A stretch of 64,000 nt of DNA from Gluconobacter morbifer G707 (GTDB taxonomy: Bacteria; Pseudomonadota; Alphaproteobacteria; Acetobacterales; Acetobacteraceae). The notes beneath the pieces are model-generated. The model was not told the DNA's origin, ran no database searches, and saw nothing but the letters and a program-made list of their open reading frames with translations. Shown piece by piece: positions 1-64,000 of the stretch. The DNA is taken from NCBI RefSeq assembly GCF_000234355.1, contig NZ_AGQV01000001.1:1-64000 (forward strand). The letters run 5' to 3'. Every line of letters begins with the position of its first letter. Position 1 is the first letter of the stretch. A program made the translations under genes and the position numbers.

Positions 1-12
1 GTCGACATATAG

Positions 13-48
13 AAAACCCCGCTAAACCAATCGGTTGGCGGGGTTTTT
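13..48. terminator. Strong bidirectional terminator hairpin, left edge of island
   Basis: A-run, ccccgc stem at 17-22, paired with gcgggg at 38-43, then a T-run at 44-48. The stem extends inwards through aacc/ggtt. The A-run before and T-run after let it work in both directions. A near-copy with a different but still self-paired loop lies at 6524-6559. Hairpins like this often follow tRNA genes, but what precedes base 1 is not visible. Confidence 0.8.
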
Positions 49-354
49 CTTTGGCTGCATGGCGGGGTGAAAATAAATATCAACCAAATCAATGACCTAA
101 TTTCGCAGGTTCAAATCGGAGCGGCCGAGCCGCAACCAACTGCGATATGCACCGAGTTCGCTAGGAAGAGGTAAGACTCGGCGCGAGCTACGTCTGTTGC
201 GAAATAAGCTCGGGTGGAGCAGGGCTCCGGGTTGCACGGACCGGCAACCAGTTCAGTGCCATAAATTATTATAAAACAATGATTTATACAGGTCTTTGTT
301 GGCCTTGACCTGCCATGGAGGATAGAGTCTGTCTATTATTGATAGGACAGACTG
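49..354. other. Non-coding stretch before IS remnant, with hairpin
   Basis: No gene is seen here. A near-perfect inverted repeat (agtctgtc at 326-333, gacagact at 346-353) sits directly before the transposase remnant starting at 355. It may be part of the insertion sequence's regulatory or terminal region. Confidence 0.4.
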
Positions 355-545
355 ATGAAGCGTAGCCGTTTCAGCACAGAGCAGATCATTGGCATCCTGA
401 ACGAACAGGACGCCGGACGCCGGATGTGTGTCGGCGTCATGGCCTCAGCGAAGAGACATTTCACAAAAGGAGGGCCAAATATGGCGGGCTGAAGGTATCT
501 GAGGCCAAGCGACTGAAGGCGTTTGGAGGGCAAAACGAGCGGCTC
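355..545 (+). pseudogene. IS3-family transposase OrfA remnant
   Basis: From the ATG at 355 the translation reads MKRSRFSTEQIIGIL, the usual beginning of the helix-turn-helix OrfA of IS3-family elements (IS407-like subgroup). Near 420 the frame shifts. The continuation from about 426 reads CRRHGLSEETFHKRRAKYGG and then VSEAKRLKAF, again typical OrfA. After about 545 the similarity fades and no OrfB (DDE integrase) follows. The gene is therefore both frameshifted and truncated. It is a relic of insertion activity at the island edge and is not expected to be functional. Confidence 0.75.
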
Positions 546-1209
546 AGCCGTTCTTTGTCTGCCGACCGTCGGTGCCTATCTCTTTATTGGCAGTCTCCTC
601 TGCGCTTACGGTATATCTGCGACCGTCTCCTCCTGTCGGTTTTTCAGTCGAGATTCATGGGTTTCCAAGGCTGGCCATAGACTGATGGCCTCGTTCTTGG
701 CCGACTCTAATCGATCCCGGTTCGATGGGTTCCGAGTGGAAACGGCTGTTGTTGCGAATTCTACTACCGTTTCCTGAGTCGCCGATCAGTCGACGACGTA
801 TAATATTCATTCAGCGGGGCATTTCCCAAAAAATATCATCGTTACAGCCGCGGGATATCGCAATACAGCGAAAATGCGTCGTCGATTCGTCTCTGAAGCA
901 GCCCGGTTGCACGGCAGCGCAAGGTGCGCAAAAGATAATGGCTGAAGCCTGACGGGGGGGCAGTCAGGCTGCCACAGGAGTGATGGATGGGGATGTTGAG
1001 ATCCGGTGGCGAGCGCAGACAAGGCCCGATCTCCTTCGGGACAGGCCGGTTGTGTAACCGCGAGGAGATCTTACTTGATCACCTCGGTACGACGTATGTG
1101 CCCATTCCATCGACTGTCCTCCGGGGTGGCGTATTCTTCTCATCTAATCCAACTGGCGCTTTCGACGGTCCAGCTGCCTCCTTCTTTGGAGAGTGGTAGG
1201 CAAAAGGCA
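546..1209. other. Region without recognised gene upstream of hamA
   Basis: Short open frames exist here but none resembles a known protein, and codon use looks random. A hairpin (agcctgac at 946-953, gtcaggct at 963-970) could end transcription entering from the left. The promoter of the following operon must lie between about 970 and 1209. No clear -35/-10 pair could be assigned. Confidence 0.35.
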
Positions 1210-2172
1210 ATGTCTCTACATACCGCTCCGCCCCCGATGGCCGCGCTCCAAGCGTGGTTGAAGGCTTTGGGGTCGATTGAAAACGAGGGTAACTACGGGC
1301 ACCTGCTGCTGGAGCAGGTTGGGGTGTGTGACGACGCGCTAGCGGCGGCGCTGCGGCCGTATTTCGAATCAGCGCATCTTGATGCACGTGAATATTTCCA
1401 TCGACAGCTGGGTATCGATCTTCACCCGGATGGAGGCCGCGCTGCGGAAGTCTGTTACCCCAACTGCCTGCCGGAGACTGCTAAGCGCGGGCTTTTCGGA
1501 GAGGTTATGGCCGGGCTTGTAACCGAGGCATATCAAAGTGAATTTGTCGGTAGTCACCAATGGATCGTACCAATTTTCCTTTTCCGTAATCATGACGACG
1601 TGGAGAATTATCTCTGGGCACTGAAAGCCGATCCGGGCCGGGCACGCGAGATTTACGGGCGGCATGGCACCGACTTCGTCGGCATTTCGCTCGATGCCGC
1701 AGGAGAAGTGGCGCGGATGATCGTAGGCGAGTGTAAATGGCGTCGAAACTTGACGGAATCGGCCGTCGCTTCGCTTCTGTATGGGCCTAAAGTCGAGAAT
1801 GAGGAGACCGGAGAGCTGGAGCGGGATGGCAAGGGTATTTGGTACGAGATCAATCGCGACTCGCCGATTCCCTGGGGCCTACGACAGCTTCAGAGATTGC
1901 TAGAGTTGAAGGACCCCGAGGGCTATGCCTCCGCGATATACTCGATTGATCGCGCGGTGCTCGGCGACGGCGCAAAACCTGAGCGAACCGACATGGTGCT
2001 GATCGTCGGCAATGGTGCGAAACGTCGAGACGAGGGCGATTGCCTGATAGGGTGGGAGGAATTGCCGGTAGACTACACGGCTGGTTATGCCTTGCAGGTA
2101 GTCGAGGTGATTTTGAAAGGTGGCGAAGAGCTGATCGCGAAGCTGTATTCGTCACTTTGGAGAGGCACATAA
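1210..2172 (+). CDS. hamA: Hachiman-like defence nuclease HamA (DUF1837)
   Basis: A protein of 320 aa whose second third carries the signature of a PD-(D/E)XK nuclease of the DUF1837/HamA family: LFGE at residues 95-98, GTD at 153-155, then a hydrophobic strand leading into GECKW with E174 and K176. HamA is the effector nuclease of the Hachiman anti-phage system, held in check by the helicase HamB. The start at 1210 is chosen because AAAGG lies just upstream and family-like sequence begins there. The frame stays open back to 1006, but that part looks like non-coding sequence. The stop overlaps the start of the helicase gene by one base, so the two are translationally coupled. It sits between IS remnants, as expected for a mobile defence module. 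The family call rests on motif pattern and gene pairing; a related nuclease-helicase pair such as AbpAB (itself Hachiman-related) is the main alternative. Confidence 0.75.
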   Translation: MSLHTAPPPMAALQAWLKALGSIENEGNYGHLLLEQVGVCDDALAAALRPYFESAHLDAREYFHRQLGIDLHPDGGRAAEVCYPNCLPETAKRGLFGEVMAGLVTEAYQSEFVGSHQWIVPIFLFRNHDDVENYLWALKADPGRAREIYGRHGTDFVGISLDAAGEVARMIVGECKWRRNLTESAVASLLYGPKVENEETGELERDGKGIWYEINRDSPIPWGLRQLQRLLELKDPEGYASAIYSIDRAVLGDGAKPERTDMVLIVGNGAKRRDEGDCLIGWEELPVDYTAGYALQVVEVILKGGEELIAKLYSSLWRGT

Positions 2173-5100
2173 TGCCCGCGCGCGATGCGGATCGGTTGGC
2201 ATTGGCGGAAGGGGTGCGCCAGTCGCTCGGCATAGAGAACGAGCTCACTCGACCACAGGCGCGTGCTTACGTGCGCTGCCTGCAGACTACTTGGCAGGTT
2301 CCGACCATCGTGTGGGGCGAGCGCGAGTCTGCCCAGCAACTGAGCGACGCGCGTCGCCTCCTGCATTCCGCTCATATTTTCCGATCGATAGAGGGACCGG
2401 GGTCAACCCGCGCGGTCGATTGCTTCCGCCGAACTGGCGAGATTCTCGAATGGCTGTCGCGAGCCGGCGACAATATTCGCAGCATTGTCCCTATAGAGTT
2501 GCTGGCGGCTGCGGCCTATCAACTTGGCGGGCTACCAGCGATGGCGACTGGTCTGCTCGATCAAGTAGAGTCCGAACACGAGGGTGTGCTACTCTATGCC
2601 GCGTTTCTGCAGGCTAATTTCGACCTCGTTTTGCGGCGCGCGATGCTGTTCTGGCGTGCCAACGGAGATCTCACGACGCGCAATGCTAGCCAACTGCTGC
2701 TTGATGCGATGGCAAGCGAAGATCCCGACCGTGGCGTCTCCTGGGGGTTCACAGTCGAACTGATTCGGTGCTTGGGGCTAGTGGCAGATTGTCTGCGGCG
2801 CGGCGACGATGGGCGACTGAAAATAGCGATGGCGAAGCTCCAGGCGCTCGACGGGATGGCGGCGCGCACATTCAGCGATGATGCCGCGCTGGTCGTTGGC
2901 TTACTGCGTCAGGTGGCGGAGGGGTTCGTTGCCGCGAGCATCTACAAACCGCTACGCGCGCTCGCAGAGATTCGGCCCGAACGTACGAGCCTACTCTTGT
3001 CATATGCGCGCGACCAGTTCAGCCGCGGCCGCGGGATACTGTGGACATCCCAGATTTACGGGCTCGACCGATTGCTGCGCGAGGCATCCTTTGCCCTCTG
3101 CACGCCAACGGGCTCAGGCAAGACGTTGGTCGCCAATATGGCGGTGATCAAGGAACTACTGCTGCGCGAGCATGATACTCCGCTCAGCCCGCTTGCCCTC
3201 TACATTGTTCCCTCGCGTGCTCTTGCCGGCGAGGTTGAGGCAAAATTAAACGCGGAACTCGGCGGCGAAGTCATCGTCACCGGCCTCTATGGCGGCGCAG
3301 ACTGGGGCATCACGGACTATTGGCTGACCAGTGAGCGCCCAGTTGTGCTGATCGTCACCGTCGAGAAGGCAGAGGCGCTTTTACGCTACCTCGGTGCGTT
3401 ACTGACCGCGCGGCTCGCTTTGCTCATCATCGACGAAGCACATCAGGTTGTGCCTGGAGCGAGCGAGGAAGTCAGAGTCAGCTTTTCCGATCATAACAAT
3501 AGGTCGATCCGTCTCGAGATGCTCGTGTCGCGTATCCTATCGCAGCGCCCCGACGTCGTGCGGATTGCGCTAACGGCAGTCGCTGGCGGCGCATCAGGCC
3601 CGGTCGCCAGATGGATCGAGGGCCGTGCCGAAGCGCAGGCGATCGGGGTCCGCTATCGCAGCACCCGGCAGGTTATCGGTGTTCTGGAGGCGACTCCCGG
3701 TGCCCCAGGCCGCATTCTGCTCGACCTCATGAATGGGCGGCGGCTCTATCTGCGCGGCAAAGAAGACCCGGTCTATCTGCCGCTGCGTTACCAGCCGATG
3801 CCGCAACTCAAGGCAACGTGGCGTAACAGCCTGAACCGGTTCAACTGCCTCAATGTGTTATGGAACGCGCTTCACCTCGCAGAGGAGAATCAACGGATCC
3901 TGATCTCGGTCGCGCAAGAGCCTGAGAAGACGATGCGCTGGTTTAAAGAAGCGCTCGAACTCGACACGTGGCAGGCTCTAGTCAGATTTCTGCAGCCTGA
4001 GGGTGATCTGCGGGCACGGTACGAGGAAGCCTGCGCCGCGTGCCATGATTATTGCGGACCGGACTCGTTCGAGTTGTTTCTGCTTGAACGCGGTATCGCG
4101 ACGAGCCATGGGCAGATGCCGCAGCGCCTGCGCCGGCTCATGGTCGAGATGATCGACAAGAAGATCTGTCCAATCACTGTCGCAACCGCCACGCTGACGG
4201 AGGGTGTCAATCTTCCATTCGATCTGATCTTTCTGACCTCCCTCAAGCGCCGGTCCTGGGATGCGGCGAAGGAAGAGTCGATCGTGAAGCGCTTGTCGAC
4301 ATCCGAGTTTCGCAATTTGGCGGGCCGCGCTGGCCGACCGGGCGCGGCCCGTGGGATCGAGGGTATGACGCTGGTCGCGTTGCCGAAAGCAATCTCCGCT
4401 ACGGGAAATGGGCAGTTGCAGACACAGCGTCGTCAGATGCGCGAGCGCGCGGAAGATTACGACACTTTGCGAAGGCAATTGTTGATCGAGCAACAGGATG
4501 CTGACGTGGTAGATAGTCCGCTGGCTCTGCTGCTTGACTGCATCTGGACACAGGCTAACCGTCTGCTGGGAATCCGGCCGGACGACTTTCTGGACTGGCT
4601 GGAAAAGACAGCGCCAGGCGACGTGAGTGACGATGCGGGCACCGGTTCGACCGACAGCCACGCGAGGCTGGCTGACGTCATGGATGAACTCGACGGCGTA
4701 GTTCTGACGGCGCTCGAAGAGGTAGTCCTCATCGAACAAGCTGACATGACGCCCGCCCGAGCCGAAGCAGCGTTACGGGCGCTGTGGGCGACGACCTTCA
4801 CGGCGGTATCAGCCGCGCGAGCAGCGTTGCTTGAAGCCGCCTTCATCCGGCGCGGTGTTGGCATGATTGAGACGATCTACCCCGATCCAGCCGAGCGTCG
4901 ACGGCTCTATCAGTACGGTTTCACACCGTTGATTGGTCGGCGGTTCGATGCCGTGGCATCGAAGATCCGGAGCTTGATCGTAGCGGCCGGGAACTATGGC
5001 GACCTTGGGGCAGTGGCCCGGATTGGTGTTTTTGAGAATATTGGGACACTCCTTCAGGGCGATCGGGGCTTCGGATTTCGTGTCCGAGCAACGGATGGCG

Positions 5101-5810
5101 ATCACGCTATCCTCGCTAACTGGCCTCGTCTGCTCGGCTGGTGGATGCACGAGCCTGGTGCGCCGGGCCCCGATCCAAAGGATCTGCGCGCATGGCAGCG
5201 CTTCGTGGCTGACAATCTCGAGTTTCGCCTGGGCGTAGCAATTGGCGCGGTGGTGGCGGGAGCCTGGTCGGAGGGCGTGCCAGATGCCACGACTTTGCCC
5301 AGTCTCGCCGAATGGAAAGCGACTACTCGTTTACCCTGGTTCGGGTTTTGGGCTCGGGAGCTCCTACGCTGGGGAACGCATGATCCGTTTGTGGCATTCT
5401 GTTTGGCACAGGGACTCGCGCACACCCGAAAGGCGGCGATGGCGCGCCGCGCCGAGTTCGATGCGTGGCTGGATGGTGAGATCGGTAATCCTGAGGCGGA
5501 GGACCGGATCGACCCGCAGTATTTCGGCAGGTGGCAGAAGAGCCTGCCGCGGCAGGAGCGATCAGCGGCCATGGCGGACGAAACCCAGGTGCGATTGACT
5601 GGTACCGACGGCGGTCGCGAGCGTTATCCAGTCATTCCGATCGCGCGCGGCCAGGCTACGGAGTGGCTGGACCCCGCAGGGTTTCAACTTGCGGTATCCG
5701 TCGACCCCAACTGGGGCCGCGTAAATCGCTGGCGTAGCGACTACGAACTGCATGTGTCTGAGGGACGGGCATCGGTCAACCGCGTGTTCCGTCCGGGTAG
5801 ACGCCCTTAG
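2172..5810 (+). CDS. hamB: Hachiman-like Ski2-type DEAH helicase HamB
   Basis: A 1212-aa superfamily 2 helicase. Walker A TPTGSGKT is at about residues 311-318, the Walker B box LLIIDEAH ends near 424, a motif IV-V region contains ATATLTEGVNLP, and motif VI NLAGRAGRPG is near 716-725. The motif VI form is that of Ski2-like helicases, the HamB class. About 300 residues precede the helicase core and roughly 480 follow it, giving a long protein. The start at 2172 overlaps the hamA stop (TAATG) and has GGAGAGG upstream; open sequence back to 2040 lies inside hamA and is ignored. In Hachiman, HamB binds and translocates on DNA and releases HamA nuclease when it meets abnormal DNA. No other defence gene is adjacent. 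The helicase assignment is certain, the system name probable. Confidence 0.8.
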   Translation: MPARDADRLALAEGVRQSLGIENELTRPQARAYVRCLQTTWQVPTIVWGERESAQQLSDARRLLHSAHIFRSIEGPGSTRAVDCFRRTGEILEWLSRAGDNIRSIVPIELLAAAAYQLGGLPAMATGLLDQVESEHEGVLLYAAFLQANFDLVLRRAMLFWRANGDLTTRNASQLLLDAMASEDPDRGVSWGFTVELIRCLGLVADCLRRGDDGRLKIAMAKLQALDGMAARTFSDDAALVVGLLRQVAEGFVAASIYKPLRALAEIRPERTSLLLSYARDQFSRGRGILWTSQIYGLDRLLREASFALCTPTGSGKTLVANMAVIKELLLREHDTPLSPLALYIVPSRALAGEVEAKLNAELGGEVIVTGLYGGADWGITDYWLTSERPVVLIVTVEKAEALLRYLGALLTARLALLIIDEAHQVVPGASEEVRVSFSDHNNRSIRLEMLVSRILSQRPDVVRIALTAVAGGASGPVARWIEGRAEAQAIGVRYRSTRQVIGVLEATPGAPGRILLDLMNGRRLYLRGKEDPVYLPLRYQPMPQLKATWRNSLNRFNCLNVLWNALHLAEENQRILISVAQEPEKTMRWFKEALELDTWQALVRFLQPEGDLRARYEEACAACHDYCGPDSFELFLLERGIATSHGQMPQRLRRLMVEMIDKKICPITVATATLTEGVNLPFDLIFLTSLKRRSWDAAKEESIVKRLSTSEFRNLAGRAGRPGAARGIEGMTLVALPKAISATGNGQLQTQRRQMRERAEDYDTLRRQLLIEQQDADVVDSPLALLLDCIWTQANRLLGIRPDDFLDWLEKTAPGDVSDDAGTGSTDSHARLADVMDELDGVVLTALEEVVLIEQADMTPARAEAALRALWATTFTAVSAARAALLEAAFIRRGVGMIETIYPDPAERRRLYQYGFTPLIGRRFDAVASKIRSLIVAAGNYGDLGAVARIGVFENIGTLLQGDRGFGFRVRATDGDHAILANWPRLLGWWMHEPGAPGPDPKDLRAWQRFVADNLEFRLGVAIGAVVAGAWSEGVPDATTLPSLAEWKATTRLPWFGFWARELLRWGTHDPFVAFCLAQGLAHTRKAAMARRAEFDAWLDGEIGNPEAEDRIDPQYFGRWQKSLPRQERSAAMADETQVRLTGTDGGRERYPVIPIARGQATEWLDPAGFQLAVSVDPNWGRVNRWRSDYELHVSEGRASVNRVFRPGRRP

Positions 5811-5954
5811 CGCGTCTCTCCTAGGGGGTGCCCCCGGTACAGCCGCTGCCCACTTTGAGGGTGCCGCTACGGCAAAAGCATCCGGAAATTCCTTTGATTT
5901 TTTCCGGTCGAACGGCGCTTGTCTTTCGAAATAGCTTCGGAAAATCCTTGGCCT

Positions 5955-6110
5955 GCTGCCGGTTTCGTGGACACGAAGATAAGATCGTGACCAAGGAACT
6001 GAAAATTGGGTATGACGAAGCGGAAGTTCAGCCGTGAGTTCAAGATCGAGGCCGTATGGGGCTGGTGACGGATCGGCGCGTGGCGGTGGCGCCGGCTGCG
6101 CGGCTAGGAA
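5955..6110 (+). pseudogene. IS3-family OrfA remnant (second type)
   Basis: From the ATG at 6012 the frame reads [15 protein letters not shown], the start of another IS3-group OrfA. A one-base shift then gives [15 protein letters not shown], the usual continuation. The copy is frameshifted and stops after about 30 codons. The sequence ggtttcgtggacac just upstream (about 5961-5974) resembles the terminal inverted repeat of such elements, so the left end of the IS may be preserved near 5955. It differs from the remnant at 355. Confidence 0.65.
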
Positions 6111-6117
6111 CCCGAAC

Positions 6118-6348
6118 TGCCTGACACAGCCATCCGCTTGGCAGACCTTGATCGTCACGGCTGGATGCGGCTGGGTACAGTGCGAAGGCGGCCCGATTGA
6201 GGAAATCCATCCTGGCGATACTGTCTGATTCATACCCGGCGAAAAGCACTGGCATGGCGCGACAGCGACCACGGCGATGAGCCACATCGTCATCCAGGAA
6301 AAGCCGAGCGGTTCTCTGGTCGACTGGTTGGAGTCAGTATGGCACCTG
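6118..6348 (+). pseudogene. Cupin-domain protein fragment with internal stop
   Basis: The frame encodes [17 protein letters not shown], then EIHPGDTV, a TGA at 6226-6228, and then [20 protein letters not shown] and VDWLESV. This is the C-terminal half of a small cupin of the mandelonitrile-lyase/carboxymuconolactone-decarboxylase-associated type. In relatives the codon after the PGD-V strand is usually Trp, so TGG to TGA is the simplest explanation. The N-terminal half, including the first metal-binding motif, is missing and the IS relic lies in its place. The gene was probably cut by insertion and then decayed. Confidence 0.7.
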
Positions 6349-6523
6349 AGCATTCTCTCGCTTTGTTTTGATTTGATCTGGCCTAGTGGGTAACGATTCC
6401 GATTGGATGCATTCGCGCGCCCTGACAGGATCGGCGTATCAAGCGACGAGGCGAGGTATCTCGCGGTCTACCAATCGCAAGTATCGTTGGTTGTCTTCCC
6501 CCGCAACCATTGAATAGTTTACG

Positions 6524-6559
6524 AAAACCCCGCTATCTCATTGAGATGGCGGGGTTTTT
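6524..6559. terminator. Strong bidirectional terminator hairpin, right edge of island
   Basis: Same outer architecture as the hairpin at 13-48: A-run, ccccgc (6528-6533), gcgggg (6549-6554), T-run (6555-6559). The inner stem differs (atctc/gagat) yet still pairs, so both copies are kept as functional hairpins. It also lies about 120 bases downstream of the LysR gene on the minus strand and could terminate it. Confidence 0.8.
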
Positions 6560-6679
6560 GCATTTGTAATGGCAACGAGTGGAATCAGAAATTTACGTCC
6601 GTTCTGTCTTCCAAGGCACTGTGTAATCACGCGTATCTCCATCACGCCATGACCCCCACAGATAGTTCTCCAAAACCGT

Positions 6680-7552
6680 TCAAATGAAGTGCAAAAAGGC
6701 CTCTGCGGCACGTCCCATCCGGCGGGAGCGATGCCGAAGCATGTAGAAATCACGTTTGAAAGAAGTACTGTCGAGTGCCTGAATTATTCCCGCACGAACG
6801 CGCGGCGCGGCAGCAAGATGAGAGACAGCGGTAATGAGTTCGCTCTCCGATACAGCTTCCATCACGGCATCGTTGGAAGGCAGGACCAGTCTGACTGTCA
6901 GGTCCGACAGATCAAGGTCGAAGCCGGTGCGCAGACAGGTTTCAAGATGATTGCGTGTACCCGATCCTTCCTCGCGTAAGACCCATTGCGCTTCCATGAG
7001 AGCAACACGGGACAGGGAATGTATCGTTAATGAATGACCGGGAGCCGAATAAAAACCAAAACCGTCGCTTCCCACCTTTTCACGCACCAGGGATGCTTCG
7101 TCGACATACCCCTCGACGAATCCCAGATCGGCCTCGCCCGTGAGAACGACCGTTGTAGCTTGTGCAGTGTTTCCAAGTCTGAGTTCGAGTTCGATGTCTG
7201 GATAATGGGAAGCAAACCGGGCGAGGCGCTGCGGCAACCAGTAGCTTGCAACCGTCTGGCTGGCGACGACACGCAGCTTTCCACGCACAAGCCCCGAGAT
7301 ATCCTCGATTGTCTGAATGGCGTTCGACATTGTCGCCAGGACACGGTGCGCGTCTGGGAGAAAAGCCCGGCCCATCTCATTGAGTTCAAGACTGCGGCCA
7401 ATCCGATCAAAGAGTTTGATCCCGTATTTTGCCTCCAGTGCCGCGACAGCCGCACTGACAGCAGGCTGTGTCAGGCATAGCCTTTCGGCTGCCACACGCA
7501 TGTTCAATGTCTTGGCAACTGTTACGAAAATACGAAGTTGTTCCAGTGTCAT
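6680..7552 (-). CDS. LysR-family transcriptional regulator, YeiE-like
   Basis: A 290-aa LysR protein. Its N-terminal winged helix-turn-helix (residues 1-60) includes LTQPAVSAAVAALE, followed by the linker helix and a periplasmic-binding-like effector domain (about 90-290) beginning LRVVASQTVASYWLP. It is transcribed away from a YeiH-type transporter starting at 7628, with about 75 bases between the two. This is the usual LysR arrangement for control of the divergent gene, and matches the yeiE/yeiH pairing in enterobacteria. The effector is unknown; for YeiE-type regulators, sulfite and related sulfur compounds have been proposed. Confidence 0.85.
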   Translation of the reverse strand: MTLEQLRIFVTVAKTLNMRVAAERLCLTQPAVSAAVAALEAKYGIKLFDRIGRSLELNEMGRAFLPDAHRVLATMSNAIQTIEDISGLVRGKLRVVASQTVASYWLPQRLARFASHYPDIELELRLGNTAQATTVVLTGEADLGFVEGYVDEASLVREKVGSDGFGFYSAPGHSLTIHSLSRVALMEAQWVLREEGSGTRNHLETCLRTGFDLDLSDLTVRLVLPSNDAVMEAVSESELITAVSHLAAAPRVRAGIIQALDSTSFKRDFYMLRHRSRRMGRAAEAFLHFI

Positions 7553-7627
7553 TTGATAAATTTATTCTATTGAATCGACGATAACAATCCATTGGATTTG
7601 TTCTTTTTGGAGCGCGATCCTGTGCTC

Positions 7628-8656
7628 ATGAAACGCCATATTTCCATCCGTCGGTATCTGCCCGGAACGCTGCTAAGCCTCGGTATCGCTGTTGCATCCA
7701 TGCTTATGGAGCATGTCGAACGAATGTTTCTGGGTACGCCCTGGATTGAAGGGCTCGTACTTGCCATTCTCATCGGAGCAGTGTTTCGGACCATATGGAA
7801 GCCATCGGATGGCTATCGGCCTGGGATTCAGTTTTCTGCCCACCGGGTACTGGAAGTCGCAGTCGCGCTAATGGGGGCAACAATCAGCGTTGGCGTGGTT
7901 CTGGCGGCTGGCCCGGTTCTTCTTCTCTGTATCGCAATGACAGTCGGTCTTACGATCCTCACCGGAATCATGATCGGACGTCTCCTAAGACTACCGATAA
8001 AAATGGCTGTTCTGATTGCGTGCGGTAATGCCATTTGCGGCAATTCCGCGATTGCCGCTATTGCACCTGTCATTGACGCTGAGAGCGATGATACTGCCAC
8101 GGCCGTCGCCTTTACGGCGGTGCTTGGGATCGCAGTTGTTGTCGTTTTGCCGATTATCAGTCATGTGATGGATCTGTCGGCAATGGCGGGCGGCATACTG
8201 GCAGGTTTGACGGTCTATGCCGTGCCACAGGTGCTGGCTGCGGCGGGACCGATGGGGCCGGTGGCGGTTCAAATGGGCACGTTGGTCAAGCTGATACGCG
8301 TGCTGATGCTTGGGCCGGTTATCGCCTGTTTCTCCCTGATTTCGTCGCATGACACACAGAGTCATCATGGCTCTGTGGGGCGGCTCGGTATCATCCGCTT
8401 TCTGCCTCCGTTTATTCTGGCCTTCATGGGGCTGATGGCGGCGCGTTCACTCGGTCTGGTGCCGGACGTCATAGTTATGCCAATTCATGTCATCAGTAAT
8501 CTGCTGACAATTGTCGCTATGGCAGGGCTTGGTCTTACCGTTGATCTGCGCAGTGTGCTTGCTGCGGGTCCAAGAACCATAACCTGCGTCACACTGTCGC
8601 ATCTCGTGCTGGGCCTCTTCGCCTTGTCTGTCATCCGGTTCTGTTGTCCTGCGTGA
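7628..8656 (+). CDS. yeiH: YeiH-type UPF0324 membrane transporter (putative sulfate exporter family)
   Basis: About 340 residues, mostly hydrophobic, with roughly ten membrane segments. The conserved centre CGNAICGNSAIAAIAPVI and the loop ESDDTATAVAFT are hallmarks of the YeiH/UPF0324 family, annotated as putative sulfate or sulfonate exporters but poorly characterised. The start is uncertain. ATG at 7628 is used here; GTG at 7622 has GGAG ten bases upstream (7608-7611), and TTG at 7592 has no visible ribosome site. It is divergent from a LysR gene that probably regulates it. Confidence 0.82.
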   Translation: MKRHISIRRYLPGTLLSLGIAVASMLMEHVERMFLGTPWIEGLVLAILIGAVFRTIWKPSDGYRPGIQFSAHRVLEVAVALMGATISVGVVLAAGPVLLLCIAMTVGLTILTGIMIGRLLRLPIKMAVLIACGNAICGNSAIAAIAPVIDAESDDTATAVAFTAVLGIAVVVVLPIISHVMDLSAMAGGILAGLTVYAVPQVLAAAGPMGPVAVQMGTLVKLIRVLMLGPVIACFSLISSHDTQSHHGSVGRLGIIRFLPPFILAFMGLMAARSLGLVPDVIVMPIHVISNLLTIVAMAGLGLTVDLRSVLAAGPRTITCVTLSHLVLGLFALSVIRFCCPA

Positions 8657-8994
8657 CAGGAAAAGCTGCCCGGACCATGCCGGAGCGCTCGTTCCTGTCG
8701 GCGGTGCAGGGCGCAGGCTTATTCTGAAAATGTCCTGAATGAGCGCGCAAATCCTGGGTAAACGCTTGCGGGAGAACTATTGGGTTTAAGGTCCGACAAG
8801 CGGGAGCTGGACGGGTTGAGGTGTGGCCTGATTGGCTGTCGATGGCGATTATTGCGGGTCGGACTATCAGGACTGTTTTGGTTTTTTACGCTTTTCCGAA
8901 GCGCCTACGTGTTTCTAGTCCGACGCTCGCAAAGCTGAAACGGGTTTGCCAGAGAGCGTCCGGAGGAATGAGGTAATTCTTCATTTCGGCTGGA
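8657..8994. other. Intergenic region without recognised gene
   Basis: Between the convergent yeiH and DHA2 genes. All frames carry stops and no known protein or RNA was recognised. There is no clear T-tailed hairpin. Confidence 0.4.
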
Positions 8995-10443
8995 TCAGGT
9001 GGTTCTGCCGGAGACTTCTGCTCCAAGGTTTCGGGGCATTTTCCAGAAGCCTGATGTGCCGATCAGGACGGTGATAGCCGTCAGCAGGAAGACGATATGG
9101 AGTTCGCGCAGACTGATGGAGGCATGTCCATACAGATTGGTCAGAACAGCCAGCGCGAAGGCTGTCATGGCGACGCCAATGGTTGATCCGGTCTGGCTGA
9201 GAATGGACATGACCGCGGCAGCCCTGTTGCGCTCATTATGCTCCACATCTGCGAAGGCCATGGTGGAAAGGCTGGTGAGCTGAAGGGAGCGGCACATTCC
9301 TGCGACGGCAAGGGACAGGCCCAGAAGGATCAGGGATGTCTGCGTGTTCAGCAGGGTAAAGGGCAGCATGGAGAGCGCCACAAGAAAGCCGTTGAAGAAC
9401 AGGATGTTCCGGAAACCGCCCCAGCGGATGATGGCCGAAGTCCAGGGCTTGATGCCTAGATTGGCGCAGAAATAGGCGAGCAGCCACGTGCCGGCACGTA
9501 CTGGAGAAAAGCCGAGGCCGAGTTGCAGGAAGAGCGGCAGCAGGAACGGGGCGGATGCAAAAATGGCCCGGAAAATCAGACCGGGATAGAACGTGGCATA
9601 TCGGAGGCTGGCGCGTTTAAGGGGCTCAAGCGACAGAATGGGCGTGGGATGGGCTTTCAGATGACGGATGGCCAGAACGCTGACGGCGGCGCCAACGACC
9701 ATGAGACCCAGGGCGACGATCTGTTCCGTTCCGGTCTCGGAGATGCGCTGAAGGCCGGAGAGCAGGCAAGTCAGACCGCTGGCGCAGAGAACAAAGCCTT
9801 TGACGTCCAGCCTGCTGGCGCCTTCGGGGGGTTCAAAAGGAATCACGCGGAGTATGGCTAGGACCGCGAGGAGGCCGATTGGCAGGTTGAGCCAGAAATT
9901 CCAGCGCCATCCGACGGTCTGGGTCAGATATCCGCCCAGAACGGGACCGATGATGGGGGCGGACAGGGCCGGCCAGACGGTGACGGATTGTGCCTTCATC
10001 AGATCACCTTTAGGTGTGTGACGCAGGATGATGGACATGCCCACGGGCATCATGACGGCGCCGGCCAGTCCCTGTCCGATGCGGGCGCAGACAAAGATGG
10101 GCAGTGTCTGGGCCATGCCGCACAGGAAGGACGAAACGGTAAAGAGCGTGACGGCCAGACATATGACGCGCTTTTCACCGTATTTCATGGCGAGCCATGC
10201 GGAAATGGGCGAGATGGCGGCTGAGGCTAGCAGATAGGCTGTGACACCTGCCGAAAGATCGAGGGTCTTGACCCCGAAAGAGCGCGCCATGGCGGGCAGG
10301 GAGGTGTTGATGATGGCCCCATCGAGGTTCTGCATGAATGTGGCGATGGCCATGAGGAACGCAATGAGCGGAGAATAGCGGGGCGCTTCGCCGGAGGATG
10401 ACGGAAGAGGGGCGGGCATGGTTTCCTGGGTGTTCTCCGGCAA
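8995..10443 (-). CDS. DHA2-family MFS multidrug exporter (EmrB/QacA type)
   Basis: 482 aa with about 14 predicted membrane helices, the 14-helix DHA2 layout. Family motifs include LDGAIINTSLPAMA in helix 1 (the usual D-T-IVN-ALP signature), the loop 2-3 motif, and GPVLGGYLTQTVGWRWNFWL in helix 5 (antiporter motif C). It is expected to export drugs or metabolites by proton antiport at the inner membrane. The start is TTG at 10443: GGAG stands seven bases upstream, whereas the first ATG (residue 9) has no ribosome site. It follows the EF-hand gene by 22 bases and is the last gene of the DUF3500 operon. No membrane-fusion partner (EmrA-like) is adjacent. Confidence 0.85.
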   Translation of the reverse strand: MPENTQETMPAPLPSSSGEAPRYSPLIAFLMAIATFMQNLDGAIINTSLPAMARSFGVKTLDLSAGVTAYLLASAAISPISAWLAMKYGEKRVICLAVTLFTVSSFLCGMAQTLPIFVCARIGQGLAGAVMMPVGMSIILRHTPKGDLMKAQSVTVWPALSAPIIGPVLGGYLTQTVGWRWNFWLNLPIGLLAVLAILRVIPFEPPEGASRLDVKGFVLCASGLTCLLSGLQRISETGTEQIVALGLMVVGAAVSVLAIRHLKAHPTPILSLEPLKRASLRYATFYPGLIFRAIFASAPFLLPLFLQLGLGFSPVRAGTWLLAYFCANLGIKPWTSAIIRWGGFRNILFFNGFLVALSMLPFTLLNTQTSLILLGLSLAVAGMCRSLQLTSLSTMAFADVEHNERNRAAAVMSILSQTGSTIGVAMTAFALAVLTNLYGHASISLRELHIVFLLTAITVLIGTSGFWKMPRNLGAEVSGRTT

Positions 10444-10465
10444 GAAAGGTCTCCAAATCGGGTGT

Positions 10466-11026
10466 TCAGTTGGCAGTTTTCCGGGGCGTGAGCGTGAAGT
10501 CCAGCTGATAGTCGGACTGGTCCCGGGACCGTCTCTGCTGGAGGACGTGAAGATCAGGATCCTGCGGAAGCAGGCAGTTCACGAGCCACACGGTTTCAGG
10601 GCCTGCGCCGCGATTGGTATAGGTCAGGCGGTTGGGGCCGTTCTGCAGGGGAGCCTGGATCGTGAACCGGAGGTCCAGAACGCCTGTACCGCCTCGGATT
10701 GCAGTTGGCGGGGGAAAGGTGGCGGATTCCAGCGTCAGGAAGAGCGGTTTTCCGTTCAGGGACGCTGAAAGGTTTCGGGTCATGCGGGTGATGTAGGCGT
10801 GCTGTTCGGCGGACGACAGAATTCCGTCACTGTTGATATCAATCTGCCGGATGATGCCCTCGGCGACATCCACGCCCGGGGTAAGACGCAGGTGCAGGGC
10901 GATATGATCCCGTGAGAGGCCAATCGTCGTGGCCTGAAGGTATTCGTCCAGCCGATGGGCTGAAGCGGCTGCGGGCAGGAGCAGCAGAGCCGACGCAGCG
11001 AGACATGCGTAATGGGCCATGCTCAC
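10466..11026 (-). CDS. Secreted EF-hand protein of unknown function
   Basis: 186 aa with a signal peptide (hydrophobic stretch ending AASAHRLDEY) and one EF-hand-like calcium loop DINSDGILSSAE around residues 63-74. The rest looks like a beta-rich extracytoplasmic domain (AHRLDEYLQATTIGLS, then TYTNRGAGPETVWLVN), a type also found ahead of HupE/UreJ-like membrane domains; no such membrane part is present. The start ATG overlaps the stop of the DUF3500 gene (ATGA), so the two are coupled. Function unknown; the linkage suggests a shared periplasmic role. Confidence 0.65.
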   Translation of the reverse strand: MSMAHYACLAASALLLLPAAASAHRLDEYLQATTIGLSRDHIALHLRLTPGVDVAEGIIRQIDINSDGILSSAEQHAYITRMTRNLSASLNGKPLFLTLESATFPPPTAIRGGTGVLDLRFTIQAPLQNGPNRLTYTNRGAGPETVWLVNCLLPQDPDLHVLQQRRSRDQSDYQLDFTLTPRKTAN

Positions 11027-12216
11027 TGGGCCGTAAACCGGCTGCCATAGCTGTTGGTCGGGTCACGATAGACCGTGTGGACATGCAGGGTAGGATCACC
11101 GCCGACCCCCTGGGGGGAGAATTCGATCAGCAGGCGCGGCCCCTGGATGCGGTAGTAGGACGAGCCGTTGCGGTTGGGTTCATGGGTGGTCGGGCCGCTC
11201 CAGGCGAACCATGTGTCGTTCAGCCCTTCGCGGATTTCCCTGAGGCGCGGAGCAGCGTAGGCGTCGTTTATGATGCCGGCCCATTCGCCGATCACGTCCA
11301 TGAGCATGTCCTTCTGGGTAGCGGTCAGGGCTGATCCCTTTATGCCTTCGGGGACAATGGTTTCCCCATCATGTCCAGGCCCCTGAACGAGATCGTCCAC
11401 GGTGTAGGGCAGGATAGCCTGCTGGCGCTGCTGCGGATCCAAGGCCTTCAGAAGCACAAAGGCCTTGTCGTTTTCGCCGGCCAGAACGCGGATGGTCTTG
11501 CCATCCCTCTGGAAGATGGCGGGCTGGGCTCCGGTCAGGGTGGGTGTCATGACGCCGTGCGGGCCGTCGATGACGAGGTTCAGACCCAGATGATGGCCGC
11601 CGAACTGTACCATCCACGGGTCTGTTTCAGACGGCTCGCCGAAGATGGCGATGGTATAGACGGCTTTTCCGGACGCGAAGTTGGTCTCACCATCCGCAAG
11701 AACCTGGTCGGCCCCCATGATGTCCTGCACTTTCTGGTAACCCCTGTAGCTCAGGAGGGTTTGCAGGAGGTGAAAGGCCGCAGAACGCTGGGGCGCGGTC
11801 AGCTGACCCATCTGAAGGCCAGGACGCGGTACGTCGCTGACGGGGAAGTTGGACCAGATGGAGGTGCCGTACCGTTCGCCGATGAAGCCGCCCGGCGGTC
11901 CCATGCCAGGGCCGCGTTTTGTCGGAGCGGCAGGCTCGGAGTCCGTGGCCGGGACCGCCGGCTGGCCCGGTGCGCTTCTGCGGAAGCGGGCGAGCGTAGC
12001 GGATTTTTGTGCAACAAAAGGAAACTGTACCTTCGCAAGGCTCTGTGAATCGAAGGTTGCCAGAAAAGAGCGGGCGGCGGTGACGGCAACACGGGTCTGG
12101 TTTGCGGGCATGGTTTCTCCTGACGTCGATACTGCCCGGGATGGCGGAGTATTCGCTGCAATGGCGGGAGAAACAGCCAAAAAAAGGCCTCCCACCATCC
12201 AGAATCTGTTCTTCAT
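11023..12216 (-). CDS. DUF3500 domain protein, exported
   Basis: About 397 aa. A signal peptide (KNRFWMVGGLFLAVSPAIAA) is followed by a DUF3500 domain that fills the protein. Typical stretches are FGGHHLGLNLVIDG in the middle and WFAWSG, YYRIQGPRLLIEF and HVHTVYRDPTN near the end. The start at 12216 is preferred over 12282 because the signal peptide begins there and AGGGCGGA lies just before it. DUF3500 proteins have no established activity; conserved His and acidic residues hint at a metal site. It is the first gene of a three-gene operon and divergent from the tannase-family esterase, whose promoter region it shares. Confidence 0.8.
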   Translation of the reverse strand: MKNRFWMVGGLFLAVSPAIAANTPPSRAVSTSGETMPANQTRVAVTAARSFLATFDSQSLAKVQFPFVAQKSATLARFRRSAPGQPAVPATDSEPAAPTKRGPGMGPPGGFIGERYGTSIWSNFPVSDVPRPGLQMGQLTAPQRSAAFHLLQTLLSYRGYQKVQDIMGADQVLADGETNFASGKAVYTIAIFGEPSETDPWMVQFGGHHLGLNLVIDGPHGVMTPTLTGAQPAIFQRDGKTIRVLAGENDKAFVLLKALDPQQRQQAILPYTVDDLVQGPGHDGETIVPEGIKGSALTATQKDMLMDVIGEWAGIINDAYAAPRLREIREGLNDTWFAWSGPTTHEPNRNGSSYYRIQGPRLLIEFSPQGVGGDPTLHVHTVYRDPTNSYGSRFTAQ

Positions 12217-12420
12217 TCCGCCCTGTCCCCGTGGTGTTTTTCGCCGAACCGCATTCCTTTCCATGACGCGGGACTGAAACACTGCATGGCCTCGGTGGAG
12301 CGATCAAGGCTTTACCTTTCCAAGTGTTATGCGTTCAGACTGCGGGACGCCGTCATGGGTGGCAAAGATATGGCATTTGCCGGCATGATCATGCCACTGG
12401 AAGAAAAACCGAGGATCCAC

Positions 12421-14028
12421 ATGCCGTTTCTGAAGCCTCGTCGCCTTCGCTCCGTACAGCCGTCTCGCCAGCTTATGGCGACATTTGCTGCCGGGGCATT
12501 TCTGCTGACCTCAGCACCGCTGTTCCTGTCCACACAGGCTCATGCGACCGGTTGTGCGGATCTGGCGCGCCTGGCGCTTCCGGATGCGACCTTTACCAAG
12601 GTTGAAACAGTGGAAGCCGGGGCGTGGCACAGTCCGCAGACACATCTGAGCCGGATCATGACGGCACCGGGCATGAATCTTGCGGGGCATCCGGCTCAGG
12701 GGGCCAATCTTGCGTTCTGTCGTGTTGCCGTGACACTGCATCCGTCTTCGGATTCAGTGATCCGGACGGAGATCTGGCTGCCGCTGCGTGGCTGGAATGG
12801 CAAATTGCTCGGGGTTGGCAATTTCGGGTGGGCGGGCTCGATCATGTATGACGGCATGGTGACAGGCGTGGGTGAGGGCTATGCCGTCGCGAGTACGGAT
12901 ACGGGCCATGACAGTTCCACGTCGGAGGGGCAGGGTGGACGCTTTACGCTGGGTCATCCGGAAAAGCTGGTCGATTATGCCTACAGGGCCGATCATCTGA
13001 TGACGGTCACGGCGAAGCAGCTTGCGCACCGGTTTTATGGGAAGGATGCATCCCATGCCTACTGGATCGGATGTTCTCTGGGGGGGCTGGAAGGGCTGAT
13101 CGAGGCCAAACGCTATCCTGATGATTATGACGGGATTGTCGCCGGTGCGCCGCCCAATCCGATTGTCAATTTCAACGGAGAGCAGCTCTGGGCTGGCTGG
13201 ATGAGCTATCATGATCCGGCGCTGCGTGTGGGCCGGGAGAAGTTTCAGCTTCTGAACCGTGCGGTCATGAAGGCCTGTGCCTCTCCTGTCGGGAAAAGCC
13301 AGGGGTTTCTTGATGAGCCGGACCGGTGCGGGTTCGAGCCCCGGCAGCTTCTGTGCAAGGGGGAGGAGACAGCGGACTGTCTGACGGCCAATGAAGTCAG
13401 GGCGGCTGAGCTGATCTATCGCGGACCGGTCAATCCCGGAACGGGCAGGGTTATCTTCCCGGGACCGGCGAAAGGCAGCGAGGACGGGTTTTCAGCGGAT
13501 GGGAAGGCATTTCCCGTTGCGCTTGATCTCTTCAAATATGCGGCTTTCCAGAACCCCGAGTGGGACTGGACCACGCTAGACTGGCAGACGGATATCGCCA
13601 GTGCGACCAGTAGGCTGGGGCCGCTTCTGCATGTGGATGACAATCTGGAGCCATTCTTCCGGCATGGCGGGCGGCTTCTGATGTATATCGGCTGGAATGA
13701 CGGCCATAACCCGCAGGAACTGGCTGGTTATTATCAGGCACTCATGGAGCATGCCGGCCCCGGAGAGCGGAACTCTGCACGTCTCATCGAGATCCCGGGC
13801 ATGGGGCACTGCTATGGCGGGGCAGGCTGTGACACGTTCAACAAGCTGGGAGCGATCGATGACTGGGTCGTGCGCCAGCAGGCCCCGGAAAAGATCGTGG
13901 CGTCCCGGGTTTCAGACGGGAACATCGTCCGGACACGGCCGCTCTGTGCATGGCCGAAGGTTGCCCGGTACGATGGTCAGGGCGATCAAAACAGAGCGGC
14001 CAGCTTTGCCTGTGTTATGCCGGAGTAA
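12421..14028 (+). CDS. Tannase/feruloyl esterase family protein
   Basis: 535 aa, exported (signal peptide ending near THAHATG-like sequence, read here as QAHATG). It belongs to the tannase/feruloyl esterase alpha/beta-hydrolase family. The nucleophile elbow is GCSLGG, with the Cys next to the catalytic Ser. The acid lies in YIGWNDGHN and the catalytic His in GMGHCYGGAGCD. The paired Cys of GCS and GHC are the CS-D-HC disulfide signature of the family. The start at 12421 is selected because GAGG lies six bases upstream; frame sequence back to 12286 looks unlike coding. It would cleave ester bonds of plant phenolics such as gallate or hydroxycinnamate esters in the periplasm or outside. The neighbouring divergent DHA2 exporter could remove phenolic acids; that link is an inference. 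Confidence 0.85.
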   Translation: MPFLKPRRLRSVQPSRQLMATFAAGAFLLTSAPLFLSTQAHATGCADLARLALPDATFTKVETVEAGAWHSPQTHLSRIMTAPGMNLAGHPAQGANLAFCRVAVTLHPSSDSVIRTEIWLPLRGWNGKLLGVGNFGWAGSIMYDGMVTGVGEGYAVASTDTGHDSSTSEGQGGRFTLGHPEKLVDYAYRADHLMTVTAKQLAHRFYGKDASHAYWIGCSLGGLEGLIEAKRYPDDYDGIVAGAPPNPIVNFNGEQLWAGWMSYHDPALRVGREKFQLLNRAVMKACASPVGKSQGFLDEPDRCGFEPRQLLCKGEETADCLTANEVRAAELIYRGPVNPGTGRVIFPGPAKGSEDGFSADGKAFPVALDLFKYAAFQNPEWDWTTLDWQTDIASATSRLGPLLHVDDNLEPFFRHGGRLLMYIGWNDGHNPQELAGYYQALMEHAGPGERNSARLIEIPGMGHCYGGAGCDTFNKLGAIDDWVVRQQAPEKIVASRVSDGNIVRTRPLCAWPKVARYDGQGDQNRAASFACVMPE

Positions 14029-14428
14029 GACCCGAAGGGTGTGTTAAGCGCTGTGTTCTGATTCTGCTCTGTAATCGATCAGATAGTGAGATCAGACGAG
14101 GCTGAGAAAAGCCTGTAGGAACAGCTCTCTCAACCTGCATTGTTTACAGCTTCCGCGTTCTGCAACCTGAGAACCAGTTCTGTACCCGCAGTCTCCATCA
14201 GAAATTCCCGCCAGAGCAATGGCCTGGCGGAGGTGCCATATTCCGAAAGGCAACGCAGGAACTGGAGAGAGCTGACATCAGGGTTATGCGGTTCTGGCGT
14301 AATCTGTTCAAAATAGAACAGCGTCAGACCCTGTTGTGCTCTTGCTGGCGCCCTGGCTCGTGGTGTCCCCGCAAAAGCGGGGATGGATTATCTGAATGAG
14401 GGTTCTGGAGCGATGTTCATGGCGGGTT
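14029..14428. other. Intergenic region with startless minus-strand frame
   Basis: Downstream of the convergent esterase and 8-oxoguanine deaminase genes. A minus-strand frame from about 14390 to 14137 stays open for over 70 codons and encodes a protein-like sequence (LTLFYFEQITPEPHNPDVSS and LQFLRCLSEYGTSARPLLWR), but it has no credible start and no match I recognise. It may be a gene remnant. A perfect hairpin (ccccgc 14367-14372, gcgggg 14377-14382) lacks a T-run. Confidence 0.35.
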
Positions 14429-15790
14429 TCAGGATGACTCGCTGAGACGCTGGATCCGCATGGCTTCCGTCCTGTGAGCCCCAAGAATTTCCTTGAGGTT
14501 TGTCAGGACTGGCTGACCGTTTTCCACGAGGATCCTGCCATCCACGATGGTTGTCCCCGCGGTAGCGGGCGCGCAGCGGAGCCATGCTTCCACAGGGTCC
14601 GTCAGAGCACCCGCAAGGGAAATGTCCGACATCTGCCAGATGACAAGATCCGCGCAGGCGCCCGGTCTCAGATGGCCAATCTCGTCGTCCCATCCCAGAC
14701 AGGCGGCTCCGCCCCGGGTTGCCATGTCCAGCGCGTCCCGGGCCGTCATTGAATGTGGGCCGTTCCGGTAGCGCCCCAGTAGAAGCGCCATGCGCGTTTC
14801 CAGCCAGAGAGAGGCGTGATCGGTGGAGGCTGATCCGTCGCAGCCAAGCCCGACAGGCATTCCCCTGCGGCGCATGTCCATGGCGTCAGCCGAACCGCCG
14901 CCGATCATCATGTTCGAGCACGGGCATTGCGCCGTGCAGACACCTGCATGGGCCAGACGATCGATTTCATCGGAGGAAGGGTAGATGTAGTGTGCGACCC
15001 ATGAGCGCGGACTGGCCCAGCCCACACGCTCGAAATATTCCGTTGGCCTGCATCCATAGACTTCCGCGCAGTAGCGGTCCTCATCGTGGTCTTCCGCCAG
15101 ATGGGTGTGAAGGCGAAGATCATATCTGTCAGCCATGATGGCGGATTCCGTCATGATCCGTTCCGAGACGCTGAACAGAGAACAGGGCGCCAGCGCAACC
15201 CGTCCCATCGCACCGGGTGACGGGTCATGATAGGCCTGCACCAGACGTTCGCTGTCCGCCAGGATGGTGTCTTCGTCCTGAACCACGGAGGCCGGAGGCA
15301 GGCCGCCATCCTTCACGGACCGGGTCATGGAGCCGCGGGTGGCATAAAACCGGAAGCCGATCTCCCTTGCCGCCCTGAATTGCGCGTCGATCAGGAAGGG
15401 TCTGGGATGGACGTACATATGATCCATCGAGGTGGTGCAGCCGCCCATCAGCAGTTCGATCATGGCGACGGCCGTGGAAAGATAGACAGATTCCTCATCC
15501 AGTCCGGCCCAGAGGGGATAAAGCCCCTGTAGCCATTCAAACAGCGTCCCGTTCGTGATGGGGGCATAGGCGCGGGTGAGGTTCTGATACATGTGATGAT
15601 GGGCGTTGATCAGGCCCGGCGTCACCAGCCGGCCTTCGGCGGATATGGTTTTCTCCGCCCGGGGCATGTCTTCTCCGGAATGGCCGACAGCATGAACGCG
15701 CCCATCCCTGATGGCGATCCAGCCGTTTGCAATTTCATGATTCCTGTCGATGTAGAGATACGCGTTCGTAATAAGGAGGCTGACCGTCAT
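14429..15790 (-). CDS. 8-oxoguanine deaminase (amidohydrolase)
   Basis: 453 aa of the ATZ/TRZ-type amidohydrolase superfamily. Metal site residues include HHHMYQNLTRAY after PGLIN, LHTHLAED (second His cluster), the His in AHYIYP, and the Asp in GLGCDGSASTDH. The HMYQNLTRAYAP segment and overall length fit 8-oxoguanine deaminases, which convert 8-oxoguanine to urate plus ammonia. The start at 15790 follows GGGAAAGGG; the upstream extension to 15835 looks unlike coding. It lies 150 bases downstream of a CDA-fold deaminase and belongs to a purine cluster with guanine deaminase and a purine-type ABC importer. Isoxanthopterin or another oxopurine is an alternative substrate. Confidence 0.8.
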   Translation of the reverse strand: MTVSLLITNAYLYIDRNHEIANGWIAIRDGRVHAVGHSGEDMPRAEKTISAEGRLVTPGLINAHHHMYQNLTRAYAPITNGTLFEWLQGLYPLWAGLDEESVYLSTAVAMIELLMGGCTTSMDHMYVHPRPFLIDAQFRAAREIGFRFYATRGSMTRSVKDGGLPPASVVQDEDTILADSERLVQAYHDPSPGAMGRVALAPCSLFSVSERIMTESAIMADRYDLRLHTHLAEDHDEDRYCAEVYGCRPTEYFERVGWASPRSWVAHYIYPSSDEIDRLAHAGVCTAQCPCSNMMIGGGSADAMDMRRRGMPVGLGCDGSASTDHASLWLETRMALLLGRYRNGPHSMTARDALDMATRGGAACLGWDDEIGHLRPGACADLVIWQMSDISLAGALTDPVEAWLRCAPATAGTTIVDGRILVENGQPVLTNLKEILGAHRTEAMRIQRLSESS

Positions 15791-15941
15791 TGCGGTGCCC
15801 TTTCCCGATACCATCAGCCAGCCATGACGGATCACGACTTTCGCGGAAGGCCCTGTTCCGGAGGCGCGAACTCCGGATCGTCATCAAAGCGGCTTTGAAC
15901 GGGCGAGGAAGTTTCAGCCTATCATCAGGGCAGGAGACATG

Positions 15942-16436
15942 TCACGGGGGCCGGTCCGCCCAGAATTTTGCCTGCAGGGCGGCAGCTTCCTCTTCCAGAA
16001 GGGGGCCTGTGACGACAACCGCCTGCTGTCCGGCTGCGAAAACCGTTCGACAGGGCAGATCCAGCGTCGGGTTTTCGGCGTGCTGACCTGTCATGACCTT
16101 GAGGCTTTTTTCGGACTGGCCATACACCACCCGTCCAATTCCGGACCAGTAGATGGCTCCCGCGCACATCGCACAGGGTTCGGCTGAACTGTAGAGCCTA
16201 CAGTGCCGCAGATATCCGGCGCCGTATGTCCGGCTGGCCCGGCCTGCAAGAAGACGCTCCGCATGCGCGGTCATGTCATGACCTTCAGCGCTGTAGCCGT
16301 TGCCCTGTTCCATCAGCACCGTTCCATCCGCATCGACCAGCAGGGCGCCAAAAGGGTGATCGCCCCCATCGCGGGCCCTACGGGCCACGTCAAAGGCCAT
16401 GCGAAGGAAACGATTGTCGTCGTTTTCGGTCGTCAT
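15942..16436 (-). CDS. CDA-fold nucleobase deaminase (guanine/tRNA deaminase-like)
   Basis: 164 aa of the cytidine/deoxycytidylate deaminase fold. It has the zinc site HAERLL (HAE motif, about residues 54-59) and SSAEPCAMCAG (PCxxC motif). The N-terminal FLRMAFDVARRARDGGDHPF resembles small GuaD-type guanine deaminases and nucleoside deaminases, rather than TadA itself. The start at 16436 overlaps the stop of the amidohydrolase guanine deaminase gene (ATGA). Two unrelated folds, both able to act on guanine, are therefore translated together. One of them probably has a different purine or pterin substrate. Confidence 0.8.
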   Translation of the reverse strand: MTTENDDNRFLRMAFDVARRARDGGDHPFGALLVDADGTVLMEQGNGYSAEGHDMTAHAERLLAGRASRTYGAGYLRHCRLYSSAEPCAMCAGAIYWSGIGRVVYGQSEKSLKVMTGQHAENPTLDLPCRTVFAAGQQAVVVTGPLLEEEAAALQAKFWADRPP

Positions 16437-17779
16437 GTAATGGAGGCCTGAGCTTTGACGGGAACGCCATTGACCCAGACGCGGCCAATGGTCTGCGGAG
16501 AAGCGTGACAGACGATTTTCTCGGCGCATATTGTTGCGCTGTCCTGCGGGTGCAGGCGCAGGGCGCCAGCGGTTCCAAGAATTTCAATGGCATCGAACAT
16601 CTGTCCAACCTTTAACTGCCCGGCGGGCAGGCCCAGAGCTTCCGCGCCGCCACGGGTGGCCAGCCAGAACGCTTCCTGAAAATCGATCCGGTGATCTGGC
16701 AGGCCGCGCCGTTCAGTGGGCAGGGCAGGGTCTGTTCCGCTTTCCAGAAGGCGGGAGGTCAAGACGGCCTGTCGGGCATTTTCGAATATGGAAGGAGAAT
16801 ATCCGCCGGAAATATCCGTTCCTAGGCCGCAATGGACATGCTCGTCCAGAACAGCCCGCACGGGAAGGGCAGCTCCTGCGAAAAAAGCATTGGAAATCGG
16901 GCAGTGCGCCAGCGCGGCGTTTCGCTCCCTCACCAGTGTCCGGTCATCCCGGTTCAGAAAGCCCGCATGGGCCAGAACGGTATGGGAGCGCAGGAGACCG
17001 AAGGCATCCAATGCGCATGTGTCTGTCTGCCCGGTCCGGTCCAGAACATGCTGATGCTCCCAGTCACTTTCGGAGGCATGTGTCTGAACCCTGACATCCA
17101 GTTCGGCGGCAAGCTGTCCCAGCCCGCGCAGAAGCGTATCGGAACAGGCCGGAATGAAGCGGGGCGTAATCACCGGCTGAACCAGACCGTTTTCATTGCC
17201 CGGAAGGGCGCGGACGGCGTGAATGAAGCGGCGTGTCGCATTCAATGCGTCATCGGCGCTGGCCTGCCTATACCCGGGAGGACAGAGATCCGGGTGATCC
17301 ATGGCCACCAGCCCGACAAGGCCGCGCTGACCGTGGCGGAGGCAGGTCCGGGCAAGGGCGAGGCTGGCCTCTTCGTGGATCGTGGCAAAGTAAAGGGCGG
17401 TTGCCGTGCCGTTCTCCAGAAGTGTCCGGATAAGATCGTCATATACCGCTTCGGCAAAGGCCAGATCGGCATAGCGGGCCTCCAGCGGGAAGGTACAGGC
17501 GCCGAGCCATTCTTCCAGAGGCCGGTCGAGAGCCGTCCCGGCCTGCGGCCACTGGGGGGCATGGATATGCAGATCCGTGACGCCGGGGATCAGGAGGGTT
17601 CCCGGGCGCAGGGACACCACCCTGTCACGGGCGCACAACGCGCGGTGCAGCGGTGTCCCCGCCGCTGCACGTTCCTGGATGAGGCCATCCGGCCCGATCA
17701 GGAACGCCACGTTTTCCAGACTGGTCTGTCGGGATGTTTCCGGGCTCAGGACATGTCCCGTGACGACGGTGCCATTCAT
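16433..17779 (-). CDS. guaD: Guanine deaminase (amidohydrolase type)
   Basis: 448 aa. The metal motif PGVTDLHIHAPQWP is the typical guanine deaminase form of HxH. Further ligands occur in VQTHASES, VLAHAGF and GLGTDISGGYSPS. GuaD deaminates guanine to xanthine with zinc in the cytoplasm. The length fits the family. Its ATG overlaps the stop of the upstream oxygenase gene (ATGA) and its stop overlaps the next deaminase, so the three genes are tightly coupled. Linking an oxygenase directly to guanine deaminase suggests that the oxygenase product is guanine or a close analogue. Confidence 0.88.
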   Translation of the reverse strand: MNGTVVTGHVLSPETSRQTSLENVAFLIGPDGLIQERAAAGTPLHRALCARDRVVSLRPGTLLIPGVTDLHIHAPQWPQAGTALDRPLEEWLGACTFPLEARYADLAFAEAVYDDLIRTLLENGTATALYFATIHEEASLALARTCLRHGQRGLVGLVAMDHPDLCPPGYRQASADDALNATRRFIHAVRALPGNENGLVQPVITPRFIPACSDTLLRGLGQLAAELDVRVQTHASESDWEHQHVLDRTGQTDTCALDAFGLLRSHTVLAHAGFLNRDDRTLVRERNAALAHCPISNAFFAGAALPVRAVLDEHVHCGLGTDISGGYSPSIFENARQAVLTSRLLESGTDPALPTERRGLPDHRIDFQEAFWLATRGGAEALGLPAGQLKVGQMFDAIEILGTAGALRLHPQDSATICAEKIVCHASPQTIGRVWVNGVPVKAQASIT

Positions 17780-18615
17780 GCCAGCGCGCCGTAGGTCACG
17801 CCTTTTCCCTTGAGCCAGCGACGATAGGCCACGGAGGAGCGGTCCGCCATCGTGGGGATTTCATATTTGCCGTCCAGTGGCATGAGACGAGGGCGCTGGT
17901 TCTCCAGAATGATCCTGTCCTGGAGGAAAATGAACTGCTGGAACTCCACCAGTCCTGCCTGCGGGGACGTTTCGTCAACAAGGAACATGACCGGATGGGC
18001 GCGTGACCGTGTCGGTGTCATGGGCTGGACGAAGAGCGCGATGACGTCCTGCCGTCCGGGAGCAGCGGGGCACGTCTTGTAGAGCAGGGTCGAGAAAGGA
18101 GCCGCGACCCGGTAAATATAGTCGGTCAGGATGCCGCCGGCTGCGGACAGGGCGGCCTGGGGCTGAAAGAAGGTGCAGTCTGTCGCCCAGATTTCCTCTC
18201 CGTTGTCGCGTGTTTCGATCTGATAGCGGCGGACTTCTGTTTCAGGTTCGGCTCCGAGAATATTGGTATGAACGAAGGGGAAATGCGCCATGTCGAGGAA
18301 ATTCTCCACGACGCGCAGCCCGGAGGCATGTACCGCGATGGAACCACAGCAGACCAGCCGCCGGTCCTCTTCATCCGCCTCCGGAATGGCTGCGATGTCC
18401 CGCACCGGCTCGCCCAGCGACGTCCAGAGATAACCGTATTGCTCCCGGACCGGCAGGGACCGGTTCCCGCACAGGATCTGGAAACTTCCCATGTCATCGC
18501 GCGAGACGTTGATCAGCCTGTCCAGCAGCATGGTCTGAAAGACAGGTGCTGTCAGATCTTCCAGCATGGCCAGAGGATACCATTGTGATAACGTTTCCCG
18601 GTCGATGGACGTCAT
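17776..18615 (-). CDS. Rieske-oxygenase catalytic subunit lacking the Rieske cluster (NdmC-like)
   Basis: 279 aa. The mononuclear iron site of a Rieske non-haem oxygenase is present: NFLDMAHFPFVH, giving N105, D108, H111 and H116 (bridging Asp and two His). The N-terminus still resembles the edges of a Rieske domain (QWYPLA at 11-16, then PVREQYGYLWTSLG at about 55-68), but the middle with both CxH and CxxH motifs is gone; only an isolated Cys near 49 remains. It therefore cannot carry a 2Fe-2S cluster. This matches NdmC, the caffeine-pathway N7-demethylase subunit of Pseudomonas, which is similarly short and takes electrons from a Rieske domain on another protein. A free-standing Rieske protein is encoded divergently at 18958. 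The start could also be 18660; 18615 leaves more room for the divergent promoters. Substrate is probably a purine, from context. Confidence 0.8.
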   Translation of the reverse strand: MTSIDRETLSQWYPLAMLEDLTAPVFQTMLLDRLINVSRDDMGSFQILCGNRSLPVREQYGYLWTSLGEPVRDIAAIPEADEEDRRLVCCGSIAVHASGLRVVENFLDMAHFPFVHTNILGAEPETEVRRYQIETRDNGEEIWATDCTFFQPQAALSAAGGILTDYIYRVAAPFSTLLYKTCPAAPGRQDVIALFVQPMTPTRSRAHPVMFLVDETSPQAGLVEFQQFIFLQDRIILENQRPRLMPLDGKYEIPTMADRSSVAYRRWLKGKGVTYGALA

Positions 18616-18681
18616 GGTGTGGACCCTGCTGCTGCTGACGGCTGGTCCCGAGTTAATCATGCCGTCCCGCTCGGAGGAAAC

Positions 18682-18729
18682 ATGAAATATAAAAAATTCT
18701 TATTGTGTAATGAGATAGGAAGGGCATGA
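18682..18729 (+). CDS. Possible 15-residue leader peptide
   Basis: A tiny open frame, MKYKKFLLCNEIGRA, with an excellent ribosome site (GGAGG at 18673-18677, five bases before the ATG). It ends at 18729, four bases before the next gene starts. It lies in the divergent promoter region of the oxygenase genes, in locally AT-rich sequence. It could be a regulatory leader or a chance occurrence; no comparative evidence is available here. Confidence 0.3.
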   Translation: MKYKKFLLCNEIGRA

Positions 18730-18733
18730 TTGA

Positions 18734-18961
18734 ATGGTCCGGGAGATTCGCCTCGAAGGGCATTTTGATCCCGAACGGTTGCGGGCCTTTGCAATGGCGC
18801 GGGCCCGGCTTCTGGCCATAGAGATTACAGAGATGTCCGTTTCACAAACCCGTTTCACAGCCCGGATAGAGGGAGAGGACGTATTGCTCGGTATGTTTGA
18901 AATGGCCTGTCTTCTTGGTCCATCCGGTTGTCTCGTGACGCATGTGGAGACCTGTGCGTGA
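18734..18961 (+). CDS. Small conserved-looking protein preceding the Rieske gene
   Basis: 75 aa, with AGGAAGGG nine bases upstream of its ATG. It contains LEGHFDPERLRAFAMARARL and ends EMACLLGPSGCLVTHVET. It has no signal peptide, membrane segment or metal motif. The size and pattern (alternating strands and two helices) are loosely reminiscent of a ferredoxin-like/acylphosphatase fold, but the acylphosphatase active-site Arg/Asn pattern is not evident. Its stop overlaps the GTG start of the Rieske gene (GTGA), so the proteins are made together. It may be an assembly or electron-transfer accessory of the oxygenase. I do not recognise the family. Confidence 0.6.
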   Translation: MVREIRLEGHFDPERLRAFAMARARLLAIEITEMSVSQTRFTARIEGEDVLLGMFEMACLLGPSGCLVTHVETCA

Positions 18962-19569
18962 CGGACTGGTTTCCGCTGGCGCTGTGCGTGGATGTCCCTT
19001 CCGGAACGGCCGCTCCCGCCCGTCTGCGTGGAGCGGAGATTGCGCTCTGGCGGGGCCCGGATGGACAGATCCACGCCTGGGAGGATCGTTGCCCGCATCG
19101 CGGCATGAGGCTGAGTTTCGGTTTCGTGAGGGATGGCAATCTGGCCTGTCTTTATCATGGCTGGCAGTTCGGCGCAGACGCGGCCTGCCGTCATATTCCG
19201 GCACATCCCGAACTGCGCGTCCCCGGAACGATCCGGGCAACGGCCTATAAGGTGGAAGAGCGCGCCGGGATGGTCTGGGTGTCCCTGGACGGGGATGCGG
19301 ATGCGGCGGAACTGCCGGACCAATCAGGGTTCGGGGCCAGAAGCCTTCTGGTGCAGGTTCCCGTGGACGTGGTCCGTGCAAGGCTGGAACTGCCGGAAAA
19401 GGGCTGGATCTGGCGGGATGGGGCTCTTGTCGCGGTGCATGAGTCGGAAGCCGGACTGACCATGCTTCATCTGGCAGCCGGAAATCTGGCGGACCGGAAT
19501 GAGATTGCACGCCGGGCCAAAACACTCAGGGACAGTCTTGAAGCGCGTTATGAAAGGGTTTGTGCATGA
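18958..19569 (+). CDS. Free-standing Rieske [2Fe-2S] protein with extra C-terminal domain
   Basis: 203 aa. A complete Rieske cluster site is present: C45-P-H47-RG and C64-LY-H67-GW, in the ring-hydroxylating oxygenase style (CPHRG...YHGW). The first about 105 residues form the Rieske domain. The remaining about 95 (from FGARSLLVQVPVDVVRARLE) do not include an iron-binding catalytic domain and I cannot assign them. The start is GTG at 18958, with GGAG eight bases upstream and a 4-base overlap with the 75-aa gene. The protein most likely supplies the 2Fe-2S centre missing from the divergent catalytic subunit at 17776-18615. No flavin/ferredoxin reductase gene lies in the cluster, so electrons must come from elsewhere. 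Confidence 0.82.
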   Translation: MTDWFPLALCVDVPSGTAAPARLRGAEIALWRGPDGQIHAWEDRCPHRGMRLSFGFVRDGNLACLYHGWQFGADAACRHIPAHPELRVPGTIRATAYKVEERAGMVWVSLDGDADAAELPDQSGFGARSLLVQVPVDVVRARLELPEKGWIWRDGALVAVHESEAGLTMLHLAAGNLADRNEIARRAKTLRDSLEARYERVCA

Positions 19570-20126
19570 GACTGCGGGACTGGGCTCTTGATGACAGGTG
19601 TTATGCCGTTCGTCTGGGGGCGTCCCTCATGGGCGTACCGCTCCCGACGGTGACCGATGCCGCGGCTCTGGAAACAGGGCCGGTTCTCGAAACGGATGGC
19701 AGCCTGCTTCATGGCCCGGTGAACATCTTGCAAAGGCTGACCAGTCTCCCTGACGTCGCGCGTGACTGGCATCTCCGGCTGGGGGAAGAGCAGCGGGACG
19801 TCTGGATGGGGAACGTGCTGGAGCGTTTTTCGTCCCTCCGCCGGGCATCGTTGCTGGCGGCGCTCCCGATGGAAAAGGCCTCTGCCCCGGTGCTGGATCT
19901 GATGTGCGAAATCGAGGATCGCCTGTTCGACGATCACCTGCGGGACCGTCCCTGGCTGTCCGGTGAGCATCCCGGCGTCGCCGACGTCCTGCTGTTCCCC
20001 GTTGCCGCGCTCAGTCAGGATCTTGAAGTCCCGCTGGACCTCTACCCGGCCATTCGTCATTTCCTCCGGCGGTTCAGGGCCCTGCCGGGCTTTCTGACGA
20101 TGCCGGGAGTGCCGGAATGTCATTGA
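19566..20126 (+). CDS. GST-like protein (possible NdmE-type oxygenase accessory)
   Basis: 186 aa. The C-terminal part has a glutathione S-transferase helical domain look: DDHLRDRPWLSGEHPGVADV resembles the N-capping and hydrophobic staple motif of GSTs, and the end YPAIRHFLRRFRALPGF is the typical last helix. The N-terminus (WALDDRCYAVRLGASLMGVP) resembles the start of the thioredoxin-like domain but is shortened. It overlaps the Rieske gene (ATGA), and AAAGGG lies seven bases before its start. In the Pseudomonas caffeine pathway a GST homologue, NdmE, is required structurally for the NdmC/NdmD N7-demethylase. The same trio of cluster-less catalytic subunit, separate Rieske domain and GST homologue occurs here. 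Confidence 0.7.
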   Translation: MRLRDWALDDRCYAVRLGASLMGVPLPTVTDAAALETGPVLETDGSLLHGPVNILQRLTSLPDVARDWHLRLGEEQRDVWMGNVLERFSSLRRASLLAALPMEKASAPVLDLMCEIEDRLFDDHLRDRPWLSGEHPGVADVLLFPVAALSQDLEVPLDLYPAIRHFLRRFRALPGFLTMPGVPECH

Positions 20127-21220
20127 GGCGCCCGCTGTCTCTCTCTCGGCGTGCGGCACTGACGACACTGGGAAGCGCCCTGCTGCTTCCGTCCGCGCTC
20201 AAGGCTTCGGCACGCCGGTTTGCCCCCATCCGGGAAGAAGATCTCCTGATCGGCTTCGGACATACCAGCCCCATCACGGATGGGGGCTGGAGTTACGCGC
20301 ATAATCAGGGCGTGGAAGCCATGAAGCGCGCATACCCGAAGGTCAGAACGCTTTTTGTCGAGAATGTCTCGTATTCCGCCGATGCCACACGCATTTTCCG
20401 CCAGTTCGTGGCGGAGGGCGCGCAGATGGTGATTTCCACATCCAATTATGGAGATTTCATCCGCGATGTCGCAGAACGGGCGCCCGATGTCGCGTTCATG
20501 GAATGTGACGGACACGCGGTCAGCGGCAATCTGGGATGGTATTACATCACGCACTGGTATGCGAGTTACGTGATCGGCGTGGCTGCCGCCCGCCTGAGTA
20601 AAACCGGAAAACTCGGCTATGTGGCGTCGTTTCCCATGCCGTCTGTTTATGCGAGCGCCAACGCCGTGCTCATGGGGGCGAGATCGGTCAATCCCGAAGC
20701 CACCATGCGCGTCATCGCCATCAATTCTTGGTTTGACCCGCAGGCCGCGACCGAAGCAGGGTCCGCGCTCGTGGACAGTGGATGTGACTTCCTGTGCGGG
20801 ATCATGGACGATCCGGGATATCTGCGCGTGGCGGAAAAACGGGGCGTCTGGGCCGCGATGTGGAACACGGACATGCGGGCCTTCGGACCCAGGGCTTATG
20901 TCAGCTCCGTCATGCTCGATTTCGCCGGTTACTACACCGAACAGATCGGAGCGCGGATCAGGGGTGAATGGATGCCGGAGGGCCGTTTCCTGACGCTGGG
21001 GCATGGCGTGGACCGTGACCGCTGGGGCGAAAATGTGCCGGAGGCCGTGCAGAAGGAAGCAGATGCCGTCCGGAACCGGATGCTGGGCGGATGGTCACCG
21101 TTCCAGGGGCCAATCCATGATTCCAGTGGCAGGCTGCGTGTTCCGGCCGGTCATGTCATGACCGACATGGAGATGTACGGCTGGACATGGCAGGTGCAGG
21201 GAGTATCCGGACTTGGTTGA
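20117..21220 (+). CDS. BMP-family ABC substrate-binding protein, purine/nucleoside type
   Basis: 367 aa with an Arg-rich N-terminus and hydrophobic stretch (RRAALTTLGSALLLPSALKA) that acts as an export signal, possibly Tat. The body is of the BMP/Med family of basic membrane lipoproteins: GFGHTSPITDGGWSYAHNQG in the first lobe, VISTSNYGDF and GKLGYVASFPMP further on. BMP proteins bind nucleosides or nucleobases. No lipobox Cys is seen, so it may be a free periplasmic protein. It overlaps the GST-like gene by ten bases and precedes the ATPase and two permeases of the same importer. Confidence 0.85.
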   Translation: MSLRRPLSLSRRAALTTLGSALLLPSALKASARRFAPIREEDLLIGFGHTSPITDGGWSYAHNQGVEAMKRAYPKVRTLFVENVSYSADATRIFRQFVAEGAQMVISTSNYGDFIRDVAERAPDVAFMECDGHAVSGNLGWYYITHWYASYVIGVAAARLSKTGKLGYVASFPMPSVYASANAVLMGARSVNPEATMRVIAINSWFDPQAATEAGSALVDSGCDFLCGIMDDPGYLRVAEKRGVWAAMWNTDMRAFGPRAYVSSVMLDFAGYYTEQIGARIRGEWMPEGRFLTLGHGVDRDRWGENVPEAVQKEADAVRNRMLGGWSPFQGPIHDSSGRLRVPAGHVMTDMEMYGWTWQVQGVSGLG

Positions 21221-22796
21221 CAGAGTACCTGCCTGCCCGCCGCCCCGTCACCTGCCACCCGGTACGCCGCCCCTTCTGGAGCTGCTGAACATCGGGAAGT
21301 ACTTTCCCGGCGTCATCGCCAACGAGCATGTGTCCCTGACCGTGTTTCCGGGGGAAATCCATGCGCTGCTCGGGGAAAACGGCGCCGGGAAATCCACTTT
21401 GATGAATGTGGTCACGGGGCTGTACCAGCCCGATGCCGGTGAGATCATCATGGACGGATATGGCGTGACCTTTCCCGCGCCGGATGCAGCCATCGCCGCC
21501 GGGATCGGCATGGTGCACCAGCATTTCCGGCTGGTGCCGCGCTTCACGGTGGCGGAAAACCTGCATCTGGGCTGGTCCGAAACGCCGAAACGGCTTTCCG
21601 CGAAGGACATTGACGCCCGCGCCGCGGCCTTGGCCAAGAGGTTCGGCCTGCCGGTGCGTGCGTCCGCCATCGTCTCCACGCTTTCGGCGGGTGAGCAACA
21701 GCGCGTGGAAATCCTGCGCGTCCTGTCACGGGGCGCGCGCCTGCTGATCCTGGACGAACCGACCGCCGTGTTGAGCCCCGTGGAAGTCGGGGAACTGTTC
21801 GCAGCCCTGCGGCGGTTCCGTTCCGAAGGCGGTGCCGTCATCATCATCAGTCACAAGCTCGACGAGATCATGGCGCTGGCGGACCGCGTGTCCGTGCTGC
21901 GTCAGGGGCGGCTGACGGGGACGCATCTGGTGTCCGATGTGACGCCGGACAGCCTCGTGACGGAAATGATCGGGCGTTCCGTCGCGCTGGCGACGTCCTA
22001 TCCCCGCCAGACAGACCTGCCGGCAGGGGGCGGGGTTGCACCCCTGTCGCTTGAACGGGTGACGGTCCGCGATGAGGCGGGCGTCGTGCGGCTGGAAGAC
22101 ATCACACTGTCCCTTCACCCGGGCGAGGTTCTTGGGATCGCGGGGGTGACGGGAAATGGACAGCCCGAACTGGCCGAGGTGCTGACGGGACTGATAGGAC
22201 CGGAAAGCGGCACCGTCTTCCTGAACGGCCGGGCAGTCAGGCGCGCCGATCCGGCACTGTTTGCCCATGCGGGTATCGGGCACGTCCCGGAGGATCGTCT
22301 CAGGAGAGCGCTGATGCCGGCAATGAGCGTCGCGGAGAACATGGCGCTGCGGGAATATGACCGGCCCCCGATCGGAGGGCGGTTTACGTTCTCCATGGCG
22401 CAGGCCCGGAAATTCGCGCAGGCCCTGGCCGACCGGGCCGGAGTCAGGTTGCCGGGAACGCAGGTTCAGATCCGGGGGCTGTCCGGGGGGAACCAGCAGC
22501 GTCTGGTTCTGGAGCGGGAAATCCGGATTGCCAGTCGTGTGCTGGTCGCGGGATATCCGAGCCGTGGTCTCGATATCGGCGCCATTTCCGCCATGCGTGA
22601 CATGCTGGCCCGTGCCCGGGACGCAGGCGTAGCCGTTGTCCTGATGTCCGAGGATCTGGATGAAATCTTCGCCCTAAGCGACAGGATCGCGGTTCTGTAT
22701 GACGGGCGTCTCATGGGAGTCATGGCGCGTGATGCCGCAGACCGGGACCATATTGGCGCGCTCATGAGCGGCCGCAGCCTGCCGGAAGTCGCATGA
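21213..22796 (+). CDS. ABC importer ATPase, two fused nucleotide-binding domains
   Basis: 527 aa with two ABC ATPase domains in tandem, as in sugar and nucleoside (NupO/YufO-like) importers. The first has GENGAGKST and LSAGEQQRVEILR, with Walker B LLILDEPTAVL. The second has GVTGNGQPE instead of a full Walker A, and LSGGNQQRLVLER, a common degenerate second site in this class. The start is probably TTG at 21213, with GGGAG upstream, overlapping the stop of the binding-protein gene. It powers the BMP-type importer together with the permeases that follow. Confidence 0.87.
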   Translation: MVDRVPACPPPRHLPPGTPPLLELLNIGKYFPGVIANEHVSLTVFPGEIHALLGENGAGKSTLMNVVTGLYQPDAGEIIMDGYGVTFPAPDAAIAAGIGMVHQHFRLVPRFTVAENLHLGWSETPKRLSAKDIDARAAALAKRFGLPVRASAIVSTLSAGEQQRVEILRVLSRGARLLILDEPTAVLSPVEVGELFAALRRFRSEGGAVIIISHKLDEIMALADRVSVLRQGRLTGTHLVSDVTPDSLVTEMIGRSVALATSYPRQTDLPAGGGVAPLSLERVTVRDEAGVVRLEDITLSLHPGEVLGIAGVTGNGQPELAEVLTGLIGPESGTVFLNGRAVRRADPALFAHAGIGHVPEDRLRRALMPAMSVAENMALREYDRPPIGGRFTFSMAQARKFAQALADRAGVRLPGTQVQIRGLSGGNQQRLVLEREIRIASRVLVAGYPSRGLDIGAISAMRDMLARARDAGVAVVLMSEDLDEIFALSDRIAVLYDGRLMGVMARDAADRDHIGALMSGRSLPEVA

Positions 22797-23839
22797 GCGC
22801 GCTTTCTCCCCGCACGCGCCTGACGGTTGTGCCGCCCCACCGGATTGCCGTGGGACGGTGCCTGTCCATTCTTGTCGCTCTCGGGATCGTCGCGCTGACG
22901 CTGGCGCTCATGGGGCGATCTCCGGTCGAACTGGCCGGTCTGGTGCTGCGCTCCACGATCGGTTCGCGGTTCGGGCTTGAGGATCTGGCCCTGTTCATGA
23001 CGCCCCTGATGCTGACCGGAGCCGCGGTCTGGGTCGGAATCCGCGTCAACCTGTGGAATATCGGTGCGGAAGGGCAGTTTTATGCCGGAGCCACAGCCGC
23101 AACGGCCATCGGCCTGTTCACGCACTGGCCAGCTTTCATCGCCCTGCCGGTCATGGTGGGCGCGGGCGCGTTGGCGGGGGCGGGCTGGATTTTTGTCCCG
23201 GCGGCGGCGCGGGCATGGCTGGACGTGAGTGAAATCGTCACGTCCCTCCTGCTCAATTTCGTGGCTGCCCTGGTGGTGTCCTATCTCGCAACGGGCCCAT
23301 GGGCGGATCATGTCACCGGCGCGCTGGTTTCCACCGAACGGCTCCGTGTGGGCCTGCCGGAACTCTGGGGCGTGGTTCATCTTGGCTTCCCTCTGGCGCT
23401 GGTCGTTGTCGCTGGTCTGGGGATCGGGCTGGCCAGAAGCCGCTTCGGGTATGAAACCGCAGTCTGTGGTTCCAATCCGCAGGCCGCGCATTACGCCGGG
23501 ATCGGTGTGGCGCCCCGTATTCTGGCTGTTCTGCTGCTATCCGGGGCGCTGGCCGGTCTGGCCGGGGTTTTCGAAGTCGCGGGAACGGTCCATCGGCTTC
23601 AGGGCAGTCTGGCCAACAATTACGGCTATCTGGGCATCGTGGTGGCGCTTCTGGCGCGTGAATCATGTCTGGCCCTGATCCCCGCGGCGCTCCTGATGGC
23701 CCTTATTCTCGATACGGGCATCGTTCTGCAAACCACCCAGATCAGTTCTTCGGCCGTCCTCGCGATTACCGGCCTTCTCGTGCTGGCCATCGCGGCGGGT
23801 GACGAACTGGCGGCTTATGTCCGTGTGAACAGGACCTGA
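22793..23839 (+). CDS. ABC importer permease 1 (nucleoside/purine, NupP-like)
   Basis: 348 aa, about eight to nine membrane helices, of the BPD_transp_2 family. VNLWNIGAEGQFYAGA and the EAA-like loop GSNPQAAHYAGIGV are typical of nucleoside importer permeases (YufP/NupP). Its ATG overlaps the ATPase stop (ATGA). It pairs with the permease at 23842. Confidence 0.87.
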   Translation: MSALSPRTRLTVVPPHRIAVGRCLSILVALGIVALTLALMGRSPVELAGLVLRSTIGSRFGLEDLALFMTPLMLTGAAVWVGIRVNLWNIGAEGQFYAGATAATAIGLFTHWPAFIALPVMVGAGALAGAGWIFVPAAARAWLDVSEIVTSLLLNFVAALVVSYLATGPWADHVTGALVSTERLRVGLPELWGVVHLGFPLALVVVAGLGIGLARSRFGYETAVCGSNPQAAHYAGIGVAPRILAVLLLSGALAGLAGVFEVAGTVHRLQGSLANNYGYLGIVVALLARESCLALIPAALLMALILDTGIVLQTTQISSSAVLAITGLLVLAIAAGDELAAYVRVNRT

Positions 23840-23841
23840 CC

Positions 23842-24777
23842 ATGGCGCTTCTCAGTGATCTTCTTGGACATGCGGTGCTGTCCGGCGGCGTTCTGGCGCT
23901 TGGTGCTCTGGGGGAGGTGATTGCCGAACGCGCCGGTGTTCTCGATCTCGGCGTTGAAGGACTGATGTCCTTGGGCGCGGTCGTTGCAGTCATGACCATG
24001 AAGGCCACGCCGCATCCCTGGCTCGGGCTTCTGGCCGCCGGTCTCGTCGGAGGGCTGGGGGCCGGCGTGCTCGTGCTGTCCAGCGTGGTGCTCCGCGCCA
24101 GTCAGGTTCTGTCGGGCGTGGCCTTGACCTTTCTGGGGCTTGGCGTCAGTGCCGTCATCGGGCGGTCTGTCGCCGGTATCCCCGTTTCCGCCGTGTTCGA
24201 ACCCGTCTCCATTCCCGTCCTGTCCGCCATTCCGGTGATCGGCCCTGCCTTCTTCAATCAGAATGTCCTTGTTTACCTCATCTATTTCGTTCTTCCCGTT
24301 CTGGCGCATTTCTGGCTGTTCCGGACACGGGCAGGGCTGGATCTGCGGGCGGTGGGGGAAAACCCGGCGGCGGCGGACGCGGTTGGCGTGCCTGTCATGA
24401 AGCTGAGAGCGCTGGCCGTTATTGTCGGGGGCGTTCTGGCAGGATTTGCCGGAGCGGATCTGACACTGGCGGTGGTGCCGGTCTGGTCTGACGGCATGGT
24501 CGCCGGGCGGGGTTGGATTGCGGTGGCGCTCGTCATTTTCGCAGGCTACCGGCCGATTGTCGCAGTGCTTTCCGGCCTGCTCTTCGGTCTGGTCACGGCT
24601 GTCGGGTTCATGGGGCAGGCCCGGGGATGGCCGGTCTCGCCCGCCATTCTCAATACACTGCCCTATTTGGGAACAGTGGGCTGCATCATCGTTCCCATGC
24701 TGGCCTTTGCGAAACTCCGCTCAGCCATGGCCGCTCCCGCAGCCCTCGGCACACCATATTATCGCAGCGGGCGATAG
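23842..24777 (+). CDS. ABC importer permease 2 (nucleoside/purine, NupQ-like)
   Basis: 311 aa, eight to nine membrane helices, of the same family as the preceding permease but of the YufQ/NupQ type: AERAGVLDLGVEGLMSLGAV near the N-terminus and RAVGENPAAADAVGVPV in the coupling loop. It starts two bases after the previous stop. It is the last gene of the oxygenase/importer operon, which runs from 18734 to 24777 almost without gaps. Confidence 0.87.
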   Translation: MALLSDLLGHAVLSGGVLALGALGEVIAERAGVLDLGVEGLMSLGAVVAVMTMKATPHPWLGLLAAGLVGGLGAGVLVLSSVVLRASQVLSGVALTFLGLGVSAVIGRSVAGIPVSAVFEPVSIPVLSAIPVIGPAFFNQNVLVYLIYFVLPVLAHFWLFRTRAGLDLRAVGENPAAADAVGVPVMKLRALAVIVGGVLAGFAGADLTLAVVPVWSDGMVAGRGWIAVALVIFAGYRPIVAVLSGLLFGLVTAVGFMGQARGWPVSPAILNTLPYLGTVGCIIVPMLAFAKLRSAMAAPAALGTPYYRSGR

Positions 24778-25039
24778 GCCTGTCTGAAAACAGTAACCGA
24801 GATAAGCGTGCGGTTTGTCTGATCGCAAACCCTTAACGGTACAGCGTTCACGTACCAGCCGTCATTCCTGACGGGTCCGTTGCAAGGATATTGTTACGAA
24901 GGGCGGGAAAAGAGCAGCCGGTCCTTCTGATCAGTGTTTCCTCCGACCAGACCACAACTGTCTGAACCCGGAACGTTTGGTGGAGCCTGTTTCCGGAAGT
25001 GCGTAAGCAGGCTCCGTGAAAATGAAAATTGGGTGCTGT

Positions 25040-26122
25040 TTAACGAAGGGCCTGCGTTTCCCGGATCAGGGCATGGATGAAAGCAAGTTTCGCCCGGACG
25101 CCCGCGGTCAGCACGAAGGGGTAGAAATCCGCCAGGCCCATGGAGCGATTGAGGCTGTTGACGGCTGAAGTGAGCGGAACCCAGGCTGCCATGAGCTCGT
25201 CGAAGGTGGATGTCAGATACGGGTCCTTTCCCGGACCGTCCGAGGACAGGGGCGTAGCGCCAGGGATGCCGGGATGAATCGTGAGGCCAAAGGCCCAGGC
25301 TGTTTCCAGCGTGGAGACGATGTGAAGGTAATGGGCCCAGGTTTCCGCAAAATCTTCCCAGGGGTGGGAGGTCGCGTAGCTGCTGACGTAATGTTCGCGC
25401 CAGCCTTCGGGCGGAGGACTGTTGTAGTGGTGTTTCAGGGCGTCCTGATAATCCTGACTGTCATCTCCAAACACGGCGCGGCAACTGTCCAGCCGGCCAC
25501 CGTCCCGGATCAGGACATTCCAGTAATAATGGCCGATCTCATGGCGGAAATGCCCGAGGAGCGTGCGGTAACGTTCCCCCATTTCCAGGCGCATCCGTTC
25601 ACGTTCGGCATCATCGGCCTCCCGGATGGCAAGCGTGATCAGGCCATTGTCATGGCCTGTCATGACAGGAGCCGAGCCATCGGGAGCATCATCGAGAAAA
25701 TCGAAGGCCAGTCCGTTTTCGGGATCTTCCTGCCAACTCCGGATCGGGAGCTTGAGGCGGATCAGCGTGTAGAACAGACGATGTTTCGCGACTTCGATTT
25801 TCTGCCAGCGTTCGAGGTTTTTCGGAGTTCCGAGATTCGGAATGGTACGGTTGAAACGGCAGGCGAAACAGAATGCAGGATTGCCCGTCTGGCTTGGGGT
25901 CGTCAGCCAGTTGCAGGCGTCATAGTTATGATTTGAGCAATATATGAGTTCCGCGTTCCGCACCTGCGGCTCTAGGGGATGCCAGCAGCCCTGTCCTGCA
26001 GGCTCCAGCGCGGTCAGTTCCGACAGGCCCGGGAGATAGCCAACGGCATGATGGCAGTTCTCACAGGACGTGTTCTCGAAATACAGAGCCTGCTGACAGC
26101 ACTGACAGGAGAAAAGTTTCAC
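25040..26122 (-). CDS. Putative zinc-binding metallopeptidase with N-terminal zinc ribbon (DUF2248-like)
   Basis: 360 aa. The N-terminus has paired Cys (FSCQCCQQAL, SCENCHHAVGY), with further Cys in YCSNHNYDACNW and FCFACRFNRT, forming zinc-ribbon-like knuckles. The catalytic motif HFRHEIGHYYW is an HExxH zincin site, and ETWAHYLHI downstream may supply a third ligand. There is no signal peptide, so it acts in the cytoplasm. This family is often found near ATP-grasp/alpha-E genes, which here start at 26641 in the opposite direction. The substrate is unknown. Confidence 0.8.
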   Translation of the reverse strand: MKLFSCQCCQQALYFENTSCENCHHAVGYLPGLSELTALEPAGQGCWHPLEPQVRNAELIYCSNHNYDACNWLTTPSQTGNPAFCFACRFNRTIPNLGTPKNLERWQKIEVAKHRLFYTLIRLKLPIRSWQEDPENGLAFDFLDDAPDGSAPVMTGHDNGLITLAIREADDAERERMRLEMGERYRTLLGHFRHEIGHYYWNVLIRDGGRLDSCRAVFGDDSQDYQDALKHHYNSPPPEGWREHYVSSYATSHPWEDFAETWAHYLHIVSTLETAWAFGLTIHPGIPGATPLSSDGPGKDPYLTSTFDELMAAWVPLTSAVNSLNRSMGLADFYPFVLTAGVRAKLAFIHALIRETQALR

Positions 26123-26640
26123 AGTTTCGGTACCTTATCGCGGCTCATGCCAGAGCATGATGTCAGATTTTTACGTCCCGATGCAAATGTTACGCTTCCA
26201 TCAGGATATCGAACCGGACTTCACGTTGATCGGGCCGCGTGGGGGCGGGAACCGGCATGGAAAAGCAGGTCAGGACAGCAGCGTCTGCTCTGATGGAACG
26301 GTGCAGCGCGTGAACGGAAAACAGACCGGTCATAGTCACAGAACATGTGAGGGCGGGGCCCTGTGTGCATCTTCATACCGGCTGTTTCGGGAAATGCATT
26401 TTAAGGCCTGTTCGCCCGTGCGTTTCCTGCCCCAGCCGGGGCGCCACATATGATCCACGCTTCACCGTACTGGGAGGAACGCTCATACCAGTTCTCCTGA
26501 CGGGGCTGGAGGAAACAGAACAACCGCGCGCTTTTAATGCTTGGCAAACGGGGGGGAATTGATAGGTTAATAAACGAGCGTAATGATCCGGTAAGGTGTA
26601 GTCCACACAGGGTTGCCGGAGAAGGAAGTGGGGCAAACAG
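26123..26640. other. Divergent intergenic region, 518 bases
   Basis: Separates the metallopeptidase and the ATP-grasp gene and must hold both promoters. Open frames here are short and unconvincing. An AT-richer stretch (about 26555-26590) precedes the ATP-grasp gene, and GGAGAAGGAAG lies roughly 15 bases before its ATG. No RNA gene or riboswitch was recognised. Confidence 0.4.
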
Positions 26641-28113
26641 ATGAAGACCAGTGTCTTGCCATCCCAGATCCAGGAAGCCGGTATTTTTTCTGCCTATCGC
26701 CAGCCTGAATTCTTCTGTGAACTCATGAACAGGGGAAAAGAACTTCCTGAAGCGCTCCGGGTGATCCAGCAGCGTCTTGCCCATCTGGACATCAGGGAAC
26801 TGCGGCACCGGACATCAAAAGCGGAAACCCAGCTTTATCGTCTCGGGATCACGTTTACCGTCTATTCCGACCAGAGGGCGATTGACCGCGTCCTGCCGTT
26901 CGATGTCATTCCGCGTGTCCTGACGGCACAGGAATGGGGGTTCATCGAAAAAGGCGTGCAGCAACGCGTCAGGGCGATCAACCTGTTCCTGTGGGACATC
27001 TATCATGACCGGAATATCCTCCGGGATGGGATTATTCCGGCTGATCTGGTGCTGAAAAACCCCTGTTACTGCCAAGCCATGGTCGGGATCGACGTTCCGG
27101 GGGGCGTGTATGTCCATATCGACGGGACGGACCTGATACGGGACAAGAACGGAAGGTTTCTGGTGCTGGAGGATAATGCACGCACGCCTTCAGGTGTCTC
27201 CTACGTGATCGAGAACCGCCACATGATGCTACGGCTTATGCCGGATCTGGCGTCCGGAATTCCGCTGCGTTCCGTGGAGGATTATGGTCTGCGTCTGCAC
27301 CGGACGCTGTGTGATGTCGCACCGGAAGGGATCGTGGACCCGCAGGTGGTTCTGCTGTCGCCCGGGATTTATAACTCCGCCTATTTCGAGCACGTCTTTC
27401 TGGCGCGCGAGATGGGGGTGCCTCTTGTGGAGGGGCGCGATCTTCTGGTGGAGGACCATCGTGTCTATATGCGGACTGTCGCCGGGCTCCGGCCGGTTCA
27501 TGCGATCTACCGCCGCATTGATGATGCCTACCTGGACCCGCTGGCGTTCAATCCGGAAAGTCTGCTTGGTGTTCCCGGACTGGTGGAGGCCTATCGCCGG
27601 GGGAATGTAACGATTGCCAATGCCCTGGGAACGGGGGTGGCGGATGACAAGGCCGTCTACGCCTACATGCCCCGGATCATTCGCTATTACCTGAATGAAG
27701 ATGCCATACTGGACAGTGTGGAAACCCATATCTGCGCGGAACCGGAAGGGCTGGCCTTTACCTTGGCCAATCTTGAAAAGCTGGTGGTCAAGCCTGTGGG
27801 TGAGTCCGGAGGGTATGGCCTGCTGATCGGGCCGCATGCCAGTGCGCACGAGCTTGAGGAGTTCCGGGAACGCCTGCTGGCTAATCCATCAAATTACATC
27901 AGTCAGCCCGTGATCGATCTGTCGGTTGCGCCAACGCTGTGTGATGCCGGGGTGGAAGCGCGTCACGTCGACCTGCGGCCTTTTGCCCTGACCGGAAAAT
28001 CGACCTGGGTTCTCCCGGGCGGTCTTTCGCGCGTGGCGTTGCGCAAGGGGTCGCTGGTTGTGAATTCGTCCCAGGGCGGCGGGTCCAAGGATACGTGGGT
28101 CATGTCTGTATGA
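26641..28113 (+). CDS. Circularly permuted type 2 ATP-grasp protein (DUF404/DUF407)
   Basis: 490 aa of the circularly permuted ATP-grasp family. Recognisable blocks are NPCYCQAMVGIDVPGG, FLVLEDNARTPSGVSYVIEN and VVKPVGESGGYGLLIGP near the C-terminal part, where the nucleotide-binding lysine and glycine loop lie. The family is thought to form amide or peptide bonds using ATP, but no substrate is established. It overlaps the alpha-E gene by four bases (ATGA), an association conserved in many bacteria. Confidence 0.88.
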   Translation: MKTSVLPSQIQEAGIFSAYRQPEFFCELMNRGKELPEALRVIQQRLAHLDIRELRHRTSKAETQLYRLGITFTVYSDQRAIDRVLPFDVIPRVLTAQEWGFIEKGVQQRVRAINLFLWDIYHDRNILRDGIIPADLVLKNPCYCQAMVGIDVPGGVYVHIDGTDLIRDKNGRFLVLEDNARTPSGVSYVIENRHMMLRLMPDLASGIPLRSVEDYGLRLHRTLCDVAPEGIVDPQVVLLSPGIYNSAYFEHVFLAREMGVPLVEGRDLLVEDHRVYMRTVAGLRPVHAIYRRIDDAYLDPLAFNPESLLGVPGLVEAYRRGNVTIANALGTGVADDKAVYAYMPRIIRYYLNEDAILDSVETHICAEPEGLAFTLANLEKLVVKPVGESGGYGLLIGPHASAHELEEFRERLLANPSNYISQPVIDLSVAPTLCDAGVEARHVDLRPFALTGKSTWVLPGGLSRVALRKGSLVVNSSQGGGSKDTWVMSV

Positions 28114-29156
28114 CGCAGCTTTCTTCTCCTGCGACCAGGATGCTCTCCAACCTCAATACGCTCCTGTCCCGTTATGCCGAGAGCATGACATGGCTTGCAC
28201 GTTATATGGAGCGCATTGAAAATCTTGCCCGTCTCATCGAGGTGACGGAGGCTTTCGTGCGCGGTCCCGACGGCAAGACCGTGTGGAATACGATCGTTCA
28301 GATCAAATCGGATGACGCCCGGTTCAACGCGCTCCATCCGGCGGCGACGGAAGAGGATTACCTCCAGTTCTACATCACGGATGCGGACAACCCGAGCTCC
28401 ATCAAGGCCATGGCAGGCGCCGTGCGGGAAAATGCACGGTCTGTTCGCCCGCTGATTTCCACGGAAATGTGGATGCAGCTGAATGTCTTTACGCGCTGGA
28501 TCCTGGATCTGCATCCGTCTGACATTCGCCGGACTGGCCTGTCCGCCCTGTGCAACCGGATCAAGCAGGACTGTCAGACGCATACGGGCGTTACGGAAGG
28601 GACGCTTTATCGCGACCAGGCGTGGCTGTTCTATCTGCTGGGCCGCCATCTGGAGCGGAGTGACCAGATCACACGCCTGATTGATACCCGCTACCACATG
28701 CTTCTGCCCGACGAGGATGGGGTGGGATCTGAAATCGATACGACGCAATGGGCGTCGGTCCTGCGGTCTGCCGCGGCCTATCATGCTTTCCGCAGGCTTC
28801 AGCCTGTCATGACCACGCCAGCCAATGTCGTGGGGTTCCTGTTGAAAAATGAAGGGTTCCCGCGATCCTTGGCGCTGAACCTGCGCCAGACGGATGCGGT
28901 GCTGGCTGCACTTTCGGCCAATTACAATCTGCGCCGTCAGAATTATCCTATTCAGGAAAGGCTGTCCGAACTGCGAGCAACACTGGAAGACCAGACCGCC
29001 GAGGACATCATTATTCGCGGGCTCCATGAATACATGCAGTGGATCCAGAAGCAGATCGAGGCGATCCAGAACGACATGGCAGCGTCTTACTGGCCGCCGA
29101 CCGAGCAACTGCAGGGCGCGGAAGGCGGTGAGCAGCAGCAGGGAACGGAAAGCTGA
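28110..29156 (+). CDS. Alpha-E domain protein (DUF403)
   Basis: 348 aa, all-helical, beginning MTQLSSPATRMLSNLNTLLS and continuing RYAESMTWLARYMERIENLA, the family opening, with DQAWLFYLLGRHLERSDQI in the second half. Alpha-E proteins accompany permuted ATP-grasp enzymes and often a transglutaminase-like protease. No transglutaminase gene follows here. Function is unknown; a partner role in peptide-like ligation or processing is inferred from the pairing. The start at 28110 overlaps the ATP-grasp stop; the upstream ATG at 28095 lies inside that gene. Confidence 0.87.
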   Translation: MTQLSSPATRMLSNLNTLLSRYAESMTWLARYMERIENLARLIEVTEAFVRGPDGKTVWNTIVQIKSDDARFNALHPAATEEDYLQFYITDADNPSSIKAMAGAVRENARSVRPLISTEMWMQLNVFTRWILDLHPSDIRRTGLSALCNRIKQDCQTHTGVTEGTLYRDQAWLFYLLGRHLERSDQITRLIDTRYHMLLPDEDGVGSEIDTTQWASVLRSAAAYHAFRRLQPVMTTPANVVGFLLKNEGFPRSLALNLRQTDAVLAALSANYNLRRQNYPIQERLSELRATLEDQTAEDIIIRGLHEYMQWIQKQIEAIQNDMAASYWPPTEQLQGAEGGEQQQGTES

Positions 29157-29486
29157 GGTCAAACGGGATACGCTGAACAGCGCGTGAAGGGCCATTTCTG
29201 GCATGCCACGGCTTCCTGTCTGGAAAGAAGACGGTCGGACATCTGCCATAGCGCGTTGCGATACGATGCCAGCCCCTAAGGCGGCCGAACATGATCCCGA
29301 TCGGTTACGTCTTCCGTATTTTCTTCTATCGTATCTGATGGGTTTTTATGGGACTTCCGACCCGGAATGCAGGGCTTTATGCCCTTCCGACAGGGTATCC
29401 TTGAACCAGTCGCCGTTATAACCGTCGATCTGCAAGACGCTATTGAGCAGCAGGAAGGTCATTCAGTAACGCGACAGAAAGCCCGT
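29157..29486. other. Intergenic region between convergent alpha-E and cutC genes
   Basis: 330 bases with no recognised gene, RNA or clear terminator hairpin. Confidence 0.4.
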
Positions 29487-30230
29487 TCAGATGTCTTCAT
29501 GGTTCTGCATCGCGGTTCTGACAGCCTGGATCACGGCCGGGCTGGGAAGCGGAGGTGTGGTTCCGAAACCGAGCTGTATGCTCCGGTCCGTTCGGAGGTC
29601 TTTTTCCGAATTGGCGGAGACCTGTGGACGGCATGACCCGTGGACGGCGTTGATGCCGGTTTCCCGAACCAGCATGGCAACATTGTCAGGGGTTACGCCG
29701 CTGCCGCCCATGATGTCGATGCGGCCGCGCGCCTGCTGAACGAGAGCTTTCAGCACAGACATGCCTTCAGGAGCGGTCGGCGCGCAGCCAGACGTCAGGA
29801 TGCGATCAAACCCCAGCCGAATGACGGTTTCGAGGGCTTTGGACGGGTCGGGAACAAGATCGAAGGCGCGATGAAGCGTGCGGCCCATGGAACCACAGGA
29901 CGTAATCAGGCGTTTCAGCATGGCCTCGTTCAGGCTCTGATCCGGCATGGAAGCGCCCAGAACCACGCCGGCCAGTCCCGCAGACCGGGCGGCGGCGATA
30001 TCCGCGAGCATGGCGGCTTCCTCCAGGGGTGTAAAAACGAAATTGCCGCTCCGGGGGCGTATCATGGCGTAAACCGGGACCGGGCTATTGGAAGCAAGGT
30101 GCATCAGGCCGGGAGACGGGGTCAGGCCGCCTAGCGCCAGCGCGCTGCACAGTTCGATGCGGGAGACGTTCTGTGACTGTGCGACAGCCAGTCCGGCGGA
30201 TGTATCAACACAGATTTCAAGTTCGGTCAT
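29487..30230 (-). CDS. cutC: CutC family protein
   Basis: 247 aa TIM-barrel protein of the CutC family: ELEICVDTSAGLAVAQ at the N-terminus, RIELCSALALGGLTPSPGL, MIRPRSGNFVF and TLHRAFDLVPDP are all typical. CutC was named for copper homeostasis, but its biochemical role remains unclear. It overlaps the upstream ABC ATPase gene by 14 bases and closes a minus-strand operon with a ROK regulator, an M81 peptidase and peptide-importer ATPases. That context suggests amino sugar or glycopeptide metabolism rather than copper, as the copper genes lie 26 kb away. Confidence 0.88.
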   Translation of the reverse strand: MTELEICVDTSAGLAVAQSQNVSRIELCSALALGGLTPSPGLMHLASNSPVPVYAMIRPRSGNFVFTPLEEAAMLADIAAARSAGLAGVVLGASMPDQSLNEAMLKRLITSCGSMGRTLHRAFDLVPDPSKALETVIRLGFDRILTSGCAPTAPEGMSVLKALVQQARGRIDIMGGSGVTPDNVAMLVRETGINAVHGSCRPQVSANSEKDLRTDRSIQLGFGTTPPLPSPAVIQAVRTAMQNHEDI

Positions 30231-30999
30231 GGTCCGGATGATCCGCTAGGGTGCCAAGGGGGCGATGCGCCTCAAGAAGTGCGCGGGTATAAGGATGCTT
30301 GGGTTGAGAGAACAGATCCCGCGTTATGCCCTGTTCCACAACAGTGCCCTGTCGCAGGACGATGGCCCGGTCACACAGGATCCGGACGACGGAAAGATCA
30401 TGGGTGATGAACAGCAGCGAGAGGTTCATGTCATCGCGCAGGTCCATCAGGAGGTTCAGGATCTGTGCCTGAACGGAGACATCCAGCGCAGCAGTGGCCT
30501 CATCCGCGATCAGCAGGCCAGGATTGGCGGCGAGGGCGCGGGCGATGCCGATCCTGGCACGCTGGCCGCCGGAGAAGGCAGAGGGTAGCCTGTCATAGGC
30601 ATCAGCCGGCAGACGGACACGATTCAGCAGGGCGCGCGTTTTTCCGGCTCTGTCTGCGGGATTCCCGATGTCATGAACCGTCAGGACCTCAGTAATCTGC
30701 CGGCCGATGCTCATGCGTGGGTCGAGGCTTGCGAACGGGTCCTGAAAGATCATCTGGACATGCCGGGGCCTTGGCCCCTGGCCTGCCAGTTGGATAGTGC
30801 CCGACGTCACGGGTGCCAGTCCCATGATGGCCCGGGCGATCGTGCTTTTGCCGGAACCGGATTCCCCGATCAGTCCGACGGTTTCTCCCGCTCCGACCCG
30901 AAAGGTGACGTCCCGGACGACGAACATGCGTTTTCGGTTCCAGAAGGGACCACTCGGGTAGGAAACGTCGAGATTGCGGACATCGAGCAGGGCGCACAT
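30217..30999 (-). CDS. Oligopeptide ABC importer ATPase, DppF-like
   Basis: About 260 aa ABC ATPase: GESGSGKST (Walker A), QMIFQDPFASLDPR (Q-loop), FSGGQRARIGIARAL (signature) and LLIADEATAALD (Walker B). The C-terminal region is short, without the DppD cysteine motif. The start at 30999 is chosen because domain sequence begins there; the longer frame to 31128 runs into the preceding gene. It lies five bases after the DppD-like gene. The matching binding protein and permeases are encoded on the opposite strand at 34778-38075. Confidence 0.87.
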   Translation of the reverse strand: MCALLDVRNLDVSYPSGPFWNRKRMFVVRDVTFRVGAGETVGLIGESGSGKSTIARAIMGLAPVTSGTIQLAGQGPRPRHVQMIFQDPFASLDPRMSIGRQITEVLTVHDIGNPADRAGKTRALLNRVRLPADAYDRLPSAFSGGQRARIGIARALAANPGLLIADEATAALDVSVQAQILNLLMDLRDDMNLSLLFITHDLSVVRILCDRAIVLRQGTVVEQGITRDLFSQPKHPYTRALLEAHRPLGTLADHPDHDRT

Positions 31000-31004
31000 G
31001 TCGG

Positions 31005-32009
31005 TCAGATGCCCTCTGAAGAAGGACGGAGGCACGCCACATCCCGGTTCCTGGCAAGATGTAGTACAGGGACGGGCGGAACATGACAGGCGGGAATGGC
31101 CAGTGGGCAGCGCGGACTGAAGACGCATCCTGCCTCTCGTTCGGTCAGGCCGGGGATCGCGCCGGGCATGTCCCGCAGGCGCAGACGCCCTGCGGTATCG
31201 GGATGCAGGGCTGCAGGATCGGGAAGGGAAGCGATCAGACCGCGCGTGTAAGGATGTGCAGGCTGTGTGAATACGGAAGACGTGGGACCTGTTTCCAGCA
31301 GATGGCCGGCATACAGGACGGCGATGCGGTCGGCGATGGCACTGGCCGAACTGAAATCATGGGTGATGAACAGGGTGGCCGTGCCCCGTTCCGCAGCCAT
31401 CGTGCGGATGAGGTCCAGAATGCGCATGCGTGTTGCTGCGTCGAGCGCGGTGGTGGGCTCGTCGGCGATCAGCAGGGCGGGATTTGTCGAAAGCGCCATG
31501 GCAATCATGACACGCTGGCGCATGCCACCGGAAAGCTGATGCGGAAATGACCGGAGTGCGCCAGCCGGGTCAGGGATACCGGTCCGGGCCAGCAGATGTT
31601 CGGCTTCTTCGTGTCTTGCCCTGCGGGTCGACAGGTCAGGGCGATGCAGGGCCAGACATTCGCCAAGCTGGGTGCTGATCTTCAGGATCGGATTGAGGGC
31701 ACTCATCGGTTCCTGAAAGATTATGGCCAGCCGGTTGCCACGCAGCCGCCGGAAGGCGCGCGGTGTCAGGCGGGTCAGGTCCGTCGTGGTGCCCTGGGTC
31801 CGGAGCAGGATCTCCCCGCTGCTAATGGTCCCACCGCGCAGAAGACCCATGATGATCAGGGCCAGAACACTTTTTCCCGATCCTGATTCTCCGATCAGGG
31901 CCAATGTTTCCGCTGGCGCAATGTCGAGAGACAGGCTCTCAAGTGCCGTGGCCGCCCCGAAGCGGACGGACAGGTTCCGGATATCCAGGACGGGAGGCGG
32001 GGTCGTCAT
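31005..32009 (-). CDS. Oligopeptide ABC importer ATPase, DppD-like
   Basis: 334 aa with GESGSGKSVLAL (Walker A), IIFQEPMSALNPI (Q-loop), LSGGMRQRVMIAMAL (signature) and LLIADEPTTALD (Walker B). The C-terminal oligopeptide-type extension contains the Cys pattern CVFSPRCPLAIPAC, ending in a further Cys, as in DppD/OppD proteins, where it can bind an Fe-S cluster. Its ATG overlaps the M81 peptidase stop. It forms a heterodimer with the following DppF-like protein. Confidence 0.88.
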   Translation of the reverse strand: MTTPPPVLDIRNLSVRFGAATALESLSLDIAPAETLALIGESGSGKSVLALIIMGLLRGGTISSGEILLRTQGTTTDLTRLTPRAFRRLRGNRLAIIFQEPMSALNPILKISTQLGECLALHRPDLSTRRARHEEAEHLLARTGIPDPAGALRSFPHQLSGGMRQRVMIAMALSTNPALLIADEPTTALDAATRMRILDLIRTMAAERGTATLFITHDFSSASAIADRIAVLYAGHLLETGPTSSVFTQPAHPYTRGLIASLPDPAALHPDTAGRLRLRDMPGAIPGLTEREAGCVFSPRCPLAIPACHVPPVPVLHLARNRDVACLRPSSEGI

Positions 32010-33496
32010 TTTTCGGTGGCGAACCGGGCATGAGTCTGTCGGCGGAGAGACGGAGACCAGTCAAAGTCAGTGTCAAATGGATACGTGGGGCGATGGGTCC
32101 TGTGCCGTGGCAGGGCCGCAACGTCCTGATTGACCACACCATCGGACAGCGCCATCAGTGCCGGATTTGCAAGAGGAGCAAGTTCCGGCGAGAGATAGCC
32201 CGATTTCACGACAAGGATGCGGGCCTGGGCCGGATCAAGGCCCAGACGATGGAAATCCGCGATATTGTGATACGGACGGCGCCGGGCTGCGATGACGATC
32301 GTGATGCCACCGGCTTTGAGCACGGCTTCCCGTTCGGCAGGATCATCATGTCCGACCAGACGGAGAACCGTGGCTGTCAGTGTGACCTGAACACCAGCGG
32401 GATCGAGGGAGGTTCCGATGGTGAACCGTGTCTCCGTCCCTACGCCGGCGGCAAAGGCTTTTTCGCAGGCCGGCAGGTCGGTAATGGCGGCGATGATAAC
32501 GTCCTTGATGATGTCTCCCCGTGCCTGTCTGTCGAGAAAGCCGGACAGGACATCCGCGCGGTCACCCACGCCGCCGCCTGTTGGATTGTCACCGGAATCC
32601 GCGATGATGGCAGGCTGGCTCTGCGCCTCAAGCGCCCACGAAATACAGTCCTCCACGGATCCTGTCCGGACGCCGAACCGGAATGCGTGCCGGGCATCCC
32701 ACCATGACCGGGCGATTTCCGTGGCGATCTGTTCCATGGCGGCTGGATCAGTGCCCGTGATGACAGCAGAGGCTGTGGCGCGTGGCTGATCTGCCCAGAC
32801 GTACCCGACCATCAGGGCTGCATTCCAGATGCCAGGAGAACGATCATATGCGGGAAGACGGGCATAAAGGGACTTCGCCGGTTCATCTTCCGTGCTTGTC
32901 CGCTCACCAGGCAGAAGCACAGGGATGGGCGCCCAGATGATCTGCGGGCGAATACGCCTGTCACTCAGGGCCTGAAGCAGCATTTCGACGGCGCGATCCA
33001 TCGTGCGCTCGACGTCAATGTGGGGTGCGGTACGATACGCCGAGAAAAGGTCGAGGGCATTGATGATGGGCTGACTGACATTGCCGTGCAGGTCATAGCT
33101 GGCGGCCACGATACAGTCCGGACCGACTACGGTACGAGCAGCGCCGATCCAGTCGGCTTCGGCATCGTCCAGACCTTCGACGGTCATGGCCCCATGCATG
33201 GCGAGATACAGTCCGTCGATAGGAAGGGCAGCCTGAAGTTTTTCGAGAAATTCCGCTTTGAAGCTCTCATAGGCCGTGCGCGAAACCGGACCGCCGGGAA
33301 CAGCACGGGCATGCAGCAGCGGCAGGAATGTTGCGTCGAAACGCTTCAGAAAGCTGAAATACGGTGCCTCTGTCATGCCCTGTCCCCGCAGGACGCGGAA
33401 ATCCTTTTCCTGCATCAGGATGGGATTATAGGTGCTGCACTCCGTATGAATGCCGCCGAATGCAATACGGAACGGAGAGGAAGGCGTCTTGCTCAT
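32006..33496 (-). CDS. M81 family metallopeptidase (MlrC-like)
   Basis: 496 aa. The N-terminal DUF1485 domain opens RIAFGGIHTECSTYNP and contains LAMHGAMTVEG; the zinc site includes SYDLHGNVS. A C-terminal MlrC domain has ADSGDNPTGGGVGD. MlrC cleaves linear microcystin and small peptides in sphingomonads; most homologues are thought to hydrolyse unusual small peptides or lactam-like compounds. It overlaps genes on both sides (ATGA), placing it firmly in an operon with a ROK repressor and peptide-importer ATPases, so it probably degrades the imported compound. No signal peptide, therefore cytoplasmic. Confidence 0.87.
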   Translation of the reverse strand: MSKTPSSPFRIAFGGIHTECSTYNPILMQEKDFRVLRGQGMTEAPYFSFLKRFDATFLPLLHARAVPGGPVSRTAYESFKAEFLEKLQAALPIDGLYLAMHGAMTVEGLDDAEADWIGAARTVVGPDCIVAASYDLHGNVSQPIINALDLFSAYRTAPHIDVERTMDRAVEMLLQALSDRRIRPQIIWAPIPVLLPGERTSTEDEPAKSLYARLPAYDRSPGIWNAALMVGYVWADQPRATASAVITGTDPAAMEQIATEIARSWWDARHAFRFGVRTGSVEDCISWALEAQSQPAIIADSGDNPTGGGVGDRADVLSGFLDRQARGDIIKDVIIAAITDLPACEKAFAAGVGTETRFTIGTSLDPAGVQVTLTATVLRLVGHDDPAEREAVLKAGGITIVIAARRRPYHNIADFHRLGLDPAQARILVVKSGYLSPELAPLANPALMALSDGVVNQDVAALPRHRTHRPTYPFDTDFDWSPSLRRQTHARFATEK

Positions 33497-34632
33497 ATCC
33501 AGTCATTTCCAAAAAGAAGCTGTTGTGCGGCAACGCTCGCGGCGCCAAGCGCGAAACTGTCGTTATGGACCGAACGCAGGACGAGCGTGCTTTGCGCGCC
33601 TGCGCGTTTGAGAACGTGGGCTTCCATTTCCTGGCTCATGACGTTCGCGAACACGCTGTCTTTCAGGACCGGGTCCATCAGAACGACAATCTGGCTCGGG
33701 TCAAACATCTGGATGAGTTGCGCCAGCCCAAAACCAAGTGCGGAACCCGCGCGATGCAGGATGATCAGGGCATCCGGATCCCCCTGGTTGGCAAGACCGA
33801 TCAGTTCGGGGATGTCAACCGGAAGGCCGGCGCTTCGTGCAGCGCCGCGGATGGCCTGAAGGGAAGCGAGCGTTTCAAGACAGCCGCGATTGCCGCACCG
33901 GCAGGGCAGCGCGTTCTGGAGATCAAAGGCAATGGGAGAATGGGCCATTTCTCCAGCCCCGCCATGGTGGCCGCGATACAGGCGGCTATCTATGATGTGC
34001 GTGCTGCCGATTCCATCGCCGACGAACACCAGGCTGAAATTCGGGTAGTCCCCCGAGGTGCCGAAAAGCTGTTCCCCGAGGATCAGGGCATTCGTGTCAT
34101 TTTCCACGAAGACCGGCAGACCTGTCAGCACGGACAGTTCCCCGGCGACATCAACATTGCGCCATCCCAGTGCTGCCGAGGCCAGGCAGAACCGGCGGTC
34201 CCGAGAGATGAAGCCGGGCTGTGCGACGCCAATTCCGGTTGTCTGTCCAATCCCGTCTCCGGCCTCCTGCCGGACTTTGTGAACGGCCTCCCCAAGACGG
34301 AAAAAACACGTCTCGGGATCGATTTCGCGGGGGATCTGATGACGGGCGAGGATTTCCCCATGCGGATCGGTCAGTACGATTGTTGCGGGATCAGTATGAA
34401 GAGAAATGCCAATAAAACTGGCGGCATCGCTGCGCAGACCGAGCGTGACGGAAGGGCGTCCCTGACTGAACACCAGTTCCTGCTCTTCCAAAATGCCACC
34501 TTCGAGCAGATCACGGACGAAAATCGAAATGCTGGCTTTGCTGAGCTCGAGATGTCTTGCCAGGTCAGTGCGGCTTTTGGGGCCGAGGCGCGTGATCGTG
34601 CTGAGGATACGATGATGGCCTGAGGAAAACAT
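33493..34632 (-). CDS. ROK-family transcriptional repressor
   Basis: 379 aa. The N-terminal winged helix (SRTDLARHLELSKASISIFV, residues about 20-40) is fused to a ROK sugar-kinase-like domain. That domain has the metal motif CRCGNRGCLE and GAGEMAHSPI, with an Asn-Asp sugar-binding pair in VENDTNALI. Such proteins (NagC, XylR, Mlc relatives) release DNA on sugar binding. The ATP loop of true kinases (DxGGT) is replaced (ISLHTDPATIVL). It is the first gene of the minus arm and faces the divergent binding-protein gene, so it likely controls both arms, with an amino sugar as probable effector. Confidence 0.87.
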   Translation of the reverse strand: MFSSGHHRILSTITRLGPKSRTDLARHLELSKASISIFVRDLLEGGILEEQELVFSQGRPSVTLGLRSDAASFIGISLHTDPATIVLTDPHGEILARHQIPREIDPETCFFRLGEAVHKVRQEAGDGIGQTTGIGVAQPGFISRDRRFCLASAALGWRNVDVAGELSVLTGLPVFVENDTNALILGEQLFGTSGDYPNFSLVFVGDGIGSTHIIDSRLYRGHHGGAGEMAHSPIAFDLQNALPCRCGNRGCLETLASLQAIRGAARSAGLPVDIPELIGLANQGDPDALIILHRAGSALGFGLAQLIQMFDPSQIVVLMDPVLKDSVFANVMSQEMEAHVLKRAGAQSTLVLRSVHNDSFALGAASVAAQQLLFGNDWI

Positions 34633-34671
34633 GAATGTCCTGCCTGCGATCGGAACAGGACTTATTTCAGT

Positions 34672-34703
34672 TGATAAAATTACGTTGTGTCAATAAAATT
34701 ATT
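34672..34703. promoter_or_regulatory. Candidate ROK operator with repeated AT motif
   Basis: Two related motifs about 18 bases apart: gataaaatta (34674-34683) and aataaaattatt (34692-34703). The second is a perfect dyad, AATAA-AA-TTATT. They lie in the divergent intergenic space between the ROK repressor gene (start 34632) and the binding-protein gene (34778). A similar dyad, attatt-tc-aataat, is found at 39125-39138 before the TonB receptor gene. Confidence 0.45.
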
Positions 34704-34777
34704 CCCATAACTAAATGAACGGCTGATACTAATTCCGAAACGATATTGCGTGGATAGGAAAGGGGAGTGGCCTGCGT

Positions 34778-36325
34778 TTGCGGATTTATCTTCTGATGGG
34801 CGTCATGATGTCCGCTCCCATGGTCCGCGCGGCGGATACGTCGTCCCTGACGGTCATGCTGACGGAAGCACCACGCAGCATGGACCCGGCCGATCAGAAC
34901 GCGACCGCGACACGCTCTGTCCTGGATCCTTTTTACGAAACGCTCGTCAGTCTGGATCAGAATGGCGGAATTGTTCCTGTCCTGGCGTCCAGCTGGAGTA
35001 TTTCTGACGATCGTCTGGAATGGCGTTTTCATATCCGGCCGGCTGTCCTGTTTCATGACGGAACGACCTGCGATGCAGCCGCCGTAGTAGCGTCCTTCCA
35101 TCGGCTGCTTGATCCCGCCGTGCCGCTGGCAGGGGCGGGCGTCATCCGGACGGTCATCGGGGCTGTTCATGCCGAGGGGCAGGAGGTTGTCTTTCGGCTG
35201 GCCCATCCATACGCGGATTTCCTGCCTCTCCTTGCTGAGACGCAGGCTGCGGTTGTCTCCTCCGCCGCGGTGGCCGGCGGACATCTCGGACAGCATGCGG
35301 TCGGGACAGGGCCTTACGTGTTTGAGGGCTGGCATTCCGGCGATGATGTCATGGCGCGGCGCAATCCAGCCTACTGGGGGCAGAAAGCGGCTTTCGAGCA
35401 TTTGAAATGGACATGGTCGTCCGAACCTTCGGTTCTGAACATGGCGCTTCAGACGGGGAATGCAGATGTTGTCATTCCTCTCGCTCCGGTTTTTGCCAGT
35501 CTTTATCAGGGGCACGAAAGGGCGGCGCGTATTGCGGCGGTGTATGATGCTCCAGGTGCCGGTCTGTTCTGGGCCGCACTCAATACCCGTCTCAAACCGC
35601 TTGATGATGCGCGGGTGCGCCGTGCCCTGTCTCTGGCCGTTGACCGCAAAGGGCTCGTGGCCGGATTGCTGCATGGTTATGGTCGTCCGGCCTGCTATGC
35701 CCTGACGCCCGATATTGTCGGAGCCTTGCCCTGCGGCCCTGACGAGGACAGTGCAAAACTGTCAGAAGCGCGCCAGCTTCTCGTTTCCGCCGGGCAGGGA
35801 CGGGGATTCAGTATTATTGCGACGGTTCAGGAACCCGAGGAGCCCATCGCCGAAGCGCTGCAGGCGATGTGGAAGCGGATTGGTGTGACGCTGGAGATTC
35901 ACCGGCAGGAAGCCGGCGTCTGGGTTCAGTCCGCCTTTGCACCACCGGAAGTGAAAACGCGGGAACAGACGGGCGTTGTCGTGACATCGTGGTCCGCACC
36001 ATTCATTGCGGATATGCAACTGAGGCCGATCTATGCTTCGGCAAGTGCGGCGCCGAAATCGGCCAATCTCGGGTTTTTCTCAGATGCAACGGTGGATGGC
36101 CTGATCAATACCGCAGCCAGAACGCCCGGTGGTCCCGAACGTCAGGAGCAACTGAAGCAGATCCAGCAACTTCTGAGCGCGCAGTCACCCGTTATTCCGC
36201 TTTACGTCACGGATACGCTTTATGGCGTCCGGCACGGGATCGAGGGGGTAGGCGCCGGCCGGGATGGGGAAATTCTTGTGGCCCATGCCCGGAGCGGCTT
36301 AGTCAGCGGAGGAGAGGGGCCATGA
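34778..36325 (+). CDS. Oligopeptide ABC substrate-binding protein (SBP_bac_5 family)
   Basis: 515 aa. A short signal peptide (MRIYLLMGVMMSAPMVRA) is followed by a type C binding protein: LTEAPRSMDPADQNATATRS, VLDPFYETLVSL, VGTGPYVFEGWHSGD and VRRALSLAVDRKGLV are family landmarks. The start appears to be TTG at 34778, with AGGGGAG upstream; an ATG at 34796 would shorten the signal sequence. It binds a peptide-like or glycopeptide ligand in the periplasm for the permeases that follow. It starts the plus arm, divergent from the ROK repressor arm that supplies the ATPases. Confidence 0.85.
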   Translation: MRIYLLMGVMMSAPMVRAADTSSLTVMLTEAPRSMDPADQNATATRSVLDPFYETLVSLDQNGGIVPVLASSWSISDDRLEWRFHIRPAVLFHDGTTCDAAAVVASFHRLLDPAVPLAGAGVIRTVIGAVHAEGQEVVFRLAHPYADFLPLLAETQAAVVSSAAVAGGHLGQHAVGTGPYVFEGWHSGDDVMARRNPAYWGQKAAFEHLKWTWSSEPSVLNMALQTGNADVVIPLAPVFASLYQGHERAARIAAVYDAPGAGLFWAALNTRLKPLDDARVRRALSLAVDRKGLVAGLLHGYGRPACYALTPDIVGALPCGPDEDSAKLSEARQLLVSAGQGRGFSIIATVQEPEEPIAEALQAMWKRIGVTLEIHRQEAGVWVQSAFAPPEVKTREQTGVVVTSWSAPFIADMQLRPIYASASAAPKSANLGFFSDATVDGLINTAARTPGGPERQEQLKQIQQLLSAQSPVIPLYVTDTLYGVRHGIEGVGAGRDGEILVAHARSGLVSGGEGP

Positions 36326-37239
36326 TGGCACTTCTGCGGCGGGCTCTGGCCATTCCCTTCATCATGCTGGGCATTTCCTTTGCGGTTTTTTTCGCCATTC
36401 ATGCCCTGCCGGGTGATCCCGCGCGGCTTCTGGCAGGACCACAGGCTCCGGAAGCTGTGGTGCAGGGGCTCCGGCACAGGCTGGGGCTCGATATTCCCTT
36501 TTCGGCCCAGTATCTTCATTTCCTGCATCAGGCCCTTCAGGGAGATTTCGGTCTTTCGCTCCGGGATGGCTCCCATGTCACAACCCTGATTGCCCAGAGG
36601 CTCCCCTATTCACTGGCGCTGGGTGGAATAGCCTATCTTCTGGCGCTGGCCGTCGGCATTCCCGGCGGCATCGTCGCGGCGGTACGGGCCGGGCAATGGC
36701 CGGATACGGTGCTCATGGCGGCCACACTGATCGGGGCGTCTCTTGCGGGGTTCTGGGTAGCGCTGATCGGCATGGAGTTATTTGCCGTGAGGTTGCACTG
36801 GCTTCCGCTCATGGGGGCGGGGGACTGGAAGCATTATGTCTTGCCGGTCTTTGTTCTGGCCCTGACGCCATCCGCGCTGATCCTGAGGATGACGCGGACA
36901 GGCATGTGCGACATCCTCCGACAGGACTATATCCGCACGGCCGCTGCCAAGGGGTTGTCACCATGGCGTATTCTGGGCGTCCATGCCCTGCCGAATGCGC
37001 TGGCGCCGGTCGTGACGGTTGTGGCGCTCAATCTCGGTGGGCTGGTGAGCAGTGCGGTCGTGACCGAAACGGTGTTCGACTGGCCGGGTGTGGCCAGACT
37101 TCTGGTGGATTCTGTTCGGTACCGGGATTATCCGGTTGTCCAGGGCATTACACTGTTCGCCGTGCTGGGCGTTCTGGTGGCGACCCTTATTGCGGATGCC
37201 GTGAATCTGCTGCTCGATCCGCGGCAGAGGACATCATGA
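36322..37239 (+). CDS. Oligopeptide ABC permease, DppB-like
   Basis: 305 aa, six membrane helices, with the DppB-type N-terminus (MLGISFAVFFAIHALPGDPA) and the EAA loop YIRTAAAKGLSPWRILGVHA. The start at 36322 has GGAGGAGAGGGG directly upstream and overlaps the binding-protein stop (ATGA). The long in-frame extension back to 35869 lies inside the preceding gene and is not used. Confidence 0.88.
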   Translation: MMALLRRALAIPFIMLGISFAVFFAIHALPGDPARLLAGPQAPEAVVQGLRHRLGLDIPFSAQYLHFLHQALQGDFGLSLRDGSHVTTLIAQRLPYSLALGGIAYLLALAVGIPGGIVAAVRAGQWPDTVLMAATLIGASLAGFWVALIGMELFAVRLHWLPLMGAGDWKHYVLPVFVLALTPSALILRMTRTGMCDILRQDYIRTAAAKGLSPWRILGVHALPNALAPVVTVVALNLGGLVSSAVVTETVFDWPGVARLLVDSVRYRDYPVVQGITLFAVLGVLVATLIADAVNLLLDPRQRTS

Positions 37240-38075
37240 AAATACGTGTTCCGGCGATGGTGTCCTGTCGCCCCGAATTCTCACTCTGGCTGGGCGGCGG
37301 GATCTGCGGCACGCTGTTTCTGGCCGCTCTGCTGGGACCACTGTTGCTGGGAGGGGATCCGGCGCGGCAGGATCTGTATCATGTCCTTCTTCCGCCCTCC
37401 TTCGCGCATCCCTGCGGGACGGATGCCTTCGGGCGTGATATTTTCGTCCGGCTTGTCTACGGGCTGCGGCTAACGCTGGAGGAAATCACGGTTAGTCTTG
37501 TGGTCGCGGCCGGGATCGGGATTCCGCTGGGGCTGATTTCGGGAATGGCGCCGCGCTGGGTAGATAACGTCATCATGACGGTATCGGATGTGCTGTTCGC
37601 CTTTCCCGGTCTGATCCTCGCGCTTCTGATCGTCAGCTTTCTGGGGCCCGGGCTGTTCCACGCCCTGCTGGCCATCGCGGCTTTTTCTGTGCCTGTCTAC
37701 ATCCGGCTGGCGCGGACGATGATCGTGCGGTTGCGCCATGTCACCTGGATGGAGGCGCTGGCCGTTCTCGGGGTTGGAAAAGTGCGGATCATGACCCGCC
37801 ATGTCTTTCCAAATGTTGTGGCGTCGCTGCTTGTGCAACTGACACTGAGCAGTGGTGAGGTGGTCCTTGCGGCAGCCAGCCTGTCATTTCTGGGACTTGG
37901 GGCGCAGCCGCCCCTGCCGGAATGGGGCACCATGATGAGCGATGGACGCAATACGCTGGGGGTGGCGTTCTGGCCCTGTCTCTTTCCCGGACTGGCCATC
38001 GCCATGACCGTCATCGGGCTCAATTATCTGGGTGACGGCATCCGGAACAGGCTCGACGGGCAGAACAGGAAATAA
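37236..38075 (+). CDS. Oligopeptide ABC permease, DppC-like
   Basis: 279 aa. It has the DppC-type segment PCGTDAFGRDIFVRLVYGL after the first helix, and the EAA loop MEALAVLGVGKVRIMTRHVF. Its ATG overlaps the DppB-like stop (ATGA). With the preceding permease it forms the channel of the importer whose ATPases are on the minus strand at 30217-32009. Confidence 0.88.
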   Translation: MKIRVPAMVSCRPEFSLWLGGGICGTLFLAALLGPLLLGGDPARQDLYHVLLPPSFAHPCGTDAFGRDIFVRLVYGLRLTLEEITVSLVVAAGIGIPLGLISGMAPRWVDNVIMTVSDVLFAFPGLILALLIVSFLGPGLFHALLAIAAFSVPVYIRLARTMIVRLRHVTWMEALAVLGVGKVRIMTRHVFPNVVASLLVQLTLSSGEVVLAAASLSFLGLGAQPPLPEWGTMMSDGRNTLGVAFWPCLFPGLAIAMTVIGLNYLGDGIRNRLDGQNRK

Positions 38076-38088
38076 TAAGACCGCTGGC

Positions 38089-38991
38089 ATGAAGCAGAAC
38101 ACGTCCATCCTGTGTGCCGATATTGGCGGCTCGTTCATCGACTGCGCCCTTGTCTTCCCGGACGGGACTTTTTCCGATCGCAGGAAAGTGCCAACCCCCG
38201 CACAGGATCTCACCGCTTTCCTGAATACGCTCGAGCAGCTTGCCGGCGTCTATGACGCACAGGTTCCACTTCATATTGCCATTGCCGGATTGCAGGACCC
38301 GGAAACGGATATTTGCAACACAGCCAATATTCCATGCATCAACGGAACACCTCTGGCCCCGAGGCTGGCTGAACGTCTGGGGCGGACTGTCCGGATCGGG
38401 AATGACGCTGACTGCTTCACCCTTGCCGAAGCCCGCCTGGGACAGGCCCGGGGACATGCCAATGTCCTGGGAATTATCCTTGGAACAGGAGTTGGTGGCG
38501 GGATTGTCCTGGATGGCCGCCTCATTGTTGGTGCCGGGGGGCTGACGGGGGAATGGGGGCATGGGCCTGTCATTCCGGACGTCCCCGAAGCGGCTGATCT
38601 TGTCCCCTGTTTCCCGTGTGGATGTGGACAGAAAGGATGCATCGATACGATTGGTGGCGCGCGTGGCCTTGAGCGTCTGTATGCCTGGAGCGGCGGCAGC
38701 GCAGAGACGGACAGCCGCGCCATTCTGCAGGCCTGGCGCGCGGGAGAGCCGACGGCTGTGCGGACCGTCGGGCTTTATATCCAGTATCTGTCGGCATCGC
38801 TTGCCGTAGCGGTCAATGTCACGGGTGCAACCATTGTGCCAGCCGGTGGCGGCTTGTCGAACGCGGCGGATTTGCTGGAGGCGCTTGATCTGGCGACGCG
38901 GCAAAAGATTCTCCGTCCCATGGAGACGCCGCTGCTTGTGTCTTCCAGTCTTGGCCCGAATGCCGGTCTGCTGGGCGCCGCTTTTCTCTGA
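38089..38991 (+). CDS. nagK: ROK-family sugar kinase, probable N-acetylglucosamine kinase
   Basis: 300 aa. The phosphate loop CADIGGSFID is at the N-terminus (a slight variant of DIGGTK), followed by the sugar-binding pair in VRIGNDADCFTLAEA, GTGVGGGIVLDG, EWGHGP and the zinc site CFPCGCGQKGCIDTIGG. ROK kinases with this layout include NagK, which phosphorylates N-acetylglucosamine. It lies 13 bases after the permease gene, so import and phosphorylation are coupled, and precedes the chitobiose-type genes. A second, unrelated kinase for the same sugar is at 48251. N-acetylmannosamine is an alternative substrate. Confidence 0.82.
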   Translation: MKQNTSILCADIGGSFIDCALVFPDGTFSDRRKVPTPAQDLTAFLNTLEQLAGVYDAQVPLHIAIAGLQDPETDICNTANIPCINGTPLAPRLAERLGRTVRIGNDADCFTLAEARLGQARGHANVLGIILGTGVGGGIVLDGRLIVGAGGLTGEWGHGPVIPDVPEAADLVPCFPCGCGQKGCIDTIGGARGLERLYAWSGGSAETDSRAILQAWRAGEPTAVRTVGLYIQYLSASLAVAVNVTGATIVPAGGGLSNAADLLEALDLATRQKILRPMETPLLVSSSLGPNAGLLGAAFL

Positions 38992-39324
38992 AAGGAAAAA
39001 TCCCTGCTGTGTGCCGGGCGGAGTTGGTGGGCCGGTCTCACAGGGAGGGCATTTTTCTTTCCGTGATGTCGGGATTCCCTGATTGGTCGCTTCAATCCAT
39101 GCGCCAGGCCGGTATTCTTGTAATATTATTTCAATAATCGTGTTTTTTGTGCAACACGGATCCCGATCGTGAACGAAATACTTTGTTCATCAATTAAATT
39201 AAATCATTCCTATTTGATAACTATTGCGCATTAAGATGCGGCCCGTTCATTGTTGTTTCTAGATGGCAATAATTAAAAGTGACCGCTCAGATGTCCGGCG
39301 GTTGTTGCTACGGAGGAATGAAAC
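38992..39324 (+). promoter_or_regulatory. Promoter region of the TonB receptor/GH20 genes with palindromic operator
   Basis: 333 AT-rich bases without a gene. A perfect dyad attatt-tc-aataat lies at 39125-39138. Further AT-rich sequence similar to the 34672-34703 motif (caattaaattaaatcattcc) starts near 39190. A strong ribosome site (GGAGG, about 39313-39317) precedes the receptor ATG. The dyad is a candidate site for the ROK repressor or the DeoR regulator of the cluster. Confidence 0.45.
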
Positions 39325-41754
39325 ATGCGGCTGCCACTTCGTCAGATTTGTCTGTCCTGTACGGTGTTTGTCGGATTGTCAGCCGCTGCGGGTGAAGTCC
39401 GGGCAGCAGATGGAGTAACGAAAACAACGCATGGCAAGGGACACGGAACGGCCAGCGCGTCTGGTAAAAAAAGAACGTCCCGGCACGCCAACGGCCTGTC
39501 GTCTTCAGTGCTGGGGCAGTTTACGCCCCAGCCGGAAGAAATTACCGTGACAAGTCATTCGGTGTCTTCGAATGGCGTGACGAACAGGACTCCAGGTGGC
39601 GGCCTGATGCCGAAGCAGACGGCTCCGCGGTCCCAGAGTGGCATCACACGTGACTTCATCGCCAAGCAGGCGCCAACCTCCAACATCACCTCCATGCTTG
39701 GCGATCTTCCCGGTGTGACCGTTTCCAGTCAGGACCCGCTTGGCATGACGGGCGATCACATCACGATGCGTGGCCTCGATCAGTCGCAGATCGGGTATCT
39801 GTTCGAAGGCGCTCCGCTGGCCGATCCGATCAATTACCAGCCTTACACGACCATGCTTGTCGATTCCGAAAACCTTGGGTCAGTGACGGTTTCCCAAGGC
39901 TCTCCGGATCTCAATGCGCCGTTTTACAACGCGGTCGGCGGACAGATCACGGCGACGGAACTCAATCCTGCCCACAGGAAGGGCGGGTATGTGGACCTCT
40001 CGGGTGGCACGCATAGCGCCAACAAGGAGTTCCTGCGTCTGGACACCGGTGATATCGGTCATTCCGGTATCCGTGGTTTCGTGTCCTTCTCTCATTCGGG
40101 CTACAACAACTTCCGTGGCCCCGGTGGTTTGTTCCGGTATCATCTCGATTCAAAATTCGTGAAGGAATGGGGAGATGGCAACAGCATCTCGGCCATTTTC
40201 TCCTATAACCGGCAGGAATCCACACCCTGGCGTAATCCGACTGCCTCCCAGTGGAAACAGTATGGCTGGGGTTTTTCCTATAACGGGGTCTGGTCGCCGG
40301 GCAATTCCACCTATTACAAGCTCGCGCGTTCCAATCTGAACAGTCAGCTCATTGTTCTGCCCATGCACTTCACGCTGGCCGACAATCTCAAGCTGCACGT
40401 CACGCCCTATTACGTCCATCAGTTCGGACCATCGCTGAGTGGCGAGAACATTCCGGCATCAGGCGGATATTTCGGGACCCAGCAATATGGTGACCTTAAC
40501 CGCGGCACGGATGTGAATGGCAGCATCCTGACATCCAGCCGCGATCCGTGGAACCAGAAGACCGGCGGCCTGAACATCTCCGCGGACTGGAACATCACCA
40601 GTTCCAACACGTTTTCCTTCGGCTGGTGGTACGCCTACACGACGCATGAGGAACTGTCGGATTTCTCTCCGGTCTATGCGAATGGTCAGGGATGGTCGGG
40701 TACGAACATCAAGGTCAATGGTCAGATCCTGTCCGGCTACAACCTGAACTTCATGCAGCAGGTCAATACACTCTTCATCGCCGATACGCAGAAACTCCTG
40801 AATGACAAGCTGACGGTCAGTGCGGGTTTCCGTGTGGCCATGGTGTCCCGTCAGGGCACCAACCTTGTCCCGGGTGCGGATCCGTACAAGATGCAGGGAA
40901 ATTACTTCGAGCCGCTTCCGCAGTTCTCTGCCAGCTACCAGATTACGCCGCACGACCAGATTTACATAAACGGCACAACCTCTTTCCGCGCGCCTGAATC
41001 CGTCGAGGCCTATTCCCAGATCTTCGACCCCAATACCGCGCATGCCGTCATGCAGCCCCAGAGCCTGAAGCCGGAATACTCGATCGGTGAGGAACTGGGT
41101 TACCGCCGGGAAGGCAGCTTCTATAATTTTTCGATGTCTCTGTTCAACCTGAACATGACGAACCATCAGATCACGTCAACGGGTTATATTCCCGGCACGA
41201 ATACGCTGGTGTCCTCGCCGGTCAATATCGGTGGTCAGACCTCACGCGGTATCCAGGCGGAAATCGGCCTGAAACGCTGGCACCATTTCTCGCCCTATCT
41301 GTCCGGGCAATACCTGCATTCGACTTTTGACAATGATTTCAACACGGGATCGGGCCTGTTGCCGACAGCGGGCAAAATTGCCGTGGGCGCTCCGAAATTC
41401 ACGGGTGCCATAGGCCTGAACTATGATGATGGCCGTTTCTTCGGCAATTTCCAGCTCCGGTATGTCGACAGTCAGTACACGACGTTCATGAATGATGAAA
41501 AAATCCCGTCCTACATCACGTCCGATGTTGCGCTGGGTTACCGGATGAAGTCGTACGGCCGGATCAAGCATCCGCAGATCCAGCTGAACATCATGAACAT
41601 TGGTGACAACCATTACCGTTCGGCCGCCGCCAGCTACACGTCCAACGCCAAGGCGACGACAATGAAGAATGGCGCCACAAACGCCGGCAGTGCTCCGACC
41701 TACATGGTTGGCGGCAACTTCGCTGCCATGGTCTCCCTGTCGACCGGCTTCTGA
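39325..41754 (+). CDS. TonB-dependent outer-membrane receptor
   Basis: 809 aa. Signal peptide to about residue 28, then a Lys/His-rich linker. A TonB-box-like PEEITVTSHS is followed by the plug domain (TSMLGDLPGVTVSSQDPLGM, ITMRGLDQSQIGYLFEGAPL) and a 22-strand barrel ending in Phe (SLSTGF). Length and order are standard. Position upstream of an exported GH20 hexosaminidase and the nag genes suggests uptake of chitooligosaccharides or other N-acetylglucosamine-containing glycans across the outer membrane, as for Nag/chitin receptors in other proteobacteria. A siderophore role is less likely because the Feo genes are distant. Confidence 0.87.
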   Translation: MRLPLRQICLSCTVFVGLSAAAGEVRAADGVTKTTHGKGHGTASASGKKRTSRHANGLSSSVLGQFTPQPEEITVTSHSVSSNGVTNRTPGGGLMPKQTAPRSQSGITRDFIAKQAPTSNITSMLGDLPGVTVSSQDPLGMTGDHITMRGLDQSQIGYLFEGAPLADPINYQPYTTMLVDSENLGSVTVSQGSPDLNAPFYNAVGGQITATELNPAHRKGGYVDLSGGTHSANKEFLRLDTGDIGHSGIRGFVSFSHSGYNNFRGPGGLFRYHLDSKFVKEWGDGNSISAIFSYNRQESTPWRNPTASQWKQYGWGFSYNGVWSPGNSTYYKLARSNLNSQLIVLPMHFTLADNLKLHVTPYYVHQFGPSLSGENIPASGGYFGTQQYGDLNRGTDVNGSILTSSRDPWNQKTGGLNISADWNITSSNTFSFGWWYAYTTHEELSDFSPVYANGQGWSGTNIKVNGQILSGYNLNFMQQVNTLFIADTQKLLNDKLTVSAGFRVAMVSRQGTNLVPGADPYKMQGNYFEPLPQFSASYQITPHDQIYINGTTSFRAPESVEAYSQIFDPNTAHAVMQPQSLKPEYSIGEELGYRREGSFYNFSMSLFNLNMTNHQITSTGYIPGTNTLVSSPVNIGGQTSRGIQAEIGLKRWHHFSPYLSGQYLHSTFDNDFNTGSGLLPTAGKIAVGAPKFTGAIGLNYDDGRFFGNFQLRYVDSQYTTFMNDEKIPSYITSDVALGYRMKSYGRIKHPQIQLNIMNIGDNHYRSAAASYTSNAKATTMKNGATNAGSAPTYMVGGNFAAMVSLSTGF

Positions 41755-41770
41755 TCCGTCCCCCTGATGT

Positions 41771-41806
41771 GGCCTGATCCTGCTTTCCGGAAAGCAGGAT
41801 CAGGCC
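41771..41806. terminator. Perfect 18-base palindrome between receptor and GH20 genes
   Basis: Bases 41771-41788 and 41789-41806 are exact inverted repeats with no loop, a very stable hairpin or cruciform. A T-run (tcttttta) follows ten bases later. It could act as a partial terminator that sets receptor against hexosaminidase expression, or stabilise the receptor mRNA 3' end. Confidence 0.6.
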
Positions 41807-41857
41807 CTGACGTCTTTTTAGAAATTCAGCCTGATTCAGATAAAAGGAAGTCCTTTC

Positions 41858-44038
41858 ATGAAGAGTGACAAAGGCGTCTGCCTGCGGAATGTCCTTCCCC
41901 GGGTCCTGGCCCTGAGCGTTACAGCCCTGACGGCCCTGTCAGGTTTTGCAGCGCCTGTTCATGCCGGGGATCTTTCCGCGCCTGCTTTGATGCCGGTTCC
42001 AAAATCGGTTCATCTGTCCGATGGCGCCATTCCCCTGCAGGATGGCCTGACCGTTGTATGGGACACTGAACCCTCAGCGCTTCTCAAGCGCGCCGCATCC
42101 CGCTTCGTGGACCGTCTCGACAGGCTGGCTGGCCGTATTCAACCTGTTCCGGTCTCCAGCACATGGCCGGGCGGAACGCCTGCGACGCTGCATGTGCGGT
42201 TCAGCCCGGATGCGGATTTCCTGAGCGTGAAAGCGAAAGAAGGCTATACACTGAGTGTGGATGCCGGTCAGGTTTCGCTTGTGGCGGATGGCCCGGAAGG
42301 CGTTCTTCGCGGAATGAGTACGATCCTCCAGCTCGTCCAGAACGGCAGGAACGGGGCCCAGCTCGATTTCGCGCAGATCACGGACAGCCCGCGCTTTCCC
42401 TGGCGGGGCATCATGATCGATACGTCACGCCATTTCATGACGATCGAGACGCTCCGTCGCCAGCTCGATGCGATGGAACTGCTGAAGCTCAACGTGCTGC
42501 ATCTGCATCTGAGCGATGGCACCGGTTTCCGCGTCGAGAGCCATGTTCTGCCGGAACTGACGGCCAAGGGATCGCACGGCCAATACTACACGCAGGCACA
42601 GATGCGCGATCTGGTGGCTTACGCCCGGGACCGTGGCATCCGCATCGTTCCTGAGTTTGATGTTCCCGGACATGCGCTGGCGCTTCTGCTGGCGCGGCCG
42701 GAACTGGCAGCCCAGAGCCCGGTCAACCCTGTGGCGAAAAACCTGAATACCGCTGCATTCGATCCGACGCTCCCCGAAACGCTGCATGTCATCCGTGAGC
42801 TTTACGGTGAGATGGGGAAGCTGTTCCCGGATCATTATTTTCATTCCGGTGGGGATGAGGTGAACCCCAAGGAGTGGGTGACCAATCTGAAAATCGTTGC
42901 CTACATGAAGGCCCATCATTTCGACACGCCACAGGCTCTGCAGGCCGCTTTTACGGCACAGGTCGAGAAAATCCTTTCTACCCAGGGCAAGGTGATGGTC
43001 GGCTGGGACGAGGTGAGTGAAGCGCCCATCCCCAAAACTGTCGTCGTCGAGCCCTGGCGCAGCTCGAAATTCACAGCGTCCGCCACAGCCGCCGGGCATC
43101 CGGTCATCGTGTCCGTCGGATATTATCTGGATCTGTTGCAACCTGCCGCGCAGCATTATCTGGTCGATCCTTACGATCCTGCTGCGGTCGGCGTGAACCG
43201 AGCTGATGCGAAGCGCATGATTTCCAAGGGTATGGACCCTGTTCTGGTCAATGCGTTCCTGATCGATCCGCCACCGCCGCCTCTCAATGATGCTCAGAAG
43301 CAGCTTGTGCTGGGTGGTGAAGCACCGTTGTGGAGCGAGGTCGTGACGGATGAAATGCTCGATGGCCGGTTCTGGCCCCGGGCGGCTGCAATCGCCGAGC
43401 GTTTCTGGTCAGCGGCGGACGTGCGGGATGTACCGGACATGTACCGTCGTCTCAATGTCGTGGGGTCCGAACTGGAGCAGACCGGCCTGAAGGCCCGCAG
43501 CAACGCGGCGCGCATGGCCGAGCGTCTGTCACCGGCCGATCCATCCCCGGTGGAAACGCTCGCGGAAGCGACCGTGCCTCTGCGGAATTACGCCATGAAC
43601 CGGTATGTCGAACATCATGACAAGACGCTGGACGCGATCGGGGAAATCGTGTCTCCCGACCCTGCGGCCGCGATCCGGTTCAATGAACTGGCCGCACGTT
43701 ATGCGCAGGGTGACCACGCCCTTGCCGGGCAGCTTCGGGCCATGCTTCAGGGCTGGGTGAACAATGATGCGGCGTTTAGCCAGGTCGCGGTAGCGGCAGG
43801 GCTGGCACCCGCTGTTCCAGTTGCTCATGACGTGGCGGTTCTGGCCCAGATGGGACTGGATGCCCTGGCGCACCCGCACAGGAAAATGCCGGAGGCCTCC
43901 CTGGCTGTCCTGAAGAACTGGACGACGGTCCTTTCGGACTCCGATAATCTCGTCAAGGCGGCATCCGGCAAGCTTGAAAGCCCGGCCGGACTGATGATCG
44001 CGATCGTTCCGGGCATTCATGCGCTCTGCGGCGAGTAA
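41858..44038 (+). CDS. Exported beta-N-acetylhexosaminidase (GH20)
   Basis: 726 aa with a signal peptide (SVTALTALSGFAAPVHA). The GH20b domain (about 45-165) includes LMPVPKSVHLSDG. The catalytic barrel starts FPWRGIMIDTSRHFM and holds HSGGDEVNP at about 329-337, where D333-E334 are the substrate-assisted catalytic pair. It ends with LWSEVV. A C-terminal helical part of about 170 residues follows. It releases terminal N-acetylglucosamine or N-acetylgalactosamine from glycans in the periplasm. Context with TonB receptor upstream and nag genes downstream supports chitobiose or glycoprotein glycan use. Confidence 0.92.
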   Translation: MKSDKGVCLRNVLPRVLALSVTALTALSGFAAPVHAGDLSAPALMPVPKSVHLSDGAIPLQDGLTVVWDTEPSALLKRAASRFVDRLDRLAGRIQPVPVSSTWPGGTPATLHVRFSPDADFLSVKAKEGYTLSVDAGQVSLVADGPEGVLRGMSTILQLVQNGRNGAQLDFAQITDSPRFPWRGIMIDTSRHFMTIETLRRQLDAMELLKLNVLHLHLSDGTGFRVESHVLPELTAKGSHGQYYTQAQMRDLVAYARDRGIRIVPEFDVPGHALALLLARPELAAQSPVNPVAKNLNTAAFDPTLPETLHVIRELYGEMGKLFPDHYFHSGGDEVNPKEWVTNLKIVAYMKAHHFDTPQALQAAFTAQVEKILSTQGKVMVGWDEVSEAPIPKTVVVEPWRSSKFTASATAAGHPVIVSVGYYLDLLQPAAQHYLVDPYDPAAVGVNRADAKRMISKGMDPVLVNAFLIDPPPPPLNDAQKQLVLGGEAPLWSEVVTDEMLDGRFWPRAAAIAERFWSAADVRDVPDMYRRLNVVGSELEQTGLKARSNAARMAERLSPADPSPVETLAEATVPLRNYAMNRYVEHHDKTLDAIGEIVSPDPAAAIRFNELAARYAQGDHALAGQLRAMLQGWVNNDAAFSQVAVAAGLAPAVPVAHDVAVLAQMGLDALAHPHRKMPEASLAVLKNWTTVLSDSDNLVKAASGKLESPAGLMIAIVPGIHALCGE

Positions 44039-44050
44039 CTCTCTGGATGA

Positions 44051-44088
44051 CCGGTGATCTTTCTGCCTTAAGACAGAAAGATCACCGG
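44051..44088. terminator. Bidirectional terminator between convergent GH20 and nagB
   Basis: A 15-base perfect stem (44051-44065 with 44074-44088), ccggtgatctttctg, and an 8-base loop. It lies in the 54 bases between the ends of the two convergent genes. Confidence 0.7.
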
Positions 44089-44092
44089 ACGG

Positions 44093-44836
44093 TCACTGCG
44101 CCGTCCGTTTCCAGAGGGCGGCGGCGGCTTCATCCAGAATAACCGTGCAGTCACCGTGCAGGCGGATGGCGGTAGCACTGACATCTTCGCTGATCGGTCC
44201 GTTCAGGGCTGTATTGATGATGGACGCCTTGCCTTCACCAACAGCCACAAGCAGGAGTTTCCGCGCTTCGAGAATGGTTCCTACGCCCATGGTCAGGGCA
44301 CGTTCCGGCACGCGGGACGGATCATTGCCGAACATGCCTGAGTTCTGCCGCCGCGTGACGTCATCAAGATGAACAACGCGGGTGCGGCTGTCGAAGGCTG
44401 AAGGCGGTTCATTGAAGCCGATATGTCCGGTTTCACCAATGCCCAGAAGTTGCAGGCCAATCCCGCCCGAAGCGCGGATGGCCGCTTCATACTGCGCACA
44501 TTCCGCATCCAGGTCAGGAGCAACGCCGTTCGGAACGTGGATCTGCGCGGGCGGTACGTTCACATGCGCAAACAGATGTTTCTGCATGTAATAGCGGTAT
44601 GAGTTTGGGTCCGTCGCCGGGAGACCGACATATTCGTCCAGATTGAAGGACGTGACGCCTGAAAAATCGAGCGCGGCGGTTTCATGCTGCTGAACGAGAA
44701 GCTCATAGATGCTTTCCATCGTGCGCCCTGTGGCCAGTCCGAGGACAGGACTGGCATGACTGCGGACTTCATGGGCGATCATCCAGGCTGCACGGCTGAA
44801 AGCCTGCTCCGAGCTGTCAGTGACGATGACGTTCAT
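44093..44836 (-). CDS. nagB: Glucosamine-6-phosphate deaminase
   Basis: 247 aa. Phosphate and active-site motifs are GLATGRTMESIYELL, NLDEYVGL (catalytic Asp) and LGIGETGHIGFNEP (catalytic His and Glu). It converts glucosamine-6-phosphate to fructose-6-phosphate and ammonia. The length and the GHIGFNEP form match the monomeric, non-allosteric Bacillus-type NagB rather than the 266-aa E. coli enzyme. The start at 44836 (MNVIVTD) fits the family; 44863 is the longer option. It follows nagA closely at the end of the minus-strand nag operon. Confidence 0.92.
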   Translation of the reverse strand: MNVIVTDSSEQAFSRAAWMIAHEVRSHASPVLGLATGRTMESIYELLVQQHETAALDFSGVTSFNLDEYVGLPATDPNSYRYYMQKHLFAHVNVPPAQIHVPNGVAPDLDAECAQYEAAIRASGGIGLQLLGIGETGHIGFNEPPSAFDSRTRVVHLDDVTRRQNSGMFGNDPSRVPERALTMGVGTILEARKLLLVAVGEGKASIINTALNGPISEDVSATAIRLHGDCTVILDEAAAALWKRTAQ

Positions 44837-44881
44837 GAGGGCAGGAATCCTGTCTGATGGCATGGGGTAAAGAGGAGGCAG

Positions 44882-45991
44882 TCAGGAGACGCGCTGGCCA
44901 TTGACCCAGACTTCGCTGACCTGAAGATTGCTGTCGAGAACCGTGAAATCGGCCAGCAGATCGGGTGCAATGGCGCCCCGGTCATGCAGCCCGAGATAGG
45001 CGGCAGCGTTCGTACTGACGAGGCGTGCGGCCCGGGGTAGGGACATGCCGGACTGGATGGCGTTGCGCAGTCCCTGATCCAGCGTCAGCACACTCCCGGC
45101 AAGGCTGCCGCTAGGCAGGCGCACCACGCCGTCCCGGATCACGACGGCCTGACCCCCGAGGTCGCTCGGTCCGTCCGGTTCGCCGGTGCCGCGCATGGCG
45201 TCCGTGACAAACAGCAGACGATCTCCCATCATTCGCTCCACCAGCCGGAAACTCGCCGGATGAACGTGGTGCGTGTCGAAGATCATTTCACCATAGGCCA
45301 CGTCGCTGCACATCAGGGCTGCGACCGGCCCGGGGCGACGGCCTTCAATGGGAGACATCGCATTGAACAGATGCGTACCACCTACAGTACCGCCCGCGGC
45401 GCAGACCATGCAGATGGCACGTTCGGCGCCGTCATAATCCGTGGTGGTGTGCCCAAGGCTGACGCGTACGCCCGCACGGGCAAAAGATTTCATTGCGTTT
45501 TCGGAATGTTCCAGTTCTGGAGCAATCGTCACGATGCGGACGCAACCTGTCCCGACGGCGTCCACTACACGGTCCGGGGTCGGTTCGATATTGAAAGGCG
45601 GCTGTGCACCGAGCTTGTGCGGACTGACGAATGGCCCTTCCAGATGGGCGCCATGAACGCGTGGTCCGTTCCTGATCCCCCTGTCACAGACTTCCTTCAC
45701 GGCGCGCAGGGTGTCCATGACGTCCGACCAGGGCGCGGTGATGGTGGTCGGCAGAATGGTCGTGGTGCCATGATCGAGGTGAAAGCGGGACAGGGTCTCA
45801 ATGGCGTCCACACCGTCCATCGTGTCGGCTCCGCCGCCGCCATGAACATGACCGTCAATGAAACCGGGCAGGATATAGCGGTCGGAGGCCGTGGAGGCAG
45901 GGTCGATCTGGCGGATATGGCTGTCAAAGTGAACCCGTCCGGCGACAATGCGGTCACGCAGGACGATCTGGCCGTCGAGATAGGACATCAT
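44882..45991 (-). CDS. nagA: N-acetylglucosamine-6-phosphate deacetylase
   Basis: 369 aa amidohydrolase. PGFIDGHVHGGGG holds the first metal ligands, with HLEGPFVSP, SLGHTTTDYDGAE, GTHLFNAMSP and the catalytic Asp in FVTDAMRGTG. It removes acetate from GlcNAc-6-phosphate, giving the NagB substrate. The start overlaps the stop of the MFS importer gene (ATGA). Complete family length. Confidence 0.93.
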   Translation of the reverse strand: MMSYLDGQIVLRDRIVAGRVHFDSHIRQIDPASTASDRYILPGFIDGHVHGGGGADTMDGVDAIETLSRFHLDHGTTTILPTTITAPWSDVMDTLRAVKEVCDRGIRNGPRVHGAHLEGPFVSPHKLGAQPPFNIEPTPDRVVDAVGTGCVRIVTIAPELEHSENAMKSFARAGVRVSLGHTTTDYDGAERAICMVCAAGGTVGGTHLFNAMSPIEGRRPGPVAALMCSDVAYGEMIFDTHHVHPASFRLVERMMGDRLLFVTDAMRGTGEPDGPSDLGGQAVVIRDGVVRLPSGSLAGSVLTLDQGLRNAIQSGMSLPRAARLVSTNAAAYLGLHDRGAIAPDLLADFTVLDSNLQVSEVWVNGQRVS

Positions 45992-47271
45992 GACTCCTGA
46001 TCCAGTGGAAGAATGCCGGTCTGCCCATAGCGCCGGGTATAAAAGAGAACGGCAAGATAGGACGGCAGCACGAGAATCGCGAACATGGCCTGGAAACCGA
46101 CATAAGGTTTCAGGGCGGCATAGATCTGCGGCGTGATGGCTCCGCCGCTATACGCCATGACGATCAAGGCGGAGGCCAGGGGCGTCCACGGACCTGCGCC
46201 ACGAATGGCGATGGGGAAGATCGTGGGCATCAGCATGGCATTGGTCGCACCCAGCAGGGCCACACACAGCACGGAGGCATAGCCGTGGGTCAGGAAAGCG
46301 GCAATGGTCAGAATGCAGCCGGCGATGCAGGAGAGTTCCATGAACCGTTCCTGTGTGATGAGGCGCGGTATGACCAGAAACCCCGCGACATAACCGCTGA
46401 GCATTGCGGCAAGCGTCAGGGACGTAAAGAATTTCGTCTGGCTCAGCGGCAGGCCAAAACCCTGACCATAAGTGCCGATGGCATCCCCTGCCATGACTTC
46501 GATCCCGACATACAGGAACATCGCCACGATGCCGAAGACCAGATGGGGGCGGAAAATGCGCGCGCCATTCCCGGCCGGGCCGGGAAGAGGCTCGGCCTGG
46601 AGTTCAGGCAGGGGAAACATCGCCACCCCGATAGCCGCGACAAGCAGAACGATGGCCATCGTCATGTAAGGGGCATAAATGGCATGCACAAATCCGGACA
46701 GGATGGCATCGCGCGCCACGGGGTCCGTGGTGTTCTGCGTCTTCTGGGCGACGCTGCCGATATCGCCCATCACAATCGTGGCCAGAACGATCGGAGCGAG
46801 AATGCCTGCGACCTTGTTGCTGACGCCCATGATGGCAATGCGCTGGGCCGCGCGTTCTGACGGTCCAAGCAGGCTGACGAGCGGATTGATCACCACCTGC
46901 ATCAGAGACAGGCCTGCTCCCATGACGAGAAGCCCTGTCAGGGCACCACCGTAGATGCGCATGGAAATGAACTGCCCGAACAGAGCCACCCCAATGGCAC
47001 AGAGCACCAGTGCGCCTGACAGCCCACGGCGCAGACCTGTTTTCCGGGCGAGGACCGACGCCGGCAGTGAAAACAGGAAATACGACAGATAGAACACCAT
47101 CGGCACGAGGAACGCACTGGTGTCGCTGAGATCAAAGGCAACGCGGACGAAGGAAATCAGCGGGCCGTTCATCCAGGTGACGAAGCCCATGATGAAGAAG
47201 ATGGCCGCTGCGACGCCGAGAGGGGCTAGGCCATAGCGTCCGGTCAGGCTGGTGCCGGATGTCTGTGTCAT
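45988..47271 (-). CDS. nagP: MFS sugar importer, NagP/FucP-like
   Basis: 427 aa, 12 membrane helices, of the FucP/GluP group of the major facilitator superfamily: FFIMGFVTWMNGPLISFVR at helix 1, MGAGLSLMQVVINPLVSLLG in helix 4. NagP-type members import N-acetylglucosamine by proton symport. It is located within the nag operon, between the SIS deaminase gene and nagA, and overlaps nagA. The substrate is inferred from context. Confidence 0.85.
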   Translation of the reverse strand: MTQTSGTSLTGRYGLAPLGVAAAIFFIMGFVTWMNGPLISFVRVAFDLSDTSAFLVPMVFYLSYFLFSLPASVLARKTGLRRGLSGALVLCAIGVALFGQFISMRIYGGALTGLLVMGAGLSLMQVVINPLVSLLGPSERAAQRIAIMGVSNKVAGILAPIVLATIVMGDIGSVAQKTQNTTDPVARDAILSGFVHAIYAPYMTMAIVLLVAAIGVAMFPLPELQAEPLPGPAGNGARIFRPHLVFGIVAMFLYVGIEVMAGDAIGTYGQGFGLPLSQTKFFTSLTLAAMLSGYVAGFLVIPRLITQERFMELSCIAGCILTIAAFLTHGYASVLCVALLGATNAMLMPTIFPIAIRGAGPWTPLASALIVMAYSGGAITPQIYAALKPYVGFQAMFAILVLPSYLAVLFYTRRYGQTGILPLDQES

Positions 47272-47300
47272 GTCAGGCTGAACTCCATGGACCCGTCAGA

Positions 47301-48254
47301 TCATGCGACGGTGACGACTTTGGTCAGATGGCGGGGAGCAAGCGTGTCGAGACCATGCGCGCGGGCTACGTATTCGCCGAGAAGCTGAAGAACGGGCAGC
47401 ACGACAAGCGGCCGGACCGAAGCGTCCTGTGCCACAGGAAGCGATACCGTGCCGGGGCCGCCCAGCCCCAGTACCCGCGCGCCTTTTGCCATCAGGTCAT
47501 GAGCCAGAAGGCTTTCTTCCTTCAGGGTCTCCGGATGATACAGCATGACAACCAGCGAGCGATCATCGATCAGGCTGATGGGGCCGTGCCTGTATTCGAG
47601 CGGATGATGGGCCTCCGTCTGGCTCAGGCTCATTTCCTGAAGTTTGAGCGCGCCTTCCCGTGCGATGCCATACAGCGCGCCACCTCCCAGAAATACGAAA
47701 TGCGACCGGTCCGCGATCAGGGGAGGCAACAAAGGATCCGCGGCATCAAGGAGCGCCAGTGCCGCATCCGTTGTTGCGGGTGTTACGGAAATTCCGGCGT
47801 AACGCAGTCCCATGAGAAGCATGAGACTGGCGGATGCCGTCATGACGATGCCTTCTTCGGGATGCGTCCCGGCCACGACCGTCTCGTCAGCGCAATGTTC
47901 AAGAGACGTCCCCGGTGCACAGGTAAAGGCGGTGACATGCAGATTCCGTCTGCGGCTTTCCCGGGCAGCGGCAACGGTTTCGGTCGACTCTCCACTCCGC
48001 GACAGGGCGAGGATAGCCGGACGGATCCGGCTGGGAACATAATCCTGCGGGCGGCGCGTCCATTCGTTGCCTGGAACAGCCCGGGCGAAAATGCCCTGCA
48101 TGTTCAGGCTGGCAGCGATGGAGTCAGCGATATGCACGGATGTTCCACACCCGACGACGACACTGACCGTGTCCGGATCGGGATGCAGGTCATGGATCGT
48201 CACCCTGTCCCAGAGCGGGAACTGTTGCCGGATGCTGCGTTCTGTTGCGTTCAT
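47301..48254 (-). CDS. Tandem SIS-domain glucosamine-6-phosphate deaminase/isomerase (NagB-II type)
   Basis: 317 aa with two SIS domains. VVVGCGTSVHIADSIA and LALSRSGESTETVAA mark the first. The second has GGGALYGIAREGALKLQEMS and the sugar-phosphate segment HHPLEYRHGPISLI. It resembles the isomerase half of GlmS without the glutaminase domain, as in NagB-II/AgaS deaminases that turn GlcN-6-P into Fru-6-P. The true NagB at 44093 does the same reaction with an unrelated fold, so the operon has two candidate deaminases. It overlaps the kinase gene by four bases. Confidence 0.85.
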   Translation of the reverse strand: MNATERSIRQQFPLWDRVTIHDLHPDPDTVSVVVGCGTSVHIADSIAASLNMQGIFARAVPGNEWTRRPQDYVPSRIRPAILALSRSGESTETVAAARESRRRNLHVTAFTCAPGTSLEHCADETVVAGTHPEEGIVMTASASLMLLMGLRYAGISVTPATTDAALALLDAADPLLPPLIADRSHFVFLGGGALYGIAREGALKLQEMSLSQTEAHHPLEYRHGPISLIDDRSLVVMLYHPETLKEESLLAHDLMAKGARVLGLGGPGTVSLPVAQDASVRPLVVLPVLQLLGEYVARAHGLDTLAPRHLTKVVTVA

Positions 48255-49288
48255 GACGCGGACGTCTCCATCGTGAGGGCCGTTTCAGCGGAGTGCAGGG
48301 TCTGGGCGGTTCGGGCTATCCATCGGTCATCCGGCGCCCATCCGGCCAGACGCGCGGCGCTGAGCAGTCCGCCACCGATGGGCGTAAGACGCGGGGGAAC
48401 AGGCGCGCCACAGCGTTCGGCAATGGCATGACGCAGGATCGGACTCTGAAGGGTGCCCCCCGCGTAACTCCAGGGCAGATGGGCATCCGGAAATTTACGC
48501 CTCGCAGCGTCAATATGCAGACCGAGATGATCGGCCGCCTGTGTCATGAGGCGCCGGGCGGGGACAACGCCCTGCCCGGCCAGGTCGGAGATCACCCGAG
48601 CCAGAGCAGCAACGGAAGACCGTTCATGCTCAAGCGAGCCATACCATTCCATTAGTGCCGCTCCACAGGTCAGGGGATCAGGCGGAAGTCCCATGGCGGT
48701 TGCGAACGGTTCGAAAAAAGCCTGATCGTCCTGATTGCGACCATCCAGAAGCATGGTCAGAAGTGACAGGGCCTGCCGTCCGATCCAGAACGCGCTGCCC
48801 TCATCACCAAACAGACTGCCCCAGCCACCGACCCGGTCATGATGACCGCGACCATCCGTCGCCCATGCCATCGAACCTGTCCCCGAAAGCAGCAGCACCC
48901 CGGCTTGTCCGCCAAAAGCGCCCGTACAGGCCATTTCCACGTCGCCGGTTATGTGAACAGGGCAGGACATGATGTCATGGACGGCGTCTCTCTGGCGCTG
49001 TCCGAAAAGACGGGTTTCCCCATAACCAGCCAGACCGAGGGCCAGGGCTTCGGTTGTCCGGGGAATCTGCGTCAGCAGGGATTGCAGGATGGCTTTCCAG
49101 TCTGGCCTGTCAAACGGGTTGCAGCCCGGCGCACGGACGATCCTGCCAACCGTCCCGTCCCGATGAAGCACGACAAGAAGCGTTTTGGTGCCTCCGCCGT
49201 CGATGGCTGCAATGCTGGATTCCGTCACGGGTCCGGGCTGCCCTGAAAATTGATCCTGAAACGATATGATCTGTTGGAATGCACTCAT
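48251..49288 (-). CDS. BadF/BadG-family N-acetylglucosamine kinase
   Basis: 345 aa of the ASKHA fold, BadF/BadG/BcrA/BcrD ATPase family: SIAAIDGGGTKTLLVV (phosphate 1), LLLSGTGSMAW (phosphate 2) and GGWGSLFGDEGSAFWIG, typical of N-acetylglucosamine kinases such as NagK of Gammaproteobacteria. It phosphorylates imported GlcNAc before NagA. The first 24 residues may be over-extended. It is the first gene of the minus-strand nag operon and divergent from the DeoR regulator. Confidence 0.85.
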   Translation of the reverse strand: MSAFQQIISFQDQFSGQPGPVTESSIAAIDGGGTKTLLVVLHRDGTVGRIVRAPGCNPFDRPDWKAILQSLLTQIPRTTEALALGLAGYGETRLFGQRQRDAVHDIMSCPVHITGDVEMACTGAFGGQAGVLLLSGTGSMAWATDGRGHHDRVGGWGSLFGDEGSAFWIGRQALSLLTMLLDGRNQDDQAFFEPFATAMGLPPDPLTCGAALMEWYGSLEHERSSVAALARVISDLAGQGVVPARRLMTQAADHLGLHIDAARRKFPDAHLPWSYAGGTLQSPILRHAIAERCGAPVPPRLTPIGGGLLSAARLAGWAPDDRWIARTAQTLHSAETALTMETSAS

Positions 49289-49409
49289 GTCAAGTCATTA
49301 TAGTGATTGGATATGCGTCCCATGACCGCGTGCAATGAGCGCTTTACGCGCGAACTGCGAAAGCGGTACAGATTTTTCTGTCCTGGAATGCAGCCATAGG
49401 GGAAATGTC

Positions 49410-50180
49410 GTGGCAGGGGATCGTCTGACGCGGATCCGTCGCTATCTTTATTTCAACGGCATGACGGGCGTGCATGAACTGGCGGAGCAGATGGAGGCGT
49501 CCCTTGCGACGGTCCGTCGTGACCTTCAGCGGCTGGAAGAGCAAGGGGTGATCGTCCGGACCCATGGCGGAGCGGCCCTCGCGGACGCCGTGGAACGGGA
49601 AGTCGCCTTCGAAGCGCGGGAACACCAGCAACTGGACAACAAGCGCGCCATCGCGGATCTGGTTTTCCCGCATATCCGCCGTGGTTCAGCGGTTTTTCTC
49701 GATGCCGGGACGACCGTTCTGCAACTCGCCCGTCGGTTGAGACTGGATCCGATGCCGCTAACCGTTTTCACCAATAACATGACCGTGGCAGATACGCTGA
49801 GTGGTACTGACGGTGTGGACGTCAACCTGCTGGGTGGCCGGGTCCGCCACTTCAACCGCTGTCTTGTCGGATTGCTGGCGGAACAGGCCATCGAGGGGCT
49901 GTGGTTCGATCAGGTATTCCTGGGGGCGAGCGCCGTACAGCCAGATGACACGATTTCCACCCCGGACAGCGGAGAAGCCAGCCTCAATGCCGTGATGATG
50001 CGCCGCACGGACGACTGTCTGCTGCTGGCCGACAGTTCGAAATTCGGACGGCATTCGACGTTCCGTGTCGGTCGGCTTGATCAGATCTCACGGATTTTCA
50101 CCGATCACGAACTGGAAGAGGACGTCGGCCGGTCTCTTCGCGAACGTGGGCACCAGCTTTTCCTGACCCGGAAACCCTGA
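49410..50180 (+). CDS. DeoR-family regulator (AgaR-like)
   Basis: About 256 aa. The DeoR helix-turn-helix includes ELAEQMEASLATVRRDLQRL followed by VRTHGGAAL, then the sugar-phosphate-binding DeoRC domain (FLDAGTTVLQLARRL, VFTNNMTVADTL). GTG at 49410 is chosen because AGGGG lies eight bases upstream; ATG at 49335 has no ribosome site and its first 25 residues look non-native. It is divergent from the nag operon and probably represses it, with GlcNAc-6-P or GlcN-6-P as likely effector. Confidence 0.85.
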   Translation: MAGDRLTRIRRYLYFNGMTGVHELAEQMEASLATVRRDLQRLEEQGVIVRTHGGAALADAVEREVAFEAREHQQLDNKRAIADLVFPHIRRGSAVFLDAGTTVLQLARRLRLDPMPLTVFTNNMTVADTLSGTDGVDVNLLGGRVRHFNRCLVGLLAEQAIEGLWFDQVFLGASAVQPDDTISTPDSGEASLNAVMMRRTDDCLLLADSSKFGRHSTFRVGRLDQISRIFTDHELEEDVGRSLRERGHQLFLTRKP

Positions 50181-50217
50181 AAAAACGGAAACGCACGGAC
50201 CCGTCACATCCGTTTTT
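50181..50217 (+). terminator. Rho-independent terminator after the DeoR gene
   Basis: aaaaacgga at 50181-50189 pairs with tccgttttt at 50209-50217, directly after the stop. The flanking A- and T-runs also serve the convergent MFS gene ending at 50244. Confidence 0.75.
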
Positions 50218-50243
50218 CATTCAGCCTGCAGAGCGCAGGAGAG

Positions 50244-51440
50244 TCAGGATGCCTCGTCTGACTCTGAAAGGTGGCGCGGGAAAGCATCCGGGTTCGTCAC
50301 GCTGACCACAATGGCAATGATGGCGACGATGACGGCAACGGGGATAAGCACGTTGAAGCCGAAATGCGTCAGCAGCACTCCACCAACTGCGGAACCCAGC
50401 AGAATGCCGACATTGCTGGCGCCGTTGATGGCCGCGCCCGCGACATCGGACCGTGTGGCGCGGGCACGGATGGCACCGGACATGAGGAACGGAATAATGG
50501 CGGAATAGCCGATGCTCCAGAGCGATACGAAGGCGACCGTGATCCAGCCGGACACCAGATGGCCGAGCATCATGCTCAGCCCGATCAGCATGAGCATGCC
50601 GCCCGCGAATATGCCTGCTGCCGGGGAGCGGTCCACGAACTGGGCAGCCCCCCACAGACCCATAATGCTGACCGCGCCGGTCACGAGAAGTGCAAGGCTC
50701 AGCTGGTTTTCGTGGATCCCGTGTTTCAGCAGGAGTGGCGCAACAAAGGTGTAGGCCAGGTTATGCGCGATGAAAAACAGCACATTGACTAGAACGACAG
50801 CAAGGAAAGCCCGCATCGCCCTGCCAGACCCGACGGATGGGAGTCTGACAGCCGCGTCATTGGCCGTGGAGACCGGGGGCAGAAAGAAGGCGATACATAA
50901 TGTCAGAATGACGCTGAGGCCCGTGATGACGAGCATCGCGACCCTCCAGCTCGCGAAATGTCCCACCGCTGCCGCGCCGGGCACGCCCAGAACGGCCCCT
51001 AGGGACGTACCACCATAGACGAAGGAAATGGCGCGGCCCGTCATGCGGGGCGGGACGAGACGTGCACTGTAAGCGGAGACAATGGACATCAGCAGGGCAT
51101 GCGCGATCCCACCGATGGCCCGTCCGCAGCACAGGATAAAAAAGCTGGGAGCCAGCCCGACAACAAGATTGGACAGGACATAACCGCCCAAGGAAACCAG
51201 CATCAGGCGTTTGCGGTCGATCGGACTGGTCAAGATCGTGAGGGGGACGGCCCCCAGAGCAACCATCAACGCAAAGGCGCTGACTGACAGCCCGGCTTCT
51301 CCTTCCGGAATATGGAAGGTCTGTGCCATGTCGATCAGAAGTCCAACCGGTGCAACTTCACTGGTCAGGGCAGTGAATGTACAGGCGAAAAGGGCGCAGA
51401 GCCCAATAACGGTAGAAGAAGGAAGGGTTCGGAAGAACAT
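50244..51440 (-). CDS. DHA1-family MFS exporter
   Basis: 398 aa, 12 membrane helices, of the AraJ/YdhP-like drug:H+ antiporter-1 group: VAPVGLLIDMAQTFHI after helix 1, SPIDRKRLMLVSL in loop 2-3, VPGAAAVGHFASWRVAML (motif C region). It probably exports sugars or drugs from the cytoplasm. It stands alone between the DeoR gene and hpnR, with no clear functional link to either. Confidence 0.82.
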   Translation of the reverse strand: MFFRTLPSSTVIGLCALFACTFTALTSEVAPVGLLIDMAQTFHIPEGEAGLSVSAFALMVALGAVPLTILTSPIDRKRLMLVSLGGYVLSNLVVGLAPSFFILCCGRAIGGIAHALLMSIVSAYSARLVPPRMTGRAISFVYGGTSLGAVLGVPGAAAVGHFASWRVAMLVITGLSVILTLCIAFFLPPVSTANDAAVRLPSVGSGRAMRAFLAVVLVNVLFFIAHNLAYTFVAPLLLKHGIHENQLSLALLVTGAVSIMGLWGAAQFVDRSPAAGIFAGGMLMLIGLSMMLGHLVSGWITVAFVSLWSIGYSAIIPFLMSGAIRARATRSDVAGAAINGASNVGILLGSAVGGVLLTHFGFNVLIPVAVIVAIIAIVVSVTNPDAFPRHLSESDEAS

Positions 51441-51548
51441 ACTGGGCCTGAGCGGTAAAGGAGCTGGATGGTTCCCTTACTTCTGACGTCTTTTTCCGGG
51501 AAGTACCATTGCGTATTTTCCCGTATGGAACACTTTCCGGAGCAGACA

Positions 51549-51590
51549 GGACGCCCGCACCAGAAAGCCATGCTTCCGGTACGGGCGTCC
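51549..51590. terminator. Hairpin downstream of hpnR
   Basis: ggacgcccg (51549-51557) pairs with cgggcgtcc (51582-51590), with further imperfect pairing inside (accagaaagc with gcttccggt). There is no long T-run on the minus strand, so termination efficiency is uncertain. It is 22 bases after the hpnR stop. Confidence 0.55.
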
Positions 51591-51612
51591 GGACGGACGA
51601 TACGCCTGCCGG

Positions 51613-53160
51613 TCAGACGGCGGTTTCGGCACCCATGCGGGTCTTGTCCACGAAGCCTTCCGTGGCGTCATCAAGGGCGCGGGTCTTGCGTCCGCCCGGA
51701 CCGTGGACATACAGGGCCTTGCGGTCGATCTTGTCCACGACCTCCGGCTGGATGGGCATTTCATAACGCGGCTTGCGCATGTGATCCGCAAGCTGCAGTG
51801 CTGGATTGAAGACAGAATTGAACTTCCAGAGCATTTTCACGAAATTCGTCTGCCCCTTGGAGAGCAGGTTGGCGGCGATGCCAGCCGTGTCTTTCAGCGC
51901 TTCCCAGCCCATGTGCTTGGTGTTCAGGACCTGCTGCGTCTTGACCAGCTCCTTGTAGAATTCCGGCAGGGGCAGGCGTGTGGGAAGAACAGCGTGCTGG
52001 ATGTCGAACAGGCGATAGTCCCGCGTGGTCAGGCGCCGCGCCTCACGATGCCAGATTTCCGTTCCGGGATAGGGCGTCGTGACCGAGATGTTCACGATTT
52101 CCGGGATCTCGAGGCACCACTGGCGAACAGCCTCGAAACGCTCACGAGTCCAGTCAGGATCAGCGATGATGTTGATGGCCACGATCAGTCCAAGGGAGCG
52201 CGCGTATTCCAGCGCCTCGAAATTGGCATCGAGCGAGACGCGTTTGCGGAACTGCTTGAGGCCTTCTTCATCGACCGCTTCCAGTCCGATGAAGATATAG
52301 CTCAGCCCGATTTCGCTCCAGACCTTGAAGACTTCCTTGTTGCGCAGCAGAACGTCCGCCCGCGTCTCAAGATAGTATTCCTTCTTGATGCCGCGCTTCT
52401 TGATTTCATCGGCGATGGCCATTCCGTGCTCCTGATGCACGAAAGCGACGTCATCGACGATGAAGATACCGGGCTCCTTGATCTCCTCCAGCTCGTCGGC
52501 GATCACCTTGGGATCAGCCGTGCGATAGGACCGGCCATAGAACGTCCAGGCGCTGCAGAAGGTACAGTCCCAAGGGCAGCCGCGTGCAAATTCGATCGAG
52601 GCGGCGGGATCGAGCGTGCCAATGAAGTACTTGTTGCGATGGCGCAGGAGGTCGCGGGCAGGGCGGATCGTGTTGAGGCTCTTGACGAAGATCGGCGGAG
52701 CACCTTCGCCGTCCAGCGTCACGACGCCCGGGACTTTCAGAATGTCCTTGCCGTTCTCGACCGCATCGAGAAGGAGACCAACCGTAGCATCTCCCTCACC
52801 TTTCAGAATGCAGTCGATGGCGCCATCCGCCAGTTGCAGTACGTCCCGAGCAATGAACGAGACGGAGTGACCACCAACAAAGATATAGGTCCCGGGCAGA
52901 CGCTGCTTGGTTTCCTTGCAGAGATCGATGATCTCCGGGATGTTCGCAAGATAGCTGCCCGAAAAGCAGACGGCTTGCGGTTTGAACGCTGCCAGCCGTT
53001 CCCAGTAATCCTTGTGGGTCTCGACCTGGAGGTCGATGATCTGGACCTCATGCCCGTCATTGCGCGCAGCCCCGGCAACCAGTTCAAGCCCGAGCGGCTC
53101 GAGCCGCAGGAAGACTTTCGTGTACATCAGGGCGCTGGGGTGGACGGCCAGAACTTTCAT
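51613..53160 (-). CDS. hpnR: Hopanoid C-3 methylase HpnR (B12-binding radical SAM)
   Basis: 515 aa. The N-terminal cobalamin-binding-like domain opens MKVLAVHPSALMYTKVFLRL and includes VGGHSVSF. The radical SAM core carries FARGCPWDCTFCSAWTFYGR, a CX3CX2C cluster motif. The C-terminal extension of about 150 residues is typical of HpnR. It methylates hopanoids at C-3 using SAM and a B12 cofactor, at the membrane. 3-Methylhopanoids are well known from acetic acid bacteria and methanotrophs. No squalene-hopene cyclase or other hpn gene is nearby. HpnJ or other B12 radical SAM enzymes are less likely given the N-terminal sequence. Confidence 0.88.
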   Translation of the reverse strand: MKVLAVHPSALMYTKVFLRLEPLGLELVAGAARNDGHEVQIIDLQVETHKDYWERLAAFKPQAVCFSGSYLANIPEIIDLCKETKQRLPGTYIFVGGHSVSFIARDVLQLADGAIDCILKGEGDATVGLLLDAVENGKDILKVPGVVTLDGEGAPPIFVKSLNTIRPARDLLRHRNKYFIGTLDPAASIEFARGCPWDCTFCSAWTFYGRSYRTADPKVIADELEEIKEPGIFIVDDVAFVHQEHGMAIADEIKKRGIKKEYYLETRADVLLRNKEVFKVWSEIGLSYIFIGLEAVDEEGLKQFRKRVSLDANFEALEYARSLGLIVAINIIADPDWTRERFEAVRQWCLEIPEIVNISVTTPYPGTEIWHREARRLTTRDYRLFDIQHAVLPTRLPLPEFYKELVKTQQVLNTKHMGWEALKDTAGIAANLLSKGQTNFVKMLWKFNSVFNPALQLADHMRKPRYEMPIQPEVVDKIDRKALYVHGPGGRKTRALDDATEGFVDKTRMGAETAV

Positions 53161-53644
53161 GAAGTCATTCCCTGTATCTCTGGGTCACGACCGGCCTGTG
53201 ACCATCGTTACCATGAACGACGACAGCGACCGGCCGGGACAATAGTCTCGTAATGTTGCACGGAGATGTCATGCCGGGGCTTTGCGAGGTCAATAGCCGG
53301 GTCGCGTCCGGGAGGAAACATGACGTGACCTAGGCGGAAGGCTGACCGCTACAGACCCGGGCAGACCGCGCATGAAGGCGACGGACAGGAATATCAGGAA
53401 ATTTGACATCTTCAGTCACAATATCGTGATTATTCGTATTTTCCCAAGTTCCGGGATGAACCCTGCCGGTATTCCGACTCGCTTGCAGGAGCCATATCGG
53501 GTGTTGCGGAAAGCAGACCTTCTGTTCCCTGTCCCGCAGGACAAAGGGCTTTCAGGAAAACATCCTTCCGTCTTTCAGAAGAAAGAAGCCCTTTATTTCC
53601 CGAATAATTCTGTCCTGATGGTGTAATATGAGGCCGCATGGCTC
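53161..53644. other. Intergenic region between hpnR promoter and feo operon end
   Basis: 484 bases with the hpnR promoter at the left. Open frames in it are short and do not look coding. No RNA or strong terminator was recognised. Confidence 0.4.
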
Positions 53645-53839
53645 TCAGTGGCAGCTTTTATTGCTGCTGCCACAGCCGCTGCACCCGCCGCATCCTTTTC
53701 CTTTCGCAGGCACGGTGGAGACGGCTGGAAGCCCGACGCTCGCGCGCAGCTTTCTCCAGCCGGAAGGGAACAGGCGTGCGTACCAGTAAAGACCGGCAAG
53801 ACATACAATCAGGGCAACAACTGCAAATTCGATCATCAT
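53645..53839 (-). CDS. FeoB-associated Cys-rich membrane protein
   Basis: 64 aa: one membrane helix (FAVVALIVCLAGLYWYARLF) and a C-terminal Cys cluster GKGCGGCSGCGSSNKSCH with four Cys. Small Cys-rich proteins of this design follow feoB in many bacteria and are thought to assist ferrous iron transport or its regulation. The first ATG overlaps the feoB stop (ATGA), with GGGAGG just upstream. It is too short for many automatic annotations but convincing from layout. Confidence 0.8.
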   Translation of the reverse strand: MMIEFAVVALIVCLAGLYWYARLFPSGWRKLRASVGLPAVSTVPAKGKGCGGCSGCGSSNKSCH

Positions 53840-55707
53840 GAACCTCCCGTCAGGGCACGTGTGACATGATAGGTGATGAAGGCTGCGATATAGGCCAGCC
53901 CGAACAGATAGGCCGCCGCGCCCAGAACGACTTTCATCGACCGGGTCTCGCGCCGCATGACAGCCAGCGTGGAAATGCACTGGGGCGCGTAGACATACCA
54001 GGCCAGCAGGGAAAAGGCCGTCGCCATGCTCCACTGCGTGGACAGCAGGGGCAGGAGCTTTTCTGCTGCGCCATCGTCCGTGGCGCCGATGGCATAGACG
54101 GTCGCCAGCGCGCTGACGGCCACCTCGCGCGCGGCCAGACCGGGGATGAGGGAGACGCAGATCTGCCAGTTGAAGCCGATCGGTGCGAAGACCGGCTCCA
54201 TCAGATGGCCGATACGTCCCGCCAGACTGTAATCGATGGCCGCCCCTTTCGCGCCCGCAGGGGGCAGGGGAAAGCTGGACAACGCCCAGAGCAGGACGTT
54301 CAGTGAAACGATGATTGTCCCCACGCGGGAGAGGAACATCGTCGCCCGCTGCCACAGGCCAAGCGCAAGACTGCGCAGGTTGGGCCGCCGATAGGGCGGC
54401 AGTTCCAGCAGGAGCGGGTGTTCCTCGGACTTGACGCCCCGCGTCATGATCCGTGCCGCGATGACGCCACTGATGATGGCCACGGCGTAAAGCCCGAACA
54501 GCACCAGCCCCTGAAGCCCCAGAAAGCCGAAAACCCTGCGATGCGGAACAAAGGCTCCGATCAGCAGCGTATAGACCGGCAGCCGGGCCGAGCAGGTCAT
54601 GAGCGGGGCGATCAGGATCGTCACCAGCCGGTCGCGGGGGTTCTGGATGGTGCGGGCGGCCATAATGCCCGGGATGGCGCAGGCGAAGCTGGAGAGAAGC
54701 GGAATGAAGGAACGCCCGCTCAGTCCCGCCAGCGCCATCAGCCTGTCCAGCAGGAAGGCTGCGCGGGGCAGGTAACCGGATTCCTCCAGCGCAAGAATCC
54801 AGAGGAACAGGATCAGGATCTGGGGCAGGAAGACGATGACCGTTCCCGCGCCGGCGATAACGCCATCCGCCAGCAGGCTGTGCAGCACCCCGTCAGGGAG
54901 CGGCTTGAGAACGACCTGCCCGAAGGTGGAGATGCCGCTGTCCAGCGCGTCCATGATCGGCTGCGCCCAGGCGAAGACCGTCTGGAACATGACGAACAGA
55001 ACGACCAGCAGGATGGCTGGTCCCCAGACGGGATGCAGGAAGACGCGGTCCAGCCGGTCCGTCAGCCGGTCGCCGCCCTGGGCGCGTTCCGTGACGTTGG
55101 CGGCAAGGGTGCGCCGGACTTCGGCATGCAGGTCCGTACCCTCAGGCAGAGGATGGGGAACGGACGGGATAGGGCGGTCGAGAGCATCCAGCAGCCCCGT
55201 AACACCCTGCCGGTGCAGGCTGACGATCGGGACGATGGGCATGCCGACAGCAGCCTGAAGACCGGGAATGTCGATCTGCAGGCCTTCCCGTCGGGCTTCG
55301 TCCATCATGTTCAGGGCCACGATGACCGGAACGCCAAGCTGTTTCAGTTCCAGCAGGAAACGCAGATGCAAACGCAGATTCGTGGCGGCGATGACCGCGA
55401 TCAGCAGTTCGGGCCGGGGCTCCGTCGGGTGCCGTCCAAGGCAGACGTCGCGTGTAACGTCTTCATCCGGGCTGGTCGCGGCCAGACTGTAGGCGCCCGG
55501 CAGATCGAGGACACGGACCGCGCGGCCGGAGGGAGTGTTGAAGAAGCCTTCCTTGCGCTCAACCGTCACGCCCGCGTAGTTGGCGACCTTCTGGCGGCTG
55601 CCGGTGAGCTGGTTGAAGAGGGAGGTCTTGCCACAGTTCGGATTGCCGACAAGCGCGATGCGCAGGGCGAGGGCCGCTGTTTCTCCCCCGGACGATAGTG
55701 AAGCCAT
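53836..55707 (-). CDS. feoB: Ferrous iron transporter FeoB
   Basis: 623 aa. The N-terminal G domain has GNPNCGKTSLFNQL (G1), the Thr of YAGVTVERKEG (G2), DLPGAYSL (G3) and ALNMMDEA (G4). A helical spacer follows, then the membrane part with two gate domains; SCSARLPVYTLLIGAFVP-like and SFACAIPGIMAAR contain the conserved Cys of each. It is somewhat shorter than the 773-aa E. coli protein and lacks its C-terminal cytoplasmic tail, replaced by the separate Cys-rich protein. It imports Fe(II) across the inner membrane. Starts three bases after feoA. Confidence 0.93.
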   Translation of the reverse strand: MASLSSGGETAALALRIALVGNPNCGKTSLFNQLTGSRQKVANYAGVTVERKEGFFNTPSGRAVRVLDLPGAYSLAATSPDEDVTRDVCLGRHPTEPRPELLIAVIAATNLRLHLRFLLELKQLGVPVIVALNMMDEARREGLQIDIPGLQAAVGMPIVPIVSLHRQGVTGLLDALDRPIPSVPHPLPEGTDLHAEVRRTLAANVTERAQGGDRLTDRLDRVFLHPVWGPAILLVVLFVMFQTVFAWAQPIMDALDSGISTFGQVVLKPLPDGVLHSLLADGVIAGAGTVIVFLPQILILFLWILALEESGYLPRAAFLLDRLMALAGLSGRSFIPLLSSFACAIPGIMAARTIQNPRDRLVTILIAPLMTCSARLPVYTLLIGAFVPHRRVFGFLGLQGLVLFGLYAVAIISGVIAARIMTRGVKSEEHPLLLELPPYRRPNLRSLALGLWQRATMFLSRVGTIIVSLNVLLWALSSFPLPPAGAKGAAIDYSLAGRIGHLMEPVFAPIGFNWQICVSLIPGLAAREVAVSALATVYAIGATDDGAAEKLLPLLSTQWSMATAFSLLAWYVYAPQCISTLAVMRRETRSMKVVLGAAAYLFGLAYIAAFITYHVTRALTGGS

Positions 55708-55710
55708 GCG

Positions 55711-55953
55711 TCAGAAGCTGGTGCGCAGACCGATGCGGGCCGCTTCCCCCTTGCGCAGTGCGAAGCGTGATGTCCCGAGCCGGACCGCGATGGGATCTCC
55801 GCCCATCGGACCCGTGGCGACGACCTGTACTTCCTCCCCGGGCACAAATCCCAGCTCCCCCAGTCGGGTAGCGATCGGATCAAGCGTGGCGCGCTGTTCG
55901 ATCCGCTCGATGACGGCGTGCCCTCCCTTGGGAAGGGTATCCAGATACAACAT
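55711..55953 (-). CDS. feoA: FeoA, SH3-like partner of FeoB
   Basis: 80 aa. ATRLGELGFVPGEEVQVVA and GDPIAVRLGTSRFALRKGEA are the two halves of the FeoA SH3-like domain. It is a small cytoplasmic protein that supports FeoB. First gene of the feoA-feoB-Cys-rich operon. Confidence 0.92.
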   Translation of the reverse strand: MLYLDTLPKGGHAVIERIEQRATLDPIATRLGELGFVPGEEVQVVATGPMGGDPIAVRLGTSRFALRKGEAARIGLRTSF

Positions 55954-56042
55954 CAGTTCCGTACCTCAGATTTCTGCGGGGAAGAGTCCTGTCTTCCGGC
56001 TTTTTCCTAGATAGGCCCATCCGTTTCCACGGGAAAGGGGAA

Positions 56043-56058
56043 CTGAGAATTAATTGCA
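56043..56058 (-). promoter_or_regulatory. Candidate Fur-type box before feoA
   Basis: On the minus strand the site reads tgcaattaattctcag, close to natural Fur boxes that contain the AATTATTCTCA half. It lies about 90 bases upstream of feoA. Iron control of feo operons is general, but this particular box is a prediction by eye. Confidence 0.4.
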
Positions 56059-56223
56059 GGACATGTTGGGCCGAACCCCCGTTCCATGCCATTCGGGGCC
56101 TTTTCCGGAACTGTGGAAGAAACGGTTCCCTTAGTCTGGAACCGATGCCGGGGCGTGACGTGAATGGTTAAACGAAGATGAGAATGATAGTAAGAGCACT
56201 CCAGCAATGAAGGGATCACGCGC

Positions 56224-56586
56224 ATGACTTTGGCATCCCGACCATCCGGTGACCGCAGGGAATCCTGTGAATCCTGTAAGGATGAGACCGAAACCGGATT
56301 GGTTCTGGACACAAGACGCGTCGAGCAACCCCGGAAAAAAGCGCTCATGAACCGTATGCGACGCATTGAGGGACAGATGGGGGGTGTCCTCAACATGATT
56401 GAGGATGACCGATACTGCGTGGATATCCTGACCCAGATTTCCGCCATAAAATCCGCACTGGACGGGGTAGCGATCCAGATCCTGACCACTCATGCCAACG
56501 GATGCGTCCGCAAGGCCGTGCAGGATGATGGTGGCGGGGAAGCGATCGATGAACTGATGCAGGTCGTGCGCCGGATGATGCGCTGA
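56224..56586 (+). CDS. csoR: CsoR-type copper-sensing repressor
   Basis: 120 aa of the CsoR/RcnR/FrmR (DUF156) all-helical family: MRRIEGQMGGVLNMIEDDRY, then CVDIL and THANGCVRKA. The Cys in YCVDIL is followed by His 25 residues later and by Cys 29 residues later, exactly the Cys-His-Cys spacing of copper-sensing CsoR. The first about 38 residues with CESCKD are an extra N-terminal tail. Cu(I) binding releases it from GC-rich operators; such a site is at 60091-60111 before the copper operon, whose distal end lies right next to this gene. AAGGGA precedes the start. Confidence 0.87.
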   Translation: MTLASRPSGDRRESCESCKDETETGLVLDTRRVEQPRKKALMNRMRRIEGQMGGVLNMIEDDRYCVDILTQISAIKSALDGVAIQILTTHANGCVRKAVQDDGGGEAIDELMQVVRRMMR

Positions 56587-56602
56587 CCGCTTCCCGCTGG
56601 CT

Positions 56603-56878
56603 TTAACGGTCGAGCGTGGCGTCCGGCGCCATGTCGGAGCGGGTGTCGCCCATTGTCATGACCCGGCAGGCCTGAAGCTGCTGCTTCATCTGCGGTGTCA
56701 GGGAATGCATCTGTTTTTGCATCGTCTGAAGCCTGTCACAGAGCTCCATCTGCTGATCCATGCTCAGCCCTGCCAGCGGACTGTTGCCCTGAGCAGGGGG
56801 CGGCGCGGTTTTTGACGGGGCCGCCTGTGCAGCGCTGAATGTCGCGGCCGCAACAAGGGCCAAAAGGAGTCCGCTCAT
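56603..56878 (-). CDS. Small periplasmic protein of the copper operon
   Basis: 91 aa. A signal peptide (SGLLLALVAAATFSAAQA) is followed by a Pro-rich stretch and a helical domain with SMDQQMELCDRLQTMQKQMH, which is Met- and Gln-rich with two Cys and one His. It could bind copper weakly in the periplasm. The start at 56878 is set by the signal peptide; the frame to 56941 is not needed. Last gene of the operon after copB. I do not recognise a named family. Confidence 0.6.
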   Translation of the reverse strand: MSGLLLALVAAATFSAAQAAPSKTAPPPAQGNSPLAGLSMDQQMELCDRLQTMQKQMHSLTPQMKQQLQACRVMTMGDTRSDMAPDATLDR

Positions 56879-56940
56879 AGGTGATCCCGTTCTTCTGGAA
56901 ATAATGGGAATGAGGGTATTAAAGCCGCGGGGCAGTGACA

Positions 56941-57732
56941 TCAGAACCAGCTCCTGATGCCGAAGCTGAAGCGGACAGAGCCGGTGTCATCGTGCTGGTC
57001 ATGGATGATGCGGCGCGCCTGTGTGAGATAGCCGGAATAGGTGACGGCCACGTAAGGCGCGAACTTGCGCCAAAGCTCGTAACGCAGCCTTAATCCGGCA
57101 TCGACATCCGACAGCCCGGCGCCGACCTGCCGTCCGGCATCGGATTTGGTGTAAAGATTGAACTCGGCCTGCGGCTGAAGGATCAGGCGGTTCGTCAGAA
57201 GGAAATCGTAGGACCCTTCAACACGTGCGGCGAAACGCCCGCGGTCACTGACATAGCCGGTCGCCTGGAACTCGAACTGGTACAGCGCCAGCCCCTGCAC
57301 GCCAAAAGCCCCCCAGGTGCGTGTCGGCCCATCATCGAGATCCAGCCTGACACCGCCCTGAAGGTTCCAGTAGCGTGAAATGGCCCGGTCATAGAGCAGT
57401 TCATGGTCGCCATCATGCAGACGGCTTTTTTCCAGAGTGCCTTCGGTCTTGAGCCAAACCCTGTTGTAATCTCCGCCAAACCAGGCTTCCCCGTCCCAGC
57501 GGAAATCCGAATTGCCGGGGGCATAGCGGCCTTCGAACTCGTCAAGAATGCCATGAAACCACGTGGCCTGATCCATCATGATGGGAGACATGCCGTTGAG
57601 ATGCGTCACCGCCCCCGGCACGGCGGCATCCGCAGCATGATAGACCGTACCATCGGTGGCAAAAGCCGGTCCGGAAAGCAGAGCCAGCAGCGTCCCGGCG
57701 GCTGCGATGGACAGGGACAGGCGCTGTCTCAT
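56941..57732 (-). CDS. copB: Outer-membrane copper resistance protein CopB/PcoB
   Basis: 263 aa with a signal peptide (LSIAAAGTLLALLSGPAFA). The CopB domain is marked by FHGILDEFEGRYAPGNSDFR, WDGEAWFGGDYNRVWLKTEG and, at the end, SVRFSFGIRSWF with a terminal Phe as in barrel proteins. PcoB/CopB lies in the outer membrane and helps sequester or move copper. It lacks the Met-rich N-terminal repeat of long CopB forms. The start at 57732 overlaps the copA stop (ATGA). Confidence 0.87.
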   Translation of the reverse strand: MRQRLSLSIAAAGTLLALLSGPAFATDGTVYHAADAAVPGAVTHLNGMSPIMMDQATWFHGILDEFEGRYAPGNSDFRWDGEAWFGGDYNRVWLKTEGTLEKSRLHDGDHELLYDRAISRYWNLQGGVRLDLDDGPTRTWGAFGVQGLALYQFEFQATGYVSDRGRFAARVEGSYDFLLTNRLILQPQAEFNLYTKSDAGRQVGAGLSDVDAGLRLRYELWRKFAPYVAVTYSGYLTQARRIIHDQHDDTGSVRFSFGIRSWF

Positions 57733-59546
57733 GCCACTACCACAGTCCGGAACATGCCCGTGTCCATGTGATAGAGAAGGTGGCAGTGAAACGCCCACAT
57801 TCCGGGCGTATCGGCCGTCACGAGGTAATGCAGCTTCGAGCCGGGCTGGGAAATGATGGTGTGTTTGTAAGGGCGGTAATCGTCCTGTCCGTTTTCCAGT
57901 TCGCTCCACAGGCCATGGAGATGGATCGGATGTTCCATCATGGTGTCATTGATGAGGGTGAAGCGGACACGCTCTCCCAGTTTCAGGCGGATCGGTCCGG
58001 ATTCCGAGAATTTCCGTCCATTGAAGCCCCAGATATAGCGCTCCATGTTCCCTGTCAGATGCAGGATGATCTCGCGCGTCGGCGGTCGGCGGTCTGCGCC
58101 GGGTCGTGTGGCACGCAACTGCCGGTAGTTCAGAACGCACCGTCCGTTGCGCTCAAGGCCATCACCGGGGCTGCCCGTGCGGTCGACCGGCATCGTGGCA
58201 ATGTTCTGGTTTTCCACATTCAGAGGAGGAGGGCCCGGATCATCCACTTCCAGTGCCGGCATGGGCATGGAACCCATGTGGTGCATGTCCATGCCTTTCA
58301 TGTGGTCCATCCGTGACATGTCCATGCCCGGCATGTCGTCCATTCCGTGGTCTGTTGCGTGCATGTCGGACATATCCATGCCCTTCATGCTTTCGCCGGG
58401 CTTCATATTGCCCATTCCCATGTCGACCATGCTGCGCATGGGGCGCGGGTCCATCGGCGGGACAGGCGCGCTCAGGCCGGGGCGGGCGGTAAGGGTGCCA
58501 CGTGCATAACCGGTCCGATCCTCGCTCTGGGCGAAGATCGCATAGGCGCGGTCTTCCTTCGGCTGCACGATGACGTCATAGGTTTCCGCTACGCCAATGC
58601 GGAATTCATCAACCGGAACGGGCTCCACGTCATTGCCGTCGGCCTGCACCACCAGCATTTCAAGGCCGGGAATGCGGATATCGAAGAACGTCATGGTGGC
58701 GCCGTTGATGAAGCGCAGGCGTACCCGCTCGCCGGGATGGAAAAGGCCGCTCCAGTCCATGTCCGGGGCATGGCCGTTCAGGGTATAGGTGTAGATCACG
58801 CCCGAGACGTCCGAAATGTCCGTGGCGGCCATGTTCATGCGCGACCAGGCCAGACGGTCTTTCAGGGCCGCTATGGCGCTCCCGGCCGCATGCGCCTCTT
58901 TCGGGAAGGAGGCCGCCGTGCGCTGGCGGAATGTATAATAGTCATCCTGCATCTTGAGGTTGCTGGCGATGTCATGAGGCATGACATCGGTCCATTCCCC
59001 CAGGAAGATGACGTAATCCCGGTCACAGGCATTCGGGTCTGGGCGGCGCGGGTCGATAATGATAGCGCCATAAAGGCCCGTCGCTTCCTGCATTCCGGAA
59101 TGGCTGTGATACCAGTAGGTGCCGCTCTGATGGATCCGGAATCGGTAGGGAAAGGTTTCGCCGGGCCTGATGCCCCGGAAACTGAGGCCCGGCACGCCAT
59201 CCATATCGGCCGGGACGCGGATGCCATGCCAATGGATGGATGTGTCCTCATCCAGCGCATTGGTGACATTGAGTGTGACGGTGTCTCCCTGCCGCCATCT
59301 CAGGATGGGACCCGGCACCGTGCCGCCAATACAGGGCGCATGCATGGATTTGCCATCCAGCGTGATGTGGCGCGCTCCAACGCGCAGGTCCCACCGCGCG
59401 GATGGCCCGGCGGGTGGAACGCCGGTGGAGGCGTGCGTGATGGCATGACCGGACCGGGGCAGGAACCCTGCGCCGACGCCAGCCCCAAGCCCCGTGACGA
59501 AGCGACGGCGTGTCAGGCCACCCTTCAGGGAAGGAAAGATCGACAT
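57729..59546 (-). CDS. copA: Periplasmic multicopper oxidase CopA/PcoA
   Basis: 605 aa. A Tat signal LTRRRFVTGLGAGVGAGFLP directs folded export. Copper ligands are in SIHWHGIRVP, TYWYHSHSG, HPIHLHGLW and HCHLLYHMDTGMF (T1/T2/T3 sites; the axial Met follows). Between residues about 370 and 440 there is a Met/His/Asp-rich segment with repeats of the type MDMSDMH, MPGMDMSRMDHM and MDMHHM, a copper-binding region. It oxidises Cu(I) to less toxic Cu(II). Complete family length. It precedes copB with overlap. Confidence 0.92.
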   Translation of the reverse strand: MSIFPSLKGGLTRRRFVTGLGAGVGAGFLPRSGHAITHASTGVPPAGPSARWDLRVGARHITLDGKSMHAPCIGGTVPGPILRWRQGDTVTLNVTNALDEDTSIHWHGIRVPADMDGVPGLSFRGIRPGETFPYRFRIHQSGTYWYHSHSGMQEATGLYGAIIIDPRRPDPNACDRDYVIFLGEWTDVMPHDIASNLKMQDDYYTFRQRTAASFPKEAHAAGSAIAALKDRLAWSRMNMAATDISDVSGVIYTYTLNGHAPDMDWSGLFHPGERVRLRFINGATMTFFDIRIPGLEMLVVQADGNDVEPVPVDEFRIGVAETYDVIVQPKEDRAYAIFAQSEDRTGYARGTLTARPGLSAPVPPMDPRPMRSMVDMGMGNMKPGESMKGMDMSDMHATDHGMDDMPGMDMSRMDHMKGMDMHHMGSMPMPALEVDDPGPPPLNVENQNIATMPVDRTGSPGDGLERNGRCVLNYRQLRATRPGADRRPPTREIILHLTGNMERYIWGFNGRKFSESGPIRLKLGERVRFTLINDTMMEHPIHLHGLWSELENGQDDYRPYKHTIISQPGSKLHYLVTADTPGMWAFHCHLLYHMDTGMFRTVVVA

Positions 59547-59634
59547 ATGCTGAAAAACCGTAAAGCAGGCCGTGAAATCCGCATTCCCGGCAGAGGGAAT
59601 GCAGGCGCGGTCAGACTGCGACCCTGAAAGGATC

Positions 59635-60063
59635 TCAGACGGTCAGCGGTTTTGGCGGCGGGGAGGCCGGAATCCGGTCGGTTCCGTGCAAAGGCGGCGG
59701 TATGACCTGCACGAGAATATGCGCTCTCCAGAGCGGGTCCGGAACGGCTTCTGTCTCGGTCAGTGTCAGGAGCGGCTCTCCGCAGGAGACACGGACGTGG
59801 CAGCAGCTCCCACCATGGGAAGAGGCATGCCGCGGTGTCATGACCATCGCATGGGAAGAACAGGATGGCATGGCGACAGGCCGGGACGAGCAGTGCGTCA
59901 TGTGCCGCATGGCGGAAGATTGCATCGAGGCTGCCTGAACCGGAAGAGCGGTTGCAAGCAGCCCCACCTGCATCAGCAGGCAGGCCACGAGGCCGATCCA
60001 TATCCGGACATGCATCCTGCGCATCTTGGCTTCCCGGTTGTTGCGGTCGGGCATGTTGTTCAT
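59635..60063 (-). CDS. Exported His/Met/Cys-rich protein at head of copper operon
   Basis: 142 aa. It has a hydrophobic signal segment (IWIGLVACLLMQVGLLATAL) after a basic N-terminus, then a region rich in Met, His and Cys (SSAMRHMTHCSS, PSCSSHAMVMTPRH, GSCCHVRVSCGE), and a Pro-rich tail. The composition suggests copper binding outside the cytoplasm. GAGG directly precedes the ATG. It is the first gene behind the CsoR-like operator and is followed after 88 bases by copA. No known family is recognised with confidence; DUF2946-like proteins are similar in plan. Confidence 0.6.
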   Translation of the reverse strand: MNNMPDRNNREAKMRRMHVRIWIGLVACLLMQVGLLATALPVQAASMQSSAMRHMTHCSSRPVAMPSCSSHAMVMTPRHASSHGGSCCHVRVSCGEPLLTLTETEAVPDPLWRAHILVQVIPPPLHGTDRIPASPPPKPLTV

Positions 60064-60090
60064 GCCTCTTTCTGTTTTACAAGACGATTT

Positions 60091-60111
60091 TATACCCGGG
60101 GGGGGTGTATA
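60091..60111 (-). promoter_or_regulatory. CsoR-like operator of the copper operon
   Basis: The site tataccc at 60091-60097, a run of G, and gtgtata at 60105-60111 form a GC-centred pseudo-palindrome with TATA flanks, as in CsoR operators. It lies 28 bases before the first gene of the minus-strand copper operon, where a bound repressor would block the promoter. Confidence 0.6.
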
Positions 60112-60766
60112 AAGGAAGGTGAAATCTTATGTCAGGGTTCTGTTCCGGAGCGGGACGCAAGGTCATTATCCCGTGATATGTCATCATTTTTAATGCTTCG
60201 GAAAAGCCGGGAATATACGGAATCAGGACGCTTATGAAAATGATGAGATGTCAGATCATATCATGACCTGAGAAATGCCCGCTCAGGATATTCATGAAGG
60301 CACAGGAGACCATGGACCGGGCGCTGCCCCACCTGACTGTCGGGGAAATACCCCGCGAAGGCAACAGATCACTTGCGGGAGACACTGGAAGAGTCCAGCA
60401 GCTTTCTGACGTAACGGGTGTTCTGCAAAGCGGGCAGATCACAGCCCTCTGCGACCCGGAGCACACTGAGGAAGATTGTGGAGGAAACGGAATTCGATCC
60501 CCTCCAGGCGTCGCCGTCCGCTCCGTTTGCAGGCAGGATAGACATATGACATCCGGTTTGCAGGAAAATGCGCCGGGTATCGGGCCAAAAACGGACAAGC
60601 CACCTGTCCGGATGCAGATTTACTAAATCCGTTATCATGACGCCGGACAGCGCCATCAGATGGAACCGGTGGAGAGGAAGCTGGGGGTCACAGACGGCTC
60701 TGAAAACAGGGGTATGGTGTTCCCGTTATCTTTTCCCCCCAATCCCCGTCGCAAAGGATGTCTGGA
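60112..60766. other. Divergent region between copper operon and copper ATPase
   Basis: 655 bases holding the promoters of both copper units. Short frames on both strands (for example minus 60369-60656 and plus 60294-60626) do not resemble known proteins. A minus-strand segment reading DLPALQNTRYVRKLLDSSS has a protein-like look and could be a remnant. No second CsoR site or clear CueR site was seen before the ATPase. Confidence 0.35.
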
Positions 60767-63154
60767 ATGACAGAAACAGTCAGCCTTCCCATCGAAGGCA
60801 TGAGCTGCGCGGCCTGTGCGGCGCGGATCGAAAAGGTTCTGAACCGGAAGCCGGGCGTACAGGCAAATGTCAATTTCGCTACCGAACGTGCGCAGGTCTC
60901 GCTGGACGGGAAGAAAACCTCTCTCAGCGATGTCATCGGCGCGATCCGGAAAGCGGGCTTTTCCGTGGAGGAACAGACGGTCCGGCTGTCCCTGACTGGC
61001 ATGAGCTGCGCGGCCTGTGCGGCACGGATCGAGAAGGTGTTGAACCGTCTGCCCTCGGTGGAAGCAAGCGTCAATCTCGCGACGGAACAGGCGCAGGTGC
61101 GCTACACGTCCGGTGTCGTCAGTGTCAGTGACCTGATCGCGAAGATCGGAAAAGCAGGGTACGGCGCGACCCGGCTGGACGAGGACGCGCAGGACAACCC
61201 ACAGGCGCGCCGAGACGCGCTCTGGCAGCATGAGCGCAACCGTTTCATCCTGACTGCCGTGCTCGCCGCCCCTCTCTTCGTGGAAATGTTCGGAATGGCT
61301 TTCGGGCAGATGGACATCATCCCCCGCTGGCTGCAGTTCGTCTCCGCGACGCTGGTGCAGGTGGTGGGTGGGGCACATCTGTACCGGGGCGCCTGGAACG
61401 CCCTCCGTGGCGGGGGCGCGAACATGGACGTCCTGGTCGTACTGGGGACCTCTATTGCGTGGCTGTTCAGTACGGTTGTGCTGCTCTTCGACCTGAATCA
61501 GCCTCTCTATTTTGAAGCCAGCGCCGCAATTATCACCCTGATCGGTCTGGGCAGGCTGATGGAGGCCCGGGCAAAAAACCGCACCGGCGCAGGACTGGAA
61601 CGACTGCTGGCGCTTCAGCCGCAGATGGCGCATGTGGAGCGCAACGGAACGGCTAGGGATCTGCCCGTGGCGGATGTTCTGGTCGGGGACATCCTTGTCG
61701 TCCGCCCGGGTGAAAGCGTGCCGGTGGATGGCCGGATCGTGGACGGTGAATCCGAAATCAGCGAAGCCATGCTGACGGGCGAAAGCGTTCCGGTTCTCAA
61801 AGGCGTGGGGGCAGATGTCTTCGGCGGCACGGTCAATGCCAATGGCGTCCTGCGGATACAGGTCACCGGGGTCGGCGCGGATACGGCACTGGCGCATATC
61901 GTACGCATGGTGGAGCAGGCGCAAGGCTCCAAGGCGAATGTCCAGCGTCTGGCGGACAAGGTGTCCGGCGTGTTCGTGCCTGTGGTGGTGGGGATTGCGG
62001 CGCTGACCTTCGTGCTGGGATGGGCGATCACGGGATCGGCGACGTGGAGCCTTGTCTCCGCCGTGTCCGTTCTGGTCATCGCCTGTCCCTGCTCACTTGG
62101 TCTTGCCACGCCAACGGCCATCATGGTCGGGACCGGTCGCGGCGCGCAGGCGGGCATTCTCTTTCGCAACGCCGACGCATTGGAGCGGGCGGAAAAGATC
62201 ACGACCCTGATCGTGGACAAGACGGGCACGCTGACGGAAGGGCGGCCTTCCGTCTCGGCCGTCTATCCCGCACGGAACGTCCCGTCGGCCCGTCTGCTGG
62301 AAGTGGCGTCCGCGCTCGAGCAGGACTCCGAACATCCGCTGGCGCGGGCCGTAGTGAGCTATGCACAGGAACATGGCATCCCCGCCCGGGCGGTCCAGGC
62401 GTTCACCGCCCTTCCCGGCCAGGGGGTGACGGCCCGTCTGGACGGGGAGGAAGTGCGGCTCGGTTCTCCGAAATTCATTCAGGACGCCGGGTTCGGACTG
62501 GACGAACTGCCGGTTCTGGCTCTGGAGCATGAAGGCAATACGGTAATTGCCGTAACGCAGGGCAAGACCCTTCTGGGGATGATCGCCCTGTCCGATGAAC
62601 TGCGCCCCGATGCCCTGACGACCGTTTCGGCGCTCCGGAAGCGGGGTGTGCGTATGATCATGCTGACAGGAGACAACGAGCGCGTGGCGGCTCTGATCGC
62701 GCGGCGTCTTGGAATACAGGATTATCTGGCCGGGGTGCTTCCCGCTGACAAGGCAGACGCCGTCACACGCTATCGCGCCGAAAACCGGACTGTCGGCATG
62801 GTGGGCGACGGAATCAATGATGCCCCCGCCCTGGCGGCGGCGGATGTCGGCTTTGCGATTGGCGCTGGTTCAGCGGTTGCGCTGGATACGGCCGACATTG
62901 TGCTGATGAAAAGCGAACTTCAGAGCGTCCTGGATGCGATTTCCCTGTCGCATGCGACCCTATCCAAGATCCGCCAGAATCTGTTTTTCGCCTTCATCTA
63001 CAATGTTCTGGGGCTGCCGCTGGCGGCGTTCGGGCTGCTGAATCCCGTTGTCGCCGGTGCGGCCATGGCAATGAGTTCCGTGTCCGTCGTCAGCAATTCG
63101 CTGCTGCTCAACCGCTGGAAGCCGCTGCCCGTTCACGCTGAAGGGGGCAGATGA
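60767..63154 (+). CDS. copA: Cu(I)-exporting P-type ATPase with two HMA domains
   Basis: 795 aa. Two N-terminal heavy-metal domains share the identical stretch [17 protein letters not shown], 67 residues apart. The P1B core contains TGES (phosphatase), [11 protein letters not shown] (CPC metal site in helix 6), DKTGTLTEG (phosphorylated Asp), TGDN and [10 protein letters not shown]. The C-terminal helix carries NxxxYN-type IYNVLG and [17 protein letters not shown], fitting the Cu(I) class P1B-1. It pumps Cu(I) from cytoplasm to periplasm, where the multicopper oxidase works. The start at 60767 is preferred because AAGGA stands eight bases upstream; ATG at 60758 is too close to it. Named copA by P-type convention; distinct from the oxidase at 57729. 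Confidence 0.92.
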
Positions 63155-63837
63155 GCGGACGGGCGGCCGATATGCCGACTGTGGAAGGAGAGCAGGGCCT
63201 TCAGGCCGGGTGTCCAGTCTTCCAGCGGGTCGCTGCTGCCGATATGACCGACCTGACCGGCATCCCGCAGATCGCTCCGCCACTTCCGGGCAAGATGGCG
63301 CGCACGGGGAACGGACAACCATTCGTCATTCCGGCTGAACACGAGAGCGGAGGGAACCGGCAGCGGATTTTCTGGCAGGGGCGCAAAGGCTGCAAGCCGG
63401 GCAGCAGCGGGGTTGGCGGCGTGTTCGATATCGGCGGGAGCGACGAGAAACGCCCCGGCAATCCTGTCAGCATTGTGCCGGTTCAGCCAGCGGACCGTAA
63501 GGACAGCGCCCAGACTATGGGCGACCAGAAGCACACGACGCCCTGATTCCGTAGCTGCGCGGGTGATGGCCTCTGTCAGGGCCGCCTCCCAGTCTTCCGG
63601 GACAGGATGCTCCCAGCTTTTCTGGGTAACGCGCCTGAAACCGTACGTCGCTTCCCAGCGGGACTGCCAGTGCCCGGGCCCCGAGCCGAACAGCCCCGGG
63701 ACAAGAAGCGGCTCCACCTGTGCATGCAGTGTGTCGAGGCGCGTCCGGAGACAGTCCTGCTGCCTGCTGTTACGGGCAGTAGAGAAGGACAGATCTTTCA
63801 TGGCCGGAAAAATGGCACGGTCTGGAAACAGGAGCAT
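63133..63837 (-). CDS. RBBP9/YdeN-family alpha/beta hydrolase
   Basis: About 234 aa. [19 protein letters not shown] is the family oxyanion region, [15 protein letters not shown] the nucleophile elbow (GHSLG variant AHSLG, Ser catalytic), [13 protein letters not shown] holds the acid, and GQVGHIGS the catalytic His. RBBP9/YdeN proteins are small serine hydrolases with unknown substrates. The start is unclear: ATG at 63837 has GGGA upstream, while 63801 is a shorter option. It overlaps the 3' end of the copper ATPase gene by 22 bases on the opposite strand. Confidence 0.82.
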
Positions 63838-64000
63838 GTCGCTATCCCACACAGAAATGCCTCTGTAGCGGGGCGGATGCCCCTGAACGCAAGGCGTGTC
63901 GGATTAATAACGAACACAGATCACTATTTATTAAAATAACTATGTTTTTTAGTGTTTACCAGAAATCATGTCAGCCCGTCGAAAAGAGGCGTGGACAGGT

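Follow-up and report, generated by a model that had tools for sequence, protein, structure and literature searches.

Two divergent operons in Gluconobacter morbifer G707 carry genes for a BMP-type importer, guanine-type deaminases and three proteins (CAT, RSK and GST) that appear to form a split purine oxygenase of the Rieske type. CAT and RSK have complementary losses, and the oxygenase most likely N-demethylates a methylated purine; this reading of the locus is given a probability of about 0.5. The window, which is the whole stretch of DNA analyzed, is 64,000 nt in length (contig NZ_AGQV01000001.1, positions 1–64,000). Gene set, iron and cluster ligands, clade and genomic context are read from sequence data. 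Structural models indicate that CAT and RSK represent two reciprocally decayed alpha subunits, with a split that is common to NdmC and NdmD. The NdmCDE-type split itself is already known and the reciprocal decay indicated by the models is new here. A single standard oxygenase subunit seems to have given rise to two proteins, each half inactive and complementary to the other, with helper proteins that hold them together. Enzymes of this kind are widespread in bacteria and probably oxidize purine bases.

Gene organization of the locus

Table 1. Features of the proposed split oxygenase locus, with positions in the window.
Feature	Position	Strand	Evidence
Amidohydrolase, 8-oxoguanine-deaminase-type	14429..15835 (start uncertain)	-	NF006055, 556 bits, above cut-off 532
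Nucleobase deaminase, CDA-fold (TadA/GuaD-like)	15942..16529 (start uncertain)	-	PF00383, E 7.6e-22
Guanine deaminase, amidohydrolase-type	16433..17779	-	TIGR02967 best model, 349.5 bits, below cut-off 375.4
CAT, predicted catalytic subunit of split Rieske oxygenase	17776..18615	-	D108/H111/H116/D233; putative N-terminal vestigial Rieske domain
Intergenic region, presumed shared promoter/operator of divergent operons	18616..18733	.	ORF map; regulation presumed from it
ACP, acylphosphatase-like, 75 aa, without catalytic Arg/Asn pair; conserved, likely fourth component	18734..18961	+	
RSK, free Rieske protein, C45/H47/C64/H67; putative shrunken catalytic-domain remnant at about 115–203	18958..19569	+	
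GST homologue, NdmE-like, N-terminal domain reduced, presumably structural	19566..20126	+	
BMP/PnrA-type substrate-binding protein, ABC importer	20117..21220	+	PF02608, E 1.4e-31
ABC importer ATPase	21213..22796	+	PF00005; NF047930 best model, below cut-off
ABC importer permease 1	22793..23839	+	NF047929, 133 bits, below cut-off
ABC importer permease 2	23842..24777	+	Homology to annotated same-operon permeases in L036, L037, L044

The guanine deaminase gene overlaps the CAT gene by ATGA. The ACP ORF is directly 5' of RSK with a GTGA overlap, the RSK start being assumed to be the GTG at 18958. An earlier sequence-only reading had coupled a guanine deaminase to the catalytic subunit and a BMP-type importer to the Rieske side; both assignments hold, as does the purine context. 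It did not list the 8-oxoguanine-deaminase-type and CDA-fold genes behind the guanine deaminase. The host genome also encodes xanthine dehydrogenase (XDH) and urate-route genes.

The catalytic subunit

CAT is 279 aa and has the iron-site residues D108, H111, H116 and D233, the last assigned by homology as the third iron ligand. A Pfam scan gave no Rieske match; the 2-His-1-carboxylate is present and the Rieske ligands are absent, in agreement with the sequence-only reading. All four residues are unchanged in 51 of 51 aligned sequences (the window and 50 of the 80 best relative loci, described below), and Q226 is conserved in 49 of the 51.

CAT is 43% identical to the NdmC of a real ndm cluster. 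In segments around the iron site, picked after the alignment had been inspected, 55 of 82 positions are identical to NdmC vs 25 of 81 to HpxD. CAT and NdmC form one clade apart from the intact oxygenases (98/98 in a 45-row tree, long branches flagged); the phylogeny places CAT with NdmC and not with unrelated oxygenases. The best solved relative is SxtT. Modeling indicates that CAT corresponds to a complete oxygenase alpha subunit from which the cluster-binding part has been lost.

The free Rieske protein

RSK is 203 aa and matches the Pfam Rieske model with an E value of 9.1e-22. The full Rieske site that had been read from the sequence (C45, H47, C64 and H67) is unchanged in 65 of 65 aligned sequences (the window and 64 loci). 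RSK had been taken for a lone Rieske domain. It is indeed a separate protein with no fused reductase, but its predicted structure is that of a decayed whole oxygenase subunit. Over 199–201 of its 203 residues the model can be aligned with intact alpha subunits, and the match runs far into their catalytic domain; the matched chain ends at 289 in SxtT, 298 in NdmA and 307 in dicamba monooxygenase. This indicates that RSK is a whole alpha subunit whose catalytic domain has shrunk and whose iron ligands have been lost. Together, CAT and RSK cover the Rieske oxygenase alpha-subunit fold (Rieske and helix-grip catalytic domains), each half being degenerate in predicted structure.

It is improbable that RSK is an ordinary Rieske ferredoxin, shared by several oxygenases and with an unrelated tail at its C-terminus, without any reciprocal decay. 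The similarity of the RSK C-terminus to the CAT profile is weak (HH probability 12–26%, depending on settings) and there is no match of the C-terminus to a profile of intact oxygenases (P 0.8), as might be expected of a ferredoxin with such a tail. However, an alignment that extends into the catalytic domain argues against it, and the RSK/CAT profile score was reached by 0 of 200 column shuffles.

The GST homologue and the acylphosphatase-like protein

The GST homologue had been correctly read as following the Rieske gene. It matches Pfam GST C-terminal models only, and its N-terminal domain has a 15-column gap relative to relatives. It is identical to NdmE at 68 of 216 positions and falls in the same group; in the GST tree no branch separates the outgroup from the rest, and NdmE groups with L013/L014 at 94/73 together with a long, unrelated GST.

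The trio of the sequence-only reading is present, but ACP was missed. ACP homologues are found in 72 of the 80 best loci. The ACP profile matches solved acylphosphatases (best E 2.9e-5). When the catalytic columns are mapped by hand from this match, the Arg column has R in 7 of 68 sequences and in the Asn column Asn is outside the eight commonest letters (68 sequences). A catalytically active acylphosphatase was rejected on these grounds. ACP is likely a fourth component of the split oxygenase, one that is conserved and previously unrecognized.

Conservation of the locus

Relatives were compared in 80 loci, the best 80 of at least 533 confirmed CAT relatives; they were chosen by CAT similarity and are non-random, and the score thresholds for presence calls were set by the analyst. 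RSK and GST are both found in 80 of 80. A chance neighborhood was rejected because CAT, RSK and GST recur together in all of these loci. A BMP gene is present in 62 of the 80 and a purine-type deaminase in 57. The 23 loci without a purine-type deaminase in the fetched flanks include several on short contigs, as well as every one of the eight loci from Komagataeibacter, Gluconacetobacter and Acetobacter, near the window in the CAT tree. The divergent arrangement noted in the window is one among several layouts: RSK, CAT and GST are in one row in 17 of the 80. An NdmD-reductase-like gene was found in 0 of the 80 best loci, as was an HpxE-like gene. The host genome has only two PF00175 matches, neither with a Rieske part; inspection of their sequences suggests that one is a flavohaemoprotein and the other a ferredoxin reductase.

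The CAT alignment (A6) is the set of 51 given above. The ACP alignment (A5) has 68 sequences, taken from the window and from 67 of the 72 loci where ACP is present, and the RSK alignment (A7) has 65, taken from the window and from 64 of the 74 loci with an RSK reading of 240 aa or less; rows were excluded for length, near-identity or brevity. The three trees have 45, 42 and 40 hand-picked rows. The OHCU tests have G000 in common and count related genomes as independent. In the class sample, the only genome scored as a miss is 64% complete.

Proposed mechanism and alternative reactions

One ordinary alpha subunit would have given rise to two descendants, CAT with the iron active site kept and the [2Fe-2S]-binding part gone, and RSK with the cluster kept, the iron site gone and a large part of the catalytic domain missing. 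By analogy with the reported NdmC3D3E3, the complex may assemble as CAT3-RSK3-GST3, with ACP as an extra small subunit. Electrons would pass from NAD(P)H by way of a general ferredoxin reductase and a ferredoxin to the RSK cluster, and would then cross between the subunits to the iron of CAT, where O2 would be activated. The most likely reaction would be oxidative N-demethylation of a methylated purine, for example 7-methylguanine or 7-methylxanthine, with formaldehyde and guanine or xanthine as products. The coupled deaminases would convert guanine (and 8-oxoguanine) to xanthine (and urate), and the host xanthine dehydrogenase and urate route would finish the degradation.

Purine N-demethylation is proposed as the function, with 7-methylguanine or methylxanthine the best guess for the substrate because of the names of neighboring genes, several of which score under model cut-offs; the deaminase labels and the function of HpxD are taken from record and model names. 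Several results count against this reading: formaldehyde genes are nearly and a dedicated reductase wholly missing from the relative loci, a minority of these loci have no purine-type deaminase, and the profile match of the RSK C-terminus to CAT is weak. The enzyme is related to the one that carries out the final step of caffeine breakdown and may channel modified guanine into normal purine degradation, and the locus points to a possible breakdown route for methylated guanine. In the open-licence literature searched, no bacterial oxygenase for methylated guanine breakdown and no 7-methylguanine demethylase were found; nor was this gene combination, which had been read as undescribed. Nothing useful was found there on guanine deaminase with Rieske, acylphosphatase with Rieske oxygenase, or hpxD.

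It is rather unlikely that the same split complex hydroxylates purine C8 without molybdenum, i.e., guanine to 8-oxoguanine, which the neighboring deaminase would convert to urate, or xanthine to urate. Consistent with such a reaction, 8-oxoguanine-deaminase-type genes are present in the window and in 34 of the 80 best loci (OXOD in 21; a second type, OXOD3, in 13, with one example at 362 bits, below the cut-off of 532). Formaldehyde genes are nearly absent, with FghA-like genes in 0 and FrmA-like genes in 3 of the 80 best relative loci, which alone were searched. In addition, the related purine oxygenase HpxD has N in the Q226 column, and HpxDE is annotated for the molybdenum-free reaction. 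However, the iron-site segments of CAT resemble NdmC and not HpxD, and in Acetobacteraceae the lack of a strong XDH match tracks the intact HpxD-like enzyme rather than the split one. As a proxy for XDH, PF20256 at E ≤ 1e-90 was taken, from a family that also holds other Mo enzymes; it is matched in 8 of 9 split-CAT genomes vs 0 of 6 with an HpxD-like match only (four of the six confirmed as HpxD-like in the tree). Genome G045 has a 31% match of ambiguous type and a strong PF20256 match. A role for CAT as an XDH replacement was rejected; the host has XDH, and HpxD-like enzymes go with XDH lack.

It is unlikely that the same split complex acts on some other heterocycle, purine-like or fused, taken up by the BMP system (a pterin, a cytokinin, N6- or N1-methyladenine), with paralogues that differ in substrate. 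Adenine-deaminase-like (29 of the 80 best loci) and SAH/ammeline-deaminase-like (11 of 80) neighbors, named by best model and below cut-off, would fit this, as would a CAT paralogue with E in place of Q226 that adjoins a PucC/PucD-type XDH. SxtT acts on saxitoxin-type alkaloids, which have a purine-like skeleton, and this would fit as well. On the other hand, the coupled enzymes in the window are guanine-type and Q226 is nearly invariant. N-demethylation of a methylated purine is the preferred reading.

Comparison with known systems

By sequence, no solved structures are nearer to CAT and RSK than SxtT and SxtDIOX (GxtA), which also rank among the nearest by fold. Unlike CAT and RSK, they are intact two-domain subunits of saxitoxin biosynthesis; in the alignment, column 226 is D and column 230 is a gap in them. 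HpxDE of Klebsiella, annotated as a Mo-independent xanthine hydroxylase, has like CAT an amide side chain in the active-site column of Q226. However, HpxD is in a separate tree group, with 66 of 222 positions identical in the catalytic part, and HpxDE has an intact alpha subunit and the HpxE reductase, whereas the window has split subunits.

The N7-demethylase NdmCDE of Pseudomonas putida CBB5 is similar to the window system in its cluster-less catalytic subunit, Rieske cluster in trans and GST homologue, and the resemblance proposed in the sequence-only reading is upheld by alignments and trees. In copies from the P. putida MT178 plasmid, NdmC groups with CAT, the Rieske domain of NdmD with RSK and NdmE with GST. 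NdmD joins its Rieske part to an FMN/NADH/plant-type-ferredoxin reductase, whereas RSK is free with no reductase nearby. The window has, in addition, ACP and a BMP importer with purine deaminases. The ndm genes are flanked by the formaldehyde genes frmA/frmB, which are nearly absent from the relative loci, and the purine permease of L041 was not found in the best 80 of these. In PMC4408171 and PMC13237722, NdmCDE is treated as unique among Rieske oxygenases with its architecture unsolved, and the former describes Sinorhizobium and Mesorhizobium ndmCDE homologues as of unknown function. The Sinorhizobium pSymA clusters (L044, L047) have a BMP importer, an NdmE-type gene and CAT-like subunits as in the window, but differ in an NdmD-type Rieske-reductase fusion, two CATs in S. 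meliloti and no ACP match.

In the Rieske tree (112 columns) NdmD is one clade (100/98, flagged) among the free RSKs, beside L013/L014 (99/95, flagged). The CAT tree places the free-Rieske L013/L014 with the Sinorhizobium CATs (99/95, flagged), inside the NdmC group (90/90). Both trees are weakened by long branches (L098_CAT2, outgroups), and an AU test on the CAT tree did not reject monophyly of the free-Rieske CATs (p 0.066). It is tentatively suggested that a class of Rieske oxygenases with two reciprocally decayed alpha subunits, a GST-like protein and a pseudo-acylphosphatase was the ancestor of the caffeine enzyme NdmCDE, in which the Rieske subunit was fused to a reductase. Its native role could be to break down modified guanine (7-methylguanine) that arises in nucleic acid turnover, in Alphaproteobacteria of plant, soil and marine habitats. 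The reciprocal-decay model would offer a reason for the insolubility of NdmC alone, for the 3:3:3 stoichiometry and for the identity of the stretch that links Rieske and reductase parts in NdmD, and the window system provides free, smaller subunits usable for structural work.

Gene organization

The window ORF map shows two divergent gene rows around positions 18616–18733. The catalytic subunit without a cluster (CAT) lies with deaminase genes in one row, and the other holds the acylphosphatase-like protein (ACP, 75 aa), the free Rieske protein (RSK), the NdmE-like GST homologue (GST) and the importer genes with their BMP/PnrA-type binding protein (BMP). The plus-row reading frames overlap or nearly touch. 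Among the best 80 of at least 533 CAT relatives, the best named locus is that of Gluconobacter japonicus, with a CAT 89% identical and an identical gene order.

Features of the split oxygenase locus and of other parts of the window
Feature	Positions	Row or strand	Remark
Tannase/feruloyl esterase and adjoining DUF3500 protein	12286–14028 and 11023–12282	plus and minus	
8-oxoguanine-deaminase-type amidohydrolase	14429–15835	minus row	
CDA-fold deaminase	15942–16529	minus row	
Guanine-deaminase-type amidohydrolase	16433–17779	minus row	ATGA overlap with CAT
CAT	17776–18615	minus row	
ACP	18734–18961	plus row	
RSK	18958–19569	plus row	
GST	19566–20126	plus row	
BMP protein, ABC ATPase, two permeases	after GST, to 24777	plus row	
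Zinc-ribbon/Peptidase_Mx protein	25040–26122	minus	directly behind operon
Circularly permuted ATP-grasp and alpha-E protein pair	26641–29156	plus	names from L045 annotation
TonB receptor, GH20 hexosaminidase, amidohydrolase, MFS transporter	39325–47271		resembles an amino-sugar use locus

Eleven loci from close rhizobial relatives have homologues of the zinc-ribbon protein at a distance of about 3.5–6.6 kb from CAT. On Agrobacterium plasmid pAtCFBP7129a (L045), the trio operon is likewise flanked by the ATP-grasp/alpha-E pair, and one further locus, L115, has an ATP-grasp match. The tannase has no match in the best 80 of at least 533 relative loci.

Conserved ligands and kinship with NdmC, NdmD and NdmE

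The sequence-only reading had placed D108, H111 and H116 in CAT and C45, H47, C64 and H67 in RSK. All of these residues are present, and a Rieske match is found in RSK and not in CAT. D233 is by homology the remaining Fe-site ligand. The CAT ligands including D233 are invariant in 51/51 aligned CATs, as are the cluster ligands in all 65 aligned RSKs.

The cluster on Pseudomonas putida MT178 plasmid NZ_CP143525 (L041) is a genuine ndm cluster, since its NdmA matches solved NdmA with an E value of 1.1e-229. Identities to this cluster are 122/281 (CAT and NdmC), 52/155 (RSK and the NdmD N-terminal part) and 68/216 (GST and NdmE). The proposed kinship of CAT with NdmC is borne out by a tree that separates the split subunits and NdmC from HpxD-like enzymes, NdmA and NdmB (support 98/98). 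NdmC, NdmD and NdmE join two Acetobacteraceae loci with a free Rieske protein and importer genes (L013 and L014) in three trees, with supports of 90/90, 99/95 and 94/73, respectively. By this sequence grouping in all three trees, NdmCDE is a member of a larger split-oxygenase family. The Rieske tree suggests that the NdmD-type reductase fusion may be derived. For the CAT tree, the AU test does not reject a single clade of all free-Rieske CATs (p 0.066).

The NdmA 'QL' structures carry Q in place of N and L in place of F, and these two positions align with Q226 and F230 of CAT. The residues there are Q/F in CAT and NdmC, Q/L in NdmB and N/F in HpxD. As aligned, the purine oxygenases compared share a polar amide at the 226 column, whose exceptions are split paralogues with E (L036_CAT2 group), M (L044_CAT1) or Y (L098_CAT2). 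The amide supports a purine-like substrate and is compatible with either demethylation or ring hydroxylation. Near the Fe site, CAT has 55/82 identities to NdmC vs 25/81 to HpxD, which favors a putative NdmC-like chemistry.

The CAT paralogue with E226 (L036:1159–2028, minus strand; also L122 and L124) adjoins XDH-type genes and an amidohydrolase. In L124 these are PucC/PucD-like and ammeline/SAH-deaminase-like, respectively. In L036 one RSK/GST/ACP set seemingly serves two CATs.

Distribution and gene neighbors

Species genomes were scanned with a CAT profile, giving at least 533 confirmed relatives, and the best 80 were kept as loci. These are mainly from Acetobacteraceae, Rhizobiales and Rhodobacterales. 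By analyst-set score thresholds, these best 80 loci contain RSK (80/80), GST (80/80), ACP (72/80), a BMP gene (62/80), BMP with ATPase (60/80) and at least one purine-type deaminase (57/80). XDH adjoins in 2/80 and FrmA-like genes are present in three. Gene order is variable and often divergent, with a single row RSK-CAT-GST in 17 of the 80.

The deaminases of the best 80 loci are of guanine (32), adenine (29), 8-oxoguanine (21), second 8-oxoguanine-like (13), SAH/ammeline (11) and CDA-fold (5) types. Gluconobacter has a guanine-type, CDA-fold and 8-oxoguanine-type set, Asaia loci are without the guanine type, and many rhizobia have guanine and adenine types side by side. All eight Komagataeibacter, Gluconacetobacter and Acetobacter loci show no deaminase beside the system. 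Where present, the deaminases point to an aminopurine. An isochorismatase-family hydrolase (Pfam) is upstream of the BMP gene in Acetobacter (L102:4413–4988, plus strand), and its counterpart in L103 falls in the same protein cluster.

Association with purine catabolism

Among 120 Acetobacteraceae genomes, OHCU decarboxylase is found in 9/9 with split CAT (E below 1e-60) vs 36/111 others (Fisher 8e-5, with genomes taken as independent). In 289 class members it is found in 5/6 with CAT (E below 1e-40) vs 63/283 (P 0.003, on the same assumption). The sole CAT genome without a match in the class survey is 64% complete. A strong XDH-family match (PF20256, E ≤ 1e-90) is present in 8/9 split-CAT genomes vs 0/6 HpxD-like-only genomes, four of the six being confirmed as HpxD-like by tree.

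The host XDH genes xdhA (635.7 bits) and xdhB (1304 bits), both scoring above the cut-off, lie some 6 kb outside the window. Another host contig encodes a xanthine permease, OHCU decarboxylase and the allantoinase PuuE. A genome of the same genus, G054, has neither split CAT nor PF20256 proteins; its HpxD-like oxygenase and OHCU decarboxylase genes are about 1.6 kb apart (C303:81611–84341).

Accessory subunits and electron supply

The 68-row ACP profile matches solved acylphosphatases (best E 2.9e-5). The catalytic Arg column is R in 7/68, and at the catalytic Asn column the commonest letters of the same 68 rows do not include Asn. ACP is usually directly before RSK; in L110 it comes after GST and is encoded on the opposite strand. 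It is probably a structural or assembly subunit.

The N-terminal domain, the glutathione-binding part in other GSTs, is partly lost in the Gluconobacter and Asaia GSTs. This reduction agrees with the reported non-catalytic role of NdmE (PMC8055839, PMC9830774).

NdmD-type and HpxE-like reductases and FghA-like genes are each found near the trio in 0/80 of the best 80 loci (of at least 533 relatives). PF00175 matches only two proteins of the host genome, one resembling a flavohaemoprotein and the other a ferredoxin reductase, and the genome has five PF00111 matches, one of them within XDH. We infer that electrons reach the oxygenase via a general ferredoxin route.

Comparison with known systems

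The split system is real and conserved, and is a new form of NdmCDE-type oxygenase. It differs from NdmCDE of P. putida CBB5 in that the Gluconobacter Rieske subunit is free, ACP is added, and the context is one of purine deaminases and an importer. Predicted structures suggest that CAT and RSK are alpha subunits with complementary losses, and this reciprocal decay would also reinterpret NdmC and NdmD.
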